Virus record (IMG/VR): IMGVR_UViG_3300044825_002770
Span: 1 to 40,882 of that record
DNA: 40,882 nucleotides
Source: a virus
Direction: 5' to 3' (one strand)
In this document: piece after piece, positions 1 to 40,882 of the stretch
How the letters are laid out: the number at the start of each line of letters is the position of its first letter
Position numbering within the stretch: position 1 is the stretch's first letter
Program-made: the position numbers and the translations under genes
The notes under the pieces: model-generated
The model's database searches: none
What the model was told of the DNA's origin: nothing
The model's input: only the letters and a program-made list of their open reading frames with translations

Positions 1-233
1 TCAATGTGATTCCTACAAGCCTCTTGAACTACGGTGCGGACATTGGCAACGGCCAGTCCAACGCTTACAACTACATGGTGCTTGTGGCGATGGGTTGCCG
101 TCAGGAAAACAAACCGGTCATTATGCCTGGGCAGACTGCGCTGCCGATTGTGACCAGTGAAAACGTCTCCGCGTCGATTATGAACTTCCGTACCGAATAC
201 ATCTTCGGCGGGCCAATGTTCATGCACTACGGC
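1..233. repeat. Terminal overlap, left copy (matches 40650-40882)
   Basis: The first 233 bases recur at the right end of the window, starting at 40650. The only difference I find is T at 128 against C at 40777, which changes a proline codon from CCT to CCC and is silent. Both copies lie inside the major capsid gene, so this is almost certainly an assembly overlap of a circular or circularly permuted molecule. A true terminal repeat is less likely because it would cut the capsid gene. The unit length is then 40,649 bp. Confidence 0.95.
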
Positions 234-269
234 GGTGCGTTCATTCTGGAATTCAGCCAGGCGGCGTAA
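3..269 (+). CDS. Major capsid protein, C-terminal part (gene continues from 39410)
   Basis: This is the last 88 codons of the capsid gene whose start is at 39410. It ends EFSQAA followed by TAA. Joined over the circle junction the gene is 1509 nt and encodes 502 residues. The reading frame is the same in both copies of the overlap, which confirms the join. The stop is followed after 6 bases by the first neck gene, with AAGGA placed before its start. The apparent ATG at base 6 is internal and not a start. Confidence 0.9.
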   Translation, partial: NVIPTSLLNYGADIGNGQSNAYNYMVLVAMGCRQENKPVIMPGQTALPIVTSENVSASIMNFRTEYIFGGPMFMHYGGAFILEFSQAA

Positions 270-275
270 GGACCG

Positions 276-578
276 ATGGACCCCACGGCATACCTGGCCG
301 AGCTGAAAAGGCGCTTGCAGAACCCTTCTGTCAGCGACGAAGCCTTGACCGTGTATATCGTGGCTGCAGGGCGGGACGTAAACCCCGCCCTGTATTCCGC
401 GTCTGACTATGACGCGCAAATTCTCGATACCGCCTGCCAGCTTCTGGCGATTGACAACAAGTTCCCTGAGATCCAGTCAGTCAGCTCGCAAGGCGTTTCT
501 ACTTCATTTTCTTCGAACGACCCCGAGCGATACCGCCGCCGAATTGCGAGCCGCCGCGCTGCGGCCTGGATGAAATAG
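276..578 (+). CDS. Putative head-tail adaptor (gp6-like connector)
   Basis: A 100-residue protein directly behind the major capsid gene, with AAGGA spaced just before its ATG. The N-terminal half looks helical (AYLAELKRRL; DEALTVYIVAAGRDV), and the C-terminus is basic and helical (ERYRRRIASRRAAAW). This fits small helical connector proteins of the HK97 gp6/DUF4054 type, which dock under the portal. Position between capsid and tail-terminator genes supports this role. No catalytic motif is seen, and family assignment is by size, position and pattern only. Confidence 0.6.
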   Translation: MDPTAYLAELKRRLQNPSVSDEALTVYIVAAGRDVNPALYSASDYDAQILDTACQLLAIDNKFPEIQSVSSQGVSTSFSSNDPERYRRRIASRRAAAWMK

Positions 579-580
579 CC

Positions 581-976
581 GTGGGCGACATAACCAGAGA
601 CCTGCTCTCCTACGCAATCGGCCGCAATGTGGTTGAAAAGGTGGTTCTTATTACTCTGCTTTCGCAACCGTCTGCCGACGATGACGGTTCATTCACGTTT
701 TACAAAGAAGAGATTGAAGCTGACGCGCGCGTTGTTGCGCTTACATCTTCGGAAATCCAGAGACTGCGGGAATCCGGAATTACTTTGAACCGCGGCTTTT
801 CGGTGGCGCTGGTAGGTGAACGCCAGAAGGCCCCGGACCAGGTGCAGCGCGCGGACGGTACGTTGTTGAAGGTCACCGCGTACACAATTGAAGAAGGCGC
901 CAGCGTGTTTCTGTGTGACGCGCCCCCGCTAGGTGCTGACGGTGTGGCCTACGGCTCGGGGTACTCGTCTTCATGA
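581..976 (+). CDS. Putative head closure (stopper) protein
   Basis: A 131-residue protein starting at GTG, two bases after the preceding stop, so translation is probably coupled. The C-terminal 60 residues read as beta-rich (GFSVALVGERQ; TLLKVTAYTIEEGASVFLCDAPPL), with a glycine/serine-rich tail. It stands second after the capsid gene, where head closure proteins are usual in myovirus and siphovirus neck operons. The overlap with the next gene is ATGA (973-976). I recognise no named family with certainty; the role comes from gene order. Confidence 0.5.
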   Translation: MGDITRDLLSYAIGRNVVEKVVLITLLSQPSADDDGSFTFYKEEIEADARVVALTSSEIQRLRESGITLNRGFSVALVGERQKAPDQVQRADGTLLKVTAYTIEEGASVFLCDAPPLGADGVAYGSGYSSS

Positions 977-1536
977 GTTTCACCCCGCAGACATTGCAGG
1001 AAAAGTACTACGCAATCAATGCGGCGTTGAACGCTTTTTTGAAAGCGAAGGGCGTCCGGTGCCCGGTCATTAAGTACGGCATAGACCCGGCAACGCTCAA
1101 AGACAATTCAAAAGACCAGACAAACAGCCGATACCCGTATTTTCAGAGTTTCATTTTGAACCCGAAGGCCACCGCCTGGACCAGCGACGGCGGCGGGGTT
1201 TATACACGGTTTGAATATCAGCTCTCTTTTTTCACGTCGCCGGAAAATGAGATTGAAAACGATGCGGCGCTTTTCCTGCCGTTCAACCTTGCGCGCGTTG
1301 CGTTATCTGACGTTAACCTGCAGGTGCTACGCAGAGTGTCCGGCGGGGAATCTCTGTTTATCGCAGACCTGTTAGACCTGCAGGAAAAAACCGATTTTAG
1401 CATGGTGTCCGGTGCCCCGGTTCCCACGGGGGTTTTGCTCGCTAAGTTTGCCACGGTTTGCGGGTACCCCGTCCACTTCGACGGCCCCGGAATTTCTACA
1501 GACCTTGATTTTGCACTTGAATTTACAAACGAATAA
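973..1536 (+). CDS. Putative tail terminator / neck protein
   Basis: A 187-residue protein whose ATG overlaps the previous stop as ATGA. It sits immediately before the tail sheath gene, the normal place for the tail terminator (completion) protein that caps the tail tube at the neck. The middle part has alternating beta strands (RFEYQLSFFTSP) and the end again (DLDFALEFTNE), resembling the phage neck terminator gp12-like family. This is an inference from size, pattern and order. A GGAG ribosome site for the sheath gene lies directly after the stop. Confidence 0.5.
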   Translation: MSFTPQTLQEKYYAINAALNAFLKAKGVRCPVIKYGIDPATLKDNSKDQTNSRYPYFQSFILNPKATAWTSDGGGVYTRFEYQLSFFTSPENEIENDAALFLPFNLARVALSDVNLQVLRRVSGGESLFIADLLDLQEKTDFSMVSGAPVPTGVLLAKFATVCGYPVHFDGPGISTDLDFALEFTNE

Positions 1537-1551
1537 GGAGAACTAGCGAAA

Positions 1552-2715
1552 ATGTCAAACGCTCAATTTATCACTATCCAATCGGTAGCCACACAGGGCG
1601 CGCTCCCCGCGCTGACCCGGTCACTCCTGCTTGTCACACGCGAAGAAGTCACCGGATACACACCAGACCCCGAGACCGGGCTGATCAAAATCAACAGCAC
1701 CGATGAAGACACTTTTGCCACGCTGAACCCTGACAGCCTGGGCCTGATCAACGCCCTTCGGGTAGTGTTCGGACAAGACTATTCCTATTCCTACGTTTAC
1801 ATTCTGTCCGCTCCTGACGGTGTGACTTCTGCACTGCTCAACAACGCGAACCGGAACAAACGGGATTGGTCTATCATTTCTTACGTTGACCGCTACAACG
1901 GCGGATACGCCGGCACACAGTACAACTACTTTGTAGACCTCGAAGTAATTTCCGAATGGGGCGTCAGGTCTCACCGCAAAGTTGTTTTGCATACGTACTG
2001 GTTAGAGGAAGGTGATGACCTGCCGGCCAAGTTACAGCTTGGCGGCTCGATCAATTCAGACGCGGGCTTTCTGACGATCGTCAGCAACTCAAAGTCAACC
2101 ATTCTTGGGCAAACCGTGTATGACAATATTGCCATCGCATGGGCGTCCTACTGTATCAACGGCCCGGAAGTTTCCCGCTCCTGGGGTTCCCTGTCCGATG
2201 CGCATGACTTCGCGTTTTTGGACTCGGACACGTACACAAACGCCACGCGGTCAGTCATTGCGAATAACTCCCTGGCACAGTACAATGGCGCGAAAGACCT
2301 TGCAAACTCGCTCTTTGTGTATGACACACAAATGAACAGTGACGTCAACCCGCCAGACACAAGCCAGATTGAAACGGTTCTGGCCGGTGACTACATCGAA
2401 GACTATGCCTATGTGCTTCTGCACAACACGCTGCAGGCCGCCGGGCAGACTGGTGTGCCGAATGATGATGGCGGTATTCAGACAGTCCTGGGAATTGTGC
2501 GCAAGGCGCTGAAAGACTGTTTCGCGCTGAACCTGATTCTCGGGAAAGCTGACGGCTCGCCTGATTTCTCGGCCGGGGCTCTGACCGCCGAACAGGTAAC
2601 CGTCCGCGCGCCAACGTGGCAGGCCACGGGCATTTGGCCCAGCGGCACCGTCTACGCGTCAATCAAACGCTTTGGCGCTGCGCATTACATCACTATTAAT
2701 TTCGTTTACCCGTAA
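1552..2715 (+). CDS. Tail sheath protein (DUF3383-like)
   Basis: A 387-residue protein with a strong AAGGAG site before its ATG. The opening (FITIQSVATQGALPALTRSLLL) and the repeated references to a numbered series (INALRVVFGQ, YVYILSA) match the short sheath-like DUF3383 family of contractile tails. The domain with GTQYNYFVDL and the C-terminal VYASIKRFGAAHYITINFVYP fit sheath ends that weave between subunits. It is followed by the tube gene, the canonical sheath-tube order. It makes this phage a myovirus type. The protein forms the contractile outer cylinder of the tail. Confidence 0.8.
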   Translation: MSNAQFITIQSVATQGALPALTRSLLLVTREEVTGYTPDPETGLIKINSTDEDTFATLNPDSLGLINALRVVFGQDYSYSYVYILSAPDGVTSALLNNANRNKRDWSIISYVDRYNGGYAGTQYNYFVDLEVISEWGVRSHRKVVLHTYWLEEGDDLPAKLQLGGSINSDAGFLTIVSNSKSTILGQTVYDNIAIAWASYCINGPEVSRSWGSLSDAHDFAFLDSDTYTNATRSVIANNSLAQYNGAKDLANSLFVYDTQMNSDVNPPDTSQIETVLAGDYIEDYAYVLLHNTLQAAGQTGVPNDDGGIQTVLGIVRKALKDCFALNLILGKADGSPDFSAGALTAEQVTVRAPTWQATGIWPSGTVYASIKRFGAAHYITINFVYP

Positions 2716-2745
2716 GCGGATAACGACAAAACAGGAGAATAGAAA

Positions 2746-3216
2746 ATGTCCAGCTCAATGTCTTTTGCAACAATCATCGCCGTCTTTACACCGAAGGCGG
2801 CCGGGTTTTCACCGATCACTTATAAGGCGGACGTATTCCTGAATGAAGAAGAATGCATCTCAGAACCGCAACCGGACAGTGAACGCGCGCGGTACTTCGC
2901 CGCGAATGACGGAAACAACGGTCAGTACATAGACAAATACGCAACCGCCGGCAAGCGCGACATTTCGCTTTTCGATTCCCCGGAAGCAGACAAGCTGGTC
3001 AAGTGGGCGCTGTCAAATCCTCAGCCTATGTTTGACTGTGCAGTCACGTACAAGCGCAATGACCAGGACGATTCTCAGGTCAGAACGCAGTTGCACGAAA
3101 ACTGTAAAATCTACAACCACCCGGTGCGTACGGTTTCCAATGACGTAGCCACGTTGAAATTTTCTATGCACTACGGAAAGCTTTCTGTACTGGATGCGGC
3201 TGGAAGCCCGGTATAA
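2746..3216 (+). CDS. Tail tube protein
   Basis: A 156-residue protein, with AGGAG before its ATG, placed between the sheath and the tail chaperone. The length and mostly beta pattern suit a tail tube monomer, which stacks as hexamers inside the sheath and conducts DNA. The sequence includes RARYFAANDGNNGQYIDKYA and a beta-rich second half. I do not recognise a close named family (DUF3277-like is possible), so the call depends on order: sheath, tube, chaperone, tape measure. Confidence 0.7.
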   Translation: MSSSMSFATIIAVFTPKAAGFSPITYKADVFLNEEECISEPQPDSERARYFAANDGNNGQYIDKYATAGKRDISLFDSPEADKLVKWALSNPQPMFDCAVTYKRNDQDDSQVRTQLHENCKIYNHPVRTVSNDVATLKFSMHYGKLSVLDAAGSPV

Positions 3217-3228
3217 AAGGCGGTTAAC

Positions 3229-3705
3229 GTGAAGGTTTTTGACAGACTCATTCGGGTATCCAAAGAGGGGATTCGAGAAAAACTCTTTGACGTAGACGTA
3301 TCGAAGCTGTCAAAAAAGGAACTGAAGAAAGTTCAGCCCTTCCTGCCCACAGAGGAAGAAGCGGACTTCATGACCGTTTACCGGTCGCACATGCCGGAAC
3401 TTGCCCGCCTGCAGCGCAAAATGTCGGTCTGTCTGGATGTAGAAGTTACGGAACTCGAAGAAGACAAGATTTCTTACAAGTTCGGCTGGAACACCTACAC
3501 CCTGACAGACCCCGCCGATTCGTTTCTAATGTGCCAGGCACTGGAGAAAGGAATTTTGCAGGCGGTGGACGCTATGGCCCGCGCGGGGTGCATCCTGAAA
3601 AACGGTGAAGCTGTAACCGATTTGAAAACCGGGTTCAAGGTGGATGAGCTGGCGTTAATCAAACGCGTTGCGGACAAGTTTTTTTTTCAAATTTTCTTGG
3701 TCTAG
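3229..3705 (+). CDS. Tail assembly chaperone, short form
   Basis: A 158-residue product starting at GTG, lying between tube and tape measure as lambda gpG-type chaperones do. It contains a charged, helical segment (KKELKKVQPFLPTEEEADF). The last codons run through nine consecutive T (3679-3687), then four more codons and TAG. A ribosome slipping back one base in the T tract enters an open frame to 3866, giving a longer form. The chaperone pair holds the tape measure during tail assembly. The short form is the product without slippage. Confidence 0.75.
   Translation: MKVFDRLIRVSKEGIREKLFDVDVSKLSKKELKKVQPFLPTEEEADFMTVYRSHMPELARLQRKMSVCLDVEVTELEEDKISYKFGWNTYTLTDPADSFLMCQALEKGILQAVDAMARAGCILKNGEAVTDLKTGFKVDELALIKRVADKFFFQIFLV
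3679..3687 (+). promoter_or_regulatory. T9 slippery site for -1 frameshift
   Basis: Nine T residues in the frame AAG TTT TTT TTT CAA, 6 codons before the zero-frame stop of the tail chaperone. The tract allows P- and A-site Phe tRNAs to re-pair after a -1 shift. The -1 frame is open for 59 codons afterwards. I did not find an obvious downstream pseudoknot by eye. RNA polymerase slippage on T9 could give the same outcome. Confidence 0.8.
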
Positions 3706-3866
3706 TAGATGCAGAGACAGGGCGCACACTGGCAATTGGAATTGACCCGATGGAACTGGTTTTGCACAAACAGGTCAGCATTACAGAGCTAGGCCGTCTA
3801 ACGTTTAACCAGACCCGCCGGCTATACTCCCGTTGGGTTGAGCGATTCACGCGGGGGCTTCTGTGA
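3687..3866 (+). CDS. Tail assembly chaperone -1 frameshift extension (GT-like form)
   Basis: The -1 frame after the T9 tract encodes 59 further residues, beginning SNFLGLVDAETG and ending RWVERFTRGLL before TGA at 3864-3866. It has no start codon of its own near the junction. The fused product, 3229 to 3687 plus 3687 to 3863, would be about 212 residues. Its stop overlaps the GTG start of the tape measure gene (GTGA). This is the typical architecture of G/GT chaperones, where the T part contacts the tube protein and the G part the tape measure. Confidence 0.8.
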   Translation, partial: SNFLGLVDAETGRTLAIGIDPMELVLHKQVSITELGRLTFNQTRRLYSRWVERFTRGLL

Positions 3867-5002
3867 ACACCCTCGAAATTCTAAAGCTAGGTATCAAAGG
3901 GGCTGACCTTATTGTCAGCACCCTCAAGAAAATTCAAGAAGAGAAAAAGAAGTTTTCGCGCCCTGCGGAAACACGCGTCAGCCTGGGCAAATCGGACGCG
4001 GCCCCGTCAGGCGCCGACCTTGCGCGGGACAGGTACGCGACAGCCCCCGCAGAACCGCCGGAGAAAGCCGACCGCGCAGAGCAGAAGAAAACAAAAGAAG
4101 AAACCACAGCTGCGGAACGCTGGCAGAAAGCCGGGCAGGCCGCGAATACGATTTTTCAGGGTGCAGCGTCTCTGTCCACGTCCGGGCTCATTTCATCCAT
4201 CGGGCAGGCCCTCAGTCAAATTACTATCCCTTTCGTCGGTGCCGCGTTAGGCGTTGCCGTTACTATGGCGAACTCCGCGCTGACGTTCAAAGACAAAATC
4301 AAATCCGCCGCCCAGGACTGGGCTGATACCACGGATGCGCAGAGCACGGCGGCGTTCTGGTCACGCGGGGACAGTCAATTTTTGCGCGCGGGGGATACCA
4401 GTAGAAAAGGCCGCAGTGACATTTCTGTAGCAGAGCAACGCGGTATCATGGAAACGCTCGGGCCGCAGTTCGGCCGGTTCACTACTGAATTCAAAGATGC
4501 TTTGCATACTCTGTATAACAACGGCAAGCAACAAAACTACGATGTGCGCCAGACAACCGCGCTTGCCAGCGGCAATTTTGAAGCACTTGGAACTGACCAG
4601 GGGTTTTTCATGCAGGGGATCTCTGACGCGGTGCGGCGTCTGCCCCCGTCCGCGCGGCAGGCGATCATGCCGCAGCTGTGGAGCCAGATTCCCGAAGAAG
4701 ACAGGCAGAAACAAAGTGCGGAACTGACAGGAATCAGAACCGCGAATGTCGCGTTTAATGACCAGGACCGCGCGCAGTCTGCCGCCATGCTAACCGCCGG
4801 TGATGGTATGGCGGCAAATTTAAGTTATGCTTCGCAGATTCAGGGAATACAGAATAGCATAGACACCGGGCTGGCGGCTGCGGCGTCCGCGCTGATCGGC
4901 GGGTTCCGAAACATGGAGCAAGCAATCAGAATTATGGGAGACCAGAAGATGAGCCAGTCTGATAAAATCGACGCTATGCGTACCCTGTTCAAAAGCGATT
5001 AA
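3863..5002 (+). CDS. Tail tape measure protein (short)
   Basis: A 379-residue protein starting at GTG inside the stop of the chaperone extension. Residues 20-90 are very rich in Lys, Glu and Ala and look coiled. They are followed by a hydrophobic stretch (about 105-145, including ITIPFVGAALGVAVTM), as is usual in tape measures. The rest is helical and glutamine-rich. Position straight after the chaperone pair defines it. At about 1.5 angstrom per residue this predicts a tail of only some 55-60 nm. No lytic domain is visible. Confidence 0.8.
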   Translation: MNTLEILKLGIKGADLIVSTLKKIQEEKKKFSRPAETRVSLGKSDAAPSGADLARDRYATAPAEPPEKADRAEQKKTKEETTAAERWQKAGQAANTIFQGAASLSTSGLISSIGQALSQITIPFVGAALGVAVTMANSALTFKDKIKSAAQDWADTTDAQSTAAFWSRGDSQFLRAGDTSRKGRSDISVAEQRGIMETLGPQFGRFTTEFKDALHTLYNNGKQQNYDVRQTTALASGNFEALGTDQGFFMQGISDAVRRLPPSARQAIMPQLWSQIPEEDRQKQSAELTGIRTANVAFNDQDRAQSAAMLTAGDGMAANLSYASQIQGIQNSIDTGLAAAASALIGGFRNMEQAIRIMGDQKMSQSDKIDAMRTLFKSD

Positions 5003-5007
5003 CAAAA

Positions 5008-5700
5008 ATGGCGAATCTCACATTTGACCCACAGAACCAGCTAGGCACAGTCAGCCAGGGGATTACAGGGCTACCTGTTTTGATCAGTCTCCCTTCGCGC
5101 GTGAACCCCTTCCCCGGTTTCGTTATCGGTGTTTCTACGTCTGAGGATGCACAGACCAGTTCTCAGATAACCGGGATGCCAATCACTGACGGTGACCTGA
5201 CAATGAAAAGCGCGCGGGCCCCCGGTTCATTCCGTTTTGATCTAGTGATTTCCGAAACACCTGCAGCTACTTCTCAGCAAGTAGTGCAGATCACAAAGGT
5301 AGTGCAGCAAATCGCAAACGTGGCAAGCTCCATTTTCGGCGGGTCCGTAACCGCTCCGAATCTTTCCGGCGTGTCTTCCAGTTTTGTCACGTCTCAGCTT
5401 GTGACGTTGCAAAATATGAAAGACGGCTTTCAGCCAATCTTTGCCCTCAATCTGTACATGCCGCTTAACGCTTTTTCTATCCGGTCAAGCTACCTTTCAT
5501 CCAGCTGGTACATAGAGCGTTTGAGTTTCAACAAGCGCGAAGCAGAACGTGGCGTAGTGGCTACAATCACACTGAAAGAACTTCTGAACAAAACCGCGTC
5601 AGGCGGCCCCGGTGCTGTGGTTGAAAATCTGGCCAATCAACTTCTAGGACCGGGCGTGGGGTCTTCGGTAGCATCCGCAGCGCGCGCGGTAACGGGGTAA
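5008..5700 (+). CDS. Baseplate protein, Dit-like
   Basis: A 230-residue protein right after the tape measure, where Dit or tail-hub adaptors occur. Residues 45-90 show the pattern seen in Dit-like N-terminal domains: a strand, then GMPITDGDLTMKSARAPGSF and FRFDLVISETP. The C-terminal third returns to strands (YLSSSWYIERLSF) and ends in a flexible Ala/Gly tail. It would ring the end of the tube and connect to the hub. The ribosome site is weak. Assignment is moderate because the sequence is diverged. Confidence 0.55.
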   Translation: MANLTFDPQNQLGTVSQGITGLPVLISLPSRVNPFPGFVIGVSTSEDAQTSSQITGMPITDGDLTMKSARAPGSFRFDLVISETPAATSQQVVQITKVVQQIANVASSIFGGSVTAPNLSGVSSSFVTSQLVTLQNMKDGFQPIFALNLYMPLNAFSIRSSYLSSSWYIERLSFNKREAERGVVATITLKELLNKTASGGPGAVVENLANQLLGPGVGSSVASAARAVTG

Positions 5701-5704
5701 CGGC

Positions 5705-6016
5705 ATGGCGTATTTTACACGAGACACTGACGCAATCGTCCAGAAGCTCCTGACGTTTCCGAGCGTGGCGGAAAACACTATTCAAATGTTTGACTGTGTA
5801 GACGGTACGCGCGGGGGCTTTCGCATTATCACACTTGAAAACGGGTTTCGTATTTCGCAGATTTTTTCTTATGCCACCGGGCAGGCGGTGCTTCAGGGCT
5901 CCGTGTCCGTTGTGCCGAATATGGACCTTGCCGGCGGCCTGTTCTCGTCCGGGTGTTTTTGTGACCGTGACCCGCTCGACGTCGATGCCATTTTCTACAG
6001 GGTTGACTACTTGTGA
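5705..6016 (+). CDS. Baseplate plug-like protein
   Basis: A 103-residue beta-rich protein (GGFRIITLENGFRISQIFSYATGQAVLQGSVSVV) between the Dit-like and hub genes. Small proteins of this size and place act as a central plug in compact contractile baseplates such as that of cyanophage Pam3 (gp18). I infer the same here. The 3' end overlaps the GTG start of the hub gene (TTGTGA). No motif gives independent proof, so the alternative is simply an unknown small baseplate part. Confidence 0.45.
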   Translation: MAYFTRDTDAIVQKLLTFPSVAENTIQMFDCVDGTRGGFRIITLENGFRISQIFSYATGQAVLQGSVSVVPNMDLAGGLFSSGCFCDRDPLDVDAIFYRVDYL

Positions 6017-7170
6017 TTATCTTTTTCAAGCGGAGCACGGACACGAATTTTGCAACCCCGGTTGCACTTCTGGACTATACGCGGTCAGACGACCAGTACA
6101 CGGAAAAAGAAATCCGCAAAGCCGTAGACCGCGCGGGAATTGAAATTCTCAACATCCCCATTAATTCGGCAGCGTTGTCGGTGTTTTCCCTCAACTATGC
6201 GGTGCGTTATAAGCACAGCGCAATCAACCTTGCCGACAGTTTGAAAACGTCGGTTAACGTAGTAATTCAGAACGCGCCGCCAGAACTTGTGACGCTGATT
6301 AATGTACAGCAATTGGTCGGTCAGGAATCTGTTCTGTCTCTGGAAAACGCTACTAAAATGGTAGTCGATGCACAGAACGTTTTCCCCTATGGTGTGCTGT
6401 TCTTTGACATAGCCGGCCCCGGTGGAACTACAATCACACTTGCCCGGAAATTCATGGTTTACGGTACGTCGTTTAACTTCGATGAACGCCGGATAAATTC
6501 CAAAATGGTGATTCGTGGCGCGTCTTTTGACTCTATGGTCATGCGGCTGAAATTCAATCTGGACATTGACAAAAAGTCTTTTCTCGTGGACCAGCTCGCT
6601 TCGAAGCTCACGCCGGCAGGGTATCAGGTCAAAGCGTCAGACACCGGCATTGCGCACCTGACGCCAGTGGTAGCCAGATATTACCCGCCGGCCCCTGTAA
6701 ACAAGATCCTGGCGAATGTGTGCAGGGACAACGGGGTTCTATTTGACCTGGACGAAAAAAACAAAATCATAAAGATCCAGGGGCTCGACAGCAAAAACCC
6801 GCCTACGCTGCCGAACCCGCGCAAATTCTGTTTTCGCGGTACGCCGCCGGGAGAATGGCTTATTTCTACTTTCGCGGTGCAGGACTATGCGGGGGCGATA
6901 TTCAAAACAGAGATGACCGGGTGTGAGCTTTTTGATTCCGTGGAGTTGTTCGACGATTCCCGATCCGCCGGGCTGTTTGCAACGTACCGCGCGAAGCCGG
7001 CCCCGGTCCTCGGGCTGCAGGCGTATCAATTCTATGTGCTGGAATACGAGTACCTTATTTCAGCCTGGGAAAGCTCGCTGGAAATCAAGGCTACTAACAA
7101 CTGGCTGATAAGTAATTTTAGACTTGACACTCTGTTTGAAAATGCGGTGTATTCAGGGGCTAATCTATGA
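6013..7170 (+). CDS. Baseplate hub protein (Mu gp44 / P2 gpD-like)
   Basis: A 385-residue protein with GTG start overlapping the preceding gene. Its order, immediately before the spike, is that of T4 gp27/Mu gp44/P2 gpD hubs. The central segment PPAPVNKILANVCRDNGVLFDLDEKNKIIKIQG is typical of the hub domain found in gpD-like proteins. The trimeric hub links tube to spike. The end overlaps the spike start by ATGA. I see no lysozyme domain fused to it. Confidence 0.7.
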   Translation: MIIFFKRSTDTNFATPVALLDYTRSDDQYTEKEIRKAVDRAGIEILNIPINSAALSVFSLNYAVRYKHSAINLADSLKTSVNVVIQNAPPELVTLINVQQLVGQESVLSLENATKMVVDAQNVFPYGVLFFDIAGPGGTTITLARKFMVYGTSFNFDERRINSKMVIRGASFDSMVMRLKFNLDIDKKSFLVDQLASKLTPAGYQVKASDTGIAHLTPVVARYYPPAPVNKILANVCRDNGVLFDLDEKNKIIKIQGLDSKNPPTLPNPRKFCFRGTPPGEWLISTFAVQDYAGAIFKTEMTGCELFDSVELFDDSRSAGLFATYRAKPAPVLGLQAYQFYVLEYEYLISAWESSLEIKATNNWLISNFRLDTLFENAVYSGANL

Positions 7171-7853
7171 CAGACGGTTTCCTCGCCACGGTTGACAGCT
7201 ACGATGAAGCAGAGAACACCGCGACAGTCTCCCCGCTTGTTGCCGAGCTTGACGGCACTCCTCACCCGCAGATCAAAGTCAAACCCGTAGCGGGGATCAA
7301 ACCCGCGTCAGGCGATACCGTTCTTGTGGTCACAATCCGAAACAACCTGAACGATGAAGAAGTCAGCCGGTATTTTGCCGCTTCCGAATCGAACGGGCGC
7401 ATCATCCATGTAGTGAAGCCGGCCGGCGGCGTGTTCACGTTTAAGGGTGATTACAAGTTCATAGGGGATGTTGTTTTTGATGGCAACGTAGAAGTAACCG
7501 GGGACACCACGCTTGACGGAGACCTCACGGTCAAAGGTGACGCAGAAGTAGAGGGGGACACCACGCTTGACGGAGACCTTACGGTTAAAGGTGACGCGGA
7601 AGTGCAGGGAAGTCTGGACGTGCAGCAAAGCGCAACAATAGCGGCTAACGCTGTCGTTACTGGAAATTTGAGCGTCGGCGGGCTGCAGTCTGCCACACCG
7701 GGGAGCCCTGCGTCAGTAATTGGCAATCTTGAAGTAACCGGAAACCTGACTGTCAACGGAACCGCATTTTTAACCGGCATCTATTTCGGGAGTCACCGTC
7801 ATGACTATCTAGGGCCTGTAGGCCCTGCTGTCACAGGGGGCCCGATTCCGTGA
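7167..7853 (+). CDS. Baseplate spike / membrane-piercing protein (Mu gp45, P2 gpV-like)
   Basis: A 228-residue protein. Residues 1-75 look like the OB-fold domain of spike proteins. Residues about 85-200 are short repeats of the form GDxTLDGDLTVKGDAEV, as expected of a trimeric beta-helix. The C-terminus carries SHRHDYLGP; an HxH motif near the tip binds an iron ion in P2 and Mu spikes (established for those). The sequence finishes with a short Pro/Gly tail. The spike punctures the outer membrane on sheath contraction. It overlaps hub and wedge genes by ATGA and GTGA. Confidence 0.8.
   Translation: MTDGFLATVDSYDEAENTATVSPLVAELDGTPHPQIKVKPVAGIKPASGDTVLVVTIRNNLNDEEVSRYFAASESNGRIIHVVKPAGGVFTFKGDYKFIGDVVFDGNVEVTGDTTLDGDLTVKGDAEVEGDTTLDGDLTVKGDAEVQGSLDVQQSATIAANAVVTGNLSVGGLQSATPGSPASVIGNLEVTGNLTVNGTAFLTGIYFGSHRHDYLGPVGPAVTGGPIP
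7500..7607 (+). repeat. 54-bp tandem duplication inside the spike gene
   Basis: The unit beginning GGGGACACCACGCTTGACGG at 7500 repeats at 7554 with only a few silent-looking changes. The period of 54 bases is 18 codons. The two units encode nearly identical 18-residue segments (GDTTLDGDLTVKGDAEV). A recent duplication would lengthen the beta-helix by a fixed number of turns. Confidence 0.9.
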
Positions 7854-8131
7854 TTGCACTGGATGACAACGGCAATTTTGTGACGGACGACGCGGGGCAC
7901 CTGACAACAACGCGCATCCCTGGAATTCAAAACGCAAAATGCGAATTGCGGTGCATTCAGGGTTCATGGCCGGCCAATTTGTTTTTTGGCCGCAATCAGC
8001 TAATCTGGACGATTTCCCAGTCAGTGCAAGACAGAAGTCTTGATATAAACCGCGTGGCTACAAAATACGTGCAGGTTATCTCTGTAACGTACGAGGAAGA
8101 CCGCGCCCGCTATAATGTACAGGTGGCATAA
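7850..8131 (+). CDS. Baseplate wedge protein (Mu gp46 / gp25-like)
   Basis: A 93-residue protein with GTG start, placed between spike and baseplate J genes exactly where Mu gp46 and T4 gp25-like wedge proteins lie. The N-terminal ALDDNGNFVTDDAGHL is the kind of opening seen in gp46-like proteins. A beta-strand pair follows at the end (YVQVISVTYEEDRARYNVQVA). Its stop overlaps the next ATG (TAATG, 8129-8133). It would attach the wedge arms to the sheath. Confidence 0.65.
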   Translation: MIALDDNGNFVTDDAGHLTTTRIPGIQNAKCELRCIQGSWPANLFFGRNQLIWTISQSVQDRSLDINRVATKYVQVISVTYEEDRARYNVQVA

Positions 8132-9531
8132 TGCTAAACGCAGACGGAAAATACACACAGCTAACCCTCAACGATGCGCGGACTCTAGTTCTGCAAGCGG
8201 CCGCTGCTGCAGGTGTGGATGTGCCTGCGGGTAGCGTAGAAGACCAGATCAAAGAATTTCTGGCGCAAATCATGGTGCAAGTTGACGCGGCGCAATACGC
8301 TTCCATTGTAAAGCAGTTCAACCCCACCGGGTCAGACATTGACCTGCAAAACCCCGGCTTCCCCCGTCTGGCTGCCGCGTCTGCAAAAGGGTTTTTGCAG
8401 ATTGTAAACGGCGGCGGCGAAAGCCTGCCATTCCCCGAAGGGACGATTTTCACGGCGCCTAACGGCAACACGTATACGAATATAAGCGGCGCGGTGACCG
8501 TGGGTGTAGGTGAGACCGGGTTTCTCAGTATTCAGTCTGTGGAGACAGGAGCAGACCAGAACCTGCCCGCAGATCAAGCTTTCACAGGCGGCCCCGGCGG
8601 CACAATTACAAACCCGCAGCCGTTGACAGGCGGCCGGGACATAGAATCAGACAGCGCGTACCTCAATCGGTTGTCCTTTTACAAATCGAATAACGTCAGC
8701 GTGCAATCCACGGTCGCTGCAAAAAAAGAACTGCTCGAAACCTACGATGCTGTAGAACTGTACGTCAATTCAGACAATGACGGCATTACTGTTCCGATTC
8801 CGATACCGCCGCAGGGGCTGAACTGTGTTATTTTGCTGGCGTCCGGTATCCACGCAGGGCCGGAAGAAATCGCCGCAGCCATCGGAATATTGACCCGGCG
8901 TTTTGAATTCGGAAACCTTAACAGCCAGGACAGTGACTTGCACCCGATCATACAGGGGTCATCATACACGGGCGTTTATCCGCAGGCGTACAGTCTGACC
9001 CCTGCGCAGGCGGTAGCGGCTACCGTTGATTGCCAGGTCAACGTGTCTTTCCCTCCCGATACACTGAGCGAAGAAAAGCAAAAACTGGCTGAAGCCTTCG
9101 CCACAGCTTTTGTGCAACGCTTGATTCGCCTTCTGTCCGGAACCGAGGGAACTTTTACTTTCGTTTTTGAACCGCTCGCAGCCGATCCGATGACTTCTAC
9201 TCCTTCTGTGTCTGCAAGTGAAAACGGGCCGGTTATTGCGCCGTTTATCGCCATAGAGGCTGTGCGGTCTCTCATTGCCGGGCAGAACAACACGGGCGAC
9301 AATACCGGGGTGCAGATCCTCACATGTGAAAATCTTTCCATTGAATTAGACCCGAACGAGTATGAACAGAACCCGATTTTGCTTTCTATCCACGCGCCAT
9401 ATGAGGGAACGCTTGCAACGGTGAATTTCAAACTGGATGCGCTTTTCTCTGACGGCACATCCTGGTATGACCGTTTTGTGACGCTTGATCCTTCGCGCAT
9501 TACAGTAACGCTGACAGAGGCCGTTGCATGA
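8131..9531 (+). CDS. Baseplate J-like wedge protein (Mu gp47-like)
   Basis: A 466-residue protein. The pattern GTIFTAPNGNTYTNISGAVTVGVGETGFLSIQSVETGADQN followed by TGGRDIESDSAYLNRL is the hallmark of the baseplate J family, which corresponds to T4 gp6. These proteins form the iris ring that triggers sheath contraction. The region VELYVNSDNDGITVPIPIPPQGLNCVIL matches the second conserved block. Gene order (gp45, gp46, gp47-like) agrees. It overlaps the next gene by ATGA. Confidence 0.85.
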   Translation: MLNADGKYTQLTLNDARTLVLQAAAAAGVDVPAGSVEDQIKEFLAQIMVQVDAAQYASIVKQFNPTGSDIDLQNPGFPRLAAASAKGFLQIVNGGGESLPFPEGTIFTAPNGNTYTNISGAVTVGVGETGFLSIQSVETGADQNLPADQAFTGGPGGTITNPQPLTGGRDIESDSAYLNRLSFYKSNNVSVQSTVAAKKELLETYDAVELYVNSDNDGITVPIPIPPQGLNCVILLASGIHAGPEEIAAAIGILTRRFEFGNLNSQDSDLHPIIQGSSYTGVYPQAYSLTPAQAVAATVDCQVNVSFPPDTLSEEKQKLAEAFATAFVQRLIRLLSGTEGTFTFVFEPLAADPMTSTPSVSASENGPVIAPFIAIEAVRSLIAGQNNTGDNTGVQILTCENLSIELDPNEYEQNPILLSIHAPYEGTLATVNFKLDALFSDGTSWYDRFVTLDPSRITVTLTEAVA

Positions 9532-10613
9532 GTTTTGAGCGCGGGACATTCCGGCAGCTCACGGCACCGGGATATTTCAACTTCTCGCCTTCTCAATCTG
9601 AGAAGACCGCACAGATTGCGGCATGGTTCGACGGTGTGACGGAGTTTTTCCAGGATCAACAAAACCTGTTTGACCTCACCTTCCGTCAGTGGGCCACGCG
9701 GGATTACACTGGGCTCACCCCCTCGCTGCAAATGTTCCTGTACTATTTGAGCCAACGTATCGGGTTCACGTGGATTCAAAGCAACTTGAACACAGAAAGA
9801 GATTTGCTTTCATACCTGTATTCCCCGCGTCCTGAAATATTCTCGGACTGCATCAATCAGCTGTACAATCTGCTTGTACAGGTGGGCTGGATCTCAGGCG
9901 TGGGGCAGGTCATTGCGGGAAAAGGCGCGCCGATCAATTTTGCTGAACTTCTGATCATCTTTACGGATGCGCCTTATGTACCCAGCACCCCCGGCAATAC
10001 CGCGTATGCACGGCGCGCCTGGGCGGCTCCTTCGGGCTGGACAAAAGCCCCCGCGTCATCTACCTACATGTGCCGTGGTTATCTGTACAACGGAGAAATT
10101 GTCTGGCTGCCGCCGGTCAGCACGGCCGCAGTAATTTCCTATTTCGACGTTGCGGCCCTTTCAGACCTGTCTTTGCTGGTAGCTTCTGACGGAGACGTGG
10201 CCGGGGTATTCGATGACGGCTCCGGGGACACCGGGGCAATCTACACATTTTACGACGGCGATTGGTTCAAATGTTCGACGCTGTACAATCTGCAGGGGTC
10301 CGTATATCAAAACACTTATCTGGATTCGTCCGGCATTTTCGCCCCCGATGATCCGCTTATTACTTCACAGACTCCGCCGCCGGTTTCCGGGCCGTCAAAG
10401 GGCTACGGCTTTTATGGTCTGTTTGGCGTTAACCCGACCACTGAAAACGTAGAGCTTGTTATAACGTTAACCGCTGACGGTTTCGCCAATCTGGGGGTCA
10501 TCATTGCGCTCATCCGCAAAATCAAACCCTTCGTGAACCGCGTCTACCTTTACGCCACGTACGGGGAAGACGTCTATCTAATCGAAATCAAAGACCTGTG
10601 CGCCATTAACTAG
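9528..10613 (+). CDS. Baseplate wedge / tail protein (Mu gp48, P2 gpI position)
   Basis: A 361-residue protein with an ATGA overlap on the J-like gene. The N-terminal part is helical and aromatic (MFLYYLSQRIGFTWI), and the middle (about 160-290) looks like an inserted beta domain with many Gly, Ser and Tyr. The last 50 residues return to strands and helices (GVIIALIRKIKPFVNRVYLYATYG). Genes in this place usually encode the wedge part that holds the fibre (gp7/gpI/gp48-like). The inserted domain could bind the fibre. Function is from order. Confidence 0.6.
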   Translation: MSFERGTFRQLTAPGYFNFSPSQSEKTAQIAAWFDGVTEFFQDQQNLFDLTFRQWATRDYTGLTPSLQMFLYYLSQRIGFTWIQSNLNTERDLLSYLYSPRPEIFSDCINQLYNLLVQVGWISGVGQVIAGKGAPINFAELLIIFTDAPYVPSTPGNTAYARRAWAAPSGWTKAPASSTYMCRGYLYNGEIVWLPPVSTAAVISYFDVAALSDLSLLVASDGDVAGVFDDGSGDTGAIYTFYDGDWFKCSTLYNLQGSVYQNTYLDSSGIFAPDDPLITSQTPPPVSGPSKGYGFYGLFGVNPTTENVELVITLTADGFANLGVIIALIRKIKPFVNRVYLYATYGEDVYLIEIKDLCAIN

Positions 10614-10627
10614 CGAGGAAAAAGAAA

Positions 10628-11893
10628 ATGTCATTGCCCTACCCACAAGACCCCGCCAGCCCTTCCGCCCCGAATCCGTATTTTCCGGACAATGGTTTTG
10701 TACGCGGGGACCAGTTCCGCGCGAACAACGCTAAAATCTGGGCAAACACTGAATACCTCGACGCGCTCATTACGTCGGAAGTGGCGGCGATTCTTGCGCA
10801 GCTTCCGCGCGGGCTTTTGATCGGCGGCGTCCTGAAAGATTCAAACAACCCGCCCACCGTGCAGGCGGGAACCTACGACGTAAAAGGTACAGCCGTGCAG
10901 GTAACGGCGGATACCGCTTTGACATGGCTGGCGAATTCGTTAGGCGATACAGCGATTGCCAATAACTACTGGTATTACGTAGGAATCAAACCGGGTGCAA
11001 TCAAGGTTCACCTTGCCTGGGGGAATTCCGCGCTTGGTTCTACAGCAATTCAGAAAATAACCTCCGTGGGCGGCGGCGTGTGGGAACTGGGCGTTTTAAA
11101 CGCGGTGGACCTTTCGTCTTTCGCGGTGGGCATGGTGGTACCTGTTACCGGCACAACGTCCACCGCTAACAGCGGTGTTTTTGAAAGCACAGCGTTTTCA
11201 AACGTAGCGGACTCCGGGGGGTCCGGCCTGAAATATATCCGTGTCAGGAACTCAAACGGCGTTGCACAGGCAGGAGTCGCGGGAACCCTGACTGCAAACT
11301 ACAGGGTTGGAAGCGTGACCACGGCCGCAGATACCCGCATTTATTCCCCTGCCCCTACATGGTCCGAAACGTACGGGGAGTTTCTGTCAGACTATGACTC
11401 GTCCTACAGGCTTATTGCCATGTTTTCCACGGACGGATCGGGAAATGTTGTGGACGTCATCCCGTTCGGGCAGGGCTCGAAGAAAAACGATTCCCTGATT
11501 GCTATGGATAGCGTAAATACCTACGTTAACAACGCGATACGCTTTACGAATGTCTACTACAACCGTGGAACCGATGTTACGCTTTCCGATGACGGGACCG
11601 ACGCTACCATGTTGACGGCTAACGTTGCTGGCTGGCTGGATATAAGCTGTCCTTTCTTTGCAGCGGGCAGCACGCAGCAGGTGTATTTTGTCAAAAACGG
11701 AACAACCAGCACGGGGCAGAATGACGCCGGGCTAGTGGGACAGGGTTTCTCGGCGGCCGGTAACTATGGGGGTGCCAATGCCTCTGGTATCTGGATGAAC
11801 CCCGGCGACGTTGTACGTATCTACGCGGCGAGCCTGACACTCAGTGTGACCCCCGGAACAACGCGTTTTGTCGCCACGTTCAAAGCTGCATAA
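10628..11893 (+). CDS. Tail fibre / receptor-binding protein
   Basis: A 421-residue protein with GAGGAAAAAG before its ATG. The N-terminus (FVRGDQFRANNAKIWANTEYLDALI) resembles baseplate-attachment ends of tail fibres. The middle is beta-rich with repeated Gly/Ser/Thr. The last 100 residues (NVAGWLDISCPFFAAGSTQQVYFVKNG to IWMNPGDVVRIYAASLTL) look like a jelly-roll tip of the C1q/TNF-like or phage fibre-knob type. It would set host specificity. It is the last virion gene before the lysis block. Confidence 0.75.
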   Translation: MSLPYPQDPASPSAPNPYFPDNGFVRGDQFRANNAKIWANTEYLDALITSEVAAILAQLPRGLLIGGVLKDSNNPPTVQAGTYDVKGTAVQVTADTALTWLANSLGDTAIANNYWYYVGIKPGAIKVHLAWGNSALGSTAIQKITSVGGGVWELGVLNAVDLSSFAVGMVVPVTGTTSTANSGVFESTAFSNVADSGGSGLKYIRVRNSNGVAQAGVAGTLTANYRVGSVTTAADTRIYSPAPTWSETYGEFLSDYDSSYRLIAMFSTDGSGNVVDVIPFGQGSKKNDSLIAMDSVNTYVNNAIRFTNVYYNRGTDVTLSDDGTDATMLTANVAGWLDISCPFFAAGSTQQVYFVKNGTTSTGQNDAGLVGQGFSAAGNYGGANASGIWMNPGDVVRIYAASLTLSVTPGTTRFVATFKAA

Positions 11894-11899
11894 CGGGGA

Positions 11900-12238
11900 A
11901 TGGAATGGCTAAGAGAACATTTCCCCCTTGCATCGGCTCTGCTCGGGATTCTGACCACGGCGGGCGGCGGCGTTCTGGCTTTGTACCGGGTGCTTGCGGC
12001 GCGCGTGGATGAGAAAATGAGTGCGGCGGTTTCGATAGCGGTTAACGAAGCAGTGCAGGAAATTATGCTAGATTTTTCTCAGGTGCGGGAACGCGTGGCG
12101 GCGCTGGAAGCGCATTTCATGGACTCTAAAGAAGATATACAGGAAATCAAGGGAAAGCTGGACACGTTAGGCGGGCACGTTTTGCAACTGCCAGACAGAC
12201 TGGCCGAGGTACTGAAAAATGAAAAAGCTGATTCTTAA
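11900..12238 (+). CDS. Small membrane protein with coiled coil, lysis-region (holin-like candidate)
   Basis: A 112-residue protein. Residues 10-33 form one hydrophobic segment (ASALLGILTTAGGGVLALYRVLA). Residues 40-105 are a likely coiled coil (RERVAALEAHFMDSKEDIQEIKGKLDTLGGHV). The layout resembles small lysis-associated membrane proteins, but with the membrane segment at the N-terminus. GGGGA precedes the ATG. It overlaps the SGNH hydrolase gene by 20 bases. It could be a holin, a holin partner or a fibre-related anchor; the sequence does not decide. Confidence 0.45.
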   Translation: MEWLREHFPLASALLGILTTAGGGVLALYRVLAARVDEKMSAAVSIAVNEAVQEIMLDFSQVRERVAALEAHFMDSKEDIQEIKGKLDTLGGHVLQLPDRLAEVLKNEKADS

Positions 12239-12863
12239 ATTGCAAGCATGGTGGTACAAACGCAGACCGCAAAAGCGGCCGGGGTTCATTGACCTTTTGT
12301 TCAAGTTCCGGCTTGCACAGGCTGCACAGTTTGTCGGCAAAGCTTCGGTCCTGTGGTCCGGGGATTCCCGTTTTCACCAGGCGGAACCTCAGATAAATGA
12401 CACACCGGGCTGGCTGTGTCTTGCGGTTTCCGGGTCCACGGCAGATCCTGACGGTTTGAAATACGGGGCCGCGTTAACCGGCATTGTAAAGCCCCTTGCT
12501 ACCGTGATAGACTGGGACGGGAATGACTTTTTACAAGGCCGCGAAGTCAAAGACGTTTTGAATGCGCACCTTGCGGTCCGTGGGCGTATTGCTATGCAGG
12601 GCGGTTTTGTCCTGAGTCTGGAGCTGTGCCCGCTCGGGCTCCCTGCGGACAACCCGGTCAACGTCAAAATTGCGCGATTCAATGCCGCACTGGCCGCCGC
12701 CATAGGGCCGGACTTCGTGCCGGTGAATGACAAACTGGCCCCCGGCGGAACCATGCTGCAAAAATACGACAGCGGGGATCACATCCACTGGTCGGCAGCG
12801 GCCTTTGAAGACGCGGTTTTCCCGCGCGTGAAAGAAGCATTGAAAGCGCGGGGGATTGTATGA
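12219..12863 (+). CDS. SGNH/GDSL-family hydrolase
   Basis: A 214-residue protein with the four SGNH blocks visible: Ser50 in GDS (48-50), Gly72 (VSGST), Asn102 in WDGNDF, and Asp187/His190 in DHIHW. Enzymes of this fold are esterases, often removing acetyl groups from sugars. Placed between fibre and endolysin, it may trim acetylated host glycan or peptidoglycan. The first 30 residues are basic and aromatic (MKKLILKLQAWWYKRR) without a cleavable signal peptide. It may be virion-bound or act from inside. The substrate is unknown. Confidence 0.75.
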   Translation: MKKLILKLQAWWYKRRPQKRPGFIDLLFKFRLAQAAQFVGKASVLWSGDSRFHQAEPQINDTPGWLCLAVSGSTADPDGLKYGAALTGIVKPLATVIDWDGNDFLQGREVKDVLNAHLAVRGRIAMQGGFVLSLELCPLGLPADNPVNVKIARFNAALAAAIGPDFVPVNDKLAPGGTMLQKYDSGDHIHWSAAAFEDAVFPRVKEALKARGIV

Positions 12864-13585
12864 TTGCCACAGACAAGATAGAAGACTACTTCAATTTTAC
12901 GCACCCGCACCGGATCAGCCAGCCAGGAGCTTTTCAGCACCGCCTGGGGGCATTCCAGACCTGCGGCCGGGGTAAACGGCCCCGCCTGCCCTACCCGTCT
13001 ATCGGTGTTTTGCATGTTCCCGTCTACGACGCTGGCGGGCCTTCCGGGGATCTCACTGCGGAAATAGTGGCCGCCTACCTTGCGGACCCGCCGGAAAACC
13101 AGAACCCCGAGAAATACGGCCGCCGGTTTGCGTCCGTGCATGCATGCGCAGATCGCGACAGCTTCGTGCTATGCCTGCCGGCTGACGCGGTGTGCTGGGG
13201 CTGCGGCAATTTCAACACGGCAGAAGACTCCTGGGAAGTGGAAATTGCCGGGCTGTCCACGGAGCCGCCGGGGTACTGGGCCACCGAAGACGGTACAAAA
13301 AAGCTGATGCAAGCTGCCCGCGCTCACGTAGCGGCCGCGAAACTCGCTTTCGGGAATTCCTGGCGGCTCGGACTGGTACCCCCGCAGCTCGGGCAGGTAG
13401 ACGAAGCCGGGCGCGTTGCGCGCTCCGGATGGCTCCAACATCGGGATATTCCCTACTGGACGGGCACTAAATGGGCACAGCCCCCGGCAGACAACATCCG
13501 CGCGGGCCAGCATTCCGACATTTGCGCCGGTTTCCCGTGGATGCATTTTTTTGGAGTTCTGGCGGCGGAAATCAATAAGGGTTGA
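12860..13585 (+). CDS. Endolysin, N-acetylmuramoyl-L-alanine amidase-like
   Basis: A 241-residue protein with ATGA overlap on the hydrolase. It shows the amidase_2/PGRP pattern: strand with His52 (GVLHVPVY), then ASVHACADRDSFVLCLPAD and the ExxG-like SWEVEIAG, and late GWLQHRDIPYW (His194) and GQHSDICAGFPW (His218, Asp220, Cys222). These late residues correspond to zinc ligands in the family. It would cut the bond between MurNAc and L-Ala at lysis. It has no signal peptide, so it needs a holin. A terminator follows directly. The first 45 residues are not family-typical. Confidence 0.7.
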   Translation: MIATDKIEDYFNFTHPHRISQPGAFQHRLGAFQTCGRGKRPRLPYPSIGVLHVPVYDAGGPSGDLTAEIVAAYLADPPENQNPEKYGRRFASVHACADRDSFVLCLPADAVCWGCGNFNTAEDSWEVEIAGLSTEPPGYWATEDGTKKLMQAARAHVAAAKLAFGNSWRLGLVPPQLGQVDEAGRVARSGWLQHRDIPYWTGTKWAQPPADNIRAGQHSDICAGFPWMHFFGVLAAEINKG

Positions 13586-13587
13586 CA

Positions 13588-13612
13588 GGGGCCCCGCAAG
13601 GGGCCCTTTTTT
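13588..13612 (+). terminator. Rho-independent terminator after endolysin
   Basis: The stem GGGCCCC pairs with GGGGCCC around a GCAA loop, followed by six T (13607-13612). The G at 13588 can add a G-T pair. It begins 3 bases after the endolysin stop. Genes downstream on the same strand must have read-through or their own promoter. Confidence 0.9.
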
Positions 13613-13686
13613 GTGCAAGGGCCGCAAAGGCAAAGGTACAAACGCCGATGATTCAACGGCACTATTTACAACACAAGGACGCTACT

Positions 13687-13860
13687 ATGAAGAGCGAAGA
13701 TCAAGCCGCCGAAAATCTGACCGAAGGAATGCCGCAGGAGTCCGCACCGGCAACGCCTGCACGGAAAAAATCCGCGAAGAAAAAAGCGGGCAAGAAAGCC
13801 GTGAAAAAGGCCGGTAAAAAATCAGGAAAGAAGGCGGCAAAAAAGAAGGGGAAACGATGA
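13687..13860 (+). CDS. Lys/Ala-rich basic protein (histone H1-like tail)
   Basis: A 57-residue protein. The ATG at 13687 is chosen because AAGGA lies 7 bases upstream; the longer open frame begins before the terminator. The N-terminal 25 residues are acidic to neutral. The rest is almost only Lys, Ala and Gly with KKAGKK-type repeats, like the C-terminal tails of bacterial histone H1-like proteins. It could bind DNA or RNA, or act on membranes near the lysis genes. It overlaps the next start by ATGA. Confidence 0.65.
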   Translation: MKSEDQAAENLTEGMPQESAPATPARKKSAKKKAGKKAVKKAGKKSGKKAAKKKGKR

Positions 13861-14135
13861 CAAAAGTCAGGATGATTTTTGTCATTGCTGCGGCGGTGCT
13901 TTTCATAACCGGTTCTCTGCTCTGTGTAGTTGAATCAATTCTAAAAGTCCCGCCTACCGTCCTGGGCCCTTACAACGGGCCCTTCGGCGGTCTTGAGATA
14001 GCGGCCGCCGTGGTGTGTCTGGTTCTGGCAATTGACCCGGACCGCATACAGGCGGCCCTTTTGTCCAGGATCCAAAAAGACCCCCCGGCGGCCCCGCCTG
14101 CCGTTACACCCCCACCACAGGAGCCCCCGAAATGA
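13857..14135 (+). CDS. Two-helix membrane protein (holin candidate)
   Basis: A 92-residue protein with two hydrophobic segments, about 6-27 (MIFVIAAAVLFITGSLLCVV) and 46-60 (GGLEIAAAVVCLVLAI). They are joined by a short Pro/Gly loop (VPPTVLGPYNGP) and followed by a polar, proline-rich tail (PPAAPPAVTPPPQEPPK). Size and topology suit a class II holin or antiholin. It lies between endolysin and spanin-type genes, which supports a lysis role. ATGA overlaps join it on both sides. Confidence 0.55.
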   Translation: MTKVRMIFVIAAAVLFITGSLLCVVESILKVPPTVLGPYNGPFGGLEIAAAVVCLVLAIDPDRIQAALLSRIQKDPPAAPPAVTPPPQEPPK

Positions 14136-14311
14136 AAGCATTGTGGATTTCTCTTCTACTTCTCATAGGAACCGCCTGCACTGTAGGCCAGCGCGAAGTG
14201 TTTGAAACATGGAAACCGTACAACGACCACGGGCACGTTTCCGTCATGCATGGCACAAGCCGTATGCACTGGGCGCGCGTACGTAACGAGGTTGACGCAT
14301 GGTTCGAATAA
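14132..14311 (+). CDS. Small putative lipoprotein, lysis region
   Basis: A 59-residue protein, ATG overlapping the prior stop by ATGA. Residues 1-15 form a short signal (MKALWISLLLLIGTA), followed by Cys16. The lipobox is not ideal because Gly is at -3. The mature part is short and rich in His, Tyr and Trp (WKPYNDHGHVSVMHG; MHWARVRNEV). It could be an outer-membrane spanin partner, but the mature part shows no coiled coil. It overlaps the next gene by 13 bases. Confidence 0.55.
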   Translation: MKALWISLLLLIGTACTVGQREVFETWKPYNDHGHVSVMHGTSRMHWARVRNEVDAWFE

Positions 14312-14742
14312 TCGCTGCACTTCTTCTCTTTTGTGCCGGGTGCTATTCCGCCCCGGTGGTCAAACCCGTAGACACGGCGGACACGCAGGCCCAGAGCACC
14401 CAGAGCGCGCAGGCGCTGCGCACCCTGGCAGAACAGAACGGGCTCCCCGAGCTGGCCCGGCCGCTGATCTCCCGCGCTTCCCAGGATCTAGACGCCTGCT
14501 CGAAAAAACTCGGCACGGTTTCTGACAGTTTGAATACGTGTTCTAAGGCCCTGGCAGAATGCAAAGCCCGCTATGAATCCGCGCGGGATAACGGCGGCGG
14601 CCTGTGGGCGCGTTTCCTGACATACAAAAACTATGTATTGATTGCGCTTGTGGCGTTTGGAATTGGTACGGCTTTCGGCCGCCTGATTCTGTCCATGCTG
14701 TGGGCCGGTATTCAAGCGGCCGTGCCGGCCCTGAGACGCTAG
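14299..14742 (+). CDS. Putative unimolecular spanin (u-spanin)
   Basis: A 147-residue protein with an N-terminal lipoprotein-like signal (IIAALLLFCAGC, Cys15), a periplasmic helical middle (about 30-100), and a C-terminal transmembrane segment (about 113-136, YVLIALVAFGIGTAFGRLILSML). A lipid anchor at one end and a membrane helix at the other is the defining layout of u-spanins such as T1 gp11, which fuse inner and outer membranes at lysis. Cys at -3 makes the lipobox imperfect. The middle has several Cys. It is the last gene of the rightward late operon. Confidence 0.65.
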   Translation: MVRIIAALLLFCAGCYSAPVVKPVDTADTQAQSTQSAQALRTLAEQNGLPELARPLISRASQDLDACSKKLGTVSDSLNTCSKALAECKARYESARDNGGGLWARFLTYKNYVLIALVAFGIGTAFGRLILSMLWAGIQAAVPALRR

Positions 14743-14939
14743 CGGTTTTTTAGTTCCTCCAACCTTTCCTCTAGCATGGTAGACGCCAGCGCGTACATGC
14801 TGGGGGCTTTCCCGTAGCGGTCGCCAAAACGCGCTATGCAGTCCGGCGTCTTTCTGTAGGCTTTCAGTTTTTCATGAGTTGCGGGGGCGATACGCAAAGA
14901 CGCGCCCTGCATTGCCCCGGTCAAATTTGATTCTTTCAC
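14739..14939 (-). CDS. Small RHH-like protein, function unknown
   Basis: A 66-residue protein that converges on the spanin gene and overlaps it by 4 bases. The pattern SLRIAPATHEKLKAYRKTP, then SMYALASTMLEERLEELKNR, recalls ribbon-helix-helix proteins: a strand followed by two helices. That would make it a possible DNA-binding regulator, but the match is weak. It lies 3 bases downstream of the pentapeptide-repeat gene and is probably co-transcribed with it. Confidence 0.5.
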   Translation of the reverse strand: MKESNLTGAMQGASLRIAPATHEKLKAYRKTPDCIARFGDRYGKAPSMYALASTMLEERLEELKNR

Positions 14940-14942
14940 TTT

Positions 14943-15542
14943 TTATTTCTCCTTGTGCTTCTCACACATCGCTAACAAAGTGTCTTTCCAATCACGCCAG
15001 AAGCGCTGGGCATGCTGGTCCATTCTGTCTATCCGTGCGTCGTTAAACGCTGCCCATTCTTTATGCGGGTGGAATTCGCATCCTATCTGCATGTGATTGT
15101 CCCAAATAGTAACAAACCAGCGCAGATTCCCGATTTGTATCGGCGCTTTCGTGACTGAGATTTTCTTACCGTCTGCGCCCCTTAGGACTGCGCCCATTAG
15201 GACTGCGCCCCTTAGGACTGCGCCCCTTAGGTCTGCGCCCGTTAGGTCTGTGCGCGTTAGGACTGCGCCCGTTAGGTCTGCGCCCGTTAGGACTGCGCCC
15301 ATTAGGACTGCGCCCCTTAGGACTGCGCCCGTTAGGTCTGCGCCCGTTAGGTCTGCGCCCGTTAGGACTGCGCCCGTTAGGTCTGCGCCCGTTAGGTCTG
15401 CGTCCGTTAGGACTGTGCGCGTTAGGTCTGCGCCCCTTAGGTCTGCGCCCCTTAGGTCTGCGCGCTCGCCCCCGGCCGCGCCCTCCATCCATCTCCTGTG
15501 ATTCAGCAGGATTTCCTGCAAACGTTTAACTGTGATTTTCAT
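14943..15542 (-). CDS. Pentapeptide-repeat protein
   Basis: A 199-residue protein. Residues 1-27 are a short non-repeat start. Residues 28-125 are about 20 tandem pentapeptides of the ADLTG/AVLRG type, which form a right-handed quadrilateral beta-helix. The last 70 residues (APIQIGNLRWFVTIWDNHMQIGCEFHPHKEW) are a C-terminal region common to phage pentapeptide proteins. Such proteins may mimic DNA or act as scaffolds; no specific target is evident. ATG is preceded by an AT-rich divergent region with inverted repeats. Confidence 0.85.
   Translation of the reverse strand: MKITVKRLQEILLNHRRWMEGAAGGERADLRGADLRGADLTRTVLTDADLTGADLTGAVLTGADLTGADLTGAVLRGAVLMGAVLTGADLTGAVLTRTDLTGADLRGAVLRGAVLMGAVLRGADGKKISVTKAPIQIGNLRWFVTIWDNHMQIGCEFHPHKEWAAFNDARIDRMDQHAQRFWRDWKDTLLAMCEKHKEK
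15172..15465. repeat. 15-bp tandem repeat array (pentapeptide coding)
   Basis: About 20 units of GTTAGGTCTGCGCCC and close variants (CTTAGGACTGCGCCC, ATTAGGACTGCGCCC). The period of 15 bases equals five codons. Units differ mainly at the first base and at GGT/GGA. Because the period is a multiple of three and no unit holds a stop, other frames also stay open here on both strands. Those long open frames are by-products. Confidence 0.95.
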
Positions 15543-15574
15543 AGCTCACACAGTAACGCAGGAACCGGAAAAAA

Positions 15575-15613
15575 GCAACAAAAAATAACAAAAAAATAAT
15601 ATTTTTTTGTTGC
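15575..15613. promoter_or_regulatory. Perfect inverted repeat in divergent intergenic region
   Basis: GCAACAAAAAA (15575-15585) is matched by TTTTTTGTTGC (15603-15613), with 17 AT-only bases between. It lies between the leftward pentapeptide gene and the rightward 15639 gene. It could be an operator, a bidirectional promoter core or a weak bidirectional terminator. The inner bases include the 16-mer AAAATAATATTTTTTT that recurs at 30650. Confidence 0.6.
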
Positions 15614-15631
15614 AAATTCTCGGGGGCTGTG

Positions 15632-15651
15632 TTTTCATATGAGTATGAAAA
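15632..15651. promoter_or_regulatory. Inverted repeat covering a start codon
   Basis: TTTTCATA, TGAG, TATGAAAA is a perfect 8-bp inverted repeat with a 4-base centre. It contains the ATG at 15639 and the alternative ATG at 15645. It may be a protein-binding site or an RNA hairpin that hides the start. Confidence 0.55.
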
Positions 15652-15836
15652 CAAAAGGAACAAATACAGTAAGCACGGAGTCAGCAAAACTACTTGTAGA
15701 AAGGTACTTGAAATCAGAGGGGGACAACCCCCAGCCTACAACAGAGCAGATAGACAAAACATTAGAAGCTGGCGCTGATGCCTATGGTTCACAAGACGCT
15801 TTTATTCAAGTATTAAAAAAACACTTTGGGGTGTAG
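15639..15836 (+). CDS. Small acidic protein, unknown
   Basis: A 65-residue protein. The ATG at 15639 lacks a clear ribosome site; a second ATG at 15645 is also possible. The sequence reads as two or three helices (SAKLLVERYLKSEG; TEQIDKTLEAGADAYGSQDAFIQVLKKHFGV). It shares its first bases (AACAAAAGGAACA) with the next gene, which starts 2 bases after its stop. I do not recognise the family. Confidence 0.6.
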   Translation: MSMKTKGTNTVSTESAKLLVERYLKSEGDNPQPTTEQIDKTLEAGADAYGSQDAFIQVLKKHFGV

Positions 15837-15838
15837 AG

Positions 15839-16279
15839 ATGGAAACAAAAGGAACAGAAAGGATTTTGACCGGTCGGTTCTTTCGCGAACCGCTCAAGGT
15901 TTTTCTGGCGGCGTTGAATGTCGCTGCCGTGGAAAGCCGGAAGCTGACGCAGACAGAACGGGCCATCAAAAAAGTAGAATACAGCCTGGAACATGATTTC
16001 CGGGAAGGGTTCGCACCGCGCGAACACAAGTTAGACGCGTACAGCCTCGCAGGCCGTGAACTTGCAAGACTGGAAACGGCCAATATCGAAGATTTGAAAA
16101 TCGCAAAAATTACGCAGGTACGCGCACAGCTGAAAGCGGCTGAAACGCTGGTCGCGGAACTTCAGCGCATACTTGCAGAATTGGACAACGAAAGGGGTCC
16201 TACGGTATTCCTGGAGCGTCAACGGGAGTTTCGTGAAGCCCGCGAAGGAAGGGGTAAAAAGCGGGCGGTCGCTGTATGA
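15839..16279 (+). CDS. Helical protein, unknown function
   Basis: A 146-residue protein predicted almost wholly helical. Residues 75-125 look like a coiled coil (DLKIAKITQVRAQLKAAETLVAELQRILAEL), and the C-terminus is basic (EGRGKKRAVAV). The start is 2 bases after the preceding stop. It overlaps the RmlD-like gene by ATGA, so the three genes 15639-17088 form one operon. I recognise no family. It may be a structural or regulatory partner of the neighbouring genes. Confidence 0.6.
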   Translation: METKGTERILTGRFFREPLKVFLAALNVAAVESRKLTQTERAIKKVEYSLEHDFREGFAPREHKLDAYSLAGRELARLETANIEDLKIAKITQVRAQLKAAETLVAELQRILAELDNERGPTVFLERQREFREAREGRGKKRAVAV

Positions 16280-17088
16280 TTCTGCTCATTGGTGGACGCG
16301 GGCAGCTCGGGCAGGCGTTGCAAAACGCCCTGCCCGAAAACTCTTTCGTGCTGGCCCCTCCTGTAATTGGCAACATGTGGGCAATTTGTGACATGGCCCG
16401 CAGACCGGAAATTGAAACGGTCATAAATTGCGCCGCGTGGACGGACGTCCGGGGAGCAGAAAACCCGGAAAACTGGCTGACCGTGGATCTGCTAAACGTA
16501 GCGTTTCCCGGAACTCTGGCGAGGATCTGCCGCGACCACGGCAAGCGGTTTATAACGTTTTCAACTGACTATGTATTCGACGGCGCGAAGCGGGAACCGT
16601 ACACCCCGGAAGACCGGCCGAACCCTATTAACCGATATGGACTGTCGAAATACGCGGGAGAAGTGATTTGCAGAAACACCGGGGCGGTTATCATCCGCAC
16701 CGCCGGCCTGTTCTCACCGTACGGTCCGAATTTCGTACACACGATTTTTGACCGTCTGCGGGTGCAAGGCGTGGTCAATGTCACAACGGCGCTGACTACC
16801 AACGTGACCAGCGCGGACAGCCTCGCAAGAGCTGTAGCGCGTACGTTAGAGTTTGCCACTACACCACCGGGAACCTACCACTACACGGACCCCGAGCCGG
16901 TCACCTGGTATGACGTAGCCGCCCAGGTAGCCGGTGCTATGGGTTTAGCACCGGACGCAGTCAGACCCACGGAAAAGGGGGACGGGGTCACCCGGCCGCT
17001 TTTCTCTGCGCTGTGGTGCCCGGTGTTTGATCAGAACTGGCGGGACGAAGTGGCGCGCGTGGTGGGGATCTTCAAAGCGAGGACTTAA
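16276..17088 (+). CDS. RmlD-like NDP-4-keto-sugar reductase
   Basis: A 270-residue extended SDR enzyme. Visible motifs are the cofactor loop GGRGQLG (6-12), the active-site strand STDYVFDG (96-103) and the catalytic YGLSK (Tyr121, Lys125). The C-terminal RPLFSALW resembles the RP-S-L motif of RmlD. RmlD reduces dTDP-4-keto-rhamnose with NAD(P)H; here the substrate may be another 4-keto sugar. Its likely partners are the C-methyltransferase and glycosyltransferase 1.6-4.3 kb to the right on the other strand. It converges with the recombinase by a 17-base overlap. Confidence 0.85.
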   Translation: MILLIGGRGQLGQALQNALPENSFVLAPPVIGNMWAICDMARRPEIETVINCAAWTDVRGAENPENWLTVDLLNVAFPGTLARICRDHGKRFITFSTDYVFDGAKREPYTPEDRPNPINRYGLSKYAGEVICRNTGAVIIRTAGLFSPYGPNFVHTIFDRLRVQGVVNVTTALTTNVTSADSLARAVARTLEFATTPPGTYHYTDPEPVTWYDVAAQVAGAMGLAPDAVRPTEKGDGVTRPLFSALWCPVFDQNWRDEVARVVGIFKART

Positions 17089-17896
17089 GTATGTCGGCGC
17101 TGGACAACTGCGTGTGAGCGTAGAAAGCCAGCGTTGTACTTGTCTGGCTGTGCCGGGCAAACCGTGACACCGCGTCGAGCGGCTCCCCCTGCTCCAGCAA
17201 ATGCGTAATTCGGGAATGCCTCATAGTATGCGGGTGCATGTTCCGGCCCAGCACCTGCCTGGATACTTTGCTCATAACGTGGCCCATGTGCTGCCGGGTG
17301 TAAGGTTTCCCGTTATGCTCAAACAGGTAGACCCTGCCCCCGTACGTTTTCCGGATCTGCGCAAAAAGCTTCTTTGAAATGGTCAGAATGCCGGCTTTGC
17401 TGCCTTTACCCACTACAGCGGCAAGTACCGCGCCCCGATCCTCTTTGCAGTCTTTCAACCGAATAGACAGCCCCTCGGACACCCGCGCGCCGGTATCATA
17501 CAGGAGCCGGGCAAACAGCCCCACGTGTTTCGGGGCTTTTGCCAGGAAGCGGCGCACTTCAGCCCGGCTGAAAATGTAACTGGAATGCACCCGCAATTCT
17601 GTTTTCGGAAGTTTGATTTCACGGAACAACGCGTCAAAACTCGCCCGCACACGGGAGTCATGCGAGGGGTACGCAGCGAGCAAAGCAGATTTGACGGCTA
17701 CTTTGTGCAGGGCGATAGTCCGCGCGGAGTAGCCGCGTTGCTTCTCCATTGCGAAAAACTCCCGTACGGTTTCCTCATTGATCGGCTGGCCGGCGGCGAA
17801 TTCATTGAACCGCCGCACCGTGAGCGCGTAGTCTTTATGTCGTGGCACGGGGAGCTGTGCCGGGGCGTTCTGTACAGTTAGCGCGTTCTCTTCCAT
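17072..17896 (-). CDS. Tyrosine recombinase / integrase
   Basis: A 274-residue protein if started at the ATG at 17896; a longer frame runs back to 17980 but overlaps the neighbour far more. The catalytic set is complete: Arg138 (TGARVSE), Lys164/167 (GKGSK), His223 and Arg226 (HTMRHS), His249 (ARHSQ) and Tyr259 (FYAH). The first 100 residues match the SAM-like core-binding domain (RRFNEFAAG). It could integrate the phage or resolve genome dimers, as XerC-like enzymes do. No excisionase or attachment site was recognised. Confidence 0.85.
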   Translation of the reverse strand: MEENALTVQNAPAQLPVPRHKDYALTVRRFNEFAAGQPINEETVREFFAMEKQRGYSARTIALHKVAVKSALLAAYPSHDSRVRASFDALFREIKLPKTELRVHSSYIFSRAEVRRFLAKAPKHVGLFARLLYDTGARVSEGLSIRLKDCKEDRGAVLAAVVGKGSKAGILTISKKLFAQIRKTYGGRVYLFEHNGKPYTRQHMGHVMSKVSRQVLGRNMHPHTMRHSRITHLLEQGEPLDAVSRFARHSQTSTTLAFYAHTQLSSADILKSSL

Positions 17897-18438
17897 ACCG
17901 TAAACCACCGGGCCCGGCCATTCCGACCGGTGCCCACAGCAACCGCTGCAATTTCCTTTGCGCCCTTCGCGCTGGGCCATGCATAATCTATGACGCCGAC
18001 GTGCCCGTCAGTCAGACGCAAGCAATCCGCCAGGAGCTTGTTTAGATCGGGCAGCACGTCCGGCCCGCACCGGTAGTTTTTTGCATCCTCCACCGAATAC
18101 GGCCGGTCGATTAAAATGGCGTTGGGTGAAAAAGATAGCCCGTCTATCTTCCGCGCATCCATTAAAATGTCGGGTTTGCACAACGGGTCAATATCCAGCG
18201 TCAGGTCATTCTTTCCGAATCCGCTTAGAGTGATTCCGCCCTTCTTGCCGTTGTAGTTTTTCGCGTGGCCGCCGCAGACGTGCAAAATGCAGGCGTCAGG
18301 ATTGCCGCCCACCAGCATCGGCCGCGCGCGCTCAAGGAATCCGGCAGGATACGCGCCGTAGTAGGTCCGCCCGGTCTCGGGGTCTTTTGTTTTTGAACGT
18401 CCAAGAATCCAGACGTCTGTGATTGGTCGATAGCTCAT
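17878..18438 (-). CDS. Class I methyltransferase-like protein with DRPY motif
   Basis: A 186-residue protein. It has an N-terminal WILGRSK and YYGAYPAGFLERA, a motif I-like strand (CILHVCGGH, 51-58), an acidic strand LTLDID (79-84), and IDRPYS (110-115) in the place of DPPY of N6-adenine methyltransferases. It ends ARWFTVWKR. The fold is probably a SAM methyltransferase, but Arg replaces the first Pro of the catalytic motif, so activity is uncertain. It overlaps the recombinase gene by 19 bases. It may be a DNA methyltransferase or a degenerate relative. Confidence 0.65.
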   Translation of the reverse strand: MSYRPITDVWILGRSKTKDPETGRTYYGAYPAGFLERARPMLVGGNPDACILHVCGGHAKNYNGKKGGITLSGFGKNDLTLDIDPLCKPDILMDARKIDGLSFSPNAILIDRPYSVEDAKNYRCGPDVLPDLNKLLADCLRLTDGHVGVIDYAWPSAKGAKEIAAVAVGTGRNGRARWFTVWKRTR

Positions 18439-18477
18439 ATCAGAGTAAACTTTACATAAGTAGACATTTTGGAAAGT

Positions 18478-18513
18478 GAAAAAAAGGGCCCCCTGCGCTA
18501 ACAGAAGGGCCCT
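18478..18513 (-). terminator. Rho-independent terminator, leftward
   Basis: On the minus strand AGGGCCC pairs with GGGCCCT, extended by two G-T pairs and followed by seven T (18484-18478). It is only about 40 bases from the start of the 18438 gene, so that gene needs a promoter in the short space between. Confidence 0.8.
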
Positions 18514-18612
18514 AGCCGGCGCAAATTCGCCCCCGGATCGTAACCCGAGGGGAGCCGCAGTTCCCTGCGGGGTGGAAGAGACAAGAATAGTTCAAACGTG
18601 GAGAGCTTCAAG
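18514..18612. other. Structured intergenic stretch between two terminators
   Basis: No ORF with a ribosome site is seen. Hairpins visible by eye are CCGCAG-TTCC-CTGCGG (18555-18570) and a CCCC/GGGG pairing around 18530-18553. With a strong leftward terminator on each side, the stretch could encode a small RNA, or it may only be a transcription barrier. I found no tRNA fold. Confidence 0.4.
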
Positions 18613-18651
18613 AAAAAAAGGGCCCCTGTGCGCAGGGAAAACACAGGGGCC
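18613..18651 (-). terminator. Rho-independent terminator after C-methyltransferase gene, leftward
   Basis: GGCCCCTGTG and CACAGGGGCC form a perfect 10-bp stem with an 11-base loop. On the minus strand seven T follow. It lies 26 bases past the stop of the 18677 gene. Confidence 0.9.
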
Positions 18652-18676
18652 GAAGTAATGGAGGAACAAAAAGGAA

Positions 18677-19897
18677 CTACAGGGACAGAATCAGCCCCTT
18701 GAACCCGAGGGAACGTAGACGCGCGGACAGAGCCCCGGTCAGGTTGCGCGACAGGATGACCGCAACGTCAGCCCACGCGACAGTCTCCGGGCTCATCGGA
18801 TTGATTTCTAGATTCGTGCCAGGTGAAAACTTGCCCTGTTTTTCCGGGGTGTCATCTACCAGATAGAGCAAGGACAGCGGGTCCAGCCCGTGCACTGTCT
18901 GGGCGAAATTCAAAAACACGTTAGATTTTGCGGACGCCGTAACGCCTATTATATCGCTGTAAGGCGCAATCATTTGCAGCATGGTTTTGACCCTGGCTAC
19001 GTCCAAATCTACGCCTTGATTGAACTCCACAATCCAGCCAGGGGAGAAAAACGCCTTCTCCTGTGCGATCATGTCCACGCATGCGGGTGCATGATCGAAA
19101 CCGGTACCGGGCCGCAGCCAGAACCGCAAAGTGCCGCAGTGAATCGCAGGAAAGAAAACCACGTTTGCCACGTCGAACCCGTGCCGCCCCGCCAGCGCAG
19201 TCATGGCCGTAACGCTCCAATAGCTTACATGCTCATGGTAAATGGTGTCAAAAGCGCGGTTCTCAATCATGGCTTTGAAGCTCGGGACTTCGATAACAAA
19301 AAGCCCGTCTTCATCTATAGAAGAACGTACCGCGCGGAAAAAATCGTGTATGTCGTCAACATGGCCGACCACGTTTTGAGCGATAAACGCGCCCGCGTAA
19401 CCGTGCTTGCGCACAAACCAGACAGCCGTGTCTGTGTTCCAGAAGTCTTTGACTTTCACGTAGTCCGCAGGAGCGTCATCCTGGGCAACGTCTACAACAA
19501 AGCCCCGCGCGTCAGGGATGACCGCCAGGACTTCCCGCATGCATGCCCCGTCATTGCCGGCGATGTCAACCACGGACCCGATGCCCATCGAATGCACGGC
19601 GGCAACCCGCAGAGATTCAGCAAGCCCCGCGCAATGTTCGCGGAAAACGCCGGACACAGACGATTTGTACACGTAGTCCTTATATAGCACTTCAGGACTG
19701 ACCACAAGCGACAGCTGCCCGAGTTTGCAGCTGTGACAGGTCATAAGGCGCTGTTCATAACGCGGGGCGTTCAAAGCGCTTTCGCGGTCAGGCTGCAGAC
19801 CGTTAGACAGGGGCATTCTCCCGAAGTCCATAACTTCCGTAAGCGGGCCGCCGCATACTCTGCATTCTGTGTGTGGGTGTGTCTGTTTGTATTCCAT
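18677..19897 (-). CDS. NDP-hexose C-methyltransferase (NovU/TylC3/TcaB9-like)
   Basis: A 406-residue protein with all three domains of the family. The N-terminal zinc site is C12xxC15 and C54xxC57. The SAM domain includes VVDIAGND (109-116), and the catalytic segment YHEHVSY (220-226) has the Tyr, Glu and His positions of TcaB9. The C-terminal domain has DDTPEKQGKFSPGT (348-361). These enzymes methylate the C3 of NDP-4-keto-deoxysugars to give branched sugars. GGAGAAAAGG lies before the ATG. It ends in a strong terminator and is the last gene of the leftward operon. Confidence 0.9.
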   Translation of the reverse strand: MEYKQTHPHTECRVCGGPLTEVMDFGRMPLSNGLQPDRESALNAPRYEQRLMTCHSCKLGQLSLVVSPEVLYKDYVYKSSVSGVFREHCAGLAESLRVAAVHSMGIGSVVDIAGNDGACMREVLAVIPDARGFVVDVAQDDAPADYVKVKDFWNTDTAVWFVRKHGYAGAFIAQNVVGHVDDIHDFFRAVRSSIDEDGLFVIEVPSFKAMIENRAFDTIYHEHVSYWSVTAMTALAGRHGFDVANVVFFPAIHCGTLRFWLRPGTGFDHAPACVDMIAQEKAFFSPGWIVEFNQGVDLDVARVKTMLQMIAPYSDIIGVTASAKSNVFLNFAQTVHGLDPLSLLYLVDDTPEKQGKFSPGTNLEINPMSPETVAWADVAVILSRNLTGALSARLRSLGFKGLILSL

Positions 19898-19912
19898 GTT
19901 TTTCCTTTTCTC

Positions 19913-20101
19913 CTACTTTACGTCCGGCATTTCTTTCCATCTTCTCAAAAAACGAGTGATCTCCTGGAAGAACTCAATTTTGAATTCTTCTGCGGCCCAC
20001 TCGTCGGGAAGTGTGATTTCTTGTATGTGTGAATCCCCGAGACCTTCACCGTTCAATTCCCACAGATTGCAGTCTACCTCGATTTTTATGGGCTTTTTCA
20101 T
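19913..20101 (-). CDS. Small acidic protein, unknown
   Basis: A 62-residue protein. The ATG at 20101 is chosen because GGAGAAAAGG precedes it in exactly the arrangement seen at 19897; the longer frame overlaps the glycosyltransferase end. The sequence is acidic with aromatic positions (NLWELNGEGL; TLPDEWAAEEFKIEFFQEI). No family is recognised. It is sandwiched between the glycosyltransferase and the C-methyltransferase, so a partner role in sugar transfer is possible. Confidence 0.6.
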   Translation of the reverse strand: MKKPIKIEVDCNLWELNGEGLGDSHIQEITLPDEWAAEEFKIEFFQEITRFLRRWKEMPDVK

Positions 20102-20123
20102 GTTTTTCCTTTTCTCCTTTGTC

Positions 20124-21398
20124 TCAGTTATGCACAAGCAAAACGCCGGGCACAAGCTTGAATCTCTGCCAGCCCCCGTTTTCCTGTGCAATCTTGTTTA
20201 AGTACGTCCAATCAGATGAATGACTGTAATCAGGCCAGCCCGCTTTCCCGGCCAGCTCCGCGCGTACCATTACACCCGCGCAGTCTATAAAACCCCGCCG
20301 GGGGCTCACCTGAATTATGTTGTACCCGTCTTCCACGTTCTGCTTTCCGGGCTGCGGAACCTGACCGGGAAAGCCCGCGTAGTTGTGGACCATTGCAGAA
20401 CAATAAGCCCCCGGCGCGTCCGGGTTGTCATCTAACGCCTTGACCAGCTTCTCCAGATAAAAAGGCGCGTGGTAGTTGTCGTGATTCGTGACCACTACAT
20501 AAGTGCCCTGAATCTTTCCAGTTTTGATCTTCTCCAGGTACTGTTCCCGGATCGGATGCCCGTAGTGTTTGCGCGGGCCCGGCTCCTCTATAAAATGAAT
20601 GCGCTTGTCTTCGTAGCGCGGGAAATCATTAGGAGCCGGGCCGTCATGCACCAGGTACAATTCCCAGTTGTGATAAGTCTGGGCGAGCATTGAAGGGACC
20701 AGCACCGGGTGTGTCTCGTACGCGGTTGCAATCACAATCACTTTAGAACCCTTCGCTTTCAGGTTCCAGACCTTTTCAAACTCCTGCCGGCGGTTGATCC
20801 AGCCATGCCCGCCGCCGCCGCTGTCCCAGGCGGAAGACTCCCGAAGCGCTGCAATCTGCACGGCTTTGAGTCCTGCCCCCAGCACCTGTTCCCGCAGGGT
20901 GTGCGGCCCACGATGTTCGAACCGGTAGCACTCTTCTTTAGTGCGCACAGGGTCCACAGGGAATTTGAGTTTTTCTGCAAGCTCCTTTCGCAGCATAAAC
21001 CCGGTTGTCCTGACATGTGTTTTGATCTGTGAAGAGATTTCCAGACACGTAAGGCCGCATAACGGATCTTTGAACGGAGCGAGGTAGTCCGCCACGAAGG
21101 AAGGTTTCATTGCAAAACAATCGTCCGTGAACCATAGCAAGTATTCGTAATTGTAGTCAAACCCGGCCAGACGCTTTCTGCACACGTCCTGGAAAGCCCC
21201 GATGTCCATGCCGACATTCTGCCGGGGGATGTAACGCGCTCCGGCGGCCTCTACTCTGGCCCGCACTTCCGGCGACGGGATTTCACAGTTGTGAATAACT
21301 GTGAAAGTGACCCCGTCGCGCGGTACCTGGGCAAAGATCGACAGCCAGTAGTCCAGATTTTTCATCCGGTTATAAACGAGAACAACGACGGAAACCAC
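20124..21398 (-). CDS. Two-domain GT2-type glycosyltransferase
   Basis: A protein of about 424 residues. The GTG at 21398 suits the AAGGAG site, while a TTG at 21404 overlaps the preceding stop. The N-terminal half has SVVVLVYNRMKNLDYWL and the acidic motif WFTDDCF. The C-terminal half has a second start (KVIVIATAYETHPVLVPSMLAQTYHNWELYLVHDG) and TNHDNYHAPFYLEKL, so two GT-A domains are fused. It would transfer a sugar from a nucleotide donor to an acceptor not identifiable here. The C-methyltransferase downstream and the RmlD-like enzyme could supply the donor. Confidence 0.85.
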   Translation of the reverse strand: MVSVVVLVYNRMKNLDYWLSIFAQVPRDGVTFTVIHNCEIPSPEVRARVEAAGARYIPRQNVGMDIGAFQDVCRKRLAGFDYNYEYLLWFTDDCFAMKPSFVADYLAPFKDPLCGLTCLEISSQIKTHVRTTGFMLRKELAEKLKFPVDPVRTKEECYRFEHRGPHTLREQVLGAGLKAVQIAALRESSAWDSGGGGHGWINRRQEFEKVWNLKAKGSKVIVIATAYETHPVLVPSMLAQTYHNWELYLVHDGPAPNDFPRYEDKRIHFIEEPGPRKHYGHPIREQYLEKIKTGKIQGTYVVVTNHDNYHAPFYLEKLVKALDDNPDAPGAYCSAMVHNYAGFPGQVPQPGKQNVEDGYNIIQVSPRRGFIDCAGVMVRAELAGKAGWPDYSHSSDWTYLNKIAQENGGWQRFKLVPGVLLVHN

Positions 21399-21400
21399 TG

Positions 21401-21625
21401 TCAACGCTCCTTTTTGAGCCCCGGTCTAAAATCGGGTGTCAGTAATTCGAAACCTTCAGGAGTTCGTTTTTCTCCCCCCGCGTTTCTTCGGTCACATTCT
21501 TCCTGAATGAGAACCATGCCCGCAGAAATCCGAGCGTCCTGCAAATACAGAACGAAACTGCCGGACTCGTCCCCGATACACGGTACCCACGTTTCTCCGA
21601 TCTGCGCAATGCCTGCTTTTATCAT
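21401..21625 (-). CDS. Small protein, unknown
   Basis: A 74-residue protein from the ATG at 21625, placed 8 bases after AGGAG; a TTG at 21631 is the alternative. The sequence has strands (GETWVPCIGDESGSFVLYLQD) and ends RPGLKKER, the codons of which contain the ribosome site for the glycosyltransferase. No family is recognised. It belongs to the tightly packed leftward operon. Confidence 0.55.
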   Translation of the reverse strand: MIKAGIAQIGETWVPCIGDESGSFVLYLQDARISAGMVLIQEECDRRNAGGEKRTPEGFELLTPDFRPGLKKER

Positions 21626-21627
21626 GT

Positions 21628-21819
21628 TCAACGCTCCTGTTTTATGACTGGCTGGCAGCGGCTTTCCACTCTGACCAGCGGGTCCGTCTGGATCATGTGA
21701 AGCCAGACCCGCTGGCGTTCACCTTCGCAGGCGGCTAACGTTTCAAAGACTGCCTGTCTGCGGTCCTCTTCTCCCGAAGGGAAAATCAGAAGAACTGTAA
21801 AAATCCATGCTGTAATCAT
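21628..21819 (-). CDS. Small protein with N-terminal hydrophobic segment
   Basis: A 63-residue protein whose ATG overlaps the preceding stop as ATGA. Residues 1-14 (MITAWIFTVLLIFP) are hydrophobic and may be a signal or membrane anchor. The rest is charged with two Cys (LAACEGERQR; ESRCQPVIKQER). Secretion to the periplasm is possible. The function is unknown. Its last codons hold the next gene's ribosome site. Confidence 0.5.
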   Translation of the reverse strand: MITAWIFTVLLIFPSGEEDRRQAVFETLAACEGERQRVWLHMIQTDPLVRVESRCQPVIKQER

Positions 21820-22037
21820 GGCGCCCCCTTGTCCAGACCGGTCAGCATGTACTGGGCACGGCGCTGGTCGTTCAAGTCAATCTGCCGGCGAAGCTCTAAC
21901 GCTTCGTCAAGTGCTTCCGGGAAACTGCACCCGGTAGTCTGCACAGCGCCTTTTCCATGCAAGGCCCCGCGCATGTGCCCCGATTCCCATTTTCTGCCAG
22001 GCGTGTCATACACCTGCCTGATTTGTTCTACTCTCAT
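21816..22037 (-). CDS. Small protein, unknown
   Basis: A 73-residue protein with ATGA overlaps on both sides, directly after the primase-helicase. AAGGA lies about 9 bases before the ATG. It includes GRKWESGHMRGALHGKGAVQTTGCSF and a helical stretch (PEALDEALELRRQIDLNDQRRAQY). I do not recognise it. The coupling to the replication gene suggests shared regulation rather than shared function. Confidence 0.55.
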   Translation of the reverse strand: MRVEQIRQVYDTPGRKWESGHMRGALHGKGAVQTTGCSFPEALDEALELRRQIDLNDQRRAQYMLTGLDKGAP

Positions 22038-24160
22038 CGTGTTTTTCCTTTTTTGAATTTCTCTGCGGATTGAATGACGTTGTCCTTCATGTACAGGCGG
22101 GAATGTTTTCCTTCGCGGTGGACTTCGCGCATGAAAAACCCGTTTTCACGGAGCCAGATTGCGGCCTGTTTCTGGGAAAATCTGACGTTAGACGCGTGGG
22201 CGCTGTCCTGTATCCGCTCGGCCATACTGCGAATCGTAAAGCCTGCCCGAAAGAAATCTTGATAGGCGGGGTCGTGCAAACACTCGTCAAGGAAAATGGT
22301 CAATTCGTTCTTGCTGTAGGACCGAAGCTCAATTTTGGATTCAGTGACCGGCGGGGGCGCGTTTACGTGCAGTTTGTCCGCGTACCCTTCCAGATAGTCG
22401 ATGATTGAAAAAAGCCCCTCATCAAAAGTCTGTAAGAGCGTCTCATAATACCCGGTTGACTGCGGCTTTTTACGGTTCACGATAATGAAAAACCGGCGGT
22501 CTGTGGCGCTGATCGGGAGCGCGTTCACGGCATTTGAAAAGAATATGAAATTGCAGAAATTCTCTATTTCAAAGGAACGGACGTACTTGTCAGAGATCCT
22601 GACGCGCGGTTCTGTGATCCAGTTTTTCAACTGGTCGAGCACCGCGAATTTCTCAGACTGCCCCAGCTCATGCACGAAGGTAAGAAACTTGGATTCAATC
22701 CAGGCATTGTTCCCCCGTGCTACTTCAGTGTTTGACGTACTGACCACATAGGACGCGCCCGACACCGCCTGCAGAACCTTTTCAGACAGGTGCTGCAAAA
22801 CGCTCTTCCCGATGCCCTCATATGTAGAAATCAAAAGCAGTGCATGCTTGATCTTCTTCCCCGGTCTTAGCAATGCGCAGGCAAGGAACTTCCGCAGGTG
22901 CTCGAATTCTTCCTCCGTGTTCGTCAGATAACGCAGATGCGTTTCAAACGTTTTCACGTCGGTCTTGCGCACCTTCGATTTTTCCACCTGGGCGATCGGC
23001 TCAAAAGTATTGTAGAACGTAACTCCGGCGGTGTCAAATTCCTGCGGCTCTTCCGGCCGGAATGCCAGGCGGTCCCGAAGGGATACAAGCCGGAAAGTCA
23101 GAACGTATTTCAGCGAGGTCTTGACCCCGGTTGCATAACACACCGCGTTTTCGATCTGGCCCGGCTTTGTGTAGCGCAAACCGGTTTTCGCGTTGATCAA
23201 GATTTCCGCTTCCGCTATGTACACAAAGTCAGACAGAAGCTCTGCAATGCGGCAATCCTCTTCAAACTTGACTGCCATGCGCTCCGGCTTCTCTGCCAGA
23301 TAGCGCCCTGGCGGGTGTTTCGCGTAACGATAAGCGCTGACGGTCTGGTGTGAAACTACAGACGCGGACTCGGGCGGATCACAGAAAAGGTCATTGAATT
23401 TCTGTACAATGCCGAGCGCGGTTTTCTCATCTACAGCAAAGTCACGGCAGCGCAGGGCGAATTGATACAATGCCTGAGAGCGTCCACCGCCGCTGGTGAT
23501 TTTCGGCCGGTCTTTAAGCAGGATGTTCTCAAGCCCCGCGCCTGTTACAACCGGAGCAGGTGCGGCCTTCTCCGCTTTCTCCTGTTTCACTCCGGCAAAC
23601 GCGGACAGCGGGTAACGGGTCCGGGGCATGGTGCCAAGCTGGTAGCCGGGCCCGGTCTTCCCCTTCTTCTTGTGCGCGGTGTAGGGTACCCGCATTAACG
23701 CAGCCGGGTGCGCGGGCAAAACGTCAGCGTCTACAAGTTTCGCAATACGCTTCAATGTCTGTTCATACCCGGCAAAATCCGTCTGCGGTTTGTCTAACAG
23801 ATAGTAGACATGCCAGCGGTCAGCACGCGTGAAACTCCATGAAGGGACCGGAAGGCCCTTGCCCGTGAAATACGCGGCAGGGTCTTCAAAACGTTTCTGG
23901 TCAAAATCGAAATGCAGAATACCGATTGCAGCTAACGCAGACTTTCCACGGCCTTTGCCGTTCTTCTGCACGGTGCCCGGTTTGTAGGTGGCCACGGTGT
24001 AAAAAAGTTCCTGGCTGAAATCCAGCTTCTTTGACTTGAGCTTTTCAACCGGTACGATTTCACACTTGAACGGAGACAGGCGGGAGACTAAAACCGCGTC
24101 CCCGGTGCAGCCTGCGTAGACGTCGGACAAAAACGCTGCAGTGATTTCGCGGTTATTCAT
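22034..24160 (-). CDS. Primase-helicase (AEP-type primase plus D5-like SF3 helicase)
   Basis: A 708-residue protein. The ATG at 24160 is chosen for its ATGA overlap with the polymerase stop. The N-terminal domain has HFDFD (Asp85, Asp87) and RWHVYYLL (His117), like archaeo-eukaryotic-type primases, followed by MRVPYTAHKK. The C-terminal domain has the P-loop YEGIGKS (447-453), FVHELG as a Walker B-like strand (495-500), and FFSNAVNALPISATDRRFFII with the sensor Asn543 and Arg555/556. This combination primes and unwinds the phage origin. The neighbour upstream is the polymerase. Confidence 0.85.
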   Translation of the reverse strand: MNNREITAAFLSDVYAGCTGDAVLVSRLSPFKCEIVPVEKLKSKKLDFSQELFYTVATYKPGTVQKNGKGRGKSALAAIGILHFDFDQKRFEDPAAYFTGKGLPVPSWSFTRADRWHVYYLLDKPQTDFAGYEQTLKRIAKLVDADVLPAHPAALMRVPYTAHKKKGKTGPGYQLGTMPRTRYPLSAFAGVKQEKAEKAAPAPVVTGAGLENILLKDRPKITSGGGRSQALYQFALRCRDFAVDEKTALGIVQKFNDLFCDPPESASVVSHQTVSAYRYAKHPPGRYLAEKPERMAVKFEEDCRIAELLSDFVYIAEAEILINAKTGLRYTKPGQIENAVCYATGVKTSLKYVLTFRLVSLRDRLAFRPEEPQEFDTAGVTFYNTFEPIAQVEKSKVRKTDVKTFETHLRYLTNTEEEFEHLRKFLACALLRPGKKIKHALLLISTYEGIGKSVLQHLSEKVLQAVSGASYVVSTSNTEVARGNNAWIESKFLTFVHELGQSEKFAVLDQLKNWITEPRVRISDKYVRSFEIENFCNFIFFSNAVNALPISATDRRFFIIVNRKKPQSTGYYETLLQTFDEGLFSIIDYLEGYADKLHVNAPPPVTESKIELRSYSKNELTIFLDECLHDPAYQDFFRAGFTIRSMAERIQDSAHASNVRFSQKQAAIWLRENGFFMREVHREGKHSRLYMKDNVIQSAEKFKKGKTR

Positions 24161-26076
24161 TTGACTTTGTCCCCTTTGTGGAATGACGTGCAAACCACAG
24201 TTTTGGAATTCACCGGCATTCCGGGCAACCACGGAACCGACGCCCGCATGATTTTTTCGATGCGCGAAACCCTGCCGCCGGGGGCACTGACGTTCAATTC
24301 GTCGTGAATAATCAACTTGACCGACGCGAAAGGCTGAATTGCCAGAGCTTTTTCTACGGACACGTCAAACGCCACAGCCTGCACCAGATTTTCGTAGAAC
24401 CCGCCGGGGCGCGCTGTCGTCCGAAAGCCTTTCCGGGGCTCCAGATAGGAGAAAGTTTTCCAGCCTTTTGTTCCTGCCGTTTCAACACGGCAGTCTGCGT
24501 AATGTTTGACCCGGCCGGACGGCAGCGCCACAGCCAGCCCGGTTTTGCCGCCCAGGACAACCCGCGAAAAGCCGATGTTGTGGACCTTACAGAATGCCCC
24601 CGTTTCCAGTACCCCCACGGCAGCCTTTATCAGATTGAACCAGACCCGCTTAACGCTCGGGTTTCTCCGGTGGTAGCCGTCAAGAATCCGGCCGGCTTCT
24701 GCTTCTCCGGGGTCTGGCATTCCATAGGACCGGATTTGTGCCCGCAAGCGGTCGGGACCCATTCCGTAGCAGGCCGCCAGGATGACGATTTTGGACAGAT
24801 TGCGGGAAATCTCGGCCGGGAACCCCATCGCATCCCCAAAAATGGTGTATTCGTCCTTTCCGGCGCCGGCGTCTGCGGCCCGGTATATTTCGAGCGTCTG
24901 CAAATCGTCACGTATCCACGCGCCCACGCGGGGCTCAATGGCTGACAGGTCCGACCGGACCATGAATTGCCGGGGGTCCGGGGACAGGCAGGCCCACAGA
25001 AGTGAGGAAAGCCGCTTGACCCGCTCCCCGCGTTTGCCGGTCTTCAGGATTCGCCGGATAGAATCCGCACAATGCAAAGAATCGTCCCCAAACCCGGCCC
25101 GCTTGACGTTCAAAAGATTGATACCGCCGCCGGCCGGCCGGCCGGTGTGCGTCCCGTAGAAAATACTTGAATCGTAAATGCGGGAAAGCTTGTTTTCTAC
25201 AATCAGCCTGAGCTTGTCCGCTCCCCGGCTCTGGATCTCTCTATAGAAGGAAATCAGATTCAGGCAATCTTTCGGCAGCTTCGCCCCGCGTTCTGCCAGA
25301 AAATCCTCAAGGTCTTTCTCTGCTATGCTGTCTACCGGGTACCCATGGGCGGCCAGGTATTTTTTGACCTGGTCCGCGCTGGCCGCAACCGGGCTTTTGT
25401 CTTTCCCGTAGGTGCCGAAGGCCCGCGCTGCGGCTTTGCGCGCTTTGTCTTTCTCCTGTAAAATGCACGCATACAGAGACTGCGCGCGGGGCTGGTTAAC
25501 CAGAATGGGACTCTGATTCATGCGGTTAATCATGCCGTGCATTTTGACCGCGTACGGGTCCATGCTCCCCGGTTTCGTAAGTACGTTGTACAACTTGCGT
25601 AGAAGATTCACGTCCTGCTTGTTGTACTGCTCAAGGGCCTTTTTTTCCACGCGCTCAAGCGGCGCACCTTCGCGCAGCTTTTTCAAAATGGTCTTGCCAG
25701 CGTCGAGCTTTTGCCCGAGCCCGAAATAAGCGGCAGCACCGTCAAGGGACGCGGGCACCGAATAATAACGGCACAGGGCCGCCGTGTCTATCCATTCAAA
25801 AGAACCGCGGAACACCTTTCCAAAAACAGCACGGTCGAAGTCTGCGTTGTGCGCTACAAACAACGTGCCCGGTTTTGCAGAGCTGCGCAGACTCATAAGC
25901 GCGTTGTAAGGCGCGTTGTTGGCAGGCCCCAGCGCGTATTGAATGCGCCCGGAACCGACAGCCCAGGCAACGGAAACAACGCGGAAATCCTTCCCATTCA
26001 CGTAAGCAGTAGGACCCAGGGAAATGTCAACGTCAGAGTATGTTTCAAAGTCGATAAAGATGACAGGGGGTTTCAT
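24157..26076 (-). CDS. Family A DNA polymerase with 3'-5' exonuclease
   Basis: A 639-residue protein. The exonuclease motifs are FIDFET (Asp9, Glu11), HNADFD (77-81) and YNKQDV (Asp155). Polymerase motif A is RSDLSAIEPR (374-383), motif B RNLSKIVILAACYGMG (425-440) and motif C IHDELNV (590-596). All catalytic residues are present, so it should be an active proofreading replicase. There is no 5' nuclease domain. It is transcribed with the primase-helicase and ssDNA-binding genes. Confidence 0.92.
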   Translation of the reverse strand: MKPPVIFIDFETYSDVDISLGPTAYVNGKDFRVVSVAWAVGSGRIQYALGPANNAPYNALMSLRSSAKPGTLFVAHNADFDRAVFGKVFRGSFEWIDTAALCRYYSVPASLDGAAAYFGLGQKLDAGKTILKKLREGAPLERVEKKALEQYNKQDVNLLRKLYNVLTKPGSMDPYAVKMHGMINRMNQSPILVNQPRAQSLYACILQEKDKARKAAARAFGTYGKDKSPVAASADQVKKYLAAHGYPVDSIAEKDLEDFLAERGAKLPKDCLNLISFYREIQSRGADKLRLIVENKLSRIYDSSIFYGTHTGRPAGGGINLLNVKRAGFGDDSLHCADSIRRILKTGKRGERVKRLSSLLWACLSPDPRQFMVRSDLSAIEPRVGAWIRDDLQTLEIYRAADAGAGKDEYTIFGDAMGFPAEISRNLSKIVILAACYGMGPDRLRAQIRSYGMPDPGEAEAGRILDGYHRRNPSVKRVWFNLIKAAVGVLETGAFCKVHNIGFSRVVLGGKTGLAVALPSGRVKHYADCRVETAGTKGWKTFSYLEPRKGFRTTARPGGFYENLVQAVAFDVSVEKALAIQPFASVKLIIHDELNVSAPGGRVSRIEKIMRASVPWLPGMPVNSKTVVCTSFHKGDKVK

Positions 26077-26091
26077 TTGTGCGCCTGCCTT

Positions 26092-26280
26092 TCAAGTTCC
26101 GCAATGTATTTTTGCAAATCGTTCTGAGTCTTTGTGCAGGTTGTCGCTTGCTTCCTGTTTCAAGACTTCAAAACCAGAAGCGTTTAAAAACCCTTCTGCG
26201 TTGTCCGCCAAAACCCGGTCAAAATCCACCGCCGCTTGCAGCGCCTGGTCAATCAGTTTTGCCGCTTTGTCTGAAATCAT
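26092..26280 (-). CDS. Small helical protein, unknown
   Basis: A 62-residue protein with AAGGA about 7 bases before its ATG, 15 bases ahead of the polymerase start. It is probably all helical (DKAAKLIDQALQAAVDFDRVLADNAEGFL; EVLKQEASDNLHKDSERF). No family is recognised. Its place between the ssDNA-binding protein and the polymerase suggests a small replication factor. Confidence 0.55.
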   Translation of the reverse strand: MISDKAAKLIDQALQAAVDFDRVLADNAEGFLNASGFEVLKQEASDNLHKDSERFAKIHCGT

Positions 26281-26346
26281 GTTCCATTCCTTTTCGTTTC
26301 TTTGTGTAAATGGTCGCCCCGGCTGTCACACCGGGGCACCGAATGG

Positions 26347-27000
26347 TCAGCGGTGTTTCTTCTTGCCGCTGCCTTTTTTCTCTTCTTTTTTCTTCGCCGG
26401 GGCGTCTGCTTTTTTCACGCCGCCCACAACTGCTTTAGACTGGGAACCTTCCCACGGATCGGACGCGCCTGAAATTGGCTCGCCGTCATCCGCAAAACGG
26501 ATGCCGTTCAAATAGTCTTTGATTGTGATCGCCCCGCGCTGGTTTGCGACAAAAGCCACTTTCGCGTCAACGTAGCACCCCGCATAAAACGCGTCATGCG
26601 ACGGATTGACGTACAGCCTGCCCTTCGGCCGAAAGCCGCTGTCTACCTGTTCCGCAGGTGCGGAAGGGTACAGAATGCGGCAGCCCGGAGTCTGCGCCGG
26701 CTGGAATTTCTTTTCATCAAAATGCTCAAGGGCTACGTCTGGAGACCAACCTTTGATTTTCTTTTTGGAGAAGGTTTCCCGGATCGATTTCATAAGCGCG
26801 TCAAGCTCTTTCCCTTCGGGAATCTCAATGCCGGCTTTGAAATTGTACGTGGTGGTGCCTTCGTACTCGCTTTCTACCACTTCGGAAATGCCGTCGAATA
26901 CAAGCCGCACACCTGTAAACATCACTTCAACGCCTTTTTCTGTGGTGGTCACGGACTCAATGCACGAACCCGTCTTTTTCTGAGTTTTCTTTGATTTCAT
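26347..27000 (-). CDS. ssDNA-binding protein (DUF2815 / Enc34-type)
   Basis: A 217-residue protein with the DUF2815 pattern: an N-terminal strand block (GVRLVFDGISEV, TTYNFKAGIEIPEGKE), then WSPDVALEHFDEKKF, and later GRLYVNPSHDAFYAGCYVDAKVAF, which is the OB-fold segment shared with T7 gp2.5-like proteins. The C-terminus here is a Lys-rich tail (PAKKKEEKKGSGKKKHR), not the usual acidic tail of SSB proteins. The gene lies in the replication operon. The basic tail is a departure worth noting. Confidence 0.8.
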   Translation of the reverse strand: MKSKKTQKKTGSCIESVTTTEKGVEVMFTGVRLVFDGISEVVESEYEGTTTYNFKAGIEIPEGKELDALMKSIRETFSKKKIKGWSPDVALEHFDEKKFQPAQTPGCRILYPSAPAEQVDSGFRPKGRLYVNPSHDAFYAGCYVDAKVAFVANQRGAITIKDYLNGIRFADDGEPISGASDPWEGSQSKAVVGGVKKADAPAKKKEEKKGSGKKKHR

Positions 27001-27003
27001 TTT

Positions 27004-27207
27004 TTACCTTTTTTTAGAGTTTTCTGAGTTTTTTTCTGCTATTACGTTTACGATTACTTCACGCAAAATTTCATTCAAGACTGACGTGCCGTGAGTAATC
27101 TCCCGCGCAATAAATCCTTCGTAGGTATACGCGCAGGCTGCGCAGAAAATCCCCTTAAAGTCGGCTTCATTTGATTCGTTTGAACAACCTTTTACAGAGC
27201 ATTTCAT
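27004..27207 (-). CDS. Small zinc-finger-like protein
   Basis: A 67-residue protein overlapping the nuclease stop by ATGA. It has Cys3, Cys8 (MKCSVKGCSNES) and a FCAACA pair (Cys22, Cys25), which could hold a zinc ion. The second half is helical (SVLNEILREVIVNVIAEKN). It could bind nucleic acid or protein. The family is not recognised. Confidence 0.6.
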   Translation of the reverse strand: MKCSVKGCSNESNEADFKGIFCAACAYTYEGFIAREITHGTSVLNEILREVIVNVIAEKNSENSKKR

Positions 27208-28250
27208 TTCTTCACCGCCTTTGGAGTCTTTTTCTGTGCTGTCGTTTCTGGGGCTACTTCCACTTTCACGATTTCTCTGGTTGTCGTCACTATGTATTCG
27301 GCCGCCGGGGCAAGATCGAATCCGTCTTTTTCGAGCTGCCCCGGAGTGCGCATTTTCTGTTCCATGATTTGAGCCGGCTTAACTCCAAGTGCTTTTGCAA
27401 TCATGGCGGCGTCAACCCCGGAAGCAAAAACGCGGGCCGCGTTTTGCACTTCTACACGTACGCCGGGAATCCCCGCGCCGTTTTTCACAAGCTCGGAAAC
27501 ATACTTTCGAATATCAGCAATGGCTGCAGCGGCAACGGAAAGCGTTTTCAGGTCTTCCGCTGTGATTTTTTGCAAAGCCTCTTTACGGTGGCCGTCTGTC
27601 CCGAAAATCTGCGGGTCTGCAAAACGCTTCAATTCGTTGCGGAATTCAACACACACAAACCGCTTGCTGCACCACCGGCACTGATCGCCGGGCTGCGGCT
27701 TCTGCCCGCGTCCCACCGCTCTTTCAATCGCTTTGAGCTTTTCAGAAACGTCTTTCACAAGCTCTTTTGCATCCCGCAGGAAATGCTTCTGGGCGTTCAA
27801 ACGTGGAGACACAAGCGAAAGATGCACATCTTCGATCTTTGCACGTGCTGCCGGGGTCATGTCCATCAAAACCAGATATGCATAAAATTCGATTTGATCC
27901 GCGCCCAGATGGTCGATGCCCGCCGGGCCCGTCTTCCAATCTACTACGTACAACTTTCCTTCATGCAACACAATAGCCCGGTAGTCAGGGAGACCGGAGA
28001 GATTCCAGACACCGGTTTTTAACACGATTCGGTTGCTGTCTACATGCTCAACCATGCCCGGAACTTTCGCGGGCAGGTAACGGCGCATTTTCTCAATGTC
28101 CGCCGCTATCTTTTCGTGTGCGTCGGTTCCGTCCGCAGCTTCTGCCCCGTCTGACATGAGTTTTTTAGAAAACTCGATCGTCAGTGACGCCGGGCATTTC
28201 TGCGCAATGGCGAAACTTGAACCGCTTAGATACAAACTGTGCTTTTTCAT
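27204..28250 (-). CDS. Cas4/RecB-like nuclease (DUF2800)
   Basis: A 348-residue protein of the PD-(D/E)XK superfamily. Motifs are GTDAHEKIA (41-49), GLPDYRAIV, LYVVDWKTG (Asp and Lys of the core), and QIEFYAYLVL. Cys19 (QKCPASL) and the late cluster CRWCSKRFVC form the probable iron-sulfur ligands. Proteins of this kind act as exonucleases or recombination factors in phage replication modules. The Lys-rich tail (TTAQKKTPKAVKK) is not part of the core. The gene follows the methyltransferase. Confidence 0.85.
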   Translation of the reverse strand: MKKHSLYLSGSSFAIAQKCPASLTIEFSKKLMSDGAEAADGTDAHEKIAADIEKMRRYLPAKVPGMVEHVDSNRIVLKTGVWNLSGLPDYRAIVLHEGKLYVVDWKTGPAGIDHLGADQIEFYAYLVLMDMTPAARAKIEDVHLSLVSPRLNAQKHFLRDAKELVKDVSEKLKAIERAVGRGQKPQPGDQCRWCSKRFVCVEFRNELKRFADPQIFGTDGHRKEALQKITAEDLKTLSVAAAAIADIRKYVSELVKNGAGIPGVRVEVQNAARVFASGVDAAMIAKALGVKPAQIMEQKMRTPGQLEKDGFDLAPAAEYIVTTTREIVKVEVAPETTAQKKTPKAVKK

Positions 28251-28263
28251 TTTTTGCGTTTCC

Positions 28264-29016
28264 TTAATTTTTTCTTTTCAATATGGGTATGGCCGTCGCT
28301 TCTTTTAACCGCCTGTGAATTGTCTTCACATAAAGAGCGTCTTTTTCTATTAGAATGAAATTACGCCCCGCGTGGACACATGCAACCCCCGTTGTACCCG
28401 AGCCCGCGGCATTATCAAGAACGACGCCGCCAACATTTGTGTACGTGCGAATCAGATACTCGAACAGCGCCACAGGTTTCTGTGTTGGGTGGGTGGTTTT
28501 TCCCTCGCTCGCAAATTCAAGAATAGATCTTGGATAACCCGTGGCGGCTCTGATATGAACTTGTGCGGATTTTCCGAAGTTTCCGCCGTTATGCGATTTT
28601 CCTCTGTTCACTTCTTTTCCATAAGGGATTAGACCCTGTGGGTTATAGACCGTTTGTCCACACGCAAAAACTAAAATGTCCTCATGCTCCCGCATCGGCC
28701 GGCGTTTTGCGTCCAGATGCCCAGTGGGTCTTGTTTTTTTCCATACCCACGAATACCGGAGCCAGCTAAGATTTGATGCGCCTAGCTGAGATGTGAACGG
28801 TTGGGCGCACGTCAGCACAATTACGCCGTTTTTCTTGATAACTCGTTTATACTCTTTCCAGAGCGGTTCAAGCGGAATTATGCTGTCCCACTTATTCTGT
28901 GTCGTGCCATAAGGGAGGTCACACAGAACCATGTCAATAGACCCGGTTTCAATACTCGGGAGGGCTTCCAGACAATCGGCATGCATCACATTATCATAAA
29001 AATTTTTCTTTTTCAT
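28264..29016 (-). CDS. DNA methyltransferase, beta-class arrangement (DLPY)
   Basis: A 250-residue protein. Catalytic motif IV DLPYG (33-37) comes first, and the SAM motif NAAGSGTTGVAC comes near the C-terminus, preceded by HPTQKPVALFEYLIRTY. This order is typical of beta-class N4-cytosine or N6-adenine methyltransferases. There is no companion restriction enzyme, so it may protect phage DNA. Its ATG overlaps the helicase stop by ATGA. Target bases cannot be read from the sequence. Confidence 0.88.
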   Translation of the reverse strand: MKKKNFYDNVMHADCLEALPSIETGSIDMVLCDLPYGTTQNKWDSIIPLEPLWKEYKRVIKKNGVIVLTCAQPFTSQLGASNLSWLRYSWVWKKTRPTGHLDAKRRPMREHEDILVFACGQTVYNPQGLIPYGKEVNRGKSHNGGNFGKSAQVHIRAATGYPRSILEFASEGKTTHPTQKPVALFEYLIRTYTNVGGVVLDNAAGSGTTGVACVHAGRNFILIEKDALYVKTIHRRLKEATAIPILKRKN

Positions 29017-30278
29017 ACAAACCCCCTGACGCCTGTTTCGGTATCGTGCAATGTGTCCAGATTGTCGAGCTTTGCGCGGACTGCTTCGGCCATGCGCACC
29101 TCGACGTCAATGTCTGAGTACAAAATCGACTGGATGGCAGCGGACTTTGCCCCTGCGCGGTGAATGCGGCCCAGTGCCTGTTTCAAATTCACGGCAGACC
29201 AGTCCGGCATAATGAGCGAATAACGCGGCTTTCCGTTTATGTCGTGCAGGTCAAGCCCCACGCCGCCGGACTGCAGGTTACACAGAATAACCGGCGTTTT
29301 GTTTTCCTGGAACCGCAGGCGCTCCGCTTCCCTTTCTTTCGGGCTCTGGCCCCCACGAACCACTGCCGGGCTGACGCCGCCTAGCTGAATTGCTAGCTCA
29401 TTGATTGTCTCATTGAAATTGCAGAACACCGCAACGCTGTAGCCTTCATCTATAAGATCATCCACTTTCTCAAGCACGTATGGTATCTTGGCTTTCTCGG
29501 AAGCCTGACGCGCGCGAAGTTCTTTTACCAGGTGGTCCCCGCCTGTCTTTTTATCACTGGCGCGTAACGCTTTGAAGTAATCTTCGTACGCTTTTTTCAA
29601 TGCGGAGTCTTCCTGACTGGAAACGATTTCAATGGAGACGTGGTTTTGCTTGAACATCTCTCCCGCGTCTTCGATGCTCATGGCAGACACGAAAGGCGCA
29701 ATTCTGCGGCGTGTAATGTCCACAGCGTTTTCGGTCTTCGGCAGCCATGACCCACCCCACTTGTTCTGTTCGTAGTAGTAGCCGCAGGCGTACATAAACG
29801 CGGAAAATGAATTTGTGTTTGCCAGGTTGAAAGCGTCATTCCATGCGCGAAGGTGCTCTGCGTGGTGGGCGATTGTCGCGGACAGCGCAAGGATTTTGTA
29901 ACCGCTCCGCGCAATGCGTAACATGGTTTTCGCATTTCCGGTTTTGTGGTTCTTGCACCGATGTGCTTCGTCATAGATGACAAGAGCATTCTTTGGAAGT
30001 TTGATTTCCTGCGGTGTCACGAATCCTTTCGATTTTGTAAGTGATTCGTAATTTACGGATACGAGGGAGACGCCCAGCGCGGCAGCGGTACGCCGCCAGC
30101 CTGGCAGAGTCCCGAGCGGTGCCACGACAGCGGCAGGCCGCCCGAGTTCTTTTGCAACTGTGAGCGCACAAATGGTCTTGCCGGTTCCAGTTGCGGACAG
30201 ATCAAACGCGCCGCGTTTGGTTTCAAGGATTTGAAGCAGGCGGTCAACGTGCCGCCGCTGGTATTTGTAGAGTTTCAT
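29013..30278 (-). CDS. SNF2-type DEAD/H helicase
   Basis: A 421-residue protein. The start at 30278 (MKLYKYQRRH) is chosen for the ATGA overlap and the GGGGGA site 6 bases upstream; a farther ATG at 30293 lies in that site. Motif I is SATGTGKT (28-35), motif II DEAH (103-106), motif III LSATI, motif V LQSGGVGLDL and motif VI QALGRIHRAG. It is a superfamily 2 DNA translocase that may help replication, recombination or chromatin-like clearing. It opens a cluster with a methyltransferase and a nuclease. Confidence 0.9.
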   Translation of the reverse strand: MKLYKYQRRHVDRLLQILETKRGAFDLSATGTGKTICALTVAKELGRPAAVVAPLGTLPGWRRTAAALGVSLVSVNYESLTKSKGFVTPQEIKLPKNALVIYDEAHRCKNHKTGNAKTMLRIARSGYKILALSATIAHHAEHLRAWNDAFNLANTNSFSAFMYACGYYYEQNKWGGSWLPKTENAVDITRRRIAPFVSAMSIEDAGEMFKQNHVSIEIVSSQEDSALKKAYEDYFKALRASDKKTGGDHLVKELRARQASEKAKIPYVLEKVDDLIDEGYSVAVFCNFNETINELAIQLGGVSPAVVRGGQSPKEREAERLRFQENKTPVILCNLQSGGVGLDLHDINGKPRYSLIMPDWSAVNLKQALGRIHRAGAKSAAIQSILYSDIDVEVRMAEAVRAKLDNLDTLHDTETGVRGFV

Positions 30279-30577
30279 TTTTTGTTCCCCCATCTCACGG
30301 GATGCCCGTATAAAAGGGGCGGCATGGTTTTCGCGGAATGAGTAGTGTGAGAAAAAAGAACCCCGTTTGAAATCACAATAGTCATATGGCCTGTAATTAT
30401 GCCATTGTAATAAATTTCGATAGCGTATACCGCTTCCGCATGGGAGCCCAGAGCTTTTTTGATTGCGGGCATTCCGGTTCTGGTGTCACTGATTGCCCAC
30501 CGGTCCCCGTCGAACCCCGTGAACGTGAATCCCTTCAATTTACCGGTTGCGTTTATCTCAATTGTGGTGTCTTTCAT
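30275..30577 (-). CDS. First gene of the leftward operon, unknown
   Basis: A 100-residue protein. ATG at 30577 follows GAGGAAAAC; the frame continues upstream to 30631 without a good site. It is strand-rich (KLKGFTFTGFDGDRWAISDTRTG; AEAVYAIEIYYNGIITGHMTIVISNGVLF). No family is recognised. Being the first gene next to the iteron-rich control region, it could be a regulator or an early host-takeover protein. It overlaps the helicase by ATGA. Confidence 0.55.
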   Translation of the reverse strand: MKDTTIEINATGKLKGFTFTGFDGDRWAISDTRTGMPAIKKALGSHAEAVYAIEIYYNGIITGHMTIVISNGVLFSHTTHSAKTMPPLLYGHPVRWGNKK

Positions 30578-30990
30578 TTCAGTTTTCCTCTGTCGGATGA
30601 ATCCGAACCTGACGACATACAGACACAGCACGAAATCGCCGTCAATAGTAAAATAATATTTTTTTACATGCCCTGACCGGAGCCGTCTTTCTTATAGAAG
30701 AGACCTGCACCCGGAGGGGGCGTGTACGGCATAATAAACATTTTCAAGTATTGAATCCCACAATCCCACAATCCGGGGCCGTTTTTTGAGCTTTCTGTTT
30801 ACTTATCAAATGTAACGTGAACAAATGACGGTAACCGGCGAAAGCCGAAAAATGACTGACGTTATTCGATTTTGGGATTGTGGAGCGTGTAAAAAAGTAC
30901 TGAAAAACAGGGCTTTTTTGTAAATATTGGAATTTCTGTCCCAGAATCCCACAATCTGAGAGGGGCATTTTTCGGGGTGCGGCCCTGAGT

Positions 30991-31010
30991 GACAGACCGA
31001 TCGGTCTGTC
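30991..31010. promoter_or_regulatory. Perfect 20-bp palindrome (candidate operator)
   Basis: GACAGACCGATCGGTCTGTC is its own reverse complement over 20 bases with no central gap. It sits in the middle of the iteron array. This length is typical of operators for dimeric TetR-like or HTH repressors. The binding protein is not identified. Confidence 0.75.
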
Positions 31011-31194
31011 CATTTTACGGGGCGGCGTCCAAAAACGGGTTTTCGGTCTGGATTGTGGGATTCAGCATTTTTCAGCCCGGAAACACGCGGAATCGGGATT
31101 TTCTAAAAACACCCTGAAAACAGGGCTTTTCTATGCGAAAGTGAAACTTGCAAAAATTATACTTTCCCACAATCCCACAATCCCATAATCTTTT

Positions 31195-31214
31195 TATATT
31201 TAATGATAAATATA
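31195..31214. promoter_or_regulatory. AT-rich inverted repeat beside the iterons
   Basis: TATATTTA, ATGA, TAAATATA is an 8-bp inverted repeat made almost only of A and T. It begins 7 bases after the 31165-31188 iteron group. The flanking 100 bases are very AT-rich, so it may belong to a DNA-unwinding element or a promoter. Confidence 0.6.
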
Positions 31215-31372
31215 CGATACTACACACATGTATTACTATACGTATGTTTCTTTTTTTTCTCTACAAAGAGAGATGAATTTCACATTGTGGGATGGGATTG
31301 TGGGACAGCCTGTTTTGTTAAAGTTACATTTTTTTACTTGTCTTCCTGCCCGGTGTGTGCGAGTGTTCACAC

Positions 31373-31573
31373 ATGGGATTCACAAAGCTAGACCCGGCAC
31401 AATTGCCGGCAAAAAAAGAAGGATGGACGAAAGCAGAACTTGCAGCGCGTTACAAAACGTCTCTCAATGTTATAGCTGTCTGGTTTTCACGTCTGCGGAA
31501 AACGAAACAATACACTGTGGAGCGTGTGCGGACGCCTGACCGTTACATAGTGCGCAGAGCAAAGAAGAAATGA
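31373..31573 (+). CDS. Helix-turn-helix protein at head of late operon
   Basis: A 66-residue protein from the ATG at 31373; a GTG at 31355 is also open. WTKAELAARYKTSLNVIAVWFSRLRK looks like a helix-turn-helix, followed by a strand pair (QYTVERVRTPDRYIVRRAKKK) that would form a wing. It is basic, so DNA binding is likely. It may regulate the control region or take part in packaging. No ribosome site is obvious. It overlaps the next gene by ATGA. Confidence 0.6.
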   Translation: MGFTKLDPAQLPAKKEGWTKAELAARYKTSLNVIAVWFSRLRKTKQYTVERVRTPDRYIVRRAKKK

Positions 31574-31947
31574 AAGCGAAGCCGGAGAAAAAACAGAAGC
31601 GTTCTGAGCTTGAGATTTCTTTTGAAATCAATTTCGCGAAGAAGCTAAAGCGCGCGGGGTTCACCGTTGAGACTCAGTACGAGATTCCTGGGTATCTGTT
31701 TAAATACGATTTTTGTTTAACACGCTGCAGGATGCCCTACGGTGTGTACGATGAAATTTTACTTGAGATAGACGGCAACGGGCGCGGGCACACCACGGTA
31801 GCTGCCAGAGAGCGAGACGCGCGGAAGGGAAATGTTGCCGTGCAATGCGGGTACAGGTTTTTCCGCCTGACCGGAAAGCACTTTCAACGCGGGCTGCCGA
31901 CAAACTATGTTCATGAGTTAGTAGACTGGATTATCAAAGGACGGTAG
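31570..31947 (+). CDS. DUF559/VSR-like endonuclease
   Basis: A 125-residue protein with the DUF559-type PD-(D/E)XK pattern: an N-terminal helix (SELEISFEINFAKKLKRAGF), YEIPGYLFKYDFCL with the core Asp, ILLEIDGNGRGH with the Glu-x-Asp and His, then ERDARKGNVAVQCGYRFFRLTG. It could nick DNA, for example during packaging, recombination or mobility. It lies immediately before the small terminase. The catalytic residues appear intact. Confidence 0.7.
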   Translation: MKAKPEKKQKRSELEISFEINFAKKLKRAGFTVETQYEIPGYLFKYDFCLTRCRMPYGVYDEILLEIDGNGRGHTTVAARERDARKGNVAVQCGYRFFRLTGKHFQRGLPTNYVHELVDWIIKGR

Positions 31948-31950
31948 TAA

Positions 31951-32079
31951 ATGAAAAACGCTTTCAAATATGGCTTGACAGATGACGGGGTAGCCAGTGA
32001 AAACACTGGGAATGAAACGCAAAGGGAAACCACGCGGGGCACGCAATCTGCAGAACCTGAAGCCTTGGAAAAAAGGTGA
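31951..32079 (+). CDS. Very short ORF overlapping small terminase (possible leader)
   Basis: A 42-codon frame with AAAGGACGG about 8 bases before its ATG, 3 bases after the nuclease stop. It covers the start of the small terminase gene in another frame. The product (MKNAFKYGLTDDGVASENTG, then polar) shows no motif. It may be a leader that couples translation to the terminase start at 31997 or 32012, or it may be chance. Confidence 0.3.
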   Translation: MKNAFKYGLTDDGVASENTGNETQRETTRGTQSAEPEALEKR

Positions 32080-32368
32080 CCCGTCTCCTAACCCCGGCGG
32101 CCGTCCGAAGTTCGCTGCAATCTCTGCAGCCATGCGTCATATTTTGACGTTAACCGAACAGGAACGCCGTGATTTTGTTCCCGACACGCTGGCGGAGAAA
32201 ATCGCAATGACGCGCGTCATGCAGTCCGCATTGAAAGGCGGTTTGTCTGAAGCGCAGTTTGTCGCGGATCGCACAGAAGGGAAAGCCCTGTCAACGGTGC
32301 GTAGTGAAGTAGACTTGAAAGGATCACAGGTTGTGATTGACATTCTAAACCCGCCAGAGGAAAAATGA
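31997..32368 (+). CDS. Terminase small subunit candidate (DUF5681-like)
   Basis: A protein of 123 residues from the GTG at 31997, or 118 from the ATG at 32012. The basic block KPWKKGDPSPNPGGRPK is the DUF5681 signature, commonly found next to terminase genes. The rest is helical (AAISAAMRHILTLTEQERRDF; AMTRVMQSALKGGLSEAQFVADRTEGK). It would recognise the packaging start. A stop in its frame at 31991 limits the start. It overlaps the following small ORF by ATGA. Confidence 0.65.
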   Translation: MKTLGMKRKGKPRGARNLQNLKPWKKGDPSPNPGGRPKFAAISAAMRHILTLTEQERRDFVPDTLAEKIAMTRVMQSALKGGLSEAQFVADRTEGKALSTVRSEVDLKGSQVVIDILNPPEEK

Positions 32369-32535
32369 CGCAACCATTCAAAAAAGTTGTTCCAATATCT
32401 GGAAGGGGGAAAAGCCTATGCGCCGCGTCACAGGGTAGCCTAAAAGTGGCTAACGTTGAAAATCAAACTCCAAATGAACAAAGAGCCACAAAGACCGGCG
32501 GGACCAAACATCCCGCCGGTTTTCTTTTCGCATGA
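32365..32535 (+). CDS. 56-residue ORF linking small and large terminase genes
   Basis: The ATG at 32365 overlaps the small terminase stop (ATGA), with GAGGA just upstream. The TGA at 32533-32535 overlaps the ATG of the large terminase (ATGA). The protein (MTQPFKKVVPISGRGKSLCA, then polar, ending HPAGFLFA) has no known motif. The large terminase has no ribosome site of its own, so this ORF probably carries ribosomes to it. Its last third is the terminator-like hairpin at 32494. It may be a control leader more than a working protein. Confidence 0.6.
   Translation: MTQPFKKVVPISGRGKSLCAASQGSLKVANVENQTPNEQRATKTGGTKHPAGFLFA
32494..32528 (+). terminator. Terminator-like hairpin inside the coupling ORF
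   Basis: ACCGGCGGGA and TCCCGCCGGT form a perfect 10-bp stem with a 7-base loop, followed by TTTCTTTT. It ends 3 bases before the large terminase ATG. Ribosomes translating the 56-residue ORF would cover it, which suggests translation-dependent attenuation. It may instead act only as an RNA structure. Confidence 0.75.
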
Positions 32536-33797
32536 TCCTTAAAGCCTCAGTTCTCCCCAAGCAAGCGCAGTACATAAATTCGACCGCACCCGTGGCCATG
32601 TATAACGGCGGCGTGGGTGCGGGGAAGACGATAGCCGACGTTCTTCTTATCATCAAGCTCATGGTGGAGCATCCTGGCATTGACGTTCTGGCGTGTGCGC
32701 CTACCTATGCCATGCTACGGGATACGCTCATGCGCGAATTCAAAAAGTACTGTCCCGAGGTCTTGCTAGAGGATTTCAGAGAAGGTATTTACCCCGAAGC
32801 AGTTTTTCACGCGTCAGGCGGCAAACAGTCCACCGTCCGTTTTCGTTCATTCGACAATCCCGGAAAGCCGAAGGGTATCACTGTGGGCGCTGTGATATGC
32901 GATGAGGTCACGGAAATGCCGGAGGAAGTCCTTGACGAAATCTTGCGGCGTCTCCGTCAAAAGGGTATGCCGAATTATTTTCGCATGACCACGAACCCGG
33001 ACAGCAAGCTGCATTACATTTATCGGCGTTACGTCGAGCCCTGGGAGAAAGGGGAAGTCACGTCAGCCGATTTTGAGTACATCCATACTACGTCTTTTGA
33101 GAATTTCCTTTTGCCCGAGAATGCACTTGAGCAATTGCGCAAACTCGAAAAGCTCAGACCCGGTCATTACATGCGGTCGGTACTCGGCGAGTGGGGTGAT
33201 TTCCATGAAGACAGAATTGGAGCTTTCGAGGAAGTCCCGGCCTTTTCCACTATGTACCGGGTTGCATTTGTGGACACTTCGTATAGTGACCGCAAAGCGA
33301 CGGACAGAACTTCGGTGACGATTGTGGACTTTGTGCCGATTGCCGGCAAAGACAACAAGTACTGGCCGATTGAATTCACGGGGCAGAGCTGGGAGAAGTC
33401 CATCACGCACCCCGAGGTCATAAACGAAATGCTGCTGTTTCTTGACCGGTTCCATCCGATCGAAACGCAGCTTGAAAGCCAGCTCGGGGATAGCACACGC
33501 CTTTTCATAGACCGGTTCCGGGAAGCCGAAAAGCAATTGAAGCTGTCAGTCAAAAATCACTGGACAACCTACCACCAAACGCGTAACAAGCATGAAAGAA
33601 TCATGCTCAATGTCGCCGGCAACAAGGACCGAATCAAAGTTCTTTCCGGCACAGATGCGCATTATCTCAACTCCGTTGTGAACTACAAGAAGGGCGCACC
33701 GCATGAAGATGAAATTGATTCTCTTGCAGGTGCAATCGAACTGTGGCGCACATCGAAAGCGTTGAACGAATTTATCCGAAGGATGGAACGTAAATGA
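32532..33797 (+). CDS. terL: Terminase large subunit
   Basis: A 421-residue protein. The ATPase domain has Walker A GGVGAGKT (26-33), Walker B VICDE (121-125) and the coupling motif (MTTNPDS). The nuclease domain begins FVDTSYSDRKATDRTSV, continues with TQLESQLGD and ends with DEIDSLAGAIEL, supplying the acidic residues. It packages DNA through the portal and cuts it. No ribosome site precedes its ATG; the start overlaps the 56-residue ORF. The next gene overlaps by ATGA. Confidence 0.93.
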   Translation: MILKASVLPKQAQYINSTAPVAMYNGGVGAGKTIADVLLIIKLMVEHPGIDVLACAPTYAMLRDTLMREFKKYCPEVLLEDFREGIYPEAVFHASGGKQSTVRFRSFDNPGKPKGITVGAVICDEVTEMPEEVLDEILRRLRQKGMPNYFRMTTNPDSKLHYIYRRYVEPWEKGEVTSADFEYIHTTSFENFLLPENALEQLRKLEKLRPGHYMRSVLGEWGDFHEDRIGAFEEVPAFSTMYRVAFVDTSYSDRKATDRTSVTIVDFVPIAGKDNKYWPIEFTGQSWEKSITHPEVINEMLLFLDRFHPIETQLESQLGDSTRLFIDRFREAEKQLKLSVKNHWTTYHQTRNKHERIMLNVAGNKDRIKVLSGTDAHYLNSVVNYKKGAPHEDEIDSLAGAIELWRTSKALNEFIRRMERK

Positions 33798-34147
33798 AGC
33801 CAGAACGATTTGAGCAAATCCTGGAACGTAGAAAACAGCTAATGACAGCTGTGCTTTCGAGCAAAGCGAAAGAATACGCCAGCGACGTGGACCGCCTTCA
33901 AAATTTCTATGATGCTTCATTGCTGTTATACCCGGTGGAGCAGGAAGGCGACAGAGGCGCGCGTTCTCTGGCTGCGCTGTTGTTTATGACCAAACACGTG
34001 GTGTCCGTTTTTCAAATGGTGAAGTCCGGGAGCGGGTACACTCGTGAGCAGTGGGACGAAAAGTTAGGCGATCTTATTAACTACGTCGTTTTACTTGAGG
34101 CAACGTTAGAGGACGACGGTAGAATCGTATTCGAGGCGAAGTCATGA
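33794..34147 (+). CDS. Conserved phage helical protein (GDLINY, MazG-like at best)
   Basis: A 117-residue helical protein. The patterns SSKAKEYASDVDRLQNFYDAS and WDEKLGDLINYVVLLEATLED recur in small phage proteins of unknown role. The last recalls the end of MazG-like or DUF1599 proteins, but the complete ExxE-ExxD metal motif is not evident. ATGA overlaps tie it to terL and to the next gene. Nucleotide pyrophosphatase activity is only a guess. Confidence 0.55.
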   Translation: MKPERFEQILERRKQLMTAVLSSKAKEYASDVDRLQNFYDASLLLYPVEQEGDRGARSLAALLFMTKHVVSVFQMVKSGSGYTREQWDEKLGDLINYVVLLEATLEDDGRIVFEAKS

Positions 34148-34314
34148 CCGCACCGAAAATGCTTGAAGAGTTAGCCAGAAGGAATTTCAATTTCCAGATT
34201 GAATGCGCCGCCGGGAAATGGTGGTGGACATGCGGTTCAACGTCTACAGGCGAGTTTTCGTCTTTTGAGTTGTGCGTGATTGACCTTTATCAGTACGCGA
34301 TGAGGCCGCGCTGA
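34144..34314 (+). CDS. Small protein, unknown
   Basis: A 56-residue ORF with GAGG 7 bases before its ATG and an ATGA overlap with the preceding gene. The sequence has FNFQIECAAGKWWWTCGSTS and ends YQYAMRPR, aromatic and compact, plausible as a small beta protein. It is too short for family calls. The coupling and ribosome site support real translation. Confidence 0.6.
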   Translation: MTAPKMLEELARRNFNFQIECAAGKWWWTCGSTSTGEFSSFELCVIDLYQYAMRPR

Positions 34315-34440
34315 ATGGCCGCGTTCTGGCAAAAACTCTGGTCTGGTTACATTGTCTGGACCCCGTGTGTATCTACTCCTGTGTACTACTTGACGCCAGC
34401 CTGGAAAGTTGCGCGCGTACAGGGGAGGTCACCCACTTGA
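34315..34440 (+). CDS. Very small protein, unknown
   Basis: A 41-residue ORF whose ATG directly follows the prior TGA, with GAGG upstream. It is hydrophobic and aromatic (FWQKLWSGYIVWTP; VYYLTPAWKV). Its stop overlaps a TTG start of the next gene (TTGA). Its coding DNA contains the strong GGGGAGG site for that gene. It may be a membrane peptide or only a coupling ORF. Confidence 0.45.
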   Translation: MAAFWQKLWSGYIVWTPCVSTPVYYLTPAWKVARVQGRSPT

Positions 34441-34862
34441 AAACTCCCGAGCTGGTTTTCGGCGTAACGCCTGCCGAGTACAAAAAGAAAGGGCAGAAGA
34501 AATCGGTTAACGTTGCGGAAATCGCTGTTATTCAAGAGTACGGCACGGAGAAGATCCCGCCTCGCCCCGCATTCCGTCGCGGTCTTGAAGAAGGGGTCAA
34601 GGTTAACAAGAAGCTGATCGGCGCGCAGTTGAAAAATCTGGTCCAGCGTGCAGCACAGGGCCGCATGTCAGAGGTTCACCGCTCACTGGTTGTCATGCTG
34701 ACGCAGATTGGAAAAAGCGCGAAAGCGAAAACGAAAGAAATCATTCGCACCGGAGACGAGACACCAAACGCACCCGCAACGGTAGCGAAGAAAGGTTTCG
34801 ATCATCCGCTTTTTGAAACCGGGCTTTTGCTCGAACACGTAGATTACGAGGTCAAGAAATGA
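34437..34862 (+). CDS. HK97 gp10-like neck/minor virion protein
   Basis: A 141-residue protein from the TTG at 34437, chosen for the AGGGGAGG site 7 bases upstream; an open frame back to 34365 lacks one. The pattern AVIQEYGTEKIPPRPAFRRGLEE, then NAPATVAKKGFDHPLFETGLLLEHVDYEV, matches gp10/neck-type virion morphogenesis proteins: an early GxxxxPxRPF-like segment and a late TG-L segment. Usually this gene follows the capsid gene; here it precedes the portal. It overlaps the next gene by ATGA. Confidence 0.65.
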   Translation: MKTPELVFGVTPAEYKKKGQKKSVNVAEIAVIQEYGTEKIPPRPAFRRGLEEGVKVNKKLIGAQLKNLVQRAAQGRMSEVHRSLVVMLTQIGKSAKAKTKEIIRTGDETPNAPATVAKKGFDHPLFETGLLLEHVDYEVKK

Positions 34863-34990
34863 GCAGGAAACACAGACGCGAATTTACGCGTATGATGAAA
34901 GCCGCAATGAGAAGACGTCAGCGCGGATCAAAGGCCGGTGGTCCTTTCTGGGCAGGCAAAGAAGGAAAAGATTGGAGGTGGGCAGTTTGA
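34859..34990 (+). CDS. Small basic protein, unknown
   Basis: A 43-residue ORF with GAGG upstream and an ATGA overlap. It is very basic (MSRKHRREFTRMMKAAMRRR), then Gly/Trp-rich (GGPFWAGKEGKDWRWAV). Its 3' end contains the GGAGGTGGG site for the portal and overlaps the portal TTG. It may bind nucleic acid or merely couple translation. Confidence 0.5.
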   Translation: MSRKHRREFTRMMKAAMRRRQRGSKAGGPFWAGKEGKDWRWAV

Positions 34991-36705
34991 GCACGCGTAC
35001 CCTTTATGAAGCTTTGCCAGTTGCACAGCAGCTGGAAACCCTGCTAAGCGCAATCAAGGTTCTGAAAGATCTGCCGGTTACGAAGCTGGCAGAGAACAAA
35101 CGGCTTGTGTCTGAAATCAAGGCCGTGGTGAACGGCAAGGGCCTGACGCGTTTGATTAACGACATGCACAGGGATTATCTGGCAGCGCGTAACGTAGCGT
35201 CTAATGCGAAAGACGTGCCATTTGGCCCGGAGTCCCCTGAGTTTCTGCGTACCTTTGCCAGATACAAAATGGCGGCCCACAACGTTTTCACGAAGGGCCT
35301 GGGCGAAGATAAAACACATTACACACATCCCCTGACTTTGCAGGGTGCAACGGCGTTTAACGCCCCCGAGGCTGGCACCGCGTACGAAGAAAAACGCGCT
35401 GAGGCCGCGAAGCTGAAAGAAGCAAAAGAGTTTGAAGAAGTGTTTAACTCGATTTTTTCAGACAGGTCTTTGCAGATCGGTACCGCGTATGACCCTACAC
35501 GGATAGGGTCTTACATTGATTACAGCCCGTATATTTACAATTACCAGTACTATCTTTCAATCCCCACGCTTTCACAGACGATTGACAAACCGATTCAAAT
35601 TGCAACTCGGGCACCGGTAGACATTCAGTGTGAAGACGATGCGCTAGACGAATTGCTCACGAAGATTCTGAAGCGCACCCGCTTTGTCGAAAAGCTCCGC
35701 AGGTTTCTCTTGTTCTCGCACCTGTCCCCGCGCGGTGCCCTGCTTGTCCCGATCTTGAACAAGGACGATACAATTCGTTTCAACATCTTCAACGATACGC
35801 AATTTACGTATTCCACTGGCTACCAGTACAGCCGGCTCGATTTTCGGGATGACGGTAGCGATGGCGTAACGCAGGTTTTCTGTCTGGGCACGCTTCTGCG
35901 TAACGGAGTGACCGCGCACTTTCTATGCCCCGGTTTTGAGCCGTTATTCGCTATCGGTAAAAACCGTTTGTTCCAGTTGAAAGACGCTGCGGAAGCCGTA
36001 AACATCTATCTCTATACCGTCAAGGTGTTGTGCATCCGTGCGCAGATTCTCGTGCAGCAATGGGACGGCGAGGGGCAGAATGATACCATGATTCAGCGCC
36101 TTCGCGCATTGACTGAAGACATTGACTCTTCTCTATCTCTGTCTACGTCGGTGAAGATTCCCGCAGGCGCAAAGATGGACATTTTGAACAACAACTTTTC
36201 AGAAGGCTTTTCCAAAGTGTCCCCGATTATCAAAGAATATCAGGGCATGTTGTCCGGTGTAAGTTCTGATTTTTTCTATGGGTCAGACACCGCATACAGC
36301 GCAAACAGCTTCAACATTCACGCGACGCACCAGAATATCCGGTCAGAGATTCAGGAAGGCCAGATAGAACCCGCGCTGCGCTTTGTGGTAAACCAGTATC
36401 TGAAATTTGACAAACGCTTTGCGAAGTGGAAAGACAAGACAGACGAATTTGATTTAGAATTTGCCTCACTGTATGAGCCCACGGACTCGGAGAAAGCCGA
36501 CATTGAAGCGAAGCGGATTGACAACATAATCAAGATGGCCGGCTATCCTGAGCTTTCGGAAATTTTCAAGGATGAAAAAGTCCTGGGGAAAGACTACGTC
36601 CTTCCTGAGCCCGTAGCGCCGCCCACGAATACAGAGCCCCCGGCGGATGAAACACCGGATGCTGTGAAGCCCGCCAGTGGCGACATAACGCCCCCGCATG
36701 ATTGA
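34987..36705 (+). CDS. Portal protein (DUF1073-like)
   Basis: A 572-residue protein from the TTG at 34987, 7 bases after GGAGGTGGG. The ring-forming core is visible as PTLSQTIDKPIQIATRAPVDI, LLFSHLSPRGALLVPILN, the long helix around 340-400, and GMLSGVSSDFFYGSDTAYSANSF, which matches the portal signature of DUF1073-type proteins. The C-terminal 40 residues are Pro/Thr-rich and flexible. It forms the twelve-fold channel for DNA. Order after terL and before the Mu F-like gene agrees. The N-terminal 150 residues look like an extra helical domain. Confidence 0.85.
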   Translation: MSTRTLYEALPVAQQLETLLSAIKVLKDLPVTKLAENKRLVSEIKAVVNGKGLTRLINDMHRDYLAARNVASNAKDVPFGPESPEFLRTFARYKMAAHNVFTKGLGEDKTHYTHPLTLQGATAFNAPEAGTAYEEKRAEAAKLKEAKEFEEVFNSIFSDRSLQIGTAYDPTRIGSYIDYSPYIYNYQYYLSIPTLSQTIDKPIQIATRAPVDIQCEDDALDELLTKILKRTRFVEKLRRFLLFSHLSPRGALLVPILNKDDTIRFNIFNDTQFTYSTGYQYSRLDFRDDGSDGVTQVFCLGTLLRNGVTAHFLCPGFEPLFAIGKNRLFQLKDAAEAVNIYLYTVKVLCIRAQILVQQWDGEGQNDTMIQRLRALTEDIDSSLSLSTSVKIPAGAKMDILNNNFSEGFSKVSPIIKEYQGMLSGVSSDFFYGSDTAYSANSFNIHATHQNIRSEIQEGQIEPALRFVVNQYLKFDKRFAKWKDKTDEFDLEFASLYEPTDSEKADIEAKRIDNIIKMAGYPELSEIFKDEKVLGKDYVLPEPVAPPTNTEPPADETPDAVKPASGDITPPHD

Positions 36706-37390
36706 CATTTTTGAAAGACTCGCTCCCGCCTACGGGCGGGTTGTGCGCAAGCTGGCCCTTGATACATGGTACGACCGCGCGAGTGTAGACGAGTTTTTCA
36801 GGAAGGCCGATTATTTCCGACGGCGCTATGAATCCGAGCTTGCCGGGTATTTCAGAGACGCCGGCTATCGTTACAACCCGCGAAGAATTAAAGACCTTTC
36901 CCGGAGGTGGCTGCAAGATCAGATTCTGATCCCCCGGAAGCTGGTCACCCTGGCTGATATGAAAAAGGGCAAGCTCTTAGAGTTGCCCAAAATGAACGAA
37001 GACCAGCGTACGGAAGTTTTGCAGCTCATGCAGGGCGCGAAGATCGTCACAGAGGGAAAAGTTTCTCCTGTAATTTCGTTTGCTGATAACCTCGAAGCGC
37101 GTGCCGTGCAGATAGGTGAGGACGCCGCTTTTGAGCTGGGCCGGGATCTGAATTCCGACACAGTGCAGCAAAATTCCGACGTGTACCTGTGGAACACGCA
37201 GGAAGACAAGCAAGTGAGACCCACGCACCGGAAGCTTGCGCACAAGCGCTTTTCTTATCTGCACCCGCCCACCACAATCGACAAATACGGCAGGAAGCAC
37301 ACCGGCAACCCCGGCACGGATTGGGGGTGCCGTTGTTGGGAGACCGCAACCACCGGGAAACCCCTTCTGGATTTTGTGGCCAGAGAATAA
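36698..37390 (+). CDS. Minor head protein (SPP1 gp7 / Mu F-like)
   Basis: A 230-residue protein overlapping the portal end by 8 bases. The C-terminal part carries the Mu F/gp7 signature: YLWNTQEDKQVRPTHRKLAHK, then LHPPTTIDKYGRKHTGNPGTDWGCRCWETA. The two Cys and His positions are conserved in the family. These proteins enter the prohead with the portal and may be ejected. The N-terminal part is helical. It is typical between portal and protease genes. Confidence 0.85.
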   Translation: MIDIFERLAPAYGRVVRKLALDTWYDRASVDEFFRKADYFRRRYESELAGYFRDAGYRYNPRRIKDLSRRWLQDQILIPRKLVTLADMKKGKLLELPKMNEDQRTEVLQLMQGAKIVTEGKVSPVISFADNLEARAVQIGEDAAFELGRDLNSDTVQQNSDVYLWNTQEDKQVRPTHRKLAHKRFSYLHPPTTIDKYGRKHTGNPGTDWGCRCWETATTGKPLLDFVARE

Positions 37391-37512
37391 AATTTATAGT
37401 TGACACCAAACTTGCGGTGGGCTTTGGTTCGGGGGAATTGGTCCCGGAACTTCTGCCCACCATTTGTTATGCATTCGGGGTTCTGTCGGGCCTTGCAATC
37501 TTTCCGTATGTG

Positions 37513-38835
37513 ATGGCCCGCGCCGGGCTCGGTTTCAAAACCCTGAAAAAGCAAAAACTAAAACCCAGCCTCTGGCAGCGCACCTTTGGTGAAGCGCGTA
37601 ACGCGGCCGCCGCGGCCGCCGTGGTCAACGGTACCACAGACTACCAGAAAATAAAAACCGCAGAAATTGAAATTCCGGTTATCGCAGAAGACGTGCTAGT
37701 ATATCAGGGCGGGGAACTTGGTTCCGCGTACCCTGACGTTACCCGCCTTTTCTATTCCAAAGAAGCCATCTCAGACCCGGACTATCTGGAAACCGTGCAG
37801 CGCTCACCTCTGCAGGTGCAGACCCACGAGAAGAACACCAGCGAATTCAACCGGGGCGTTGATGGATGGCCGCTGTCTGCATGGTGGGACGAAGCGGAAC
37901 GCCGCGTCAAGGTGCGCGGGGTACTGCACGGAGAAGATAACGTCAGGTACGCGGAAGAAAATAGGAACCAGCCGAACTTTGGCACGTCTGCTTATATTAG
38001 CTTTCTGGAAATTGACCGCACTCCCGGAATTGCGCCTAACGGTAAACCCTATGACGCTGTAGTGCGCAAGGCCGTAAACAACCATATTGCGATTCTGCCA
38101 AACGTGAGAGACCCCAAAAATGTAATTCTGGCAATGAATGCCGTTAAGGAAGAAGCGAGCAACATGGATTTGAAAGAAGATGAAAAGTATACAATGGGTG
38201 ATTTACGCACCCCTATGAGCGCGGCAAGAATTCGTGAATTGCTGGACGATATAGAAAAACGCAGGGGGCCGCAAGCGAGGAAAGACGCGGAACGTACAGT
38301 CAGCCGCGCAAGAAAAACCCCTGTGGTACCATGGAACGCAGACAAAGCAAATGCAAATAACCAGGAGAAAAACATGGATTACGATGAATTCAAAGGCCAT
38401 ATGAACGCCTACGAAAAAGAGAAGGACTCAGAAAACCAGCTTGTGGACAAAGTCACAAACGCGGTCCTTGAAAAAATGAACGCGACGAAAAACGAAGACA
38501 AGCCGTCAGATGAAAAACCAGTAGAAGAGAAGAAAGAAGCCGGCAACGCTGACGAAAAACCACCTGAAGAAAAAAAGGAAGAGAAGGAAGAAGCGGCTAA
38601 CGCGCTGCCTTCTGAGTCTATGGTTAAGGATTTCTCTGACGCTCTGGGAATCCGTTTTGAAAATACCCCCACGCTCAAAGCTCTTGCGCTTGTCGCTGGT
38701 GTGAACAGCACGGGCTCCCCTGCGGAACTGATCGCCGCACTCAATGCAAAACGTGAAACGCTGAAACGCCCTGAGTCATCCGCCCAGAATTCCAGCGGTG
38801 CCGTTTCCATTGATGATCTCATCAAAAGCATGTAA
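37513..38835 (+). CDS. Prohead protease fused to scaffold (DUF2213-like)
   Basis: A protein of about 440 residues from the ATG at 37513. The frame is open to before 37390 but no good ribosome site fixes the start; TTG at 37438, GTG at 37417 or even ATA at 37387 are possible. The protease part has VQTHEKNTSEFNRGVDGWPLSAWW, then GTSAYISFLEID and GKPYDAVVRKAVNNHIAILPNVRD, matching DUF2213. After about 230, a KE-rich segment (EEKKEAGNADEKPPEEKKEE) and a helical end (ELIAALNAKRETLKR) fit a scaffold domain. Confidence 0.75.
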   Translation: MARAGLGFKTLKKQKLKPSLWQRTFGEARNAAAAAAVVNGTTDYQKIKTAEIEIPVIAEDVLVYQGGELGSAYPDVTRLFYSKEAISDPDYLETVQRSPLQVQTHEKNTSEFNRGVDGWPLSAWWDEAERRVKVRGVLHGEDNVRYAEENRNQPNFGTSAYISFLEIDRTPGIAPNGKPYDAVVRKAVNNHIAILPNVRDPKNVILAMNAVKEEASNMDLKEDEKYTMGDLRTPMSAARIRELLDDIEKRRGPQARKDAERTVSRARKTPVVPWNADKANANNQEKNMDYDEFKGHMNAYEKEKDSENQLVDKVTNAVLEKMNATKNEDKPSDEKPVEEKKEAGNADEKPPEEKKEEKEEAANALPSESMVKDFSDALGIRFENTPTLKALALVAGVNSTGSPAELIAALNAKRETLKRPESSAQNSSGAVSIDDLIKSM

Positions 38836-38847
38836 GGAGAAAAAAGA

Positions 38848-39390
38848 ATGCCAGTAGTAAACCAGACAGTGGGGAGCACTTCCCCGAAAACAGGTACTTT
38901 CCAATACGATGCAAAACGCATTGCAGGGATTCCTCTAAAGATCCCAGGCGCTGCAGGTGTTTCCAGCGTAACCAATCGCCGCATTGTGTCTTTGCAGCAA
39001 GACTCTGACAACGTTCTTTATGCTGTGGTTTCTCCCGTCGCGCTTGCGTCTCACATTATCGTAGGATGGGGTGTGCTTGAGGAAGCTCTGCAGTCAAACG
39101 GCCTTGCGTCCATCGCTCCAAACCCTAACACGTTTGTAGACGGTGACCTTGTGACGGTTCTGCGTGACCCGACCGAAGTTTATATGATTGACTTCGACCC
39201 ATCGCATGAACCCACGGAAGGGATCAACACTGCCTACCTGGATGTGCAAGGCCGCCTGACTTCCGTTTCCGGGGGTTCAAACCTTGCTTTGCTTGGCTCT
39301 GTTTTCTCGGCTACCGCCGGACAGCAATTGTCAAACCAGCTTGCGGAAAACACAAAATTCTATCAGCTCTACACAGCGCTGAAACCATAA
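38848..39390 (+). CDS. Capsid cement / decoration protein candidate
   Basis: A 180-residue protein with AAGGAG before its ATG, between the scaffold and the major capsid gene. It is beta-rich with an N-terminal extended arm (PVVNQTVGSTSPKTGTFQYD) and a middle (GDLVTVLRDPTEVYMIDFDP) that resembles gp24-type structural cement proteins. It would bind the outer capsid surface and stabilise it. The call rests on position and general pattern. Confidence 0.65.
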   Translation: MPVVNQTVGSTSPKTGTFQYDAKRIAGIPLKIPGAAGVSSVTNRRIVSLQQDSDNVLYAVVSPVALASHIIVGWGVLEEALQSNGLASIAPNPNTFVDGDLVTVLRDPTEVYMIDFDPSHEPTEGINTAYLDVQGRLTSVSGGSNLALLGSVFSATAGQQLSNQLAENTKFYQLYTALKP

Positions 39391-39409
39391 TCAGGAGCGA
39401 ATAACGAAC

Positions 39410-40882
39410 ATGCAAGGCATTAGACGTATCAACCAGAACCCGGCCGAACAGACCGTGGAAAGTTTCCTCGCCGCAGCCAATGCGGTAGCGGAACAACAAA
39501 GACAGCGCGGGCTGCCTCATGAGTTTCTCGACGTGCGCAACGCGCGCACCGTTTACCAGAAGCTCGTCAAAACCGCAATTGCGCTGTCAGACTCTTCCCA
39601 TCCGAAGCACAACGAAGTTTTCAACTCGTTGACTGCGCAGTTCGGGAAGAACTCTGAAGCGGTTAGCTTCCTGCAATCCGTGGGCGACAGCCTGCAGCGT
39701 GACACGGCCGAGCTTGCAACTCTGTTTGCAAAAAACGGTCTGCCCGCCGAGAAAGCAGTAGAAGCCGCTTTCAACTCGATCGCCGGTAACCCGGTATTTG
39801 ATCACTTCGGGAATCTGAACCTCCTGGCCGGTCAAATGTACCAGGACCAGGCGTTCATTGAGGCTTTCCTGTCTTCCGGTGACGCTTTCGCGGTTCCTAC
39901 AGAACCGGGCAGCACCGGCCTTGACACTTCCCGTTTCCGCGCTCCTGTCGAGCAGGTAGCCGGCTCCGCTAAGATCCTGCAGGGCGATTTGAACCCGCAC
40001 AGCTCTTTGCGCGCGGATGCAAATCGTACACAGATTTCTCTGTACAACGAATTCAAAAACGCGCTGACTCTTGGTACCGTGTTTTCGATTTCCCAGGCAC
40101 AGAGAGATCAGGCGCTTGGTTACGAAAAAGCGGTGTCTCCTGCTCTTGCAGGTTTCATTCTGCAAAATCGCTACTTCGGCGCGGCACAAAAGCAAGTGAT
40201 GAAACTTGCGGAAGTGCTTTTTGTCGGCGGTCTGAATGCAGCGGGAACGTACACGCCTAACGTGGGCGGCTCCTATGGCATTCTGTCGTCCGCAATTCAG
40301 CTTGCACTTGCAGACTGGGACGCCAACGCCCCCGTGGTAGCGTCCGGTGCTGACTGGCTTGCCGACCCTACCAAGCTTGTGCAGAAGGTGCAAAACGCCA
40401 TCTACAAGCCAACCAGTGTAGCGGCGCAACTTGACCCGACAATTGACAGCGCGAACATGTACAAAGAACTTGTGCGCCTGTTCCAGCTGCCGGCACAGCA
40501 AAACGTCGATTTCACTCCGAAAGAGTGGGCGCTGTTTGTACCGTCTAGCTGGTATGGTCTTGCAATGCAATACCCGTCCGGTGGAACGTTCAACAAGCAA
40601 TTGCAGGAAATGGTCACAACCGCAACCGGCGGAAAGATCGTAAACAAGATCAATGTGATTCCTACAAGCCTCTTGAACTACGGTGCGGACATTGGCAACG
40701 GCCAGTCCAACGCTTACAACTACATGGTGCTTGTGGCGATGGGTTGCCGTCAGGAAAACAAACCGGTCATTATGCCCGGGCAGACTGCGCTGCCGATTGT
40801 GACCAGTGAAAACGTCTCCGCGTCGATTATGAACTTCCGTACCGAATACATCTTCGGCGGGCCAATGTTCATGCACTACGGC
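39410..40882 (+). CDS. Major capsid protein (start; continues at window start)
   Basis: 491 codons are open to the window end and the gene finishes at 269 after circularisation, 502 residues in all. AGGAG precedes its ATG by 11 bases. The N-terminal 120 residues are helical (ESFLAAANAVAEQQRQRG), and the rest is mixed with a long beta segment. The length and place after the scaffold and cement genes identify it; the sequence EFKNALTLGTVFSISQAQRDQ is not a motif I can name. Its N-terminus might be trimmed by the DUF2213 protease. Confidence 0.85.
   Translation, partial: MQGIRRINQNPAEQTVESFLAAANAVAEQQRQRGLPHEFLDVRNARTVYQKLVKTAIALSDSSHPKHNEVFNSLTAQFGKNSEAVSFLQSVGDSLQRDTAELATLFAKNGLPAEKAVEAAFNSIAGNPVFDHFGNLNLLAGQMYQDQAFIEAFLSSGDAFAVPTEPGSTGLDTSRFRAPVEQVAGSAKILQGDLNPHSSLRADANRTQISLYNEFKNALTLGTVFSISQAQRDQALGYEKAVSPALAGFILQNRYFGAAQKQVMKLAEVLFVGGLNAAGTYTPNVGGSYGILSSAIQLALADWDANAPVVASGADWLADPTKLVQKVQNAIYKPTSVAAQLDPTIDSANMYKELVRLFQLPAQQNVDFTPKEWALFVPSSWYGLAMQYPSGGTFNKQLQEMVTTATGGKIVNKINVIPTSLLNYGADIGNGQSNAYNYMVLVAMGCRQENKPVIMPGQTALPIVTSENVSASIMNFRTEYIFGGPMFMHYG

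Follow-up and report, generated by a model that had tools for sequence, protein, structure and literature searches.

Three sugar genes in a phage genome, encoding an RmlD-family reductase, a sugar C-methyltransferase (CMT) and a double glycosyltransferase (GT), raise the question of whether a virus can build and attach a branched deoxysugar of its own and, if so, what it would attach it to. Most C-methylated deoxysugars known so far come from antibiotics, with a few from the surface glycans of bacteria. The stretch of DNA analysed here, hereafter the window, is the complete IMG/VR virus record IMGVR_UViG_3300044825_002770 (40,882 nucleotides), which has a direct terminal repeat of 233 bp and, among its genes, matches to tail-sheath, baseplate and portal proteins; a megablast search with the window against public phages gave no match. 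The gene identities given in a preliminary description of this DNA (RmlD-like, NovU-type CMT and double GT2) are borne out by Pfam domains, PDB matches and an AlphaFold2 model (Table 1).

Table 1. The sugar genes of the window and the features around them.
Feature	Position	Strand	Remarks
146-aa gene (context, outside the set)	15839..16279	+	no family match; ATGA overlap couples it to RmlD
RmlD-family reductase	16276..17088	+	270 aa; PF04321 4.8e-52, TIGR01214 163 bits, PDB 1vl0 4.7e-23
Tyrosine recombinase/integrase (between RmlD and CMT, outside the set)	17072..17980	-	PF00589 3.6e-20, phrog_1 1.3e-28
phrog_3816 'DNA methyltransferase'-type protein (between RmlD and CMT, outside the set)	17878..18438	-	1.2e-40
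Two GC-rich hairpins with T runs, immediately 3' of CMT (likely terminators)	18489..18638	-	hairpins 18638-18623 and 18508-18489
Sugar C-methyltransferase (CMT)	18677..19897	-	406 aa; PF08421 + PF13489 + PF08484; MtmC and TcaB9 matches
Small ORF between GT and CMT	19913..20101	-	62 aa; read from sequence
Double GT-A glycosyltransferase (GT)	20124..21398 (21404 with alternative start)	-	~424 aa; AlphaFold2 model, K4CP match, PF00535

The CMT is, by its domains (PF08421, 2.1e-15; PF13489, 4e-8; PF08484, 4.6e-11), a complete sugar C-methyltransferase of the TylCIII/MtmC/TcaB9 type, and its best PDB matches are the D-mycarose 3-C-methyltransferase MtmC (4rv9, 8.4e-45) and TcaB9 (3ndi, 1.3e-37). 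The four cysteines of the Zn site (C12, C15, C54 and C57) are invariant among the phage relatives, as are the catalytic-type residues Y220, E222, H223 and H179, and the SAM loop is present. The YHEH motif at residues 220-223 aligns with IYDEH in TcaB9 and IYHEH in MtmC, and the YxEH residues are presumably the catalytic ones. The window CMT shares its arrangement of domains, the cysteines of the Zn site and the YxEH motif with TylCIII, MtmC, TcaB9 and NovU, in whose pathways (to mycarose, mithramycin, tetronitrose and novobiose) a CMT is likewise paired with a 4-reductase of the RmlD/SDR type and a GT. These enzymes belong to chromosomal antibiotic clusters that have their own dehydratase and nucleotidyltransferase and act on small-molecule acceptors, whereas the phage set is minimal, has a double GT of the GT-A type and, in relatives, a fusion of RmlD with the CMT, and precursor genes were not found with it (see below).

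Only the C-terminal half of the GT is reached by the Pfam GT2 family (PF00535, 2.3e-6). Its AlphaFold2 model (pLDDT 86) aligns over the whole length with the chondroitin polymerase K4CP, which has two GT-A domains (2z86, 8.9e-17), so the name 'double GT2' is right: the GT consists, according to the model, of two GT-A domains (N-domain, ~residues 1-215; C-domain, ~220-426). T93-D94-D95 and N307-x-D309-N310, candidates for the acidic metal/nucleotide motif of each domain, are invariant in 10 relatives; the second departs from the canonical DxD. As read from the sequence, the gene starts with the GTG at 21398 behind AAGGAG, or alternatively with the TTG at 21404. Single-sequence patterns made from the window RmlD, GT or terminase found no close relatives in viral contigs, and alignments were required.

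The reductase has the features of the RmlD family, namely the nucleotide-binding loop GGRGQLG and Y121xxxK125, and its key residues are invariant in alignment A5. Since the TIGR01214 score of 163 bits lies below the equivalog cut-off of 224, the protein is placed by its sequence in the RmlD family, and its identity as the rhamnose enzyme is unsupported. It is nearer to ordinary bacterial RmlD (85 bits, PDB 1vl0) than to the RmlDs of the cassettes described below (at most 49 bits), and no companion rmlA, rmlB or rmlC could be recognised in the window ORFs that were searched, the model searches being for the rmlA and rmlB types. Another phage-borne RmlD, about 31% identical to that of the window, belongs to the rmlBACD operon of Phapecoctavirus, which encodes a complete rhamnose pathway and has no CMT in the 10.7-kb stretch around it.

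A single operon of RmlD, CMT and GT was considered for the window and rejected: the RmlD is encoded on the other strand, and the integrase and the phrog_3816 gene, neither of them mentioned in the preliminary description, lie in between. It forms a different transcription unit from GT and CMT, so that differing expression times of the three genes are a live worry. The 62-aa ORF and the CMT have an identical ribosome-binding leader (GGAGAAAAGGAAAAACATG), and the two hairpins behind the CMT are likely to be the terminators of a GT-CMT unit; terminator-like sites are in no excess in the region (10 versus 9.5 in shuffles), and none of the others has a T tail as long as those of this pair.

Do the three genes nevertheless belong together? 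As far as genes in contigs can tell, dozens of uncultured phages have the same small set. Among 53 loci with the GT N-domain (52 viral and one from a MAG, where it lies on a phage contig; at 80% identity they form 36 clusters), a CMT adjoins the N-domain in 46 (31 of the 36 clusters), as against 2 of the 42 loci with the C-domain only, figures that lean upward because the seeds of the GT profile were partly picked for their proximity to a CMT. Two of the seven N-domain loci without a CMT are cut by a contig end. An RmlD-type reductase stands alongside the CMT in 21 of the 53 loci, 12 of which encode a single RmlD-CMT fusion protein, these per-locus counts still including near-related contigs and most records being fragments. 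Within the 12 first-round GT relatives, a PF08484 CMT was found in 11, and in five a PF04321 reductase separates the CMT from the GT. Co-occurrence and fusions thus bear out the functional link that had been proposed between reductase, CMT and double GT, and a functional unit is supported, judging from the relatives. One could suppose that glycan genes simply collect in phage hotspots and that the three are passive hitch-hikers without a common path. Further GTs and methyltransferases are indeed frequent in the same stretches, but the linkage tracks the N-domain only and the RmlD-CMT fusions are hard to reconcile with such an origin, which makes it very unlikely.

A related phage (L041/L096), whose portal, head and sheath proteins are 54%, 62% and 63% identical to those of the window, has the terminase and portal genes separated by a row of four, SDR-CMT-GT-GT2. 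The SDR of this phage belongs to a different family (PF01370), and the CMT does not group with the main clade of cassette CMTs (AU p 0.00017), from which it appears that reductase and CMT were joined to the GT more than once. The tree also puts the window CMT outside this clade, on a long branch; the AU test does not reject its membership (p 0.64).

Another possibility is that only GT and CMT are paired in the window and that the RmlD is an unrelated accessory near the integrase, the 4-ketoreduction being carried out by the CMT or by a host reductase. The window RmlD, on its opposite strand, is outside the cassette RmlD lineage, and a recognised reductase is missing from about half of the cassettes. 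Moreover, 4-ketoreductase activity has been reported for a C-methyltransferase of S. argillaceus (PMC3539893), and MtmC is the best PDB match of the window CMT. Since 21 of the 53 loci do have a reductase, in 12 of them as a fusion with the CMT, and the nearest relative phage has an SDR of a different sort, we regard this pairing of two genes alone as unlikely.

How would the three enzymes be supplied? The window ORFs searched include no recognisable 4,6-dehydratase, and neither a separate 4,6-dehydratase nor an NTP_transferase (PF00483) was found in 43 related records; PF16363 matches, taken as candidates for a dedicated dehydratase in relatives, proved to be the RmlD domains themselves or the SDR of L041. 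Because dehydratase and nucleotidyltransferase genes were not found in the 43 records, the host is the probable source of the precursor; the preliminary description had already supposed that the dehydratase would be the host's.

We think it fairly probable that the cassette serves to make a 6-deoxyhexose branched by C-methylation and to transfer it, most likely to a virion protein. The host would give an NDP-4-keto-6-deoxyhexose, probably dTDP-4-keto-6-deoxyglucose, the product of RmlA/RmlB. The CMT would place the methyl group of SAM beside the 4-keto group, at C3 if it acts like MtmC and TcaB9, its closest characterised relatives, or possibly at C5, like NovU. The RmlD-family reductase would next reduce the 4-keto group, and the product would be a virenose-type NDP-C-methyl-6-deoxyhexose. 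This sugar would then be transferred by the N-terminal GT-A domain, probably to a first sugar that the C-terminal GT2 domain had added, and the final acceptor would carry a one- or two-sugar cap. In this scheme we infer the nucleotide of the substrate, the carbon methylated, the order of the steps, the acceptor and the role in the set of the window's separate RmlD.

The same order, in which an NDP-4-keto-6-deoxyhexose undergoes C3 methylation and then 4-keto reduction, is the route proposed in silico for virenose in Coxiella burnetii (PMC3539893). Virenose is a cellular LPS sugar, and that work did not identify a 4-ketoreductase for the TDP route, whereas a reductase is supplied by many of the phage cassettes. 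The operon of Synechococcus phage DSL-LC02 (OR032571), known from its genes, differs in that it follows the GDP route and brings a dehydratase of its own, different GTs and a distant CMT (24% identity). In chlorovirus PBCV-1, a single protein, A064R, has two GT domains together with a methyltransferase for sugars and acts on the capsid glycan (PMC7019647); it O-methylates a rhamnose in the glycan and belongs to a eukaryotic virus.

As to the acceptor, a virion protein seems most likely from the positions of the genes, because many of the relatives have their cassette in the neighbourhood of structural and packaging genes (31 of the 53 have a terminase, portal or capsid gene at most 6 kb away on the same strand). 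In mycobacteriophage virions, capsid and tail proteins are glycosylated by phage-encoded means (Freeman et al. 2023, as cited in PMC12619734); the portion of PMC12619734 dealing with it does not describe the CMT/RmlD pairing. Alternatively, the same biosynthesis could serve to change a host surface glycan (LPS core, O-antigen, S-layer or wall polymer) in infection or lysogeny against superinfection, as has been the interpretation of pelagimyophage glycosyltransferases (PMC7029224). An integrase adjoins the set, and the GT and CMT of the window are downstream of the replication genes and outside the late genes. We nevertheless hold a host-surface acceptor to be possible but rather unlikely, given that a GtrA-type flippase was not found in the window or in 21 related records, that the GT is predicted to have two GT-A domains only and no membrane domain, and that in many relatives the cassette is within the terminase-portal-capsid module. 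Serotype conversion of the Gtr type, of which this flippase was taken as the marker, finds no support in the same search.

Phage DNA, glycosylated against restriction, had also been put forward as the target. Some glycosyltransferases of viruses are known to hypermodify DNA (works cited in PMC12619734), and there are two DNA-methylase-type genes in the phage. Yet neither a thymidylate-synthase-type nor a Tet/JBP base-modifying gene was found in the window or its nearest relative; PF00303 (base hydroxymethylase type) was not found in the 21 related records either, a Tet/JBP gene was present in G038 only, and the GT resembles GT-A polysaccharide synthases. The gene content thus makes DNA an unlikely target, and a sugar that shields it from restriction extremely improbable.

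C-methylated sugars had been called rare in phage biology, which needs correcting: viral contigs are not short of CMT-family genes (at least 598 stretches have one), although these are scarce in public phages (5 of 50,697 records) and a literature search found no phage paper on them. The full-length GT was found once in 84,980 cellular genomes, and the contig concerned is that of a phage, with a major head protein gene next to the GT. It may be, and we propose it tentatively, that a widespread phage-specific system decorates virions with a C-methylated deoxysugar by means of a dedicated GT-A domain nearly always tied to a CMT and often to an RmlD (as a fused two-step enzyme in many phages), a system assembled more than once with different reductases and with no cellular counterpart in the 84,980 genomes. 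A conserved phage C-methyl-sugar cassette with its own transferase would, if true, bring a new chemical class into virus glycobiology, and the concrete prediction is a branched 6-deoxyhexose on the particles of cassette phages. The RmlD-CMT fusions would be natural enzymes for making branched sugars; the predicted structure of one has a mean pLDDT of 73.5, its reductase half being poor. An example of such a fusion is encoded at L107:11357-13300.

The three genes of the set named in the preliminary description are all real, as judged from Pfam, TIGRFAM and PDB matches and from a structural model of the glycosyltransferase. The RmlD-family reductase (RmlD) falls under the TIGR01214 cut-off of 224 bits, and its best PDB relative is 1vl0 (4.7e-23). 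The sugar C-methyltransferase (CMT) is closest in the PDB to the D-mycarose 3-C-methyltransferase 4rv9 (8.4e-45) and to TcaB9 (1.3e-37), with both of which its YHEH motif is in register. Along its entire length, the AlphaFold2 model of the double glycosyltransferase (GT; pLDDT 86.2, pTM 0.55) aligns with chondroitin polymerase K4CP, a two-domain enzyme (8.9e-17); SpsA, which has a single domain and binds dTDP, matches at 2.7e-11. The span of 16276-21398 proposed for the set does contain these genes, but it also encloses two unrelated ones, for an integrase and phrog_3816. Since the strands are opposite and these genes intervene, the trio was rejected as a single operon in this phage. The leftward order behind the primase and polymerase is GT, a 62-aa ORF and CMT. 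Two hairpins with long T tails lie 3' of CMT, the regional number of such sites being not above that in shuffles.

Features of the window and of related loci (L-numbers; G038 is the record holding L166)
Feature	Position	Strand	Remark
Direct terminal repeat	1-233 = 40650-40882		233 bp, exact
GDSL/SGNH hydrolase match	12219-12863	+	weak
Amidase-like gene	12860-13585		
Pentapeptide-repeat protein	14943-15542	-	near-perfect 15-bp DNA repeats; most of opposite strand also open
Uncharacterised gene	15839-16279		joined to RmlD by ATGA
RmlD-like	16276-17088	+	PF04321 4.8e-52; TIGR01214 163 bits
Integrase	17072-17980	-	tail to tail with RmlD
phrog_3816 DNA-methylase-type gene	17878-18438	-	next after integrase
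CMT	18677-19897	-	PF08421 + PF13489 + PF08484
GT	20124-21398	-	Pfam match on C-terminal half only
DNA-methylase-type gene	28264-29016	-	PF01555
Small basic ORF	31570-31947	+	ahead of terminase
RmlD-CMT fusions (alignment A6)	L101, L107, L128, L146, L147, L162, L166, L170, L171, L175, L177, L183		about 640 aa
Small cassette neighbour	L104:6419-6979, L128:5551-6072, L147:732-1265, L159:13048-13605, L166:13227-13757, L168:8713-9270, L179:13451-13996		~175-190 aa
Class I methyltransferase-like gene	L149:11309-12067, L158:11228-12004, L097:11221-11916		between GT and CMT
Tet/JBP-type dioxygenase	G038:16096-16503		sole such match among 22 records

A CMT-based scan of viral contigs gave at least 598 related stretches, and among the best 80, which were examined, is L041 (43 kb), whose structural proteins are related to those of the window phage (portal 54%, head 62%, sheath 57-63%). 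Its double GT, 48% identical to that of the window, adjoins a CMT, as does a 38%-identical one in L014 (59.8 kb); the order in L041, on one strand, is terminase, SDR (PF01370), CMT, GT, second GT2, (small gene), portal. A scan with GT alignment A1 gave 12 long relatives, with a CMT (PF08484) in 11 of the 12 records and an RmlD-type reductase (PF04321) between GT and CMT in five. L101 and L107 encode the two enzymes together, as a single protein of 647-648 aa.

In a second scan, ten GTs (A3) served as queries, and the loci were read with GT, CMT and RmlD profiles. A CMT was present in 46/53 loci carrying the N-domain of the GT (all viral except L128, which is from the cellular collection) and in 2/42 C-domain-only loci (Fisher p = 4e-17, kinship uncorrected), counts to be read with the profile seeds partly picked for nearness to a CMT and many records being fragments. 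Two of the seven N-domain loci without CMT (L164, L178) are cut by a contig edge, and one of the C-domain-only loci with CMT, L183, has an apparent GT fragment ahead of an RmlD-CMT fusion. Clustering at 80% identity left 36 N-domain clusters, 31 with CMT; RmlD occurs in 21 of the 53 loci, CMT-fused in 12. The CMT tracks the N-domain even where the GT domains are encoded as two genes (L175, L177) or where proteins of 760-1,207 aa combine the N-domain with other sequence (L165-L171), and this domain is therefore likely to be the transferase for a C-methylated sugar.

Among cellular genomes (84,980 species, exact peptide patterns, for which "not found" does not equal "absent"), there were 16 GT relatives, only one full length. 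This one, L128, lies in a Bacteroidetes MAG on a contig of 7.5 kb, which is judged to be phage DNA because a major head protein lies upstream and a head-tail adaptor downstream; in the others, the match is confined to the C-terminal GT2 domain.

The set was apparently put together more than once. In the CMT tree, 37 of 40 cassette CMTs cluster together; that of L041 lies outside the main group (AU p 0.00017), and membership of the long-branched window CMT is not rejected (AU p 0.64). Reductases also vary, most being short RmlDs and that of L041 an Epimerase-family SDR. That different parts fill the same roles favours a functional link over mere co-inheritance. The window RmlD, of ordinary type, is closer to 1vl0 (85 bits) than to the cassette RmlDs (at most 49 bits), and it may be an unrelated accessory gene.

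The pathway would run from an NDP-4-keto-6-deoxyhexose through C3 methylation to 4-keto reduction (methylated carbon and nucleotide presumptive), an order also proposed for TDP-D-virenose (PMC3539893). In agreement with the earlier view that the 4,6-dehydratase is absent and host-supplied, the dehydratase model had no match in 43 records beyond the RmlD domains and the SDR of L041, and NTP_transferase (PF00483) was found in none of them; the host should therefore supply the precursor. Cassettes without a reductase could be explained by CMT-borne 4-ketoreductase activity, such as that reported for the S. argillaceus C-methyltransferase (PMC3539893). Cyanophage DSL-LC02 has a GDP version of the route and encodes its own dehydratase, and Phapecoctavirus encodes rmlBACD.

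As to the acceptor, a virion protein has close to an even chance: in 31/53 cassettes (examples confirmed with PHROGs), the same strand carries terminase, portal or capsid genes no more than 6 kb away, against 7/42 C-domain-only loci, a soft contrast as 15 of the 42 are cellular. Terminase-portal junctions can serve as insertion hotspots too, and in the window GT-CMT is placed in the replication half. That placement would suit a sugar on the host surface; such a target is rather unlikely, and no GtrA, expected of Gtr-type surface conversion, was found in the window or 21 related records. Phage DNA, a possible target in the preliminary description, is highly improbable: PF00303 was found in neither the window nor 21 related records, and the window gave no Tet/JBP match. 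The two DNA-methylase-type genes are candidates for restriction evasion independent of the sugar set.

Open-licence papers gave no account of a phage cassette with C-methyltransferase/RmlD, C-methylated sugars or NDP-hexose-3-C-methyltransferase, and the giant-virus glycan papers examined do not mention a C-methyl sugar. Since sugar-nucleotide genes and GTs are already known in phages, the cassette is a variant on a known theme.

Some relatives carry further genes (table). The small cassette neighbour is GT2-like by eye, which suggests a longer glycan in phages carrying it. L189, L190, L192 and L193 have three C-terminal-type GT2 genes in tandem near a terminase gene, without CMT.

The window is an entire IMG/VR virus record of 40,882 bases and its terminal repeat makes it probable that the genome is complete, with either circular permutation or repeated ends. 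Matches to tail sheath, baseplate, portal, DNA polymerase and primase are those of a contractile-tailed phage; bases 15800-24300 had no megablast match in 50,697 public phage records. The gene with the weak GDSL/SGNH hydrolase match, beside tail and amidase-like genes, could encode a virion carbohydrate esterase, and the small basic ORF resembles, by eye, a Vsr/DUF559-type endonuclease.

Follow-up and report, generated by a model that had tools for sequence, protein, structure and literature searches.

The window analyzed here, by which we mean the whole stretch of DNA at its full length of 40,882 nt (40.9 kb), is an entire IMG/VR virus record from an uncultured phage. Its ends (positions 1 to 233 and 40650 to 40882) overlap by 233 bp with 1 mismatch inside the capsid gene, so that the genome, which IMG/VR classes as linear, is most likely complete and circular or circularly permuted, with a length of ~40,649 bp. 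According to family searches, the phage encodes the sheath-like and baseplate proteins of a contractile tail, a terminase, and a portal, along with a tyrosine integrase, PolA, a gp2.5-like SSB, a DUF2800 nuclease, an SNF2 helicase, and a primase-helicase. From ~30.6 kb the early operon extends to the left, and from ~31.4 kb the late genes extend to the right, the two meeting near 17.08 kb. Reading the translations by eye additionally pointed to an RmlD-like reductase (16276-17088), a sugar-methyltransferase-like protein (18677-19897), and a glycosyltransferase-like protein (20124-21404), whose grouping near the integrase gene may indicate glycan-modifying cargo.

Between the leftward gene starting at 30577 and the rightward gene starting at ~31373 lies a non-coding region that carries an array of octads. 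Two short overlapping ORFs within this intergenic region have no support. The features of the early operon and of the array are as follows.

22034-24232, minus strand: primase-helicase with an SF3 (DUF5906) helicase domain; proposed initiator
24157-26076, minus strand: DNA polymerase A, in the same early operon as the primase-helicase
26347-27000, minus strand: Gp2.5/Enc34-like ssDNA-binding protein
29013-30293, minus strand: SNF2-type helicase, near the origin region
30756-30771, plus strand: group A, two exact octads TCCCACAA in direct succession
30870-30885, minus strand: group B, two degenerate octads, TCCCAAAA and CTCCACAA
30939-30954, plus strand: group C, one degenerate octad TCCCAGAA and one exact octad
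31053-31060, minus strand: group D, a single exact octad
31165-31188, plus strand: group E, three directly abutting octads, two of them exact and one TCCCATAA; bounds the proposed melting site on the left
31189-31284, no strand: octad-free gap of 96 bp between E and F, 76% AT; proposed DNA unwinding element
31285-31305, minus strand: group F, a pair of exact octads at 13-bp spacing, in the orientation opposite to that of E; bounds the proposed melting site on the right

The exact octad occurs eight times in the genome, and all eight copies fall within 30756-31305, at 30756, 30764, 30947, 31165, and 31173 on the plus strand and at 31053, 31285, and 31298 on the minus strand. Four degenerate octads with one or two mismatches (30870 and 30878, minus; 30939 and 31181, plus) bring the total to 12 sites in six groups, which hold two, two, two, one, three, and two sites from A to F and alternate in orientation from plus to minus throughout; tandem copies abut at 8 bp, except for one spacing of 13 bp. 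The first-pass annotation had described at least eight exact and several degenerate copies clustered in both orientations here and had called for a count over the whole genome; the count bears out the description, the exact octads being confined to this region rather than evenly spread. By chance, a mean of 1.44 copies of TCCCACAA per genome would be expected, and eight copies were reached in 0 of 100 shuffles. In 40 third-order Markov genomes, which served as the null for clustering, the best 8-mer cluster per 600 bp held 3 to 4 copies. Real 8-mers denser than the octads come solely from a pentapeptide-repeat protein gene at ~15.2 kb (14943-15542), whose 8-mer repeats are denser than any others in the genome.

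Groups E and F face each other across the 96-bp gap, whose AT content is in the top 0.03% of genome windows; the genome-wide AT peak for windows of 96 bp (78%, 31185-31280) overlaps it. The setting noted earlier, a non-coding region between divergent operons next to very AT-rich DNA, is thereby confirmed. Several short iterons in both orientations thus share one non-coding region, two iteron sets (E and F) surround an AT-rich site, and an SF3 (D5/DUF5906) helicase is encoded in the same element, as in origins of the P4/PICI type. We therefore consider it highly probable that the 550-bp divergent intergenic region is a phage replication origin of this type, probably read by the primase-helicase. 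A classic Rep/iteron plasmid origin is not what the region resembles, and no DnaA box lies in it. Recognition of the origin by DnaA of the host or by an initiator of the classic Rep/O type is accordingly extremely improbable in our estimation. The octad core CCACA is common to DnaA boxes, a likeness in sequence only, but TTWTNCACA matches number zero in the region versus four in the whole genome. Likewise, no Rep or O initiator family matched any of the early-operon proteins scanned, a set that took in part of the small ORFs, in agreement with the earlier statement that no Rep of a known class could be recognized. An Rfam search returned only a subthreshold match, judged to be due to chance.

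Three initiators had been suggested on first reading: the primase-helicase and the products of the genes at 30577 and 31373. For the latter two we found no specific support, whereas the primase-helicase is favored because its DUF5906/SF3 domain is common to P4 alpha, Sfi21 orf382, and the VapE-type primases encoded next to arrays of this kind. It matched DUF5906 at 4.8e-18, and in hhalign comparisons P4 alpha at an E value of 1.3e-7 and Sfi21 orf382 at 1.5e-9. The closest solved structure to its helicase domain is the NrS-1 polymerase (profile, E value of 5e-57), and the domain is also related to the PriRep1/SaPI5 structures 7pds and 7ola. AlphaFold2 modeled the helicase core well, in blocks mostly at pLDDT 85 to 97. 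The N terminus appears AEP-like, judging from motifs and a very weak match. At the C terminus, a helix-helix-helix-strand-wing-strand pattern would fit a winged helix, modeled at pLDDT ~50 to 65 or lower, and a fold search with this low-confidence domain model gave no significant match; the weak modeling of the domain counts against the origin reading. The GC skew turns near 30 kb, a signal that is confounded by, and inseparable from, the direction of transcription.

A location between divergent operons would also suit operators, and the octads might be bound by a phage regulator, such as the 66-amino-acid HTH-like product of the adjoining gene at 31373, that controls both operons. Groups A and E are close to possible promoter DNA, and a perfect 20-bp palindrome, GACAGACCGATCGGTCTGTC, suggests that other regulators bind the region. 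This palindrome (30991-31010) is unique in the genome, sits almost midway between groups C and D, and looks like the operator of a dimeric repressor. However, a sigma-70 consensus promoter scan of the region found nothing above shuffles, the HTH-like protein had no family match, and with twelve sites in 550 bp around the AT maximum, the array is larger than is usual for operators. Moreover, the wider class described below has the same layout 3' of the primase gene and not at promoters. We thus regard octads acting as operators as improbable. The intergenic region also contains an exact repeat, AAAACAGGGCTTTT, with one copy between B and C (30904-30917) and a terminator-like copy between D and E (31117-31130).

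Single-protein searches with TerL, the SNF2 helicase, and the primase among viral contigs and with PolA among genomes yielded no relatives. The capsid protein, in contrast, retrieved two true relatives, G017 and G018, in which the order of the capsid and other structural genes is conserved. In G017 (38.8 kb), the structural genes are collinear with those of our phage, with 62% identity for TerL and 63% for the capsid, and the primase is 34% identical over nearly its full length. G018 (TerL, 51%; capsid, 54%) is a 22.5-kb record and possibly a fragment. Neither genome contains a cluster of TCCCACAA. Instead, the homologous intergenic region of G017 holds all six genomic copies of TTACTTAGAT, on both strands around the AT maximum of that genome, as well as ten copies of TAAGTAA, and that of G018 holds all four genomic copies of CCCATACC, together with CATACC pairs 9 bp apart that face each other over ~89 bp. 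A strict octamer finder missed the G017 signal and most of that in G018; these copies were recognized by inspecting the sequence and were counted afterwards. Position and layout are thus conserved while the word has changed, as predicted for a coevolving initiator-origin pair, and this turnover at a conserved position suggests, as far as sequence comparison can, that initiator and origin coevolve. Elsewhere in G017 (28285-28607), 22 same-strand copies of ACTCCGGG within 320 bp overlap predicted ORFs and represent a tandem-repeat gene. An exact search of viral contigs with a 19-base tandem octad matched a single contig (L003), which proved to be unrelated and was attributed to chance or convergence.

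In all three group members the arrays are located near terS, which would also fit a packaging site. In our phage, the octads lie ~0.7 to 1.2 kb upstream of terS (31997), and those of G017 and G018 adjoin terS/terL; a pac or cos site to which the small subunit of the terminase binds is therefore kept under consideration, at low weight. An AT-rich gap between inverted iterons would be unexpected in such a site, however, and the larger class, P4, and Sfi21 link the layout to a primase-helicase or to an annotated origin, making packaging a very improbable function of the octads.

This larger class emerged from 80 phage loci gathered via an alignment of distant PolA proteins. When these loci were surveyed blindly for clusters of octamers in both orientations, many turned up, mostly directly 3' of an ~800-amino-acid Walker-motif gene, and these genes proved to be VapE-like/DUF5906 primase-helicases. 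Of the 43 loci for which the 3' flank was available, 22 have a single octamer repeated five or more times, on both strands, within 500 bp 3' of the primase-helicase gene; because some loci are near-duplicates, the effective number is somewhat lower. Since a scan for controls with random patterns gave only 4 loci, control windows were taken from within the same loci, where 4 of 1,458 windows qualified (Fisher p ~1e-33). Nineteen loci, including that of our phage, could be scored by virtue of an octamer-free gap of 50 to 160 bp, with five further loci lacking one, and in all 19 the octamers flank an AT-rich gap in opposite orientation. The gap measures 85 to 106 bp in 17 of them and ranks among the 5% richest in AT in 18; as the most AT-rich gap was chosen, its AT content is partly selected, but the orientation is not. 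Same-strand spacings have modes at 8 to 9 and 12 to 13 bp, our phage using 8 and 13, and ACA, which is also part of TCCCACAA, is found inside 11 of 15 distinct octamers (null, 17%).

The surveyed VapE/PolA phages (L007, L025, L075, and others) hence resemble our phage in having a private octamer, a gap of 85 to 106 bp rich in AT, opposite flanks, and 8- to 9-bp tandem spacing, but their initiators are VapE-type and their putative origins immediately follow the primase gene on its 3' side, as in most of the class. In our phage, the array is instead 6.5 kb upstream of the primase gene, which weighs against the origin reading, as does the finding that most of the DUF5906 contigs closest to its primase have no obvious array beside that gene. 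An array in the same place as ours is seen in Glutamicibacter phage Montesquieu (L004), where seven AGAGCATG octamers in both orientations (238-456) mark the start of the early operon, upstream of genes for VRR-NUC, an SNF2 helicase, and a primase. A 5,126-bp viral contig (L098) carries ten GTCTCAAA octamers (2510-2836) directly 3' of a DUF5906-type primase gene and is possibly a satellite or plasmid with the same type of origin.

Annotated origins of known systems show the same arrangement. In the P4 record, octamers TGTTCACC are annotated as 'ori type 1 repeat' in both orientations, in ori and in crr; ori sits in a divergent region, ahead of the early operon, and crr is directly 3' of the alpha gene. 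P4 thus shares with our phage direct and inverted octamer iterons, an ori in a divergent intergenic region, and an initiator with a DUF5906 helicase domain, but differs in its octamer, its second array, the Toprim primase of alpha, and its satellite lifestyle. The same or nearly the same octamer as in P4 was found in one surveyed locus (L086). For Streptococcus phage Sfi21, the record gives a 302-bp origin directly 3' of the DUF5906/Pox_D5 gene, with nine copies of AGTAAC around the AT maximum of the genome and GTAACTAA pairs that face each other; Sfi21 and our phage are thus alike in their helicase gene and in having repeats of either orientation around the AT maximum, but differ in the core motif and in the position of the array relative to that gene. 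In PICI origins, an AT-rich region is always bordered by two sets of iterons (PMC6092414), and the iterons of SaPIs are read by the C-terminal domain of Rep (PMC7581432). The SF3 helicases of these islands, Rep or PriRep, have their origin directly 3' of rep, in contrast to the distance seen here, and our element is no satellite with a helper but a complete phage with its own PolA, terminase, portal, tail, and other structural genes. Together with the relatives, the annotated origins of P4 and Sfi21 lend the candidate origin proposed from the first reading good support at the level of sequence.

Another hypothesis also assumes an origin but gives the octads a different mode of action: the inverted octads may act mainly in single-stranded form, by folding into a stem-loop or by serving as the sequence that the primase part recognizes on its template. 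Plasmid pRN1 has an essential ~100-nt stem-loop 3' of orf904 (PMC4234260), and NrS-1 has been reported to use an 8-nt recognition sequence with one copy per strand, the only two in its genome (PMC7102993). Groups E and F can be folded into a long hairpin (z of -5.4), and the kinship of the helicase domain with the NrS-1 polymerase points the same way. Yet any inverted repeats would give a hairpin, and tandem octads in several groups better fit double-stranded binding by a multimer. TTTGGTTA, possibly the NrS-1 recognition sequence, is absent, and no weight is placed on this. We consider this mode of action unlikely.

Considering these data, we propose a model for initiation at an origin whose type is already known from P4 and PICIs; what is distinctive is the position of the array, within a class in which the layout appears to be general. 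First, the C-terminal DNA-binding domain of the primase-helicase would bind the octads. Hexamers formed to either side of the AT-rich gap, at E and F, would then melt the gap and load onto the strands, where the primase part of the enzyme would make primers. PolA and SSB would build bidirectional, outward forks that are codirectional with the two divergent operons.

The inverted-iteron layout has so far been described as common to PICIs and from no other known bacterial replicon. In our judgment, the evidence somewhat favors a broader scenario, wherein two inverted iteron sets around an AT-rich gap of ~90 bp serve generally as the origin module in tailed phages that encode an SF3 (VapE/DUF5906) primase-helicase of their own. 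Each lineage would have a private octamer with a common ACA half, read by the C-terminal domain of the initiator. Because the layout is explicit (octamer groups in opposite orientation, an AT-rich gap of 85 to 106 bp, and an SF3 primase-helicase), origins should be predictable from sequence alone. If the module is indeed general, both the origin and its specificity could be read straight from the genome sequence in uncultured phages, in most of which origins are unmapped, and the layout ties the replication of satellites such as P4 and the PICIs to that of complete phages.
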